This document shows, one piece after another, positions 1 to 38,201 of a DNA stretch of 38,201 bases (its first letter is position 1; each line of letters starts with the position of its first letter). The DNA is taken from NCBI GenBank assembly GCA_030065755.1, contig JASJDA010000034.1, positions 1 through 38,201 on the forward strand, in the 5' to 3' direction. The position numbers and the translations under genes were made by a program. The DNA is from Prochloraceae cyanobacterium (GTDB taxonomy: Bacteria; Cyanobacteriota; Cyanobacteriia; Cyanobacteriales; JASJDA01). Under the pieces are notes generated by a model. That model saw only the letters and a program-made list of their open reading frames with translations. It had not been told where the DNA came from and did not search any database.

Positions 1-1
1 A

Positions 2-175
2 GATCGCGATCTAAACTCGGCAATTAACCTAAAACTAGCGACAGAAGAATATATTACAGATAGGGCTGGTTCAACCCGAATAGAAGCCTGTGAACATGAT
101 ACCGCCGACGGTCATGGAAAAAGCAGTAATGCAAGGAAGCAGGAAGTAAACACTAAAGTGGACAACTTTGGATAA
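2..175 (+). CDS. tnpB: C-terminal end of an IS200/IS605-family TnpB (OrfB), cut by the window edge
   Basis: An open frame enters from the left edge and stops at 173-175, giving 57 residues. It begins with D-R-D-L-N-S-A-I-N-L, the DRDxN block that carries the last RuvC aspartate of TnpB proteins just after the zinc ribbon. A charged tail follows (about 45 residues, with EACEHDTADGHGK), which resembles the usual TnpB C-terminus. TnpB is an RNA-guided nuclease encoded by IS605-type elements. Whether the gene is intact cannot be judged, because its start and catalytic core lie outside the window. The 3' end of tnpB and the adjacent right end of such elements normally encode the guide (omega) RNA, so one may overlap 100-260; this is inference. 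Confidence 0.75.
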   Translation, partial: DRDLNSAINLKLATEEYITDRAGSTRIEACEHDTADGHGKSSNARKQEVNTKVDNFG

Positions 176-621
176 GTTTTATGGAACAGTGTCAAAACAA
201 CATTTACAACACTTATTTTCGGGAACGATCGATAGAACTATTCATTTTCCATAGTGACCAAAATCACTGAAGCTTATACAAATATCTTGATATATTTATC
301 ATAGTTATAAATAATACATTAAAGCTGATATTTAATTCCAAGCTAATAATTTAACATACCCTTGTTTGTCGATCGGCAGATATTCTCTTTATTTGTAACA
401 CTTTAAATCTAATCTAATAACGCCTTTTTACCTCCGGTTAATATTACGTACAAAACTATGTATCCCTGCAAAAAATTGCAGGTATTTTTATTTGTTTAGT
501 AAAGGTTAATTAATATTAAAAATAATATTGCTTCTCAAAATAATAAAATACAACAGACTTACAAATACGCGTTATTATGCGAGAGAGACTTTTTTACTGC
601 TGCTTGGGAAGCTGAGAAAAG
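176..621. other. AT-rich non-coding region between the tnpB tail and the rfaE1-like gene
   Basis: No convincing gene is seen. The first part probably contains the right end of the IS605-type element whose tnpB tail precedes it. The rest is very AT-rich and holds one hairpin with a T-rich 3' flank. The minus-strand kinase gene ends at 622, so this region is also the 3' flank of that operon. Confidence 0.6.
465..490 (+). terminator. Possible Rho-independent terminator, plus strand
   Basis: The seven-base arms CCTGCAA (465-471) and TTGCAGG (476-482) flank an AAAA loop, and TATTTTTATTT follows. On the minus strand no T run follows, so it would act on rightward transcripts, for example read-through from tnpB. 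Confidence 0.45.
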
Positions 622-1650
622 CTAATCTTCCAATAACACCCGCAATGCTTCTTTCATCTCGTCAGTTGTCGTGGTCGCAGTCCCGAATTGACGTACTACA
701 ATACTAGCTGCTAAATTACCTAAAACCGCTGCTTCCCAAAAAGAGGCTCCCTCACATAAACTTAAAGTCAGTGCTGCTACTACAGTATCTCCAGCACCAG
801 TAACGTCAAAAACGTCAGTGCGGTTAAAAGCAGGGACGTGGGAAGTTTCTACCTCTTCTCCTTTACTTTCAAACAAACTCATTCCCTCTTCACCGCGAGT
901 AATAAGTATCTGTTTGGCTTGAGTTAGCTTGAGTAAGTCTCGTCCTGCTCGATCTAAACTGAAATCGTCTTTAATAGAATATCCTACTGCTTGCTCTGCT
1001 TCTGGTATGTTGGGGGTAAATAAAGTCGCACCCGCAAAACGTTGCAAATCTTTCTGAGTATCGACAATAACCCTAGAGTGAGACAAACCTGCTTTAATTA
1101 CCGATTCTGTGAGTACTCCATCGCCATAATCAGAGCATACCACTGCATCTGAGGTTGCTAATTGGTTTTGGACGTATTCAGCTAACTGTGTCTGTAAATC
1201 TGGATGTGGTAATTGGTCAGATTTCCGATCGACTCTTACTATTTGCTGGGTCACGGACTGGCGGGCGTGACCTGCTATTCTAGTTTTAGTTACTGTGGGT
1301 CGATCTCTCTCGATTAAAATTCCTCGAGTATCAATCCCTGCTGCTTCTAAAACATTTCGCAATGTTTCCCCTTGAGAATCTTTCCCCAGTAAACCTGCTA
1401 CTTTAACTTTTGCTCCCAACTTAGCTAAATTATAAATAGCATTAGCACCCCCGCCAGGAATTTGTCGGGTGTATTCGTGACGTAAAATTAATACTGGTGC
1501 TTCTCTAGAAATCCTTTCTACCTGACCTGTGAGAAACTCGTCTAGGGTCAAGTCTCCAATTACTAATACTCGCGATCGCTTCATACTATCTATAAGTTTA
1601 AATAAGCGATCGGCACTATCTACCAGTTTTTCTTTAGTTTTACCAATCAT
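622..1650 (-). CDS. rfaE1: PfkB-family sugar kinase, RfaE1/HldA-like heptose-7-phosphate kinase
   Basis: This 342-residue protein belongs to the ribokinase/PfkB family. The N-terminal half has VLVIGDLTLDEF and the glycine-rich substrate motif IPGGGANAIYNLAKLG. The C-terminal half has the PfkB signature DVTGAGDTVVAALTL, which forms the anion hole and supplies the catalytic Asp. The REAPVL segment after the first strand is typical of D-glycero-beta-D-manno-heptose-7-phosphate kinases (RfaE1, the kinase half of HldE), which act in ADP-heptose synthesis for lipopolysaccharide. No nucleotidyltransferase domain is fused, so a separate RfaE2 would be needed. It starts 3 bp after the TonB-like gene and is probably co-transcribed with it. 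Family assignment is strong; exact substrate is inferred. Confidence 0.85.
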   Translation of the reverse strand: MIGKTKEKLVDSADRLFKLIDSMKRSRVLVIGDLTLDEFLTGQVERISREAPVLILRHEYTRQIPGGGANAIYNLAKLGAKVKVAGLLGKDSQGETLRNVLEAAGIDTRGILIERDRPTVTKTRIAGHARQSVTQQIVRVDRKSDQLPHPDLQTQLAEYVQNQLATSDAVVCSDYGDGVLTESVIKAGLSHSRVIVDTQKDLQRFAGATLFTPNIPEAEQAVGYSIKDDFSLDRAGRDLLKLTQAKQILITRGEEGMSLFESKGEEVETSHVPAFNRTDVFDVTGAGDTVVAALTLSLCEGASFWEAAVLGNLAASIVVRQFGTATTTTDEMKEALRVLLED

Positions 1651-1653
1651 TAT

Positions 1654-2775
1654 TTACTCAGAAACATCTTTTGGAACTGGATTTGATTTTTGTTTGGTAA
1701 CACCTAGAGAGGGACAAACTCGATCGTCGGATTCAAAGTTAACGTATACTCGATAAGCTTTTATTTCCTCAGTTTCATTGGCAACATTTTGGGACTTAAT
1801 ATCTTGTTGAGCTTGACGATCGAAAATAGGATATCCAGAACTTTTAATGATATCTAAATCAGTTGCTTCACCTCGATCGTTTAGCAAAACTCCGTATACA
1901 ACAGTTCCTTTTAAGTTTCTCACACAAGCATCTTTGGGATAAGTGCCAGTAATTTCTAGTTTTTTTGGCTGCGATTCTTCTACTTTTGCCAACCAGTTAA
2001 CGTCATTTTTAGTAGCTTCTTCATTAGTAGTATTTTTCGGGTTATATCTGAGATCGTCAGCTCGTTTGCGTACTTGTGCTAGCAAATTTTGCTGCCTTAG
2101 ATTCATCAGCTGTGTATTTGGTGTTTCATTTGGTGAATTGGCTGCGATTTCTTGTTGTCTTTGCGAAAAATTTTGTTGCTGTTGAGGTTGTTGAAAAAAG
2201 TAAGATTCTCTTGGAGCTAGAGGTTTTATATCAGAACGAAATGGACTTGAATCTTCAGATTGAACTGGCAAATTATTATTATTTCCAGCTTGAATTGGAT
2301 AATTAATATTAGGAGGAGGAGGAGCGGGAATCGCTCGCGGTTTGAAGTGGGGTATGTTGGTTTTTGGGATAGTGGAAGGAAATTCAGATAAATTAGGATA
2401 AAAAGATGTTACTTGCTTGCGCTTAGGTGAAATTGGAGAATATTGATGTAAAGGCAATGGCGAGATCGACTCGTAAAAACGTCTCCTCAGAGGCGATATA
2501 TCTCGAACGGGTCTTTGTCTTAGGGGTTGTCGAAATGAGTTTTTTTTAGTTTGGGGCTGAAAAGTCTGTGGCAGCCTAGCTTGTTCTGCAGGGGTCAATT
2601 CGATCAACTGAACTTCTTGCGGTTTGGTTGGTGTTTCCTTCTTAGAAAAAATTGCCGTGCTGGGTAAAGCTATTCCTAGTACAAAAGCGTGAATAGCGAT
2701 CGAAGCGAAGATTGGAATGCTATTTGGTTTGAATAGCTTGGAGCGCAGATTGTTAGAATTGGAGATGTAGGACAT
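1654..2775 (-). CDS. TonB-like energy-transducer protein
   Basis: The 373-residue protein has one hydrophobic N-terminal segment (about residues 21-45, starting IPIFASIAIHAFVLGIAL) that would anchor it in the inner membrane. A long Pro/Gln/Ser-rich linker follows, and the C-terminal domain carries GTVVYGVLLNDRGEATDLDIIKSS, typical of the TonB C-terminal fold. TonB proteins couple the proton-motive force (through ExbB/ExbD) to outer-membrane receptors. No exbBD or receptor lies nearby; the downstream neighbour is a sugar kinase 3 bp away. The linker is long and glutamine-rich, as in many cyanobacterial homologues. No clear ribosome site precedes the chosen ATG. Whether it truly energises a receptor or is a generic TonB-domain protein is unknown. 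Confidence 0.7.
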   Translation of the reverse strand: MSYISNSNNLRSKLFKPNSIPIFASIAIHAFVLGIALPSTAIFSKKETPTKPQEVQLIELTPAEQARLPQTFQPQTKKNSFRQPLRQRPVRDISPLRRRFYESISPLPLHQYSPISPKRKQVTSFYPNLSEFPSTIPKTNIPHFKPRAIPAPPPPNINYPIQAGNNNNLPVQSEDSSPFRSDIKPLAPRESYFFQQPQQQQNFSQRQQEIAANSPNETPNTQLMNLRQQNLLAQVRKRADDLRYNPKNTTNEEATKNDVNWLAKVEESQPKKLEITGTYPKDACVRNLKGTVVYGVLLNDRGEATDLDIIKSSGYPIFDRQAQQDIKSQNVANETEEIKAYRVYVNFESDDRVCPSLGVTKQKSNPVPKDVSE

Positions 2776-3026
2776 AGCCGTTAATCTACCTTTATCTAAA
2801 TTTCCCTTAATGCTGACAAGAGCAAGTATATTGAATTTAATCGCTCAGGGAAAAATTATACTTAGATATTTCACAATCCCACAAGGATGTTAACCTTTTT
2901 CGTGCCTCGCCGCAGCAAAAGTTAATTTTACTCTAAGTTTTAACAGATAAAAGTGTTCTCGCTGTGGAATGTTGTCACGCGCTTGAAGCTCTAAGATCAA
3001 ACTAAGTGCGCAGGTCGGGGAGAATG

Positions 3027-4178
3027 TCAATCTCTAATTTGCAGGGGCATAACTAAATATGTCATTTTTACCCCTCCCAAGGGAGTGAAAATTACTGGTT
3101 GAGTTCGTGCATTTAATTGCATTTGTATGTCAGTTGTTGGCAGTGCTTTTAATCCGTCCATCAAATATTTAACATTAAAAGCAACTTCTATATCTTCACC
3201 AGTAATTTGAGCTGGCATTGACTCTTTGGCACTACCGATATCTTGAGATTTGACAGAAAGAAAAAGTTGCTCTTGGCTGCCATCTATTGTGAATTTAACC
3301 AGATTTTTTTCGTCTGCTAGCACCGCTACTAACTCCAAACCACTTAACAACCGCTTGCGATCGACACTGGCTGTGGTGGCAAATTCAGTAGGAATTAATT
3401 TTTGATATTCTGGATATATTCCTTCTAATTTGCGAGTGGTTAAACGTCGATCGCTCAACTCAAATACCACCTGAGTGTCGTCAAAATGCAATTCTATTAA
3501 TCCGTTAGCTTCCTCCCCTGTCAGCATCTTTTCTAATTCCCGCAAGGCTTTAGCCGGAATAGTGACAGAAAATTCTCCTCCTTTGTCTTCTTCTGGGGAG
3601 TTTTCTAATTGGGTTTGCACTACCGCTAAGCGGTGTCCGTCAGTTGCAGCAAATTCAATAGTATCTCGATCGCCTGTTAAGCGCACTCCTGTTAACACTT
3701 GTTTGGTTTCATCGGTACTTGCAGCAAATAAAGCGCCTTTGATTCCTTCGCTGAGTATTTCAACTGGCAGCATGAAGGCAACTTCATCTTCAATTACAGG
3801 TAATTCTGGGAATTCTTCGGCATTCATTCCCCTAATTTGAAACTTTCCCGAAGCAGAAGTCAAGCTTACTGTAGTTTCTTCCCCATCTATTTCTTCTCCA
3901 TCGCAAATGAGGGAAATTTCTCCTTCTGGCAGCCGAGAAACAATGTCGTTGAGTAGTTTTGCTGGTAGGGTTATGCTTCCTCCTAGGTTGACTTCTGCAT
4001 TAAAGCTAGTGCGAATACCGAGGCTGAGATCGAAACCTGTTAGACTGATTCTCTGAGTTTCTTGGTTTGCTACCAATAATACATTTCCTAGTATTGGATG
4101 AGTAGGACGAGACGGTACTACCCGACTTACTTGGGATAGGTTGTTTTTTAACTCGCTTTGGCTGCAAACTATTTCCAT
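3027..4178 (-). CDS. dnaN: DNA polymerase III beta subunit (sliding clamp)
   Basis: At 383 residues it has the usual length for a bacterial beta clamp. The N-terminus MEIVCSQSELKNNLSQVSRV followed by RPTHPILGNVLL is characteristic, and the C-terminus ends in VMPLQIRD, close to the family's typical V-M-P-x-(R/Q)-(L/I) ending that helps form the hydrophobic partner-binding pocket. DnaN forms a dimeric ring that tethers replicative polymerase to DNA. It lies about 2.9 kb from dnaA on the same strand, with a histidine kinase and an IS605 remnant between them rather than in a classic dnaA-dnaN operon. The 251-bp gap before the TonB-like gene shows no clear terminator. Confidence 0.97.
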   Translation of the reverse strand: MEIVCSQSELKNNLSQVSRVVPSRPTHPILGNVLLVANQETQRISLTGFDLSLGIRTSFNAEVNLGGSITLPAKLLNDIVSRLPEGEISLICDGEEIDGEETTVSLTSASGKFQIRGMNAEEFPELPVIEDEVAFMLPVEILSEGIKGALFAASTDETKQVLTGVRLTGDRDTIEFAATDGHRLAVVQTQLENSPEEDKGGEFSVTIPAKALRELEKMLTGEEANGLIELHFDDTQVVFELSDRRLTTRKLEGIYPEYQKLIPTEFATTASVDRKRLLSGLELVAVLADEKNLVKFTIDGSQEQLFLSVKSQDIGSAKESMPAQITGEDIEVAFNVKYLMDGLKALPTTDIQMQLNARTQPVIFTPLGGVKMTYLVMPLQIRD

Positions 4179-4272
4179 AGGTCGATCGCACTTTTTTGGC
4201 TTTTAGGCAGATCTATTGTACTAAAAAAAGTCGAGTTTTTGCTCTAGTAAACTCACTGGTTCGATCGATCCA

Positions 4273-5475
4273 CTAAAGGTAGCCCTCCTCAAAGGTAGCC
4301 TTGCTCAAAGGAAGGGCTACAGTAAAAGTAGTGCCAACTCCGACTTGACTTTCTACTGAAATCTCACCTGAATGTAGTTCGACGCATTTTTTCACAATTG
4401 CTAATCCTAAACCACTGCCAGCAATTGTATCGACATTACTAGCACGATAGAAAGGCTCAAACAATTGTTTTTGGTCTTCAAAAGGAATACCAATCCCCCG
4501 ATCGCGCACGCGAAAGCTAACACTTTTTTCCTGCTCGCTCGCGCCGAAGTAGATCGTAGCTCCTTCTGGGGAATATTTGATGGCGTTGGCGAGTAAATTA
4601 GCCAAAATGTGTCGTAGAAGATCGCGATCGCACAATACCCCCCTTAATTCCCCAGAACAGGTGAAAGTAATATTGATATTACTTTCATCGTTACTCCATT
4701 TGAACTCTTCTACCAGCGATCGACAGAATAATATTAAATCCAGTGGCGCGAGTTGACATTCGAGTTTACCCGAATTAGCTCTACCGATTAAAATAAACTC
4801 CTCCAACATTCGATCCATCCTTTTAATCGCCGAGCGAATCAACTGAAAATGAGCTAATTTTTTCTCCTTACTCAAGATGTTTTCGCTTTTGAGTAGCAGG
4901 CCACTAGAAAGTAAGATCGCATTCATAGGATTGCGGAAGTCGTGAGAAAGCATGGCCAGAAATTCAGATCTGAGGAGATCGACTTCTTTAGCTTTAAGCA
5001 TTTCCACAGTTTGTCGATCGATCTCCGTTTCTAATGCCTCATTTTCTTGTCGCAATTTTTCTTGAGCCTGCTTGCGCTCGATAGCGTAGCATAAGGAACG
5101 AACCAATATTTCGGGTTTAATATGTTCCTTGAACAGATAATCTTGCGCTCCTCGTCTGACTGCCTCAATTGCCAGTTTATCGTCATTAGTATTAGTTAAA
5201 ACTACAATCGGTAAGCTCGGCGCTAGTTCCATCAAGGGTTGTAGGGATTCCAATCCTTGAGAGTCTGGTAAGCCTAAATCCAATAAGACCAGATCGAAAT
5301 AGTCTCGATCGATTTCCTTGAGTGCTTCTTGCAATCGCTTGACGTGTATCAGACTAAACTGTTTTTGTTCGGCTACTTTAAGAAACTCCTGCAAAAGTAT
5401 AGCTTCTGCCAGATTATCCTCTATCAACAAGATTTTTACAGAGTTTCCAGACATGACGTTAGAGTTTTTACTCAA
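4273..5475 (-). CDS. Receiver-histidine kinase fusion (hybrid two-component protein)
   Basis: The 400-residue protein has an N-terminal receiver domain (about residues 12-130) with acidic E19-D20, phospho-acceptor D66 in DLVLLDLGLPDS and conserved K116. A coiled linker follows, then a HisKA domain with H178 in LSHDFRNPM and a HATPase domain with the N box (ILANLLANAIKYS), G1 (RDRGIGIP), F box (FEPFYRA) and G2 (GSGLGLAIV). No membrane segment or sensory domain is present, so the protein is cytoplasmic and its receiver probably takes the input from another kinase. This REC-HisKA-HATPase layout is common in cyanobacteria. It is an orphan: no response regulator adjoins it. Signal and targets are unknown. 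Confidence 0.9.
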   Translation of the reverse strand: MSKNSNVMSGNSVKILLIEDNLAEAILLQEFLKVAEQKQFSLIHVKRLQEALKEIDRDYFDLVLLDLGLPDSQGLESLQPLMELAPSLPIVVLTNTNDDKLAIEAVRRGAQDYLFKEHIKPEILVRSLCYAIERKQAQEKLRQENEALETEIDRQTVEMLKAKEVDLLRSEFLAMLSHDFRNPMNAILLSSGLLLKSENILSKEKKLAHFQLIRSAIKRMDRMLEEFILIGRANSGKLECQLAPLDLILFCRSLVEEFKWSNDESNINITFTCSGELRGVLCDRDLLRHILANLLANAIKYSPEGATIYFGASEQEKSVSFRVRDRGIGIPFEDQKQLFEPFYRASNVDTIAGSGLGLAIVKKCVELHSGEISVESQVGVGTTFTVALPLSKATFEEGYL

Positions 5476-5712
5476 GTTTATTTAGTGCTAAAATCAAGTT
5501 ATTTTTATTAGCAAAAACTTTTCTTATATTATCATAATAAGTCGAAGCATTTGGTAATTTCAAAAACTGTTTCAACCAGTCTTGTTTTGCTTTTCCCTAC
5601 GTTTCACGCCACTAAGCGGAGCCGGAGAGCCAGATCGCTGTCCAACCATTTGCACCACTAATTACAGCGCTCGATCGAAATTATCTTTAGTTCTATCTAT
5701 TAGAGCGTGAAG

Positions 5713-5760
5713 TACCCCAACTTACTTCGTTGAAGTTGGGGCGTTGCCTTCGCTCAAGGC
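5713..5760 (-). repeat. Double hairpin at the 3' end of the tnpB remnant (IS605-type right end)
   Basis: CCCCAACTT (5715-5723) pairs perfectly with AAGTTGGGG (5733-5741), and GCCTT (5746-5750) with AAGGC (5756-5760). They overlap and follow the tnpB stop codon. IS200/IS605 elements carry such subterminal hairpins instead of inverted repeats, and the same segment usually forms part of the omega RNA. This assignment is from position and structure only. Confidence 0.6.
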
Positions 5761-6552
5761 GTAACCGTCTTGATACACAGCGTTTCAACTGTCTCTTTAG
5801 GCGTAGATTCGGACACTTCCTGCCCTATTTTTAGTTCGGAAAACTGAAGCAAGTTTAAACAAGCATTAATATCTCGATCGTGATGGGCGTGGCATTCTAA
5901 ACATTCCCATTCTCTATCTTTTAAGGTTAAATCTTCCTTTTAAGGAGCTTTGAAAATAACGAGGATTAGGGAATTTCTCTGGTTTACTCGTAATAACAAA
6001 GTCTTTTAAACCGAGATCTAGACCTATTCTTTCTCCGTTTAAATGAGCTTTAGGGATTTCTAACTCTGTAACAATAGAAGCATAGTATTTCCCTGAAGCT
6101 GTTTTGCTAATTGTTACGCTTTTAATTTGCCCTTCTATTTCTCGATGGATGACCATTTTAATCGAGGTCATTTTGGGAACTTTTAACTTTCCTTTCTCCC
6201 TAATTGAGAAATGTTGAGGAACTCTAAAAGATTGCTTGTTAGAACGTTTTTTAAACTTAGGAAACTTTGCCTTACCTTTAAAAAATTTTACATAAGCTGA
6301 CTCTAAGTCTTTAAGAGTCTGTTGCAAAGATTGAGAGTTAACTTCTTTTAGCCATTCAAACTCTTTCTTTAAATGGGTCAAAAGTTTAGCCCACTCTTTG
6401 TACCTTAAACTCTTTTTGCAATCAGCATAAACATCGGTAGTTAGCCTTAAAAAATGATTATAGACAAAACGAGAACAGCCGAAACACTTAGCTAAGAAAG
6501 CTTGCTGCTCTTGATTGGGATATAGCCTAAATTTATATGCTTTGTTACCCAT
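5754..6552 (-). pseudogene. tnpB: IS605-family tnpB with an internal deletion and frame change
   Basis: The 5' part (6552 to 5914) encodes 212 residues with the TnpB N-terminus (NKAYKFRLYPNQEQ, CFGCSRFVYNHFL) and the first RuvC motif IGLDLGLKDF. It then meets a stop in FNLKR. In another frame, overlapping this end, the sequence continues as [22 protein letters not shown], the end of the zinc ribbon plus the last RuvC Asp, and stops at 5754-5756. Full-length TnpB is about 400 residues, so roughly 130 are missing, including the RuvC-II glutamate and the first zinc CxxC. The protein should be inactive as a nuclease. Hairpins at 5713-5760 and 6653-6700 probably mark the element ends. Confidence 0.85.
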
Positions 6553-6652
6553 GTTTATTGCCTCTTACCCAAAAGATAGCATAGCTTATCTATTTTAATC
6601 AAAAAAGTTAAACTAATTTTTTAAGGAGACTCTATCGGATGTTAATATACTG

Positions 6653-6700
6653 GTTGCCATTCATCCCCACCTTATAAGAAGGATGGGGTATTCTGGCAAC
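6653..6700. repeat. Long imperfect hairpin, probable left end of the IS605-type element
   Basis: Outer arms GTTGCCA (6653-6659) and TGGCAAC (6694-6700) enclose an inner stem CCCCACCTT (6665-6673) with AAGGATGGGG (6079 bases before the window's middle third; positions 6679-6688), which has one bulged base. It sits about 100 bp upstream of the tnpB start. No T run follows in the dnaA direction, so a transposon end is likelier than a terminator. Confidence 0.5.
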
Positions 6701-6904
6701 ATTAGGATAAATATTGGTCTTGTTTGTTATTCAAAGAAGTTTTGCCAAAAGCCTCTGGCCATGAAACGATCGGAGTCAATACTGTTAGGATAAGCTCTTT
6801 TCTCTTTCCCCCTGCCTCCCCTGCTTATCTCAACCGAAGATTTTTCTTAACGGAACAGTATTGAGATCGAGCGATCGCCAGAAGTTTATATGCAAATATT
6901 TTTC

Positions 6905-7040
6905 TGTGGAAAAACTGTGGAAAAATATAGTTTGTTTTCCACAATCTCTAAATCTTCAGTCGATTTTTTGGGAAAAATATGGGATTTTTAGGGATAATTT
7001 TGCTAAAATATGGTTTTTCAAATTGGCAAAGTTTTCCACA
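6905..7040. other. oriC: Probable replication origin (oriC): DnaA-box cluster downstream of dnaA
   Basis: Four perfect copies of the DnaA box TTTTCCACA lie within 136 bp: two inverted, as TGTGGAAAA at 6905-6913 and 6916-6924, and two direct at 6935-6943 and 7032-7040. The first three are packed within 39 bp. The 88 bp between the third and fourth boxes is AT-rich with runs such as GATTTTTTGGGAAAAAT and could serve as the unwinding element. The cluster begins 8 bp after the dnaA stop codon. Origins beside dnaA or dnaN with clustered boxes are the bacterial rule, and this 9-mer is the form used in cyanobacteria. That it is the active origin is inference. Confidence 0.75.
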
Positions 7041-7047
7041 GAATTTG

Positions 7048-8493
7048 CTAATTTTTGGTTCTACTAACTAGATTGATGCGATCGCTCAACTGAGATAGAG
7101 TTTGACTCAACTGGGAGTCTTTGTGTTGTAATTGACTTATCTTGTCACAACTATACATTACTGTGGTGTGGTCTTTACCCCCAAATTGTTCTCCAATTCT
7201 AGGTAAACTCAAATCGGTATGCTGGCGCATCAAATACATGCCAATTTGTCTGGCAAAGCTAATTTCCCGCCGTCGCGAGTTTCCTTTCAAATCCTCGATC
7301 GAAACGTTTAAAGCTTCTGAAACTACTTGAATGATTGTTTTGGGGGAAGCTTTTACTTTCTCAACTGTAGGGTTTAAAATAGGGGCGATATTTTCTACTG
7401 TCATCGCCAAACCAGAAATAGAAATATAAGTTATTGCCCGAATCAAAGCTCCTTCTAATTCTCTAATATTAGAATTGTAGTTAGTAGCAATATATTCGAT
7501 CGCCGATCGCGGCAAAGACATATTTTCATATTCGGCTTTTTTCTGCAAAATTGCCATGCGGGTTTCTAAATCTGGAACTTGAATATCGGCAATTAACCCC
7601 ATAGAAAAGCGAGAAATTAATCTTTGTTCTAAGGTAGGAATTCGATTGGGGGGTCGATCGCTTGCTAACACCACTTGTTTACCTGCTTCGTGCAAGGTAT
7701 TGAAAGTGTGAAAAAATTCTTCTTGGGTGTATTCCTTGCCTTCAATAAACTGAATGTCATCTACTAAAAGAATATCCGCAGTGCGATAATGTTCGCGAAA
7801 GGTTTGCATACTGTCTTTGCGGATCGCAGCAATCAAGTCGTTTGTAAACTGCTCGCAAGAAACGTAAAATACTCGATCGTCTGGAGCAATTTCTAGACGA
7901 TAGTGACCGATCGCTTGCATTAAATGAGTTTTACCCAAACCAACCCCACCGCAGAGAAACAGAGGATTAAAATCACTTCCTGGAGATTCAGCTACAGCAA
8001 GGGAAGCTGCGTGTGCCATGCGGTTAGTCGGGCCAACTACAAACCGATAAAAAGTATATTTAGGATTTAATTTTGTCGATTTGAAGCGAGAAGAATCTAG
8101 TTTTTCCGATTTATTTGCTTCGATCTGACTCTCATTTGTAGGTTGCTTGCTATTGCTGCGTCTCTTAGTTACAATACCTTCCTCTAAGTAAAAGTCGTTA
8201 TCGGCAGATAATTGGCGATCGGATAAATTTTTGATATTTTCTTCTCGATCGGCTGTTAGTTGAATCTCTACCGATTGACCTACAATATCCCTTACTACAT
8301 CAGCAATGGTTTGTAGGTAGTGTTTCTGTAGGTGATTGAGAACAAAAGGATTTGAGGTGCGAATTAGCAAGCAATTGTTTCTAAATTCAATTGCTTCAGC
8401 CGTCTTAATCCAAGTTTCAAAAGTGGGGCGACTCAGTTGCAGTTGCAGGCGCTCCAAGACTTGATTCCATAGTTGTTTCGAGGATAGTTTCAC
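7048..8493 (-). CDS. dnaA: Chromosomal replication initiator protein DnaA
   Basis: The 481-residue protein has the four DnaA domains. Domain I at the N-terminus carries [23 protein letters not shown] charged variable linker covers about residues 82-145. The AAA+ domain has Walker A GVGLGKTH (183-190) and Walker B ILLVDD (241-246). The C-terminal helix-turn-helix carries the DnaA signature [12 protein letters not shown], which binds DnaA boxes. It forms the ATP-dependent initiator oligomer at oriC. Its stop codon lies 8 bp from a cluster of four DnaA boxes. It is divergent from def across an 86-bp gap that must hold both promoters. Cyanobacterial DnaA is conserved even in species that can replicate without it. 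Confidence 0.98.
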
Positions 8494-8579
8494 GGTTTAG
8501 TTACAAGTAAGATTAGGCCATAAGTTTGCTGGGGTAACATATAGATCGAAATTGTATTATCTTTCGCCCTTTCTTTGTC

Positions 8580-9104
8580 ATGGCTAAACTTTTAGAAATT
8601 GCCCAATTAGGTAATCCTATTTTGCGACAAGTTGCCCGACCTGTAGAAAATATTAACGCTCCCAGCATACAAAAGTTAATAGACTTTCTTATGTCTACTG
8701 TATCGAGCGCTAATGGGGTTGGTATTGCTGCACCTCAAGTATCTCAGTCTTATCGTCTGTTTATTGTTGCTTCTCGCCCTAATTCTCGCTATCCTAACGC
8801 TCCTTTAATGAAACCATTAGTAATAATCAATCCTAAAATTACAGGTCATTCTGAGGAAATGGTCAAAGGGTGGGAAGGCTGTTTGAGTATTCCTGGAATC
8901 AGAGGTTTAGTCCCTAGATATCGAACTATAGAAGTTGAATATCTCAGTGTGGATGGAACTTTACACCGACAAGAATTTACCGATTTCGTGGCTAGAATTT
9001 TTCAACACGAATTAGACCATCTCAACGGTATCGTTTTCGTCGATCGTCTAGAAACTACCCTAGATATGTTTACCGAGCAAGAATATCAAAAATTAAACAA
9101 ATAG
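8580..9104 (+). CDS. def: Peptide deformylase
   Basis: The 174-residue protein has all three deformylase motifs in order: GVGIAAPQV (motif 1), EGCLSIPG (motif 2, whose Cys is a metal ligand) and HELDHLNG (motif 3, HExDH, supplying two metal ligands and the catalytic Glu). It removes the formyl group from the N-terminal methionine of nascent proteins, acting at the ribosome with a bound divalent metal. The length and the N-terminus ending in the LGNPILRQVARPV segment are normal. It is divergent from dnaA; TATTAT at about 8554-8559 is a plausible -10 hexamer. A 591-bp gene-free region follows. Confidence 0.97.
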   Translation: MAKLLEIAQLGNPILRQVARPVENINAPSIQKLIDFLMSTVSSANGVGIAAPQVSQSYRLFIVASRPNSRYPNAPLMKPLVIINPKITGHSEEMVKGWEGCLSIPGIRGLVPRYRTIEVEYLSVDGTLHRQEFTDFVARIFQHELDHLNGIVFVDRLETTLDMFTEQEYQKLNK

Positions 9105-9695
9105 GCGCAAATCCCTACTTTATCGCTACAATCCTAAGAGCGCATCTGCAGGGGAAAATCTCAAATTTAAAAATCGTAAAATCAGTAATCTTTTATCTAA
9201 AGTCGTAAGATCTGCAAGCCCCTTCTTTTAAGGAGGGGACAATTCCATTATCTAAAATCCAAAATCCAAAATCGAATTAGCACGTCGAGCTTAAAATCCC
9301 GCTTAACTTGTCTATCTTGTCTTGCCAATAACAATAATACTATTAATAATACGTACGTTGCGATCGAAACCAAAAAGAGCGGTAAATCATAGCTAAAACC
9401 CTGACTTGATACTAAAAAAAACTAAATTTTTCCTAAAATAAACCCAGTTGATGTCAAACTATCTAATAGAATAGTCAAGAAATATTTATATGTCTCACTA
9501 TTCAAGTATAAATACTTAAGAAGAAAGATTAGGAGAAAATTATAAAAAATAATAATAAGTCTCATTAAAACTAGATAACAACTAGAAAGAGGAACAATCG
9601 CTCTTAAGGTTTAGGGCTAGAGGTAAAATAAAAAACATTAACATTAAAGAGCGAGTTAAATTTACAAAAACAATAATAAATTGGGATGGGTTAAT
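9105..9695. other. Non-coding region with a GC hairpin and short dispersed repeats
   Basis: No gene is supported. CCCCTTCTT (9219-9227) can fold onto AAGGAGGGG (9230-9238), and tandem AAAATCC-type units follow at 9255-9275; both sequence types are scattered in many cyanobacterial genomes. The remainder to about 9680 is strongly AT-rich and probably contains the promoter of the next gene. Confidence 0.5.
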
Positions 9696-10487
9696 ATGCT
9701 TTACCTCAAGGCTGAGGAATTTCAAATTCAGAATTTATATAACCAAGCAAAGCAAGGAATAAAAATTCTAGGAAGAAAGTTTGTTTTAGGAGAATGGCTC
9801 TCCAGACAAGAGCAAGAGCTTGCCAAACGGAAATGTCGCACATATTTAGACTCAAATGTAAACTGCGTATTAATAGAATTTAGGGATAGATACGCTCTTT
9901 ATCTAGACGTAGATAACAACCAAAAAGAAAAATTTTACCAACATACAGAGCTTCAGCAAAGCCTTCAGTCAATTGTTAAAAATGAAATAGAAACGAAGAC
10001 TGACAAGAACCAGGAGTATAGTGGAAATAATGGCAATCTGACGGCTCCTTTTGAGGAATTAGGTACTATTTCCACGTTTGCCCAATTGTCGCAAATAGTA
10101 GAAAATTTAGCGCAAAATCTCGATCCTGAGTCTCAAGAGCAGTTTCGCAGGATAATAGACCAAAGATTAGTTACCGATCGCAAGGCAGCACTGGTAATTT
10201 TACAAAAAGCTTTTCAAAGAGCAGTAGGGCCAATTGCGGATTTAATTTATCAAGATGTCATTAGCGAGTGCGATCGCTTGCAAACTTTTAGCGATTTTTA
10301 TAATCTATTCGAGCGGTTAACTGAAGCAATTGATGAAGTAGAATATCAAGAACAATTTCGCCAGGTAGCATTACAGCGGTTAATTTTCAAAGGCGATGTA
10401 GCTTTAGAAACAGTCAAGCAAGCTCTTCATCAATCAGTAGGTCCCATTGCAGAGACAATTTATCAAGATGTAATAAACAATACATAA
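9696..10487 (+). CDS. Uncharacterised protein with two tandem VGPIA-containing repeats
   Basis: I do not recognise a named family. The 263-residue protein starts at the ATG at 9696; an in-frame TTG 15 bases upstream is less likely. Residues 1-90 form a mixed alpha/beta region with LDSNVNCVLIEFRDRYALYLDV. Residues 126-189 and 196-260 are two copies of one module, each with a helical start (TFAQLSQIVENLAQ and TFSDFYNLFERLTE) and a conserved end, AVGPIADLIYQDVI versus SVGPIAETIYQDVI. VGPIA-type helical modules occur in some cyanobacterial signalling proteins, so a protein-interaction role in signalling is possible, but this is inference. No signal peptide or membrane helix is seen. It lies upstream of a heme/HAMP sensor on the same strand, 285 bp away. 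Confidence 0.7.
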   Translation: MLYLKAEEFQIQNLYNQAKQGIKILGRKFVLGEWLSRQEQELAKRKCRTYLDSNVNCVLIEFRDRYALYLDVDNNQKEKFYQHTELQQSLQSIVKNEIETKTDKNQEYSGNNGNLTAPFEELGTISTFAQLSQIVENLAQNLDPESQEQFRRIIDQRLVTDRKAALVILQKAFQRAVGPIADLIYQDVISECDRLQTFSDFYNLFERLTEAIDEVEYQEQFRQVALQRLIFKGDVALETVKQALHQSVGPIAETIYQDVINNT

Positions 10488-10689
10488 GATTGGAGGCGCA
10501 AATTTTGAGACCTTACTAAAAAACTAATATTATTACTTTTTATAGTCAGCTATTGTTCTATTATTTATAATAAACAAGCAAGAAATAGGAAAAAAAATCT
10601 TGAATTAATTAAGAACAAAGCTGTAAATTTTTTTGGTTAAGTTAAAATTTAAAAAAATTAATAAAATACCATATTCTAGATTAAAAAAA

Positions 10690-10722
10690 ATAGGAGCATA
10701 TTTTTTAAAAAATATAGCCTAT
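10690..10722. repeat. AT palindrome upstream of the heme-HAMP gene
   Basis: An 18-bp perfect palindrome of ATA, six T, six A and TAT at 10698-10715 is enclosed by ATAGG (10690-10694) and CCTAT (10718-10722). It lies about 50 bp before the next start codon, in the expected promoter or leader. It could be an operator or simply AT-rich drift; no function can be assigned. Confidence 0.35.
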
Positions 10723-10772
10723 ATTACTTGCAACCAAAATAAAAAAACCTAAGATTAACAAAAAATAAAAAT

Positions 10773-11690
10773 ATGGTTTCAATAAAACAAAACTCACTAC
10801 CTAAAAATAGTATAAGAAAACAGTTTCATAAGGTACTGATTATCTTTTATCTCCTCAGTTTAGTGGCTAGTATAGCTTTCATAGCCGTATGGACGAGGTA
10901 TGAAGTATATCTCTCAGCCAATAAAGAATTAACCTTATTGGTAGATATGGTTAAAGCAGCAAGAACCTATATCGCTGAAGATGTCCGTCCCTATATGTTA
11001 CCGAGAAAGATATTTCACCCTCCAGCAATATCTTCTACGGTTGCGACTAAAAAGATTGCGGGACATTTCCTAAAAACACGACCAGATTACTACATTAGAG
11101 TAATTTCGGACAATCCTCTCAATCAGACTAACAAACCAACAGAATTTGAAAAGCAATTGCTCGAGCGCTTTCGTGAAGATCGAAACCTCGAAAGGATCCA
11201 AGAAGCAGGGTTAATTAACGACAAAAACTATCTAGTCTCTTCTAGACCTTCAATCAGTAGAGCATCTTGCTTGGTTTGTCACGGCAAACCAGAGGAAGCA
11301 CCAAAAGAAATAACCCAGGAATACGGTACAGAGAGCGGTTATGGTTACATATCAGATCGAGTAGTTGGTGCAAGCGTAGTGGGGGTGCCTGTAGCTAACG
11401 TCAACCAGATTGTTTTGAGCCGCAGCATAATAGCCCTAATCGTTATTAGTATGCTATTTCTAGTCATTTTCTTGATGATTAACCGACTAGTGCAACAGCT
11501 TTTACTAGGACCTATTGAAAAGATATCTCGTATTGCTAGAGAAGTGAGCGAAGGTAGTCTAGACTACAGCATTAGCAGCCGTCGTCGCGATGAAATAGGA
11601 GAACTTGCTAATTCTTTTGAACTAATGCGACGCAGTTTATTAACTGCGAGCAAACGTCTCAAAAAAATAAGTCAAATGAGAAAGCGTTAG
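10773..11690 (+). CDS. Membrane sensor with c-type heme Tll0287-like domain (DUF3365) and HAMP domain
   Basis: The 305-residue protein has a transmembrane helix at about 22-40, an extracytoplasmic domain with a single heme c motif CLVCH (166-170), a second transmembrane helix at about 218-238 and a HAMP domain at about 239-292 (PIEKISRIAREVSEGSLDY, RRDEIGELANSF). The extracytoplasmic part matches the Tll0287-like/DUF3365 family, thought to sense redox state or a small ligand through the heme. The HAMP would pass the signal inward, but the protein ends 13 residues later with a lysine/arginine-rich tail: there is no kinase, cyclase or methyl-accepting domain. It must act through a separate partner, and none is adjacent. 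Heme attachment would need the cytochrome c maturation system. Confidence 0.85.
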   Translation: MVSIKQNSLPKNSIRKQFHKVLIIFYLLSLVASIAFIAVWTRYEVYLSANKELTLLVDMVKAARTYIAEDVRPYMLPRKIFHPPAISSTVATKKIAGHFLKTRPDYYIRVISDNPLNQTNKPTEFEKQLLERFREDRNLERIQEAGLINDKNYLVSSRPSISRASCLVCHGKPEEAPKEITQEYGTESGYGYISDRVVGASVVGVPVANVNQIVLSRSIIALIVISMLFLVIFLMINRLVQQLLLGPIEKISRIAREVSEGSLDYSISSRRRDEIGELANSFELMRRSLLTASKRLKKISQMRKR

Positions 11691-11816
11691 AAAGGAGGAC
11701 AGGCGAAAAACGACTAAGAATAAGCTAGTTAAATAATTTAAAAACATTTTTTTGATTTTGATTTTTTCATTCATAACAACTTTGAGAAATTACAAACCTT
11801 TTTGAGATAAAAAGTT

Positions 11817-13184
11817 ATGCCTTCTTCACCTCCAGAAATAGAAAAACCAGATATAACACGAGACGATACACAAGCTGCTGTAAGTCAGGCAAAATGGTCA
11901 GATTTGTACAAACAAGAAGACTGGTGGGCGGTATGGATCGGCTTGCTATTACTGGGGACAGTTTTTAGCGGTTTGGTTCAAGTAGTGCCGAAGATGCCTA
12001 AATGGGAAGGAGTAGATTTGTTATCCGCTCTTCCTCTAGAATTCATTCCCCAACTAGCATTACTGGCGATCGGTTTGGGTATTATGTTTACCCTAGGCAA
12101 CGTGGTAATGAAAGGGCAAAAAGGTTTAGATATTGCTCCAGGATTCGTCGTTATATTTCTGTTGGCAATATTTGCCTATATGCTAGGTAATTCCCAGACA
12201 GCAAAGGCAATTAACCTAGGATATGCTTTTTGGGCATTATTGATAGGGCTGGCGATTAGTAATACGATCGGCACTCCTAGATGGTTGCTGAATGCCGCAC
12301 GCACCGAATATTACATCAAGACTGGCTTAGTTATTTTAGGTGCAGAAATCCTTTTCAGTAGGATTGTAGAATTTGGCCCTTATGGTTTAGCGATCGCCTG
12401 GTTAGTTACTCCAACCGTCATCCTGTTTATGTACTTCTTCGGTACCCGCATCCTGAAGATGAAGCAAAAGACACTGGTAATGGTAGTTGCTACTGCCACT
12501 TCTGTCTGCGGCGTATCGGCAGCTATTGCAGCAGCGGCGGCTTGTCGGGCGAAAAAATACGAATTAACTTTAGCAGTGGGGATGACCTTAATATTTACCG
12601 TCATCATGATGGTCGTCATGCCCTTATTTGTCAAAGCAGTAGGAATGCCCGAACTAATTAGCGGTGCTTGGTTAGGCGGTACTATTGACGCTACTGGTGC
12701 AGTAGTGGCAGCAGGGGAAACCGTTGGGGAACTAGCAGGTAAATCTGCTGCTTTGGTGAAGATGATTCAAAATATGCTCATTGGCGTTATTGCTTTCGCG
12801 ATCGCTGCTTCTTGGGTCATGTTTGTCGATCGTCAACCTGGCGCACCAAGACCTGGTTTCGGCGAATTGTGGATTAGACTTCCTAAATTTATCTTAGGTT
12901 TTGTTGCTGCTTCTCTACTGGCATCTTTCGTTTTTATCCCTTTAATGGGTATGGATACAGTCAGAGACTTTCTCAGTCAAACTAAGAATTATCGCGGTTG
13001 GCTCTTTTGCATGGCATTTTTGTCTATTGGACTAGAATCTAACTTTCGCGAGTTAGGCAGTCAATTTCAAGGTGGTAAACCGATGATTCTTTATATTGTC
13101 GGCCAAAGCTTTAACCTAATAATTACACTATTAGTAGCTTGGCTAGCCTTAAGCGGCACCTTTTTCCCCGTACCACAGCTATAG
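11817..13184 (+). CDS. YeiH/YadS-type putative sulfate exporter family membrane protein
   Basis: The 455-residue protein is strongly hydrophobic, with about ten membrane helices after a soluble N-terminal stretch of 35 residues. Features of the conserved hypothetical 698 (YeiH) family include LGNVVMKGQKGLDIAPGFVVIF, ISNTIGTPRWLLNAARTEYYIKTGLVILGAE, VCGVSAAIAAAAACRAKK and the segment SGAWLGGTIDATGAVVAAGE. Members are annotated as putative sulfate exporters, but transport has rarely been shown. It has its own upstream gap of 126 bp and is followed by a strong inverted repeat (13207-13243) that may end its transcript. The N-terminal soluble extension is longer than in the short E. coli members. 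Confidence 0.85.
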   Translation: MPSSPPEIEKPDITRDDTQAAVSQAKWSDLYKQEDWWAVWIGLLLLGTVFSGLVQVVPKMPKWEGVDLLSALPLEFIPQLALLAIGLGIMFTLGNVVMKGQKGLDIAPGFVVIFLLAIFAYMLGNSQTAKAINLGYAFWALLIGLAISNTIGTPRWLLNAARTEYYIKTGLVILGAEILFSRIVEFGPYGLAIAWLVTPTVILFMYFFGTRILKMKQKTLVMVVATATSVCGVSAAIAAAAACRAKKYELTLAVGMTLIFTVIMMVVMPLFVKAVGMPELISGAWLGGTIDATGAVVAAGETVGELAGKSAALVKMIQNMLIGVIAFAIAASWVMFVDRQPGAPRPGFGELWIRLPKFILGFVAASLLASFVFIPLMGMDTVRDFLSQTKNYRGWLFCMAFLSIGLESNFRELGSQFQGGKPMILYIVGQSFNLIITLLVAWLALSGTFFPVPQL

Positions 13185-13206
13185 TTTCTTTAATACATAA
13201 ATACTA

Positions 13207-13243
13207 ATAGGTTGGGTTAATCTGTGCATGTAACCCAACCTAT
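13207..13243 (+). terminator. 13-bp perfect hairpin downstream of the yeiH-like gene
   Basis: ATAGGTTGGGTTA (13207-13219) pairs perfectly with TAACCCAACCTAT (13231-13243) across an 11-nt loop. It lies 22 bp after the stop codon. The following CCATTTTG is only weakly T-rich, so it may be a dispersed repeat doing the work of a terminator rather than a classic one. Confidence 0.5.
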
Positions 13244-13271
13244 CCATTTTGTAAGCATTTGAGCCGAATTT

Positions 13272-13457
13272 ATGAGTAATAATCAACAAAAATACCTGAA
13301 TTTGACGATCGCCCTGACTTTAATGCCTCTGTTTTTGTGGGGATTAAATTTCTTAGTCAGTGGTGGATTTTTGGGTTCTACTATCCAACAAATCTACGAT
13401 GAGGATAAAGATGCTAGTGGCATTTTTTGGACAGACGCAGAGGAGACGAAAAGATAA
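13272..13457 (+). CDS. Small single-span membrane protein, unknown
   Basis: This 61-residue frame encodes one hydrophobic helix (about residues 11-31, LTIALTLMPLFLWGLNFLVS) followed by a short acidic C-terminus (QQIYDEDKD). The composition looks like a real small membrane protein. No strong Shine-Dalgarno precedes the ATG (AGCCGAATTT). It follows the yeiH-like gene on the same strand after a hairpin. Function is unknown; small one-helix proteins in cyanobacteria often associate with larger membrane complexes, but nothing here points to a partner. Confidence 0.5.
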   Translation: MSNNQQKYLNLTIALTLMPLFLWGLNFLVSGGFLGSTIQQIYDEDKDASGIFWTDAEETKR

Positions 13458-13693
13458 GTTGTTTTTTGTGCAGCTTACTTTCGCAAATAAGCGATTGTAT
13501 TGCAATTAATTCTTAAGATAGAAAAGTGGAATGAGTGTCTAGCAATAGCCGTCGATCGCGATCGATTGAGGAAAGTATAGCTGCGATCGTTTCTGTACGA
13601 CCATTTAAATAATGTTTGCTATCTCACAGAGCAATATCTCGCAAATGAGAGATAATCTTACATATGCCCTCAAATCCAAACCTCAATTAATTT

Positions 13694-13897
13694 ATGAGTA
13701 AAAAAAAGAAACTAGCTAAAAAAATAGCCAAAAAACTTTCTAAAAAGCTCTCTAAAAAGCTCTCCAAACAACTGATAAAGGCTTTTTCGCAGCATCAAAA
13801 CTTGGAAGGACTGAAAACACAGAAAAATTTACCATTTGGAGAACTGGGAGGGCGATCGCCTGAGTTCGGCATGGACGATCGACCCAACTCTAATTGA
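13694..13897 (+). CDS. Small lysine-rich amphipathic protein, unknown
   Basis: The 67-residue frame begins with about 30 residues made almost wholly of Lys, Leu, Ile, Ala and Ser in short periods (KKIAKKLSKKLSKKLSKQLI), which would form a cationic amphipathic helix. The second half is Gly/Pro/Asp-containing and hydrophilic. The DNA itself is a short repeat (AAAAAGCTCTCT units), so the helix may have grown by slippage. It converges with the HMA_2-like gene ending at 13900, leaving 2 bp. No ribosome site is clear. If expressed it could bind membranes or nucleic acid; otherwise it is a chance frame. Confidence 0.4.
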   Translation: MSKKKKLAKKIAKKLSKKLSKKLSKQLIKAFSQHQNLEGLKTQKNLPFGELGGRSPEFGMDDRPNSN

Positions 13898-13899
13898 AT

Positions 13900-14505
13900 T
13901 TACGAAGATTTTGGAGTGTCTTCCTCAGTCGGTAACTGGGGTTCGCTGGAGTAGTGGAACTTAATAAAGCTGTCGAAAGCATACCAGCCCAAGACGTACC
14001 AAGGAATAGCTCCTAGTTGTACTCCCCTAACCACTAACTGACGCAATGCTAGGGCACTAAAGCCCAGGGGAATGAGAAACCGTAAATCGAAAGCTCCATT
14101 ACTGGCTGTTTTAACTTGCTGATTTAGTTGAGTCGCCCCAGCGATTAATTCCGCTGCTGCCTCAGATTTTCCCAGATTCGTAGCTTTTTCTGGGAAAATA
14201 TTGTCCAAAATAATGCCTGAATCCCCTAAAAGAGCGGAGATTTTGGCTAAATCGCTGCGTTCCTTGTTGTAGAAAATAGTAATGCTGCCGTTAACTACAT
14301 TGGTTCGCACGCGATCGATCTCAACAGACTCAGATAGGACACTGGCAACTCGTTTCATCTGTTCTGGTTGACGGAACTCCTGAGCAACAAGCAATCGAAT
14401 TCGTCCAGGAGTCTCACTAATCGAGCGAGCAGTGATAAGCAAAGAACCTGTTTCTGGAACTTCTTGGATTAATTTTGGTATTTTACCATCATTGGCGATC
14501 GCCAT
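13900..14505 (-). CDS. HMA_2-like domain protein with membrane tail, cassette A, last gene
   Basis: The 201-residue protein has a ferredoxin-like HMA_2-type domain at about 24-100, recognised by SETPGRIRLLV and by NVVNGSITIFYNKE. A hydrophobic part follows at about 140-185 (FDLRFLIPLGFSALALRQLVVRG, IPWYVLGWYAFDSFIKFHY). The CxxC metal site of classic HMA domains is absent. It is closely similar over its whole length to the protein at 25330-25905: both share DLRFL(I/V)PLGFS, IPWYVL(G/A)WYAFDSFIKFHYS. The ATG is preceded by GGAGG nine bases away and lies 16 bp after the DUF5132 gene, so it belongs to the ATPase operon. Function is unknown; an accessory to the ATPase is inferred. Confidence 0.75.
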   Translation of the reverse strand: MAIANDGKIPKLIQEVPETGSLLITARSISETPGRIRLLVAQEFRQPEQMKRVASVLSESVEIDRVRTNVVNGSITIFYNKERSDLAKISALLGDSGIILDNIFPEKATNLGKSEAAAELIAGATQLNQQVKTASNGAFDLRFLIPLGFSALALRQLVVRGVQLGAIPWYVLGWYAFDSFIKFHYSSEPQLPTEEDTPKSS

Positions 14506-14521
14506 ATTTGCTAACCTCCAC

Positions 14522-14779
14522 TTAAGTTTCAGTTTCTTGTTGAGATAGTTCTGCTTGAGCTTCTGCCACTAGGTCTTCAAAAACCTCCCCTGCTTCTACT
14601 ATGGCACCTTTGGCCTTTTGATAGAGCGTAATTCCACTTTTGAGAGCAGTCTTAGCAATCGGTTTACCGACCTTAGCTATAGGTGGAATGAGAAGAGGAG
14701 CAAGGACTAGGGCGCCTATTCCGGTAACAATTCCAGGTGTTCCTACATCTTCTAACACATCTTCGATTTTAACTACCAT
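14522..14779 (-). CDS. DUF5132 protein (cassette A, second copy)
   Basis: At 85 residues it has a short acidic start (KIEDVLEDVG), a glycine-rich membrane helix (GIVTGIGALVLAPLLIPPI), a basic turn (AKVGKPIAKTALKSG) and an amphipathic acidic helix (GAIVEAGEVFEDLVAEAQAEL). This plan is shared by three other proteins in the window (14944, 26150, 29115). The layout resembles mycobacterial PacL/DUF1490 proteins, small membrane partners of metal P-ATPases, which also have a Gly-rich helix and an acidic LAEA-type C-terminal helix. Homology is not shown. Here the tail lacks His or Cys. The start is supported by GGAGG six bases upstream. STRR tracts lie just before it. Confidence 0.8.
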   Translation of the reverse strand: MVVKIEDVLEDVGTPGIVTGIGALVLAPLLIPPIAKVGKPIAKTALKSGITLYQKAKGAIVEAGEVFEDLVAEAQAELSQQETET

Positions 14780-14793
14780 AATTACCTCCTTTT

Positions 14794-14842
14794 GCTGTTG
14801 GCTGTTAGCTGTTGGCTGTTAGCTGTTAGCTGTTGGCTGTTT
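14794..14842. repeat. Heptanucleotide STRR, seven copies of GCTGTT(G/A/T)
   Basis: Seven contiguous 7-bp units run from 14794 to 14842, alternating GCTGTTG and GCTGTTA. Read in gene direction they lie just ahead of the DUF5132 ribosome site. The same unit, GCTGTTA, occurs four times or more at 29441-29468 in the matching place of cassette B. Confidence 0.9.
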
Positions 14843-14854
14843 GTATATAATTTT

Positions 14855-14938
14855 CTCCCCCTCTCCCCCTCTCCCCCTCTCCCCTGCTCCCCACACTCCC
14901 CACACTCCCCACACTCCCCCTCTCCCCACACCCCTCTA
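14855..14938. repeat. C-rich tandem repeats (CTCCCC and CACACTCCC units)
   Basis: About four CTCCCCCT-type units are followed by about four CACACTCCC units. The strand bias is extreme (almost pure C/T and A). It separates the two DUF5132 genes of cassette A and is mirrored by 29475-29541 in cassette B. Confidence 0.9.
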
Positions 14939-14943
14939 TTCGC

Positions 14944-15210
14944 TTAATCTTCAACGGATTTAGCTGCTTCTAGTTCTGCTTTGGCTTCGGAGACCAATTC
15001 TTTGCCCCCTTCGTAGATCGTCATGCCTCCTTTGATAGTTGTTTTGGCAACGGATTTTCCCACTTTCTTGGCTGCGGGAACTATAATGGGTGCCAGCAAT
15101 AGAGCGCCGATAGTTCCTAGAAGCAATGCTGTCGTGCCAGAAAGAAGAACCCGATGACCTAAAAGATTCCAATTGGCAAGTTCTTTACCTAATTCGTATT
15201 CCCATTTCAC
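14944..15210 (-). CDS. DUF5132 protein (cassette A, first copy)
   Basis: The start is placed at the GTG at 15210 (MKWEYELGKELANW, 88 residues), because a strong AGGAGG lies nine bases upstream of it. A longer frame that begins with TTG at 15234 would run through that ribosome site. The protein has the DUF5132 plan: a polar start, a Gly/Leu membrane helix (LLSGTTALLLGTIGALLLAPI), a basic turn (AAKKVGKSVAKTTIKGG) and an acidic C-terminal helix (GGKELVSEAKAELEAAKS). It lies 35 bp downstream of the P-type ATPase and probably shares its transcript. It diverges more from the other three copies at the N-terminus (LGKELANWNLLGHRV). A role as membrane partner of the ATPase is inferred. Confidence 0.8.
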   Translation of the reverse strand: MKWEYELGKELANWNLLGHRVLLSGTTALLLGTIGALLLAPIIVPAAKKVGKSVAKTTIKGGMTIYEGGKELVSEAKAELEAAKSVED

Positions 15211-15245
15211 GATCGATTTCCTCCTAAATTTCAAACTTTTTAACT

Positions 15246-17534
15246 TTAACTTTCACCTATTAGTGGTCGAAGTCCGTTCACTCCTGCAGCGATCGCCGAA
15301 CCATTGTGAATTACAGTGGCTAGGAGGGGATTTAGTCCCACAGTTGTAGCTACAGAAAGTGCTGCTACATTGGGAATGACAGCAAGGCTAGTATTTTGAC
15401 CGATCAGTTGTTGGGTTTGTTTGGCAAGGGAAATCGCTCTAACTAAACTATCCAAGTCATTTTCCATTAACACTACATCTGCTGTCTCCCGCGCTACTTC
15501 TGAGCCATCGCCAAAGGAAACGGAAACATCTGCATAAGCGAGCGCTGCTGAGTCATTAATCCCATCTCCGACAAAAGCTACTGTTTTGCCTGATTCGTGC
15601 AATTGACGAACAATAGTTGCCTTTTGCTCTGGGAAAGCTTCTGCATGAATGTTGTCCTCAGAAATACCTAATTCTTTGGCAACCGTTAAAGCACGGTAAC
15701 GACGATCGCCAGTGAGAATGTGAATATCTAGCCCTCGATCGTGCAATGCTTTAATTACGCTTTGGCTTTCAGGACGCAGAGGATCGGTGTATTCAACTAC
15801 CCCTAGCAATTGTCCGTTACTTGCCACATAGATGAGGGAAGCGCCTTCAAGATCTCGATGTTGTACGTGGAGAGATTCAAGACTAATACCTTGCTCGTTC
15901 ATAAAGCGAGCGCTACCCACTAAAACATTTTCCCCGTCGATTTCTGCACGCACGCCAAAACCAACTTTATAGTCCCACTTGCCGCGCCGCAACTGCCTTA
16001 CTTTCTGTTCTCGCGCATAATCGACTAAAGCTTGGGCAACTGGATGAGTAAGACGTTTTTCTGCTGCTGCTGCTAGTTCTAATAGTCTTTCAGGAGCAGA
16101 TCCGTTGACTGTTCTGACTCCAGCTACGACTACATCTCCTTGAGTGAGAGTGCCAGTTTTGTCGAAAACTACTGCATCCACTTCAGCCAATTGTTCTAGG
16201 CTGCGTCCGCTACGGATGAGAATGCCTCGTTGTGCTGCTGCGGTCATAGATGCGAGAACAGTAGTAGGTACGGAAACGCGAATGCCAGTCATAAAATCGA
16301 GGGTGAGAATAGAAGCAGCTCTTGCCATGCTTCCCGTACTAAGTAAAACTCCACCTGAGAATAACAAAGCGGGTAAAATTGCTTTGTCAGCCAGTTGAGC
16401 CGCGTGGTTTTCCATGCGGGTATCGTAAACAGGAGCATCTTCGACTAATTTAACGCTCTGTCCGGCGCGAGTATCAGAACCAGTGCGTTCTGTCAAGATG
16501 TATAGTTGTCCTTCCCTTACTAGAGTAGAAGCATAAACAGTTTGCCCGACTTCTCGCGTTACAGGCATGGACTCGCCAGTAAGTTTTTGCTGGTCGATCG
16601 AGGCTTTACCCTGTAGAATTTTACCGTCAACTGGAATTTGTTCTCCTGGATAGACAATAATAACATCTCCTGGATTCACTTGTTCGACAGGAATCTGCTC
16701 TTTTGTGCCGTTGCGATCGACCCAGGCGAATTTGCTGAGGGAATCGAGGAGGTCTAAAGCGTGGCGCGTCGATTGGCGAGCGGTGCGATCGCGAATCAAA
16801 TCCCCAATTTCGTGCAGCATCAAGATCGCAGAGGGGGTGAGCAAATTTCCCTGTAGGCTGGTGAGGGTAAGTGCCATGAAGTCGAGGCAGTCAATATTCA
16901 AACGCTGATTTGACCAAATGCTTGACATGGCTCTTTTTGCCACAGGAAGGCTAGCAGCAGCAACGGTTCCTCCAATGAGAGTAGCGGGAATAGGCCACCC
17001 TAGTGGCCCTGCTAGTAAAGCGAGACCAGTTGCTAAAACTGGAAGTTTCAAATCCGACCAAGAGCTTGAGGATTTTTTCTTGTCTGACTCTGAAGTGTCG
17101 GGGACGATCGCTGTAGTAGCTAGCTGAATTAAACTTCTCAGATGCAGGAGCATTTCCTCGTCTGAAATTTGTTTGGTTTGATATGCGATCGCAACAGACA
17201 TGGCTGCTGGCTTTAGTCGGAAATAAGTGACGTAAGGATCTGCTTCGAGCAAAACTTTCAAACGATGGACGTAGTGAGTATCCCAAGCGATGCGAGACAC
17301 CCGAAACCTTATTCGTCCTGGAGTAGTGTGAACGACGCTATAAGGCACTAACAGCTTAGTGAAGTCAATAGTCTTTGAGTGCCTCTTTTGTTGTGATTCG
17401 ATCGCCTGCACCTCACGCTCAATTTTCTGCGGATGGACTTGGCTAATTTGAGTTGGCAAAACAACCGCTAGTTGTTGATTCTGCTTGAGAACTTTTTCTG
17501 GAGAAGTTGAATCTAGTTGTACTGCTACTACCAC
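15246..17534 (-). CDS. P1B-like P-type ATPase without a CPC motif (cassette A)
   Basis: The 762-residue protein starts at a GTG 3 bp after the preceding stop, behind GGGGGG. An HMA_2-like domain with VVHTTPGRIRFRV lies at about 65-125 and lacks CxxC. Catalytic parts are complete: actuator LTGES (318-322), phosphorylation D458 in FDKTGTLTQGD, the P1B-type HP pair (497-498) and the hinge VGDGINDSAAL. In the transport helix, where P1B pumps have Cys-Pro-Cys, alignment back from the conserved Pro gives Phe-Met-Thr (414-416, context DFMTGIRVSVPTT). The HP pair and fold place it with heavy-metal pumps, but the ligand residues are replaced, so the substrate cannot be named. The flanking HMA_2 and DUF5132 genes are probably its accessories. 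Confidence 0.92.
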   Translation of the reverse strand: MVVAVQLDSTSPEKVLKQNQQLAVVLPTQISQVHPQKIEREVQAIESQQKRHSKTIDFTKLLVPYSVVHTTPGRIRFRVSRIAWDTHYVHRLKVLLEADPYVTYFRLKPAAMSVAIAYQTKQISDEEMLLHLRSLIQLATTAIVPDTSESDKKKSSSSWSDLKLPVLATGLALLAGPLGWPIPATLIGGTVAAASLPVAKRAMSSIWSNQRLNIDCLDFMALTLTSLQGNLLTPSAILMLHEIGDLIRDRTARQSTRHALDLLDSLSKFAWVDRNGTKEQIPVEQVNPGDVIIVYPGEQIPVDGKILQGKASIDQQKLTGESMPVTREVGQTVYASTLVREGQLYILTERTGSDTRAGQSVKLVEDAPVYDTRMENHAAQLADKAILPALLFSGGVLLSTGSMARAASILTLDFMTGIRVSVPTTVLASMTAAAQRGILIRSGRSLEQLAEVDAVVFDKTGTLTQGDVVVAGVRTVNGSAPERLLELAAAAEKRLTHPVAQALVDYAREQKVRQLRRGKWDYKVGFGVRAEIDGENVLVGSARFMNEQGISLESLHVQHRDLEGASLIYVASNGQLLGVVEYTDPLRPESQSVIKALHDRGLDIHILTGDRRYRALTVAKELGISEDNIHAEAFPEQKATIVRQLHESGKTVAFVGDGINDSAALAYADVSVSFGDGSEVARETADVVLMENDLDSLVRAISLAKQTQQLIGQNTSLAVIPNVAALSVATTVGLNPLLATVIHNGSAIAAGVNGLRPLIGES

Positions 17535-17537
17535 GAT

Positions 17538-18443
17538 CTATCCCCCCGTCATTACTTCTGTGCTTAGGTCTGGCATTTTTGCGATCGAGTCTAGAAAACT
17601 CCAAAGTATAGAAGGGTTATATCCAGAACACAATCCATTTAGTTGGGCTTTATTTAACGGCGATTTTTCTTCTTCGCTGAAGACAGGAGCAAGGCTGTTT
17701 GTCTCTTCCTTAATATCCGGCTCGATCGTTTCGACACTGACCGATCGATGTCCGTTTAAGTTTTCCTCTAAGGGACGAGATCCGCTCGAATTTCCTGTTG
17801 CTGAGTTATCTTCTAACTCAACATTTTTTGTCTCTGGAGTACTGAAAGCTTTTGCTGCCAGTGCTAGGGTAAGAAATTGAGAAATATCTACTTCCTTTTC
17901 CTTCTTTTCTTCTGCTTCCGTGCTTTCCTCCTCCGCTTGTCTTTTTTCTGTGTCTTTCTCTTGCTCTTTTTCTACAAGAGGCGGCAACTGTTGCAGCATC
18001 TCCCTAGTTATTGCTGCTGTTGCGATATAAATCGGTAGGGAGAGCCAACCGCCTATTCCTAAAGTTCTTGTCATTAATATTCCCGAAGTTAGGGGAATTA
18101 ATCTTTCTATTACTTCACCCGATACTTTCTGAAATGAGTTGGCTGAAGATGACTTAGCTTTAGAGAGAGAAGAAGGTGAAAACATTCTTGAATTGCAATT
18201 ATAGCCAGGGAGAGTTAACAACAAGCTAGATAAAGATACGCTGGCAACGTCAAAATTCACTACTAAACTGCCTGTATTTTCATTCAGCTTGACTTGGTAA
18301 ACTCCTTCTTGCTGTTTTAGCTGTTGGGCTGCGGTACGAAGAGTTTGCTGGGAGGCTCCACGCGACCGCAACCGCACCCGCCCTGCTGTAGCGTGAACTA
18401 CTTCAATTCCAGTTTCTTTTTGTTGTCCTCTCATATCAGCCAT
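17538..18443 (-). CDS. HMA_2-like domain protein with long charged tail (cassette A, first gene)
   Basis: This 301-residue protein opens the operon. Its HMA_2-type domain (about 12-75) has VVHATAGRVRLRS and ENTGSLVVNFD, again with no CxxC. Hydrophobic segments follow (about 110-150, LIPLTSGILMTRTLGIGGWLSLPIYIATAAIT), then a Glu/Lys-rich stretch (VEKEQEKDTEKRQAEEES) and a low-complexity C-terminal region of about 120 residues. The first 150 residues match the protein at 31838-32365, which lacks the long tail. GGAGGAG lies nine bases before the ATG. The ATPase GTG follows 3 bp after its stop, so coupling in translation is likely. The function is unknown; a regulatory or metal-delivery subunit is a guess. 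Confidence 0.75.
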   Translation of the reverse strand: MADMRGQQKETGIEVVHATAGRVRLRSRGASQQTLRTAAQQLKQQEGVYQVKLNENTGSLVVNFDVASVSLSSLLLTLPGYNCNSRMFSPSSLSKAKSSSANSFQKVSGEVIERLIPLTSGILMTRTLGIGGWLSLPIYIATAAITREMLQQLPPLVEKEQEKDTEKRQAEEESTEAEEKKEKEVDISQFLTLALAAKAFSTPETKNVELEDNSATGNSSGSRPLEENLNGHRSVSVETIEPDIKEETNSLAPVFSEEEKSPLNKAQLNGLCSGYNPSILWSFLDSIAKMPDLSTEVMTGG

Positions 18444-18890
18444 AGTCTTACTCTCCTCCCGTTTGTTTTGCCTAGATTTTTTCTATTTCATTGCTGCTAG
18501 AAAAATCCAGGGTAACTTTAAGATTAAGAACAGGTTAAGCTCTCTATTTGTATTGTAATTTTTTAGGCTAGAATAAACTGAAATTCGCAATATTTTTTAA
18601 GATATTAGTTTGATGAAATTTTTTATTATTAAAGTCAAATTCCTTCGATCTTAATGCTTTTTCCTCTAAAACAATTTTGTTTTAGCTGTAAATGAGAATT
18701 ATTTTTATTTATTTTATCGTTCGTTCTGATTTTTTTTTATATTTAAAAAATACTTGAACCCATTGAGTTGTTAATGATTTTCTTTTTTATTAATAAAAAA
18801 AATAAATGAGAAATAAATTAATTAACAATCGAGAACTGCAAAGAAAATGAGAATGCCAGAAACCGATCGAAATATTTATTGATAATATTT

Positions 18891-18931
18891 ACAGCTCGAT
18901 CGAGAGCCAGTGAGGGACTCGATCGAGCTGT
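18891..18931. repeat. 14-bp perfect inverted repeat with CGATCG cores
   Basis: ACAGCTCGATCGAG (18891-18904) pairs without mismatch with CTCGATCGAGCTGT (18918-18931) over a 13-nt loop. Each arm also contains the palindrome CTCGATCGAG. No T run follows on either side. It may be a binding site, an RNA hairpin in a leader, or a mobile small repeat. Confidence 0.7.
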
Positions 18932-19131
18932 CTGCAATTCTACGAACAATTGCATTTTAATTGCTAAACTATTTCATTAGGTAGGGGACTTTTGATCCCA
19001 GGGATAAGACATAACTTCCTTTAACTGTTCACTGATAACTGTTAAATTCCGCCGTTTTCTGGCTCCTTATAGAAGCTCACGAGCATTGGAAGGAGAAGAT
19101 TTCAGATTCAACTAGCAACTAGCTCACAAAA

Positions 19132-19192
19132 GATTGTGTCACAAAATCTATAAGTTTTATAACAAAAGCTTTGTAGATTATGTCACATAATC
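19132..19192. promoter_or_regulatory. Two palindromic operator candidates upstream of the RHH regulator
   Basis: GATTATGTCACATAATC (19176-19192) is a perfect palindrome around a central C. GATTGTGTCACAAAATC (19132-19148) is the same motif with one mismatch between its arms. Their centres are 44 bp apart, close to four helical turns. AATCAAAATTGTGATT at 19190-19205 may be a degenerate third site. TAGAAT at 19204-19209 is a plausible -10. The nearest start codon is at 19240. A dimeric regulator, possibly the RHH protein itself, is the likely ligand. Confidence 0.6.
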
Positions 19193-19239
19193 AAAATTGT
19201 GATTAGAATAAAGATGTAAAAAGTTTAGAGGAACTTTAG

Positions 19240-19440
19240 ATGAATCGAAGTAAATTCAGTTATGGAACAAAAAGAAAATCGAACTTAATGCGTAGCCTAA
19301 ATCGCAGTAACCGCCGACAACACTCGAGGAGAGGTCAGAATTGGTTAATAAAGATTGGGGAATGTCTAGGTGGTGGGAAACCACATCAATATCAACATCA
19401 CCAGTCAATGAGTAGAGGCCGATCGTTGAGAGGAGGTTAA
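19240..19440 (+). CDS. Small Arg-rich frame, doubtful, overlapping the leader of the RHH gene
   Basis: A 66-residue frame starts at an ATG with GAGGAA about seven bases upstream and ends 1 bp before the next start codon. It is rich in Arg, Ser, Asn and His (RSNRRQHSRRGQNW, HQYQHHQSM) and looks unlike a folded protein. It could be a leader peptide coupled to the regulator, or only an untranslated leader that happens to stay open. The good ribosome site and the tight junction are the only support. Confidence 0.35.
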   Translation: MNRSKFSYGTKRKSNLMRSLNRSNRRQHSRRGQNWLIKIGECLGGGKPHQYQHHQSMSRGRSLRGG

Positions 19441-19441
19441 T

Positions 19442-19840
19442 ATGAGTAGAGGTGGATATCGTCAAGGAGCTGGAAGAAAAGCAGGCTGGAGACACGGAGA
19501 AACACAAACTATCCGAGTTCCAGTAGCACTAAGAGAGCAATTGTTGGAAATTGCCAGACAGTTAGATAACAGGGAATTTATTCCCGATCGCACCTACTCA
19601 GAACTAAATGCTCTTCTGGGTGAATGGCAAGTAAAATGCGATGCTGAACCTGTTAACTCGATCGAATGGCAAAAAGTACGTCAGCTTATAGATGAGATTC
19701 AAGAGCTTATCTCACCAGAAGCACGAGCGAGTGGCAAACTAGCTGAAATTGAGTCAGATGAGTGGGAAAATTTGAGAGGTCGTGGTGCTGGCTGCGGTCA
19801 TCGCCACGGGAGAGATCGTAATCGCCGTTTTGACTCGTAG
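19442..19840 (+). CDS. Small DNA-binding protein, ribbon-helix-helix type
   Basis: The 132-residue protein starts with a basic arm (SRGGYRQGAGRKAGWRHGE), then ETQTIRVPVALREQLLEIARQLD, which fits a beta-strand followed by a helix as in MetJ/Arc/CopG (RHH) regulators. A helical middle region follows. The last 20 residues change character to GAGCGHRHGRDRNRR and contain one Cys and two His that could bind metal. In the +1 frame the same DNA reads as a hydrophobic stretch, so a frameshift near 19770 is possible. GGAGG lies six bases before the ATG. Two palindromes upstream suggest autoregulation. Setting between metal genes hints at a metalloregulator; this is inference. Confidence 0.65.
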   Translation: MSRGGYRQGAGRKAGWRHGETQTIRVPVALREQLLEIARQLDNREFIPDRTYSELNALLGEWQVKCDAEPVNSIEWQKVRQLIDEIQELISPEARASGKLAEIESDEWENLRGRGAGCGHRHGRDRNRRFDS

Positions 19841-19941
19841 AGACAAGTATTTTAGCTAAATGCTGAATCTTCAAGCTTTGAAAAGAGAAAGCCGATGTTA
19901 ACCGCGACTTGTGCGAAGTGCGCAAGTCGCGGGTACCTAAA

Positions 19942-20349
19942 CTACTCCTCAGACATGTGGAAAGCAAGGTTCTGTTTTAAACTACGTGTACGAGTAGAGA
20001 AACTTTTAAGTAACTCTACCGCAAACATAGGAGTATGCTCGATAGCAAAGAGAAAATGTTCTCGATCGAGCCATCCTATCACACAATCAGTTTTAGCAAT
20101 AGCAGTGGATGCTCTAGTATCTTCTGACTGAACTAAAGCTCCCTGACCGAAAACATCGCCTCTTTTAATGGTTTCCACCACTTTTCCTTTGACGAAGATA
20201 TCGACCTCCCCTTCAATAATTCCGTATACTAGATTTCCAGGTTCTCCCTCATTAAAAATAACCTGACCAGCTAAAAAAGTCTGAGGAGAAGGAGTTTTTT
20301 GAAAAATTTCTACTGTTCTTACTGGCGACATGACGATCTTTAGAACCAT
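19942..20349 (-). CDS. Cyclic-nucleotide-binding domain protein without HTH (feo operon)
   Basis: This 135-residue protein is a lone cNMP-binding jelly roll: LAGQVIFNEGEPGNLVYGIIEGEVDIF forms the first strands, and GDVFGQGALVQSEDTRASTAIAKTD corresponds to the phosphate-binding cassette with its Arg. No helix-turn-helix or kinase domain follows, so it is not a CRP-type transcription factor. It begins 24 bp after feoA (or 42 bp if the second Met is used) on the same strand and is probably the last gene of the iron-uptake operon. It could act as a small regulatory subunit, perhaps tying FeoB activity to cAMP or cGMP. Ligand binding is not certain. Confidence 0.8.
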   Translation of the reverse strand: MVLKIVMSPVRTVEIFQKTPSPQTFLAGQVIFNEGEPGNLVYGIIEGEVDIFVKGKVVETIKRGDVFGQGALVQSEDTRASTAIAKTDCVIGWLDREHFLFAIEHTPMFAVELLKSFSTRTRSLKQNLAFHMSEE

Positions 20350-20373
20350 TCAACAAAAGATTTGGAGCGGAAG

Positions 20374-20601
20374 TTAATTGGCAGCCCCATCGACATAAAT
20401 GCTTTTTGCTGTTTCGCGATCGACTGCGGCGCGGGTTCTGCCCACTTTGACAATATAGGAAGGAAACCGTTGTTCTAAGGTAATAGAAACTCCTGGGAGC
20501 ACTCCCATTGCCATCAGTTTGCGAATCATCGCATCATCTGAGGTTTTCAAGCAAGCTACCGTATCTATTTTTCCAGTTTTTAGAGAAGAAAGTGCCATCA
20601 T
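20374..20601 (-). CDS. feoA: FeoA ferrous iron transport accessory protein
   Basis: The 75-residue protein has the FeoA SH3-like pattern: LSSLKTGKIDTVACLKTSDD, the loop RKLMAMGVLPGVSITLEQRFP, YIVKVGRTRAAVDRETAKSIYV. FeoA is a cytosolic partner of FeoB needed for Fe(II) uptake. Its ATG overlaps the stop of the FeoB membrane part (TGATG), so the two are translationally coupled. It follows FeoB in this operon, the reverse of the common FeoA-FeoB order. Confidence 0.93.
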   Translation of the reverse strand: MMALSSLKTGKIDTVACLKTSDDAMIRKLMAMGVLPGVSITLEQRFPSYIVKVGRTRAAVDRETAKSIYVDGAAN

Positions 20602-22064
20602 CAGAAACTCACCCCCAATATTGTTAAACTAAAATTGACTAGATATCCCATGAAGAAAGCAAAGGGAATAATAAACGCTATCATTGCCAAAGTGGTTTTC
20701 AAGCCTTGTTCTTTAATCATTATTTGCACTTGGGCAATGCAGGGCAAAAACAGAGTCAGCACAATGGCAGCCACTACTAATTGATTGCCACTCAAGGCAA
20801 GTTGTTGCTGCAAGTCGAATAATCCTGCTGCTCCGTAATCCCTTCTGAAAAAGCCGTATAAGAAAATTGGCGCTACTTGTTCGGGAAGTCCTAAAGCCAG
20901 GGTAATAGGTTCGAGCAATCCAATAATCTGCTCGAACAGTCCAGTTAATCGACCGAACCAAATTAAAACAGATGCCCAAATAAATAAGGGAATAATTTCA
21001 AAGAAATACCATTTCATTCTGACGTAAGTTTTGATGAGAATGTTTTTGAACTTAGGCAACCTCAAAGGCGGAATTTCCATGTAAAAGCCTGCTTTTTTTC
21101 CTGGCAATAGTTGCGCCGTTAAATAGCCAACTACGATGAAAACCACCGTGATAAACCCAGCCCAAAATAAAAGTGCTGCTGGCTTTTGGGCTAAAAGTCC
21201 CACAATTACGCCCCACTGAGCAGCACAAGGAACGGCTAATGCGAGAAGAAATGTGGAAATCAGCCGCTCTCTTTTGGTTTCTAAGGTACGGGTGACTAGA
21301 GTGGCCATGGTATCGCAACCCAATCCCAAGACCATAGGAATGACGGCGCGTCCCGATAAACCGATCGATTTGAACAGACGATCGAGCATCAGGGACAATC
21401 GGGGTAGATAGCCACTGTCTTCTAGAAAGGAAAACATTAAGAAGTAGGTGGCTACTACTGGCAGTACGATCGCTGTAGCGTAGCGAATTCCTAGAGTAAT
21501 AATGCCGTAGTCGTTGGCAATTAAGTCTTGAAGCGGTTGCCAAGGGATAATAGTTGCTACAATCTGGTTGACAACTGGATTGATATTTTCTTCAAAAAAG
21601 GTTTCAATAGTATCGACTAGGGTACCTGCACCAAATTCGCCGACAAATTTATAGACACCGAAGTAGAGAATGAAAACCAAGATGGGAAATCCCGTTATTG
21701 GATTAACCGTTAGCTTGTGTATGGTTTCACTCAAAGGTGTTTTTGCCTCAGAGGGTTCCCTGAGTACTTGTTGCTCCATCTGCCAAGCCAATTGCTGGCG
21801 AGAAGAGGCGATCGCCGCGGTTACTGGTTCTCCTAGCTGTTCGCTTGCTATTAAGATCGCGGCTTCAATCTCTGCAAGTAGTTTGTCATTTTGCTCTAAT
21901 CTTTCCCACAGCGTGGGGTCTTTTTGCAAGACGAGTAATGCCAAGCTGCGCCTAGAGATGGGATAAATATTATCTAGGGAGAGTTTATTTTCTCTAGATA
22001 ATAGAGATTCGATCTCAGCGAGGGCTTTCTCAATAGCTTCTGGATAGGCAATTTGAGCTAACAT
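20601..22064 (-). CDS. feoB: FeoB membrane (permease) part of a split FeoB
   Basis: The 487-residue protein starts with a helical stretch (EAIEKALAEIESLLS) that belongs to the GDI-like helical region after the G domain. It continues with membrane helices including the gate motifs PMVLGLGCDTMATLVTRT and AVPCAAQWGVIVGLL, and near the end FLPCIAQVQIMIKEQG. It carries no GTPase domain. Its ATG lies inside the last 35 bases of the GTPase gene in another frame, with GGGTGG just upstream; a TAA closes this frame seven codons before the ATG. FeoB imports Fe(II) across the cytoplasmic membrane. Both the Cys-containing gates are intact, so the channel part looks functional. Confidence 0.9.
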   Translation of the reverse strand: MLAQIAYPEAIEKALAEIESLLSRENKLSLDNIYPISRRSLALLVLQKDPTLWERLEQNDKLLAEIEAAILIASEQLGEPVTAAIASSRQQLAWQMEQQVLREPSEAKTPLSETIHKLTVNPITGFPILVFILYFGVYKFVGEFGAGTLVDTIETFFEENINPVVNQIVATIIPWQPLQDLIANDYGIITLGIRYATAIVLPVVATYFLMFSFLEDSGYLPRLSLMLDRLFKSIGLSGRAVIPMVLGLGCDTMATLVTRTLETKRERLISTFLLALAVPCAAQWGVIVGLLAQKPAALLFWAGFITVVFIVVGYLTAQLLPGKKAGFYMEIPPLRLPKFKNILIKTYVRMKWYFFEIIPLFIWASVLIWFGRLTGLFEQIIGLLEPITLALGLPEQVAPIFLYGFFRRDYGAAGLFDLQQQLALSGNQLVVAAIVLTLFLPCIAQVQIMIKEQGLKTTLAMIAFIIPFAFFMGYLVNFSLTILGVSF

Positions 22065-22662
22065 ATTCCGCCACCCTTGCTTTTAATTCGTTCACTCCAA
22101 AATTAGCAGCAGCCGCCATAGTCACCACTGGAATTCCCAATTCTCTTTCGAGATACTCTGGGTTAATTTCGATTCCCAACTGCTGGGCTTCGTCCATCAT
22201 GTTGATAGCTAAGATCGAGGGTAAACCTGCCTCTATTAGTTGAAAGGTTAAAGGCAGCATCCGCCCTAAATTTTTGGCATCCACCACGTGAATGACCACA
22301 TCGAAAGATTGAAAGAGCAACAAGTCACGAGCGACTTTTTCTTCTTCGGTAATTGGCAGCAACGAGTACATTCCTGGCGTATCTACTACTGCTACTGGGA
22401 GCTCGCCGATCGAGGTTTGTCCTCTAGAAACTTCTACTGTCGTACCTGGATAGTTAGAAACCGTAACATAAGTACCTGTCAACCCATTAAACAGCACGCT
22501 TTTCCCTACGTTGGGCATTCCCACTAAAGCGATTTGGGTCATTTTTACCGATTCAGCTGTGGTTGTTTCCTTTTTTTTCCGAAAAAAGCCTAATAAACCC
22601 CTTTTCTTTTGGCGAGGACTATCGCTACATTTCAATTTCATGGGACATTTATTACATTGCAT
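22030..22662 (-). CDS. feoB: FeoB GTPase part of a split FeoB, with Cys-containing N-terminal extension
   Basis: The 210-residue protein has the FeoB G domain: P-loop GMPNVGKS (48-55), switch region VTVSNYPGTTVEV, G3 DTPGMYSL and G4 NMMD. It ends after GVNELKARVAEYV, where the helical region would begin. Before M41, the usual FeoB start, there is a 40-residue extension with Cys3, Cys6 and Cys12 and a very basic stretch (RQKKRGLLGFFRKKK). AGGAGG seven bases upstream supports translation from the first ATG. The following membrane gene overlaps it by 35 bases. A Fur-like box lies 86 bp upstream. The cysteine cluster might bind iron or a cluster, which is inference. Confidence 0.9.
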   Translation of the reverse strand: MQCNKCPMKLKCSDSPRQKKRGLLGFFRKKKETTTAESVKMTQIALVGMPNVGKSVLFNGLTGTYVTVSNYPGTTVEVSRGQTSIGELPVAVVDTPGMYSLLPITEEEKVARDLLLFQSFDVVIHVVDAKNLGRMLPLTFQLIEAGLPSILAINMMDEAQQLGIEINPEYLERELGIPVVTMAAAANFGVNELKARVAEYVSSNCLSRSY

Positions 22663-22747
22663 TAAATTCCCTCCTCTTTATAGCTGTTTTAATTTAAATT
22701 TTATTTGTATGGATAAAAAGCTTTCTCAATTAATATTCTATATTTAT

Positions 22748-22762
22748 TGAGAATAATTTTCA
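22748..22762 (-). promoter_or_regulatory. Fur-box-like palindrome upstream of feoB
   Basis: TGAGAATAATTTTCA is a 7-1-7 inverted repeat with one mismatch between arms and matches the core TGATAATNATTATCA of Fur boxes at 13 of 15 positions. It lies 86 bp before the first feo start codon, in a very AT-rich stretch. Repression of feo by Fur in iron-replete cells is the expected logic. Confidence 0.6.
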
Positions 22763-22824
22763 CCATTACTTAACTATTTAATAATAAAATTTATCAATAG
22801 TATTTTTTCTCCTTCAGGAAAATT

Positions 22825-25311
22825 CTACTCACTAGATCGCCAAATCTTGACGGTCTTATCTAAACTACTACTGGCTAAAATTGTCCCGTCTGGACTGAGA
22901 GAGATCGCGCTCACTGCTTCTAAATGATCTTGGAGAGTTTGCAACAATTTCCCCGTACTTAGATGCCAAATTTTAACAGTTTTGTCTTGGCTACCACTAA
23001 TTACATATTGAGCGTCGGGACTAATAGTAACAGTGTAAACAGATCCTGAATGACCGGTTAAGCTGCGAAGCAGTTTCCCATTTCTTAAGTCCCAAAGTTT
23101 AATAGTTCGATCGTCACCAGCACTGGCTATAATTCGATCGTCAGGACTCATAGCAACAGTTTTAATACAACCTTGGTGTCCTCTGAGAATATTTTTTAGT
23201 TCTCCTGTTTCTACATCCCAAATTCTCAGACTTTTATCTTCACTACCGCTAATTACCGTGCGAACGTCAGTACTAATTGCTAAGCAATGCACCCATTCTT
23301 TATGTCCGAAGAATGTCTGGAATGGTTCTCCTGTTTGCAAGTTCCAGAGTTTAATTTTATGAGAGCCGCTGGCTATAGTTTGTCCGTCTATACTAATAGC
23401 GAGAGAACGAATTGGCTTTTTGTGTCCGAATAGAGTGCGCTGAAGTTCTCCTGTTTCCAGGTGCCAAATTTTTAGATAACTTCTCTCTTGGCTGCGATCG
23501 CTACTAACAGCAGTCTTCCCGTCAGGAGCGATCGCAAAAGTCAAAATAGCACCTGAATTGAGTTTGAGTTTGTTCGTCGAAGTTGCTTGACTCTGGTTTA
23601 ACTGCCAGATTTCGATAATATTGCTGTTATCAATACTAATCAAGCGTCGATCTCGATCGTTACCAGCCAAAGAAACTACTTTTGCAGAGACTCCGCTACA
23701 ACTGTGACACAAAGAAAAATTAGTTAATCCATCCTGTTGGGATCGCTCTTTGCTGTCTGCAATTGACTTTAAAAGAATCTCGACTTGCGCGACAGATCGA
23801 GCGTCTCCTAAGTTTAGCAAACAGGCTTTGAGACTTTCTAAATACTCTCGATCTTGTATTGTGAGAGCAGACTCGATCGCTTTTAAATCGTTCAAGCCTT
23901 TCTGGTCAGATAATTGACGCTGCTGCAACCATATTTTCAAGGAGTATTCTACTTGTTGTCTAGCTAAAGATTTATCTGGTAAATTGGTTAAACTCTCAGC
24001 TAATTTCAAAGCTAATTCTGGCATCCAGTAAGGTCTTTGTGTGGCTAAAACTTGAAATGCCTCTTGATAAATAGAAACTGTAGTAGCGATCGCTTGTTGT
24101 AAGAATTTTTGCTTTGCTACATTTTCAACTAACTTTGGTAATAATTCTGTTAAAAGAGGAGCGCGATCGTAATTAATCAAATAGTGAATGTCACTCATCC
24201 AACCCGCTACTAGACAGTAACAGGAACTTAAAAACTTACAAAATTCCTCTATATCTTTGTTGCTAAATTGATATTCAAATTCTAGATCTTGAATGTCAAT
24301 TCCTGCATTCTGTAATTTTTCGGCTTCTTCTAGAATTGCCAGATTTATTGCATTTACGCCGCCAAATCGCCGTAGTTCTTCTGAAGATTTACCCACTGCT
24401 AAAAGTTTTTGTCGCGTTTCTCTCCATTTTATTGCTCTTGCTTTTGCCGAATCTTCTATTAACTCTTGATAGGATATTTTAAAAATAGTTTGATAGCAAT
24501 AATTTTTCTGTCCCCAACCCCAATAAGCAATCCGAAAATAGAGATAATCCCCCTCAAATTCTGATTCTAAAATTAAAGTCGGTTCGGACTTGAGCATCCA
24601 AAATAAGGCTTTGATACTCGCTTCTCCATAAAAATTATTACTTTCCCAAACACCACCTAAAAATTCTGTAGGTCTAACTCGATCGTGCAAGGAATAGTTT
24701 TTGCCCAAAAAGTCTCGCAATTCTTGAGTTAATTTGCACTCAATTTCTTCTGTACTCAAACCAATTTTATTTGATAAATTTAAAGGTAATTTAGGAGGAG
24801 CAATTAAAACTTTTAAGGGCGGTTTTTCTTGACGATCGCGCGACTCTAATAGTTGAATTGGTAATAATCTTAAAGGCCAAAAATCGAATATTTTTTGTAC
24901 TTCTGGCAAGAGCAGGGTTGTTTCTCTTTGATATGCTGCTAATTGCAAAATTGTCTGGCGTTTTTGCTCTACTAATTTTTGTTGTAGCGCTTTTTCCTGT
25001 TGAAAACGCTGCTGCTGATAATCTAAACCCGCTCTATTTATTGACGACGTTACTTCTTTAAATATATTTTGAATTTCTATTGTTTTTTGATAGCCAATTT
25101 CGGCTTTTTTTTCTGTAACATTCAGTTGCTCTTGTTCGACTTCAATCTGAGAGCTAATTCCCAGAGAACTAAACATCACTTTTGTTTGATGTTTTTGCTG
25201 CTTCTGCAACTGGTCTTGTATTTCTTTTAATAAACTGCTAGTTCCTGCATAAACTATGGTTTTAAAAACAGGTGTAGCTACTCTAAATAGTAAATTTAAC
25301 CATGGTTCCAT
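22825..25311 (-). CDS. WD40-repeat protein with long helical N-terminal region
   Basis: The 828-residue protein has a 7-bladed WD40 propeller at its C-terminus (about residues 555-828). Each blade ends in a pattern such as IKLWNLQTGE, LRIWDVETGE or VKIWHLSTGK, with GH dipeptides (GHKKPIRSLAIS, GHQGCIKTVAMS) between. The first 160 residues form a hydrophobic start (LLFRVATPVFKTIVYAGTSSLL) and a Gln/Glu-rich coiled coil. Residues about 170-400 hold an unrecognised domain with conserved-looking aromatic segments (LGGVWESNNFYGEAS, YFRIAYWGWGQKNYCYQT). No enzyme domain is recognised. It begins 18 bp after the HMA_2-like gene, so the two are probably co-transcribed. It may be a membrane-attached scaffold; partners are unknown. 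Confidence 0.8.
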   Translation of the reverse strand: MEPWLNLLFRVATPVFKTIVYAGTSSLLKEIQDQLQKQQKHQTKVMFSSLGISSQIEVEQEQLNVTEKKAEIGYQKTIEIQNIFKEVTSSINRAGLDYQQQRFQQEKALQQKLVEQKRQTILQLAAYQRETTLLLPEVQKIFDFWPLRLLPIQLLESRDRQEKPPLKVLIAPPKLPLNLSNKIGLSTEEIECKLTQELRDFLGKNYSLHDRVRPTEFLGGVWESNNFYGEASIKALFWMLKSEPTLILESEFEGDYLYFRIAYWGWGQKNYCYQTIFKISYQELIEDSAKARAIKWRETRQKLLAVGKSSEELRRFGGVNAINLAILEEAEKLQNAGIDIQDLEFEYQFSNKDIEEFCKFLSSCYCLVAGWMSDIHYLINYDRAPLLTELLPKLVENVAKQKFLQQAIATTVSIYQEAFQVLATQRPYWMPELALKLAESLTNLPDKSLARQQVEYSLKIWLQQRQLSDQKGLNDLKAIESALTIQDREYLESLKACLLNLGDARSVAQVEILLKSIADSKERSQQDGLTNFSLCHSCSGVSAKVVSLAGNDRDRRLISIDNSNIIEIWQLNQSQATSTNKLKLNSGAILTFAIAPDGKTAVSSDRSQERSYLKIWHLETGELQRTLFGHKKPIRSLAISIDGQTIASGSHKIKLWNLQTGEPFQTFFGHKEWVHCLAISTDVRTVISGSEDKSLRIWDVETGELKNILRGHQGCIKTVAMSPDDRIIASAGDDRTIKLWDLRNGKLLRSLTGHSGSVYTVTISPDAQYVISGSQDKTVKIWHLSTGKLLQTLQDHLEAVSAISLSPDGTILASSSLDKTVKIWRSSE

Positions 25312-25329
25312 AAATAGTTTGGTTATTTG

Positions 25330-25905
25330 TTATGGGTTATTGGGTTTATTGTCGGTTGAATAATGAAACTTAATAAAACTGTCAAAAGCATACCACGCCA
25401 AGACATACCAGGGAATAGTTTCTATAAGGAAACCTTTGAGTAGTAGCTGTCGCGCAGCTAGTATGCTAAAGCCAAGGGGTACGAGAAAGCGCAGGTCGAT
25501 CGCGTCGTCAGTTGCTAGTTTTACTCTTCTGTTTAGTTGAGAAAAAGTACTAATTACTTCTGCCCCTGCTTCCGATCTTCCCTCGGTATTTGTTGGTTTA
25601 GAGATGGAATCCTGCAAACTTACTCCTAATTGTTGCAAAAGAATGCGTATTTGCTCGAAATTACTGTGCTCCTTGGCGTAAAATATAGTAATACTACCAG
25701 TCTGTAGATTATTCCGCAACCTGTAAATCTCGAGACGTTCTTGCAAAACTTTAGCAATTCGCTCTATTTCCTCCCGTTTGCGAGATTCCTTAGCAATTCG
25801 CAACCTCAATCTCCCTGGAATTTGGCTGACAATATAGGCAATTATTTTCGAATCTAGTAATTGTTGTGTTTGCAGTGGCATTTTTTTGTTATTGTCGCTT
25901 AGCAT
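25330..25905 (-). CDS. HMA_2-like domain protein with membrane tail (cassette B)
   Basis: The 191-residue protein is a full-length paralogue of the product of 13900-14505. Its HMA_2-type domain (about 15-90) has VSQIPGRLRLRI and NLQTGSITIFYAKE without CxxC. The hydrophobic part has IDLRFLVPLGFSILAARQLLLKG and IPWYVLAWYAFDSFIKFHYS. Two in-frame Met codons (25905 and 25881) are possible starts; neither has a strong ribosome site. It is followed 18 bp later by the WD40 gene and preceded, across a 244-bp gap with a small-RNA candidate, by a DUF5132 gene. In cassette A the equivalent gene lies 16 bp after DUF5132, so the gap here is an insertion or expansion. Confidence 0.75.
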   Translation of the reverse strand: MLSDNNKKMPLQTQQLLDSKIIAYIVSQIPGRLRLRIAKESRKREEIERIAKVLQERLEIYRLRNNLQTGSITIFYAKEHSNFEQIRILLQQLGVSLQDSISKPTNTEGRSEAGAEVISTFSQLNRRVKLATDDAIDLRFLVPLGFSILAARQLLLKGFLIETIPWYVLAWYAFDSFIKFHYSTDNKPNNP

Positions 25906-26018
25906 CTATTTCTTGATATAGTTCAAAATTTTTTTTGAGCGAGCGATCGCAAACTACGGATAATATATTATTTTTATACAGTTTTTAGCCTAATTATTTT
26001 CTTTCAATCTCAACAAGA

Positions 26019-26043
26019 AATTTTCGGAGAATAACCGAAAATT
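26019..26043. repeat. Perfect 9-bp hairpin
   Basis: AATTTTCGG (26019-26027) pairs with CCGAAAATT (26035-26043) over a 7-nt loop. It could end the leftward DUF5132 transcript, although no clean T run follows, or form part of the promoter region of the adjacent small-RNA candidate. Confidence 0.5.
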
Positions 26044-26052
26044 ACTGCTTGT

Positions 26053-26124
26053 TATAATACGTATATCCTGAGTTAGAACCCCATGACAAAATGCGCAAAT
26101 CATTTCTATCTAACTCAGGTTTTT
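26053..26124 (+). ncRNA. Candidate 60-nt small RNA with own promoter and terminator
   Basis: A perfect TATAAT (26053-26058) is followed seven bases later by A26065, a likely start. Eleven-base arms CCTGAGTTAGA (26067-26077) and TCTAACTCAGG (26109-26119) then enclose a 31-nt loop and end in TTTTT (26120-26124). The loop contains a smaller ATGA/TCAT stem with CAAAATGCGCAAA between. The -35 (AATAAC) is poor. The RNA is on the strand opposite to its neighbours and has no coding potential. It does not match the Yfr1 motif. Existence of a transcript is inferred from structure only. Confidence 0.5.
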
Positions 26125-26149
26125 AGTCACCCATTGATGTTTTTTAAGA

Positions 26150-26455
26150 CTAGGTAGATTCGTGACTGACTTCACTAGGAGCGATCGTTTTTTCCACTTC
26201 CTCTTCAGCCAGTTCCACCTTAGCTTCTGCAACTAGGTCTTCAAAAACTTCTCCCGCTTCGGCGACAACTCCCTTAGCTTTTTCGTAGGCAACGATTCCA
26301 CCTTTAATAGCTGCTTTAGCAATAGGTTTGCCAACTTTAGCTACAGCAGGAATCAGCAAAGGAGCCATAACCACTGCGCCTATACCCGCTATAACACCTG
26401 GAACGCCTACTGTATCAGCAACATCTTCTAACAGATCTTCAGGTTTAAATGCCAT
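26150..26455 (-). CDS. DUF5132 protein (cassette B, second copy)
   Basis: The start is put at the ATG at 26455 (MAFKPEDLLEDVADTVG, 101 residues), behind AGGGGG; an in-frame GTG six bases earlier overlaps that ribosome site. The protein has the DUF5132 plan: an acidic start, Gly-rich membrane helix (GVPGVIAGIGAVVMAPLLIPA), basic turn (AKVGKPIAKAAIKGG) and acidic helix (GVVAEAGEVFEDLVAEAKVEL), followed by a Glu-rich tail ending in HEST. It is nearly identical in the core to the copy at 14522-14779, which marks the two as equivalent members of the two cassettes. It is separated from the rest of cassette B by mgtE and pstB and has its own promoter region. Confidence 0.82.
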   Translation of the reverse strand: MAFKPEDLLEDVADTVGVPGVIAGIGAVVMAPLLIPAVAKVGKPIAKAAIKGGIVAYEKAKGVVAEAGEVFEDLVAEAKVELAEEEVEKTIAPSEVSHEST

Positions 26456-26461
26456 ATACAC

Positions 26462-26809
26462 CCCCTGTATCGAATATCTTAATAACCATCTAATGTTATT
26501 GTAATTTAACCAAATTCGATTGGAATGATTATTAAGTTTATTTGGGCTAATATTTACTCTATTTCTATTATCTCTCTAATATCTTTAAATGTAAAAAAAA
26601 TTTACCAAAAATTAATGGCGATCGAGATAGGATACAGGAAATTATCTCTAAAAAATGTAAGTAGTATATCGATCGATAAAAAATTAATCGAGAAAAGGTC
26701 TCAGAAAAGATAGAAAATATTATTTATTGAATCTCTAAATTTAGTCCGAAAAACGTCCAGAAATAATTCTCGGTCAGATGTTTTTTTCTTCAGATGGATG
26801 TAGAACGTT
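26462..26809. other. AT-rich divergent promoter region between DUF5132 and mgtE
   Basis: Promoters for both divergent genes must lie here. I see no M-box or other magnesium riboswitch, no clear hairpin and no convincing small gene; a 62-codon open frame at 26525-26713 has Ile/Lys/Ser-rich composition expected from AT-rich non-coding DNA. Confidence 0.5.
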
Positions 26810-28207
26810 TTGAATGACAATAACAATCTATCGGTCTCTAAGCAGTCTATTTCTCGTCGAGAACTGCAAAAGCTAGTCCAAACTCAGTTAAAGATGTTAC
26901 TAGAGGTAAACAACCTAGAAGGAGCTAAAACAGTTTTGGTTCCAGTTTTACCTGTAGACATTGCCGACGCGATCGAAGGTTTGCCAAAAGCAATGCAGGC
27001 TATAGCCTTTCGCTTGCTTTCTAAAGATGAAGCCATTGAAGTTTACGAACACCTCGAACCCAAGGTACAACAATTACTGATCGAAGATTTCAAGCGCCAG
27101 GATGTCCTCGATATTATGGACAAAATGTCCCCAGACGATCGAGCCAAACTATTTGAAGAGTTACCCGCTAAGGTCGTCCGTCGCTTGTTAGCCCAACTCA
27201 GTCACGAGGAAAGGGAAAATACAGCTTTGCTATTGGGTTACAAACCAAATACCGCTGGAAGAATCATGACACCCGAGTATATCTCTCTCAAAGAAGGTTG
27301 GACTGTCGATCGAGCCTTAGAGCGTGCTCGCCGCTTAGCACCGACTACAGAGACCATTTACTCTCTTTATGTTACAGATGCAGTTCACCGCTTGAGTGGC
27401 TATGTCTCCCTGCGAAACCTAGTAATAGCCAAACCAGAACAAACCATTGGCGAAATTATGGATCGTAACTTAGTCTGCGTTCACACCGACACCGATCGAG
27501 AAGAAGCAGCCCGTCTGCTTCAGCGCTATGACTTTTTAGCTATACCTGTAGTAGATGCAGAGAAGCGTCTGGTGGGTATTATCACAGTAGACGACGCGAT
27601 CGACATTCTGCACGAGGAAACTTCCAAAGATATTCACATTCATGGCGGCGTGCAGTCTGGAGGCGATCGCTATTTTCACAGTCCTTTCTACAGTATAATT
27701 CGCAGGCGCGCCCTCTGGTTGATTGTAGTCTTCATCATCAGTTGCTTGGCGAGCGTGATTATCCAAGCACAAGAGAAAGTACTAGAGCAAGCTATTATTT
27801 TAGCAGTTTTCATACCTTTGTTGATGGATACGGGTGGCGATGTTGGCAGTCAATCTTCTACAGTAGTGATTCGGGGTTTAAACACTAGAGAAATTGACTC
27901 TCACAAAGCTCTCTGGGCCATACGACGAGAAGCAATAGCAGGAGCCTTGCTCGGTTTAATGTTAGGTGTGGTGGCAATTGTTTGGTCTTACTTTCTTCAA
28001 GGCGATTTACTCATTGCCCTAGTAGTTGGTCTAACTCTGTTAGTAATCTCCGTGTTATCTACTATAGTCGGTACAGCGCTGCCTTTTCTTTTCTCCTTTT
28101 TGGGCTTAGACCCTGCTTTAATGTCTGCTCCTTTTATTACGACTATAGCTGATGTTTTGGGTGTTCTAGTTTATTTTTATATAGCAAAGCTGATTTTAAA
28201 TTTGTAG
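26810..28207 (+). CDS. mgtE: MgtE-type magnesium transporter
   Basis: The 465-residue protein has the MgtE layout. A helical N domain (about 35-150) has DIADAIEGLPKAMQAIAFRLL and MSPDDRAKLFEELPAKVVRRLL. A CBS pair (about 155-275) has AGRIMTPEYISLKEGWTVDRAL and IGEIMDRNLVCVHTDTDREEAA. Five membrane helices end the protein, with LLMDTGGDVGSQSSTVVIRGL. MgtE is a dimeric Mg2+ channel gated by Mg2+ bound to the cytosolic domains. The start is a TTG at 26810, because an in-frame TAG lies nine bases upstream and the next Met (residue 33) would remove family-conserved sequence. It converges with pstB (2-bp gap) and is the only plus-strand gene within cassette B. Confidence 0.93.
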   Translation: MNDNNNLSVSKQSISRRELQKLVQTQLKMLLEVNNLEGAKTVLVPVLPVDIADAIEGLPKAMQAIAFRLLSKDEAIEVYEHLEPKVQQLLIEDFKRQDVLDIMDKMSPDDRAKLFEELPAKVVRRLLAQLSHEERENTALLLGYKPNTAGRIMTPEYISLKEGWTVDRALERARRLAPTTETIYSLYVTDAVHRLSGYVSLRNLVIAKPEQTIGEIMDRNLVCVHTDTDREEAARLLQRYDFLAIPVVDAEKRLVGIITVDDAIDILHEETSKDIHIHGGVQSGGDRYFHSPFYSIIRRRALWLIVVFIISCLASVIIQAQEKVLEQAIILAVFIPLLMDTGGDVGSQSSTVVIRGLNTREIDSHKALWAIRREAIAGALLGLMLGVVAIVWSYFLQGDLLIALVVGLTLLVISVLSTIVGTALPFLFSFLGLDPALMSAPFITTIADVLGVLVYFYIAKLILNL

Positions 28208-28209
28208 AT

Positions 28210-29028
28210 CTAACCAAAACGCCCGCTCACGTAGTCTCTGGTTGCTTCTTCCTTAGCGCCGTTGAAGAGTAACTGAGTACGATTGTATTCGACTAAATAA
28301 CCAGTTTTTCCTCCTCTTGTAGTCTCGACGTTGAAAAAAGCAGAAAAATCTGCCATCCGCGCTGCTTGCTGCATATTGTGAGTGACGATGACAATTGTGT
28401 ATTGTTCTTTAAGTTCTTGCATCAGTTCTTCAATTTTAAGAGTGGAAATGGGGTCGAGAGCAGAACAAGGTTCGTCCATTAACACCACACTCGGTTCAAT
28501 AGCGATCGCTCTGGCAATACACAAGCGTTGCTGTTGTCCTCCAGAAAGAGAAAGACCGCTTTGTTTTAGCCTATCTTTGACTTCATCCCAAAGAACAACT
28601 CGACGCAGCGATCGCTCTACCAAAGAGTCCATATTGCCTTGATAGTGGTTGACTGCAGCACCATAAGCAATATTGTCATAAATTGATAGAGGAAAAGGGT
28701 TGGGTTTTTGAAACACCATGCCAATGCGACGACGCACGCTCACTGCATCGACTTCATCGGCATAAAGATTTTGTTGGTAGAAATTAATCTTACCTTCAAC
28801 TCTAGCTCCTGGAATGCAATCGTTGGTGCGGTTGAAACATCTCAGGAGCGTAGTTTTGCCACATCCAGATGGCCCGATGAAAGCAAAGATTGTATTTTGG
28901 GGTATCTCTAAAGAAACATTGCGAAGTGCCTTGAATTCACCGTAGAAAACAGAGACATTTTCCGTTTTGAGAACAATTTCGCCCTTCTGAAGAAAATCGG
29001 AATTGGGTGACAATGTTGATTCGATCAT
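28210..29028 (-). CDS. pstB: Phosphate ABC transporter ATP-binding protein PstB
   Basis: The 272-residue ATPase has Walker [10 protein letters not shown] (52-60), Q-loop [20 protein letters not shown], signature [16 protein letters not shown], Walker [14 protein letters not shown] and H-loop VTHNM. The segments [20 protein letters not shown] and [12 protein letters not shown] identify PstB, which powers high-affinity phosphate uptake. No pstS, pstC, pstA or phoU is in the window, so this is an orphan or an extra PstB; cyanobacteria often carry several. It sits between the two DUF5132 genes of cassette B, on the same strand, 86 bp after one of them, so it may be read from the ATPase operon. 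No Pho box was recognised. Confidence 0.93.
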
Positions 29029-29114
29029 AATACGCCTCCCGATCGCTATTTAATTGTTCAAAGAAAAAGGCAAAAGGTTAAAGAGCGAACTGTCGTTTCC
29101 TTTTGCCTTGTTTT

Positions 29115-29420
29115 TTAGCCACTTTCAGAAGTGGCTTCGACTGTCAAGACTTTTTCGGCTGCATTTTCAGCTAGTTCTGCCTTGCTTTCGGCTACAATAT
29201 CTTCCAAAGCTTCTCTGGCTTCTGCCAAAACTCCCTTGGTTTTTTCATAGACCACAATGGTGCTTTTTACAGCCGCCTTAGCAACAGGTTTGCCAACCTT
29301 TGCCAGTCCTGGACCGAGAATAGGTGCGAGAATTATTGCACCAACACCAATAGCAAGACCAGGTAAACCAAAATCTTCAACAAAATCTCCAATGTCAAGA
29401 TCGAAAAGTTCGAGAGACAT
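29115..29420 (-). CDS. DUF5132 protein (cassette B, first copy)
   Basis: The 101-residue protein has an acidic start (LFDLDIGDFVEDFG), a Gly-rich membrane helix (LPGLAIGVGAIILAPILGPG), a basic turn (AKVGKPVAKAAVKS) and an acidic helix (GVLAEAREALEDIVAESKAEL) with a short tail. GGAGG stands six bases before the ATG. It follows the cassette B ATPase by 132 bp, a gap filled by STRR and C-rich repeats. As with the other three copies, it has a single membrane span and no Cys or His, so if it binds metal it would have to use carboxylates. Confidence 0.82.
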   Translation of the reverse strand: MSLELFDLDIGDFVEDFGLPGLAIGVGAIILAPILGPGLAKVGKPVAKAAVKSTIVVYEKTKGVLAEAREALEDIVAESKAELAENAAEKVLTVEATSESG

Positions 29421-29440
29421 AATATACCTCCATAATTTGT

Positions 29441-29541
29441 TGTTAGCTGTTAGCTGTTAGCTGTTAGCTGTTTATTCCTCCCCCTCTCCCCATCTCCCCC
29501 TCTCCCCCTCTCCCCACACTCCCCACACTCCCCACACTTCC
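29441..29541. repeat. STRR (TGTTAGC units) followed by C-rich tandem repeats
   Basis: Four TGTTAGC units at 29441-29468 are followed by CTCCCCCT units and then CCCCACACT units to 29541. Unit types and their order are the same as at 14794-14938 in cassette A. The tract fills the gap between the ATPase and DUF5132 genes. Confidence 0.9.
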
Positions 29542-29552
29542 CTATCTCTACT

Positions 29553-31796
29553 CTAACTACCATCAGTAAGCAGAGGACGCAAACCGTTCACTCCAGCAAT
29601 CACGCTAGAACCGTTATTAATAAAAGTTGCCGTCATGGGGTTCATTCCCACTGTCCCAGCGATCGCCATTCCGTAGAGGTTGGGTAAAGCAACAATGCCC
29701 GTATTTTGACGGATAATTTTCTGAGCGTGACGGGCAATAGCGATCGCTTCTACTAAACCTCGCAGGTCATTTTTCATCAACACCACATCTGCGGTTTCTC
29801 TAGCAACTTCAGAACCATCCCTAAACGATACGGATACGTCTGCATAAGCGAGACCTGCAGAGTCGTTAAGACCGTCCCCGACAAAAGCAACTGTTTTGCC
29901 TCGAGCGTGCAATTTCTTAATAACTTCGGCTTTTTGTTCGGGAAAAGCTTCGGCACAAACGTGACGGGGTGGAATGTTTAGTTCCTTAGCTACGAGATTG
30001 GCTCGTTGCTGATTATCTCCAGTAAGGAGGTAAATTTCGGTACCGAATTGTTCTTGTAGGGTTTGGATAACTTCTTTACTTTCCGAGCGCAGTGGGTCTG
30101 CATACTGAATTGCTCCTAGAGCTTCCCCATTGCTAGCAACGTAAATAGTAGGATACCCTACTGTCTTTAAGTCCAGATAGCGATCGTAGAGCCGCTCGAG
30201 ATCGATCTCTTCTTTAACCAAGTATCTTTCGCTCCCTACCAAAACCGTCTGTCCGTCAATTTCGGCACGGATGCCAAAACCAACTTGATATTGCCACTTA
30301 CCCCGTGGCAAAATAGTGGCCCCTTGAGATTGAGCATAGCGCATAATTGCTTCGGCGACGGGATGAGTAATTCTTTGTTCGGCAGCAGCAGCTAATTCTA
30401 GAACTTTGCTAGGTTCGATCGAGCTAGCAGCAGTTTTAATGCCGACGATCGTAACTTCCCCTTGAGTTAAAGTTCCTGTTTTATCGCAGACAATGGCATC
30501 CACTTGAGCTAATTTTTCTAAAGCTCGTCCGCAGCGAATTAAGATGCCACTTCGCGCTGCAGCAATTAAGGCTGCCATTATTGTAGTTGGTACAGAAACT
30601 CTAATACCAGTAGCGAAGTCGATGGTTAGCACCGAAGCAGTTCGAGCTACGTTACCAGTTAGACTAAAGATAGCACCGCTTAGTAATAAAGTAGGCAAGA
30701 CAGCTCGATCGGCAATCTTCGCCGCGTAGTTCTCCATGCGGGTATCGTGGACTGGAGCTTCTTCAATTAATTGAATAGTACGCCCCGCTCTAGTGTCTGC
30801 ACCAACTCGTTCGGCTAAAATGTAAATCTGTCCTTCTCTTACTAAGGTAGAAGCATAGACCTCTTGCCCTTTAGTGCGTACCACGGGCATCGATTCCCCT
30901 GTCAGTTTATGCTCGTCAATCAGTGCTTTTCCTTTAAGGATGGAACCATCTACGGGAATCTGTTCGCCAGGATAGACAATTACGGTATCTTCTGGCATCA
31001 CTTGTTCGATAGGAATTTGTTGCTTGCAACCGTCCCTTTCTACCCAAACGAACTGAGACAAAGAACTGAGCAAATCCAAAGTCTGACGGTGAGAAGAACG
31101 GGCCGTATGGTCTCTAATTGCTTCTCCTAGTTCGATTAGCACCACCATACTGCAAGAAGTAAGGAAGTGACTTTGAGCAGTGACGATCGAAATAGCACTG
31201 AGATCGAGAAAGTCAGTATTTAGTTTGCGTTCCTTGGTAATGCTTTCCCAGGCTCGTTGTGCGATGGGTAAAGTAGCAAGAGCAATAGTTCCTTTAATAA
31301 TTACTGACGGAATAGTTATCCCAAAAGGCCCGCCTAGCAAAGAAAGAGCGGTGGCCATAACAGGTAGTTTCATCGCCGACCAGTAACTAGCTTCAGCCTC
31401 TTGTTCTTGCCGCTTCAATGCTCTCCCCGCAGCGATACAGGCATCCCGATCGCTAGCTAGTTGAATGAGAAGCTTTAGACCAGAGCGTAACTCCGCCTCA
31501 CTATAACCCTTAGATTTGTAGCAAATGGTAACAGAAGCAGCATCAGGTTTGACGCAAACACTTAAGACCCGATCGTCTAAGGAAGCTAGAGCTTGCAGCG
31601 ATCGAGTATATTCTAAATCGTGGATAACCCTAGGAATTCGAACTCTTACCCGTCCTGGAGTTGCGTGAACGATCTTATAGGCGACCTCAGAACGAGTAGT
31701 AGCTGAGTTGTTATTGTTAGCAACTGAGGTCAATTGGTTTTGTAATTTGATCTGGTTTTGCAAGACCCTAGCAGAGTCTACTTCCAGTTTTTCCAT
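29553..31796 (-). CDS. P1B-like P-type ATPase without a CPC motif (cassette B)
   Basis: The start is placed at the ATG at 31796 (MEKLEVDSARVLQNQ, 747 residues) behind GGGGG; the open frame runs 61 codons further but would overlap the preceding gene by 142 bases. The HMA_2-like domain (about 40-100) has IVHATPGRVRVRI and no CxxC. Catalytic motifs are intact: LTGESMPV, phosphorylation Asp in CDKTGTLTQGE, HP pair in ITHPVAEA and VGDGLNDSAGL. The CPC position reads Phe-Ala-Thr (context DFATGIRVSVPTT), as in the cassette A pump with Met for Ala. Overall the two are close paralogues from end to end. The substrate cannot be named from the motif; an efflux role for a divalent metal is the default inference. 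Confidence 0.92.
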   Translation of the reverse strand: MEKLEVDSARVLQNQIKLQNQLTSVANNNNSATTRSEVAYKIVHATPGRVRVRIPRVIHDLEYTRSLQALASLDDRVLSVCVKPDAASVTICYKSKGYSEAELRSGLKLLIQLASDRDACIAAGRALKRQEQEAEASYWSAMKLPVMATALSLLGGPFGITIPSVIIKGTIALATLPIAQRAWESITKERKLNTDFLDLSAISIVTAQSHFLTSCSMVVLIELGEAIRDHTARSSHRQTLDLLSSLSQFVWVERDGCKQQIPIEQVMPEDTVIVYPGEQIPVDGSILKGKALIDEHKLTGESMPVVRTKGQEVYASTLVREGQIYILAERVGADTRAGRTIQLIEEAPVHDTRMENYAAKIADRAVLPTLLLSGAIFSLTGNVARTASVLTIDFATGIRVSVPTTIMAALIAAARSGILIRCGRALEKLAQVDAIVCDKTGTLTQGEVTIVGIKTAASSIEPSKVLELAAAAEQRITHPVAEAIMRYAQSQGATILPRGKWQYQVGFGIRAEIDGQTVLVGSERYLVKEEIDLERLYDRYLDLKTVGYPTIYVASNGEALGAIQYADPLRSESKEVIQTLQEQFGTEIYLLTGDNQQRANLVAKELNIPPRHVCAEAFPEQKAEVIKKLHARGKTVAFVGDGLNDSAGLAYADVSVSFRDGSEVARETADVVLMKNDLRGLVEAIAIARHAQKIIRQNTGIVALPNLYGMAIAGTVGMNPMTATFINNGSSVIAGVNGLRPLLTDGS

Positions 31797-31837
31797 AGCA
31801 CCCCCTTTGTCTTTATTAACGACACAATCGATGTTAT

Positions 31838-32365
31838 TTAATTGGGCAGTGTTTTTTGAGAAGCTTTCCCCTGATTGATTTCTGGCTGCTTCAAGTTCAG
31901 TTGCTTGCTCGCCAGACGAGTTATCCTCGTGACGATTAAGTAAGTAACGATCGCGCTCCAGCCGTACATTCTCAGCCACCTCACCGTTAGGAGTCCAATT
32001 ATCGGTGGGATAAAGGCTTTGAGTCGAATGCAGGCTTGCGAAGAGGCATTTGACCAGGAAATTGCTGTTTTTGCAGCTGTTTTTGCGTCCGAAGACAATC
32101 CTGGTATGTCAGAAATACCCCATCGATCGAGGAGTTGGCATAACTGTACTTGTGACAGTTTATTAGACTCGAAGAGGATTAACAAACTGCCTGTTTTCTC
32201 ATTGGTGCGTACTTCCCTGATTCCTTCTTGCTGTTGCAATTGTTGCCCTATGGCGTCTAAATTGTTTTTCAGACTATTGTCTGTAATTCTGAGCCTTATA
32301 CGACCAGCAACAGCGTGCAGCAGATTTACCCCGTTAGAAAGACGAGGTTGTAATTCTTCAACCAT
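31838..32365 (-). CDS. HMA_2-like domain protein (cassette B, first gene)
   Basis: The 175-residue protein is the counterpart of the first 150 residues of the product of 17538-18443. Its HMA_2-type domain (about 12-85) has LLHAVAGRIRLRI and EKTGSLLILFE, with no CxxC. A hydrophobic region follows (about 115-150, AFIPPIIGLLTVRWLRMYGWSAIVTYLIV). The acidic tail of the cassette A protein is missing; it ends in QPEINQGKASQKTLPN. It lies 41 bp upstream of the ATPase ATG on the same strand. Function is unknown; position and conservation of order argue for a role with the ATPase. Confidence 0.75.
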   Translation of the reverse strand: MVEELQPRLSNGVNLLHAVAGRIRLRITDNSLKNNLDAIGQQLQQQEGIREVRTNEKTGSLLILFESNKLSQVQLCQLLDRWGISDIPGLSSDAKTAAKTAISWSNASSQACIRLKAFIPPIIGLLTVRWLRMYGWSAIVTYLIVTRITRLASKQLNLKQPEINQGKASQKTLPN

Positions 32366-32691
32366 TTTTTTAACTTAAATATAAGCTTAGGTTAAGAATA
32401 GGTTAACAGAGCCATTAATATTATACGATCGCTTTTCAATTAATTCCTCAAAAATATGAATTTAAAGAAAACTAGAAAATTAAGCTAATTTGATTAGTAA
32501 AAGCTATTTTTGTTAGTTAATTCCAATTTGCTAGACTCGATTTTTATTTTGTTGCTAGCTTTTTTTTAAAAAAATTTACTGAAGTTTACCTTAAGGAGTT
32601 ACAATTTCGTACTTACTTTGCTCTGTATATGTTTCATCCCTCTCCAATGTCAAATACTCCGTGGCTTGTTTAGGCAAGTGCTTTAGCTCCA
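32366..32691. other. AT-rich region between cassette B and the protease gene
   Basis: This region should hold the promoter for cassette B and the 3' end of the protease transcript. It is very AT-rich at 32400-32600. No palindrome like those at 19132-19192 and no clear terminator was found. Confidence 0.5.
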
Positions 32692-33948
32692 TTATCGCTT
32701 ATCTTCATCCTCTTCATCTTCATAATCTTCATCTTCATCTTCATCTTCATAATCCTCATCTTCATCTTCTTCATCTTCATAATCTTCATAATCTTCATCT
32801 TCATCTTCATAATCCTCATCTTCATCCTCTTCATCTTCATCTTTGTCTTTATTCTCTTCCTCAAAGGAATAATCTTCATCTATTGCATATTCCTGACAAA
32901 GTGTATCTAGTTCTTCAAGGAATTCTTCAGAATCATCAATTGTTATATCAAAGTTTAAGATAGTAACTATGAAATCGTCTTCATTCTCTTCTTCTTGATA
33001 GTCGAAATAATAGTCTTCTTCACATTCAACATACTCTTGACAAAGAGCATCTAGGTCCTCAATAAAGTTATTTGGATTGTTAGTATAAATGTAAAAATCG
33101 TAAAGAAATAATTCTTCTTCACCAGCGAAGAAAGATTCATCGTCTTCCCAAATCTCAGCACTGAAGTCTAGATCGCTGAGAGATTTGATAATCCACGAAT
33201 CATCTCCGTTATAGTCTGGATGTATTACATAATCATAGGGGATGTAACAATATCCTTTATCTCCCCACAGGGAACCCCACGAATTACGCACGATAAACAT
33301 GCGGTCTTTATCCGAATATCCAACACAGAGCATGGCGTGCCATCCGTGAGTTTCGCGAACATTATCGCTCTTTTTGGGCATAGGTACGCGCCCGCGATTT
33401 TTTGTGCTTTCGTCAAAGGAATTGAATGTATTGAGGGCAAAAGCGATCGGATAACCTTCAGCTAAAGTATGCCGCCATAGGTTCAGTTCAGTTTCAATAA
33501 ACTCGCACTCAGTAATTGTAAAATTAGCAGCGTGTTCGTAGGCACTAGCGTCGGGTTCGGAACATAATAAATCTTCATTATTGGGCCAGATTTCTTCAGA
33601 ACAAGCACCATATTCTATGAGGCTCTTAATTGCACAAAACATTTGAGTGCCGCTGTCTTCTTGTTCGCTATCGTGCTGCATTCGAGCGTTGTAGTAGACA
33701 AACAAGCGACTGACATCTTCTGAGTAACCAAGACTGCGTTTTGCTAAATATTCATATGCACCCACAAATGCGTTTGCAACACAGCTATTTCCTACTTGTT
33801 CTTCAACTTCGGTCATGTATTTACGCAAATCGACTTTGGGGGGGAGCTGTCCATCTTGAAACCGTTCGGCGCTGTGATACTTAGTATTTTCGGGTCGCTG
33901 ACCTGCTTGATAACCACCAATACGATATTTGCGATTTTGGGCTAACAT
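32692..33948 (-). CDS. Papain-like (C1A) cysteine protease with duplicated module and acidic tail
   Basis: The 418-residue protein has a papain-fold domain at about 35-255. The oxyanion Gln51 and nucleophile Cys56 lie in QVGNSCVANAF, His204 in GWHAMLCVGYSD and Asn222 in VRNSWGSLWGDKGYCYIP, so the triad is complete. Residues 281-320 and 326-365 are two copies of one acidic module with FIEDLDALCQEY and FLEELDTLCQEY. The last 50 residues are nearly all Asp, Glu and Tyr (EDEDEDYEDYEDEEDEDEDY), encoded by CTTCAT-type repeats that favour slippage. No signal peptide is seen, so it is probably cytosolic. GAGAGG lies five bases before the ATG. The tail could bind Ca2+ or basic proteins; this is inference. 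Confidence 0.88.
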   Translation of the reverse strand: MLAQNRKYRIGGYQAGQRPENTKYHSAERFQDGQLPPKVDLRKYMTEVEEQVGNSCVANAFVGAYEYLAKRSLGYSEDVSRLFVYYNARMQHDSEQEDSGTQMFCAIKSLIEYGACSEEIWPNNEDLLCSEPDASAYEHAANFTITECEFIETELNLWRHTLAEGYPIAFALNTFNSFDESTKNRGRVPMPKKSDNVRETHGWHAMLCVGYSDKDRMFIVRNSWGSLWGDKGYCYIPYDYVIHPDYNGDDSWIIKSLSDLDFSAEIWEDDESFFAGEEELFLYDFYIYTNNPNNFIEDLDALCQEYVECEEDYYFDYQEEENEDDFIVTILNFDITIDDSEEFLEELDTLCQEYAIDEDYSFEEENKDKDEDEEDEDEDYEDEDEDYEDYEDEEDEDEDYEDEDEDEDYEDEEDEDKR

Positions 33949-34012
33949 TATATCCTCTCTCTGTGAAAACTAAATATAAATAATTTTCTCTTGAACTTAA
34001 ACTACCCAAATT

Positions 34013-34052
34013 AGGTGCAAAAAATCGTACTATTCACTCGCATTTTGCACCT
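34013..34052. repeat. 10-bp inverted repeat upstream of the protease gene
   Basis: AGGTGCAAAA (34013-34022) and TTTTGCACCT (34043-34052) are perfect arms 20 bp apart, 65 bp ahead of the protease start. A third half site (AAGTGCAAA) follows at about 34064. It could be an operator for the protease gene. Confidence 0.5.
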
Positions 34053-34080
34053 GAGGCTGTTTAAAGTGCAAAGTGTAAGC

Positions 34081-34107
34081 TCACCTCCGCGCTTCAGCCG
34101 GAGGTGA
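34081..34107. repeat. 9-bp GC-rich hairpin, possible IS605-type end relic
   Basis: TCACCTCCG (34081-34089) pairs perfectly with CGGAGGTGA (34099-34107). The setting AAGC-stem-loop-ATGCTG resembles the hairpin at the end of the tnpB remnant near 5715. No transposase gene adjoins. It could equally serve as a terminator for lon. Confidence 0.4.
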
Positions 34108-34239
34108 ATGCTGGTGATTTTAGTTTTTACTCTTAAACTCAGTAGATGGAAAAGTTTTTTCTAACTTGAATTTAGGCAACTTTGCAAAACGGCGATCGCC
34201 TTTTCTTTTTCTGGCATCCTCGATCGCGATCTCAGCAGT

Positions 34240-36735
34240 CTATTGATTTGCCGACAATAATTCTAAATTTGGGGAAGATTGAGGCAACTCCGATGGTAGT
34301 AGAGCATTTTTAAAAACTTCTTCAACGCGATCGCAGAAGATAAAATCCATCTGGTTGCGTATGTCTTCTGGCACGTCAACTAAGTCTTTCTCATTTTGTC
34401 GAGGTAACAAAACTCGATCGACCCCTGCTCGACAAGCAGCCAAGACCTTTTCGCGCACGCCGCCAATGGGAAGGACTTCGCCGCTCAGGTTAATTTCTCC
34501 GGTCATAGCAGTATCAGTCCTTACGGGTTGTTGGCTCAACAAAGAAGCGATCGCTGTTATTATTGTGACTCCTGCAGAGGGGCCATCTTTGGGAATTGCA
34601 CCTGCGGGGACGTGTACGTGTAAGCCATTATCTTTAAAATAACCCAAATCAATTTTCAATTCCCCAGCGCGAGACCAAACGTAAGAACGAGCAATTGCTG
34701 CTGATTCTTGCATGACTTCGCCCAATTGACCAGTAAGAGTCAAGTCTTTACCTTTAGGTAACAAAACAGCTTCGACAAACAGCACCTCTCCCCCTTGAAG
34801 GGTCCAAGCCATACCAGTAGCGACGCCAACTCGCTCGCTTTTGCGCCTTTCTTCGCGAAGATAGAGCCTCGGCCCTAGCATATCTTCTAATTGTTCGGGA
34901 TGAATAATTTTGGGTTCGGTTTCGCCGCTAGCATAATCGACAGCAACTTTACGGCACAAGGAACCTAGTTGTTGTTCTAGTTTGCGTACCCCTGCTTCTT
35001 TTGTATAGAATTCAATAATTTCTCGCAATGTTTCTGCTGACAGTTCCATCCCATCTGGTGGCAGTCCTGCTTTTTCTAGTTGACGGGGTAAGAGGTATTG
35101 TTTTGCGATCGCCAATTTTTCAGCTTCCGAATAACCCGATAGCTCAATAATTTCTAGACGATCCAGCAGTGTCGGCGGCACTCTATTGAGGTCATTTGCC
35201 GTGCCAATGAACATTATTTGAGACAGGTCGAAATTCACATCCAGGTAAAGATCGCGGAAGCTGTGGTTTTGCTGCGGGTCGAGGATTTCTAGTAATGCCG
35301 AAGCTGGATCGCCGCGATAGTCCATTCCCACCTTATCTAGTTCGTCAAGCATAATCACTGGGTTTTTGACCCCAGCGCGGTGAAGTGCTTGTACGATTCG
35401 TCCTGGCATGGCACCAATGTAGGTGCGGCGATGTCCTCTTAACTCAGATTCATCTCGCAGTCCGCCGAGGCTGATGCGCTCGAAGGGACGACCCAAAGCG
35501 CGGGCAATCGAATGCCCCAAACTAGTTTTACCGGTTCCTGGGGGACCAGCAAAACACATTACCGTACCTACACTGTAAGTACCAGGAGGTTTCTCCTCTG
35601 CTTGCTCCTGTGCCTTCTGGGCTGCCATTTGTTTGAGTTTAAAGGTTGCCAAGTGTTCGACAATGCGGTCTTTAATTTTAGTCAGACCGTAGTGATCTGC
35701 ATCGAGTATTTCTCGTGCCAGCTGTAAGTCGAGGTTATCCTGTACTGTTTTGTTCCAAGGCATCTCTAACAGCCAGTCGAGGTAGGTGCGAATAACCCCT
35801 CCTTCTGGGGAGATGCTGCCAATGCGATCTAGACGAACTAATTCTCGTTTTGCTTGTTTTTCAGCATCTAATGGTAATTCAGCGGCAGCTAAGCGCGCTT
35901 TTAACTCGTCAATTTCCTTGCCTTCTGGTTGTGTTTCTCCTAATTGCTCTTGAATTTTTTTGAGTTGTTCGCGCAACATGAATTCTCGCTGCTTTTGGTC
36001 AATTTCCTTTTTCGTTTCTCCAAGAATTTCGCGGCGCAAGCGCTGCACTTCTACTTCTCGTTGTAAATCTGCCAAAATTTGACGCAGTAAGGCTTCTAAG
36101 TCATCTTGCTCTAACAATTCCTGCATTTGAGAAACTTCTTGCTGTAGCAAGATAGAAGTCTGATAAGCTAACTGTGCCGGAGAGTCGCTACTTAACAATA
36201 CTCTTAGAACTTCTTCTGGAAAGTTAGGATTTAGAGAAGCAACGTCTTGCCAAAGAGATTGAATGCTGCTGGTAAGGGCTTTTAAAGTTTTTGCCGAAGA
36301 TCCATTAGCGATCGCTCCTTCTGTAGTTAGAGCAGGAAGTTTTTCAAATTCCACCGCGTAAGTGGGATCGGTCTGTAGTAATTTGGTAATTCTAACTCGT
36401 TCTTTACCTTCGACAATGAGCTGAATCGGCCCAATGGGCAGTCTCATTGAGTTTTTTACCACTGCCAGGGTAGCAATAGGATATATTTCTTCTAGGTTTT
36501 CTATTTGAGAGTTCTCGTCTTTTTCTAGTCTGTTAGCAAATTCTGGACGAATAGCAGTAATAACTAGCTCTTTTTGTTCGCTCGTCATCGTTGACTCAGC
36601 TACCGCTACAGAACGACGACGACCTGCTACTACAGGTAATGTAACTCCTGGAAATAAGACCAGATTGCGTAATGGAAACAATAATCTGGTAAGAGGGGAA
36701 TGAGATTTTTTATGGAATAGATCGGTGATATTCAT
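34240..36735 (-). CDS. lon: ATP-dependent Lon protease
   Basis: The 831-residue protein has the full Lon A layout. The N-terminal substrate domain begins PLTRLLFPLRNLVLFPG, and a coiled-coil linker covers about 205-270. The AAA+ module has Walker A GPPGTGKT (396-403) and Walker B VIMLDELDKVG, with the segment ERISLGGLRDESELRGHRRTYIGAMPG. The C-terminal protease domain has the catalytic Ser in PKDGPSAGVTI and Lys in IGGVREKVLAACRAG. It degrades misfolded and regulatory proteins in the cytosol as a hexamer. Length is slightly above the 784 of E. coli. It is a single gene with 291 bp before the next; no heat-shock element was recognised. Confidence 0.97.
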   Translation of the reverse strand: MNITDLFHKKSHSPLTRLLFPLRNLVLFPGVTLPVVAGRRRSVAVAESTMTSEQKELVITAIRPEFANRLEKDENSQIENLEEIYPIATLAVVKNSMRLPIGPIQLIVEGKERVRITKLLQTDPTYAVEFEKLPALTTEGAIANGSSAKTLKALTSSIQSLWQDVASLNPNFPEEVLRVLLSSDSPAQLAYQTSILLQQEVSQMQELLEQDDLEALLRQILADLQREVEVQRLRREILGETKKEIDQKQREFMLREQLKKIQEQLGETQPEGKEIDELKARLAAAELPLDAEKQAKRELVRLDRIGSISPEGGVIRTYLDWLLEMPWNKTVQDNLDLQLAREILDADHYGLTKIKDRIVEHLATFKLKQMAAQKAQEQAEEKPPGTYSVGTVMCFAGPPGTGKTSLGHSIARALGRPFERISLGGLRDESELRGHRRTYIGAMPGRIVQALHRAGVKNPVIMLDELDKVGMDYRGDPASALLEILDPQQNHSFRDLYLDVNFDLSQIMFIGTANDLNRVPPTLLDRLEIIELSGYSEAEKLAIAKQYLLPRQLEKAGLPPDGMELSAETLREIIEFYTKEAGVRKLEQQLGSLCRKVAVDYASGETEPKIIHPEQLEDMLGPRLYLREERRKSERVGVATGMAWTLQGGEVLFVEAVLLPKGKDLTLTGQLGEVMQESAAIARSYVWSRAGELKIDLGYFKDNGLHVHVPAGAIPKDGPSAGVTIITAIASLLSQQPVRTDTAMTGEINLSGEVLPIGGVREKVLAACRAGVDRVLLPRQNEKDLVDVPEDIRNQMDFIFCDRVEEVFKNALLPSELPQSSPNLELLSANQ

Positions 36736-36931
36736 ATAACCTCCACTTCGCTTTAGTTTTATGCAGCGAACACAACCAGGAGCGTTATCAGCTTATTTTT
36801 TTTCTTTACACGTTAATCTTATAGTATATTCAGTTTTTAATGTATTCGCTAAACCCTACCTGCTGACCGAATTTGTGGCAATATTTTATATGAAATCCGG
36901 TTATATACTTAATGAAAAGGTGAGATTGCAT

Positions 36932-36984
36932 GGGAGCAGGGAGCAGGGAGCAGGGAGCAGGGAGCAGGGAGCAGGGAGCAGGGA
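36932..36984. repeat. Heptanucleotide STRR, seven copies of GGGAGCA
   Basis: Seven perfect GGGAGCA units run from 36932 to 36980, followed by a partial GGGA. They lie between lon and the transposase remnant. Perfect identity suggests recent expansion. Confidence 0.95.
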
Positions 36985-37011
36985 GAATTTACTTGAACGG
37001 GGACGACCGCG

Positions 37012-37943
37012 CTAAAGCGCTCTCTGTATAAGTTTCATCGCCCTCAAACCTTTCTGGTAATATGGCAGCTTGTTGGGAGCAGTTCTCATTAATTTTTCAA
37101 CTAATTCCCAGCACATATCCATACCCAAGCACCAAGTTGAACCATATAATCCAGTCCAAAAATAGCTATGTCTATGATATTTTTCTTTTTGATCTTTAAG
37201 TCTGTTAATATATTCTTGGCGACCAGTTTTTCGGATTTTTAATCCTTTCAAACAGCTAGCCGTATACGCGATCGCTATCAGTAAAATTAAATTAGTAAGG
37301 CGGTGTTCATTAGCTTTAGTTCCTTCTAAATTATAACCACCACTCTTACAATCCCTGAACATAGCTTCAATCCCCATGCGTTGGGAATAAATTTTGATCA
37401 CTTCATCTTTATTTCCTAGATTAGTTATTAAGTACCAAGGTTCAGGTAATTGTTTCTTTTTCTTCTTTTTTTTCCAATAAATAACTACATTAAATCTGTC
37501 TTTTGTGTTCTCTTCTGTTACAAGCGATCCCTACGGGATCCGCGTAGCGGCGCGCGGATGTATAATTCGGTCACCTGGTTTAATTTTTAGACTATTTAAC
37601 GATTGGTATTTTTGATATTTTGGCCTGATTTTTGTATCTTTATTTTATCTGAGAATGTAATAAATTTCCTTCTTATTCAACCAGACAGCTAAAGCAGTGC
37701 TTCTGAATTCTCTATCTCCTATCACCAATATCTTGTACTTTTTCAGTAAACGTAGTACTGGTCTAAGCACTGCAGTTTGTTCGTAGAAATTAGTACTCCC
37801 TTGCTTATTCAATAATAACTAATAAATAGGTAAAGCTCTATTCTTCCAGGCTATACTAACCATTAGTATATTATTTTTTCCCACTGGGTTCTATCGATTA
37901 GAAGTTTCGCATTGACAGAATTCTGAAAATGTGCGTTAGCAGG
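37012..37943 (-). pseudogene. IS4-family transposase, decayed
   Basis: Reading leftward, the remnant has the first DDE motif in LLIDRTQWEKNNILMVSIAW (about 37850-37910). A stop follows where Trp is expected in LPIY-LLLNKQGS. The second Asp is in KILVIGDREFRSTALA, then another stop occurs after IYYILR. A 29-bp repeat (37523-37551) splits the frame between KIKPGDRII and LVTEENTKDRFNV. The last part, continuous to 37012, carries the IS4 signature Y-x2-R-x3-E-x6-K in YSQRMGIEAMFRDCKSGGY. The extreme N-terminus is not recognisable. It cannot encode an active enzyme. The last 129 codons alone form an open frame that might be mistaken for a gene. Confidence 0.88.
37523..37551 (+). repeat. 29-bp double-hairpin repeat, copy 1, inside the IS4 transposase remnant
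   Basis: The unit consists of the hairpin GATCCCTACGGGATC and the hairpin CCGCGTAGCGG side by side. It is an exact inverse of the copy at 37947-37975. It introduces an in-frame stop into the transposase. Such GC-rich palindromic units are dispersed in many cyanobacterial genomes. Confidence 0.9.
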
Positions 37944-37946
37944 CGT

Positions 37947-37975
37947 GCCGCTACGCGGATCCCGTAGGGATCGCT
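37947..37975 (-). repeat. 29-bp double-hairpin repeat, copy 2, inverted
   Basis: This copy is identical to 37523-37551 in reverse complement and lies near the 5' end of the recognisable transposase sequence. It marks the point beyond which transposase homology is lost. Confidence 0.9.
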
Positions 37976-38112
37976 AATTCTCACTACTCGCTCGGGTTGT
38001 TTCGTAGAATAATTTAAAGGAGCGAGCGGGGGAAAATAGCCATAAGAGTAAGAAATAAGCCATCTCCGGCTAAATGTGACTTAAATATCTACACAGGATT
38101 TTTGAGGGATAT

Positions 38113-38200
38113 TATTTATATTAAGGGAAGTCCTTTACGATAACTTATCTGCTTCGTTTTTAACTTAACTGCAAATTGAGGACTTCCCTTAATATAAATA
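38113..38200. repeat. 88-bp element with 21-bp perfect inverted ends, MITE-like
   Basis: The ends at 38113-38133 and 38180-38200 are perfect inverted repeats containing TTAAGGGAAGTCC and GGACTTCCCTTAA. The 46-bp centre is AT-rich with no coding capacity. It may be a miniature inverted-repeat transposable element or a pair of IS ends; the window stops one base later, so a longer element cannot be excluded. Confidence 0.65.
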
Positions 38201-38201
38201 T

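What the first reader, a model, noticed from the sequence alone, without database searches (positions are those of the whole stretch)
14522..15210. DUF5132 proteins may be cyanobacterial equivalents of PacL partners
Four DUF5132 proteins (14522, 14944, 26150, 29115) share a Gly-rich single membrane helix, a basic turn and an acidic amphipathic helix with (V/I)AEA-type sequence. Mycobacterial PacL (DUF1490) proteins, which cluster with metal P-ATPases and stabilise them in membrane platforms, have the same size and plan. In both, the gene sits next to the ATPase. If right, DUF5132 would gain a function: scaffold or chaperone for the ATPases. Sequence homology is not demonstrated, and here the tails lack the metal-binding His/Asp ending.
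Basis: partly seen in the sequence, partly recalled or inferred. Interest (0 to 1): 0.75.

Follow-up and report, generated by a model that had tools for sequence, protein, structure and literature searches.

The report
Cyanobacterial PacL-like metal-pump partner proteins
Small cyanobacterial membrane proteins of unknown function (DUF5132) sit beside an unusual class of ion pump, come and go from genomes together with it, and look like distant relatives of the PacL proteins that cluster and stabilise metal pumps in the tuberculosis bacterium, so they now have a specific, testable job.

Summary
In detail: four DUF5132-type proteins (three over the Pfam cut-off, one below), each with one membrane helix, a basic turn and an A/E-rich helix ending in VAEA or similar; three lie in two P1B-ATPase operons. 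The PacL reading is largely supported.
(1) Homology. Pfam's DUF1490 model matches one DUF5132 protein collinearly at E=6e-5, better than it matches the DUF6110 proteins already called PacL-like (1.4e-3). A DUF1490 profile ranks DUF5132 proteins in the first 22 places of 2972 ORFs; shuffled, reversed, TatA and YtxH controls score lower. hhalign gives only 5-16%, as for DUF6110-DUF1490.
(2) Context. 51 of 70 DUF5132 ORFs lie within 6 kb of an ATPase (about 1.3 expected).
(3) Co-occurrence. The partner ATPase, recognised by its TM4 motif, occurs in 38 of 292 cyanobacterial genomes, 37 of them with DUF5132, even where unlinked.
(4) ATPase class. It carries the HN/NN motif of P1B6 pumps and branches beside DUF6110-linked ones.
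DUF5132 lacks PacL's metal-binding tail, its conserved Lys and a universal GxxG: PacL-like, not PacL. Function is inferred: scaffold or stabiliser of HMA_2-bearing ATPases, probably not a metallochaperone.

The parts
17538..18443 (-). HMA_2 protein, first gene of cluster 1
   Evidence: Pfam HMA_2 35 bits, cut-off 30
15246..17534 (-). P1B-type ATPase with N-terminal HMA_2-like domain; TM4 motif DFMTGIRVSVPT (coding 16264-16298), TM6 motif HNGS
   Evidence: E1-E2_ATPase and Hydrolase; motifs; tree
14944..15234 (-). short DUF5132-like protein, acidic helix shortened; start codon uncertain
   Evidence: Pfam 15.5 bits, below cut-off; aligns with the family
14522..14779 (-). DUF5132 protein
   Evidence: Pfam DUF5132 56 bits
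13900..14505 (-). HMA_2 protein with C-terminal membrane half, last gene of cluster 1
   Evidence: Pfam HMA_2 44 bits
31838..32365 (-). HMA_2 protein, first gene of cluster 2
   Evidence: Pfam HMA_2 42 bits
29553..31979 (-). P1B-type ATPase with HMA_2-like domain; TM4 DFATGIRVSVPT (coding 30586-30620), TM6 NNGS; the annotated GTG start overlaps the HMA_2 gene, the true start is probably further in
   Evidence: Pfam; motifs
29115..29420 (-). DUF5132 protein
   Evidence: Pfam DUF5132 44 bits
26150..26461 (-). DUF5132 protein without an adjacent ATPase
   Evidence: Pfam DUF5132 48 bits
25330..25905 (-). HMA_2 protein downstream of the third DUF5132 gene
   Evidence: Pfam HMA_2 45 bits

Best explanation
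DUF5132 proteins are the cyanobacterial branch of a PacL-like group of P-type-ATPase partner proteins (DUF1490 in Actinobacteria, DUF6110 mainly in Firmicutes). Each is anchored by one membrane helix, with its acidic A/E-rich helix in the cytoplasm (inferred from the positive-inside rule). The likely job is to bind and stabilise, and perhaps cluster, an HMA_2-bearing ATPase together with the separate HMA_2 proteins of the operon. Shown here: weak sequence relation, gene linkage, genome co-occurrence, ATPase class, natural fusion of DUF5132 to the membrane half of an HMA_2 protein. Inferred: contact with the pump, stabilisation, clustering. Because DUF5132 has no conserved Cys or His and is also found with P2-type (Ca-like) ATPases, a structural role is more likely than metal delivery.
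For: Homology: Pfam DUF1490 model hits DUF5132 protein L066 at 6.1e-5, residues 18-86 on model 15-84 of 88; a DUF1490 profile ranks DUF5132 in the first 22 places of 2972 ORFs; 15 of 65 real against 1 of 1300 segment-shuffled sequences reach 10 bits, YtxH and TatA none. Linkage: 51 of 70 within 6 kb of an ATPase. Co-occurrence: 37 of 38 genomes with the TGIR-type ATPase have DUF5132; 246 of 292 have neither. ATPase class: HN/NN in TM6 and a 100/97 branch uniting them with DUF6110- and CtpC-type pumps. Fusions: five DUF5132-HMA_2 genes, four directly before an HMA_2-bearing P2-type ATPase. PacL function from PMC9374683 and PMC13043812.
Against: hhalign probabilities are only 5-17% for all three family pairs. 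The best bridge, L066, has no ATPase close by. PacL's TM GxxG (needed there for clustering) is not universal: GxxG or GxxxG in 38 of 65 DUF5132; the conserved N-terminal Lys is replaced by an acidic N-terminus. YtxH, a family not known for ATPase partnership, resembles DUF6110 by hhalign (83%), so profile similarity alone does not prove function. No co-fold and no experiment.
Confidence: 0.65

Rival explanations
1. DUF5132 is a genuine ATPase partner but works as a small regulatory subunit (like KdpF or phospholamban/sarcolipin), tuning turnover rather than scaffolding or stabilising; its resemblance to PacL is convergent.
For: Same linkage and co-occurrence data; GxxG not universal, so clustering through the membrane helix is doubtful; profile-profile scores are low.
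Against: The conserved part is the cytoplasmic helix (DxVAEA), collinear with DUF1490 and DUF6110, where PacL's pump-binding EA helix lies; sequence-specific similarity above shuffled and reversed controls.
Confidence: 0.15
2. DUF5132 is a metallochaperone or metal buffer for the pump.
For: Linked to heavy-metal-type ATPases; PacL1 itself binds metal through its tail (PMC9374683).
Against: No conserved Cys or His (mean 0.2 Cys and 1.0 His per protein), tail motif in 2%; HMA_2 ORFs almost never have CxxC (2 of 100); the same partner appears with P2-type ATPases.
Confidence: 0.06
3. DUF5132 is a general YtxH-like membrane stress or structural protein that merely sits near the ATPases.
For: Orphan DUF5132 genes in several genomes; some similarity of the wider class to YtxH.
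Against: Orphan DUF5132 genes of six genomes still come with the ATPase elsewhere in the genome, so linkage alone cannot explain co-occurrence; within several genera species have both or neither; DUF5132-YtxH hhalign is at the shuffled level.
Confidence: 0.08

Closest known systems
PacL proteins (DUF1490, PF07371) of Mycobacterium tuberculosis and other Actinobacteria
   Same: Size (about 100 aa), single membrane helix, basic turn, cytoplasmic A/E-rich helix with D(V/I)VAEA, gene next to a P-type ATPase; Pfam E=6.1e-5 for one member, collinear.
   Different: No metal-binding tail, no conserved Lys before the helix, GxxG not universal, invariant Pro in the membrane helix, acidic N-terminus. DUF1490 pumps have CPC (or SPC in one) in TM4, DUF5132 pumps TGIR.
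DUF6110 (PF19605), called PacL-like in PMC9374683 and PMC13043812
   Same: Plan, lack of metal-binding tail, partner ATPases of P1B6 type with HN in TM6; weak profile similarity in both directions; sister pumps in the tree.
   Different: DUF6110 has SKDAKKxY after the helix and GxxG/GxxxG in 99%; pumps have DFSCALKL in TM4.
YtxH (PF12732) and a YtxH-annotated protein beside a P1B6-like ATPase of Azospirillum (L282 3198-3560)
   Same: The Azospirillum protein has a membrane helix plus GKIVKSGLKLY...MADLQAELEAE; DUF5132 profile E=1.9e-5, Pfam DUF5132 0.0045; HMA_2 genes in the same operon.
   Different: Pfam ranks YtxH first (2.8e-4, below that family's cut-off); long basic N-terminus. Typical cyanobacterial YtxH is not similar to DUF5132 above shuffled level.

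Membership tests
DUF5132 (PF17195) | Match above the Pfam cut-off (25 bits) | tested here: met
   14522, 26150, 29115: 56, 48, 44 bits; not met for 14944 (15.5 bits)
PacL (DUF1490) | Match above the Pfam DUF1490 cut-off (28.4 bits) | tested here: not met
   Window proteins: no match; best relative L066 23.4 bits, E=6.1e-5
PacL (DUF1490) | Single membrane helix followed by a cytoplasmic Glu/Ala-rich helix | tested here: met
   Plan and A+E fraction 0.32 against 0.36 in DUF1490; topology inferred from charge only
PacL (DUF1490) | GxxG in the membrane helix | tested here: inconclusive
   GxxG 43%, GxxxG 32% of 65; either motif 38 of 65; DUF1490 100% GxxG. Each window protein has one of the two
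PacL (DUF1490) | Conserved Lys before the membrane helix (K9) | tested here: not met
   N-terminus acidic, no conserved Lys
PacL (DUF1490) | C-terminal metal-binding motif (not in every PacL) | tested here: not met
   2% against 56%
PacL (DUF1490) | Gene in operon with a P-type ATPase | tested here: met
   Window clusters; 51 of 70 within 6 kb
PacL (DUF1490) | Binds, stabilises and clusters the ATPase | not testable with these tools
   Needs experiment or multimer prediction
DUF6110 PacL-like | Match above the Pfam DUF6110 cut-off (26 bits) | tested here: not met
   No DUF6110 match in the own genome nor among 37 DUF5132 proteins at E up to 10
P1B6-type ATPase (for the partner pump) | HN motif in TM6 | tested here: met
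   HN in 13 and NN in 19 of 34 DUF5132-linked P1B pumps, 2 not seen; window: HN in 15246, NN in 29553
P1B6-type ATPase (for the partner pump) | TM4 as in DUF6110-linked pumps (DFSCALKL) | tested here: not met
   TM4 reads D(F/L)xTG(I/V/L)R(V/L)S in all listed, no conserved Cys: a variant

The most novel reading that the evidence does not exclude
DUF1490, DUF6110, DUF5132 and a YtxH-like proteobacterial form are one ancient group of membrane scaffolds which, with HMA_2 proteins, organise P-type ATPases of more than one class (P1B6-like and P2-type) into membrane assemblies across phyla, independent of the ion pumped.
Probability: 0.3. Interest if true: 0.78.

Novelty: new variant of a known kind. 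Interest (0 to 1): 0.62.

Why it matters
PacL-organised 'effluxosomes' were described in mycobacteria (PMC9374683, PMC13043812), with DUF6110 proteins named as related. If DUF5132 is the cyanobacterial branch, pump scaffolding extends to photosynthetic bacteria, a family with no function gains a testable one, and harmless laboratory cyanobacteria become hosts in which to study it. The partner pump is itself uncharacterised: a P1B6-like ATPase whose TM4 motif reads TGIR. The use of the same partner with P2-type pumps would show that the scaffold is not tied to one metal.

Tried and rejected
Metallochaperone reading: disfavoured for lack of conserved Cys/His. Mere hitch-hiking by linkage: disfavoured, since unlinked DUF5132 genes still co-occur with the ATPase. 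Filing DUF5132 under DUF1490 or DUF6110: rejected, below the cut-offs and key motifs missing. A 'rotated helix' decoy for hhalign was useless as a null because it keeps the VAEA motif; only segment shuffles and reversals were used. AlphaFold2 of the DUF5132-HMA_2 fusion gave pLDDT 40 and was discarded; the DUF5132 model is one helix, so no fold search was made. tblastn of a window DUF5132 protein against plasmids found nothing at E 0.01, although one cyanobacterial plasmid copy turned up through its ATPase. The DUF1490 and DUF6110 bait sequences were approximations from memory; only database sequences found with them, or annotated with those family names, were used afterwards. A solved-structure search with the DUF5132 profile gave nothing credible. 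Promoter and terminator scans of cluster 1 were at or below chance.

Full report
What is there. On the minus strand the window holds a five-gene cluster: HMA_2 protein (17538-18443), P1B-ATPase with an N-terminal HMA_2-like domain (15246-17534), a short DUF5132-like protein (14944-15234), DUF5132 (14522-14779) and a second HMA_2 protein (13900-14505), with gaps of 3, 11, 164 and 16 bases. A second cluster has HMA_2 (31838-32365), P1B-ATPase (29553-31979) and DUF5132 (29115-29420). A third DUF5132 (26150-26461) stands before an HMA_2 gene (25330-25905) without an ATPase. The same genome has a further group on contig C329: an HMA_2-ATPase, a short DUF5132-like gene and a DUF5132 gene. The genome has 11 P-type ATPases; the three P1B pumps with HMA_2 are exactly the ones with DUF5132 in their clusters. 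A fourth HMA_2-bearing pump, P2-type, on C146, has none within the stretch read.

The proteins. Across 37 non-redundant cyanobacterial sequences the plan is: acidic N-terminus, a membrane helix with Gly at its start and an invariant Pro, a turn G-K-P-x-A-K, and a helix ending G-E-x-x-x-D-(I/L)-V-A-E-A-(K/R)-A-E. Invariant residues are one Pro and two Glu; nearly invariant are G, two K, A, E, E, D, A, A. Mean charge is -1.1 in the 15 residues before the membrane helix and +2.4 in the 15 after, so by the positive-inside rule the acidic helix is cytoplasmic (inference). A second, shorter subfamily without the acidic tail (MSLIHWDKSVL...) also lies near these ATPases in eight loci; 14944 resembles an intermediate.

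Is it related to PacL? Nine DUF1490 proteins were taken from annotated actinobacterial plasmids and 115 DUF6110 proteins mostly from Firmicutes. A DUF1490 profile searched against 2972 ORFs of the cyanobacterial loci puts DUF5132 proteins in the first 22 places (best E=7e-5). A DUF6110 profile does nearly the same (best 0.0095), and a DUF5132 profile finds DUF6110 first (0.003). Controls matter because any membrane-helix-plus-amphipathic-helix protein scores something: with the DUF1490 profile the medians are DUF5132 6.9, DUF6110 9.7, YtxH 4.2, TatA -1.0, DUF5132 shuffled within segments 0.0, DUF5132 reversed within segments -0.1 bits; 15 of 65 real against 1 of 1300 shuffled reach 10 bits. 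Independently, Pfam's own DUF1490 model, in a scan of all 24736 families, hits DUF5132 protein L066 at E=6.1e-5 over residues 18-86 on model 15-84 of 88, so membrane helix and tail helix align in order; allowing for 37 queries this is about 0.002. The best DUF6110 protein of 23 reaches DUF1490 at 1.4e-3, a relation the PacL authors already accept (PMC9374683). Profile-profile comparison is weak for all three pairs (5-17%), though each beats all of 100 segment shuffles. I judge homology likely (about 0.75), not proven. One weakness is that L066, the best bridge, is itself a DUF5132 gene with no ATPase close by.

Genomic association. Of 70 DUF5132 ORFs, 38 lie within 1 kb and 51 within 6 kb of a P-type ATPase; with free HMA_2 genes and fusions 59. 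From 11 ATPases in 8.46 Mb about 1.3 of 70 would be expected (many loci are related, so the ratio means more than the p-value). These loci were fetched by DUF5132 alone, so the count is not biased by ATPase presence. As an unlinked test, the partner ATPase was sought by its TM4 DNA pattern in the same 292 genomes: 38 have it, 37 of them with DUF5132; 8 have DUF5132 without the pattern; 246 have neither; by genus 23, 1, 8 and 84. Of the 8, G116 has the ATPase with a Leu that the pattern excluded (L062); G005, G022, G143 and G286 have DUF5132 beside or fused ahead of an HMA_2-type or related P2-type ATPase; G231 has an isolated fusion gene; G030 (at a contig edge) and G074 have only HMA_2 genes in view. 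The single ATPase genome without DUF5132 (G229) has its two ATPase genes at or near contig ends. Six genomes with an orphan DUF5132 gene have the ATPase elsewhere (G085, G089, G179, G241, G247, G280). In genera g2, g14, g16, g22, g26, g33 and g64 some species have both and others neither, so the association has been gained or lost repeatedly.

The pump. DUF5132-linked P1B ATPases have D(F/L)xTG(I/V/L)R(V/L)S in TM4, where DUF6110-linked pumps have DFSCALKLA, and HN or NN in TM6, HN being the P1B6 hallmark named in PMC9374683. In a 47-sequence tree the HMA_2-type pumps (DUF5132-, DUF6110-, Azospirillum, Priestia and the CtpC-like DUF1490-linked ones) are separated from ZntA, CopA and the other DUF1490-linked pumps by a branch of 100/97 support; if rooted on the latter, DUF5132-linked pumps are sister to the DUF6110-linked plus Azospirillum pumps. 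What the TGIR pumps carry is unknown; NCBIfam names them only as heavy-metal P-type ATPases.

A link to a second ATPase class. Five genes fuse DUF5132 with the C-terminal membrane half of an HMA_2 protein (Pfam model positions about 84-150; the ferredoxin-like half is absent). Four of them lie directly before a roughly 1000-residue P2-type ATPase, most of which begin with an HMA_2 stretch; a non-fused case is L054. A partner used with pumps of such different transport sites, and without conserved Cys or His, is more plausibly structural than metal-delivering (inference).

Mechanism, graded. Shown: family plan, weak homology, linkage, co-occurrence, pump class, fusion. From literature on PacL: membrane-helix contacts build clusters and the EA-rich helix recruits and stabilises the pumps (PMC13043812). 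Inferred for DUF5132: its acidic helix binds the pump or its HMA_2 domains; it stabilises and may cluster pumps; the HMA_2 membrane protein is a second structural partner (fusion logic). Clustering is the least certain step because GxxG is not conserved.

Novelty. DUF5132 appears in no paper of the held library, and the PacL papers name DUF1490 and DUF6110 but, in the passages read, not DUF5132 or cyanobacteria. That makes it a new variant of a known kind. Much subscription literature is not in the library.

Noticed in passing
window 20374-22662 (minus strand): feoA is followed by a feoB that is split into two overlapping ORFs: a GTPase half (22030-22662) and a membrane half (20601-22064). Natural split or frameshift not decided.
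   Followed up: no
L070, L071, L078, L069, L080: Natural fusions of DUF5132 with the membrane half of an HMA_2 protein, four of them directly before a roughly 1000-residue P2-type ATPase; most such ATPases themselves carry an N-terminal HMA_2 stretch, an unusual domain for that class.
   Followed up: partly
L282 1670-5656 (Azospirillum plasmid): Operon of two HMA_2 genes, three small membrane proteins (one similar to DUF5132, one weakly to DUF1490) and a P1B6-like ATPase with HN and DYSCALKLA motifs: a possible proteobacterial version of the system.
   Followed up: partly
L035, L038, L040, L053, L057, L058, L065, L088; compare window 14944-15234: A second, short DUF5132-like subfamily (MSLIHWDKSVL...) without the acidic tail, encoded near the same ATPases.
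   Followed up: partly
window 3027-9104; L042 and L045: dnaN, dnaA and peptide deformylase lie in the same region as the DUF5132 clusters; in L042 and L045 dnaA and a deformylase gene also lie within a few kb of a DUF5132/HMA_2 pair.
   Followed up: no
window 28210-29028; L055 8328-9146: A PstB-like ABC ATPase gene sits next to DUF5132 both in the window and in an otherwise ATPase-free DUF5132 locus of another genome.
   Followed up: no
window 32692-33948: Papain-family (C1) protease with a long Asp/Glu repeat tail.
   Followed up: no
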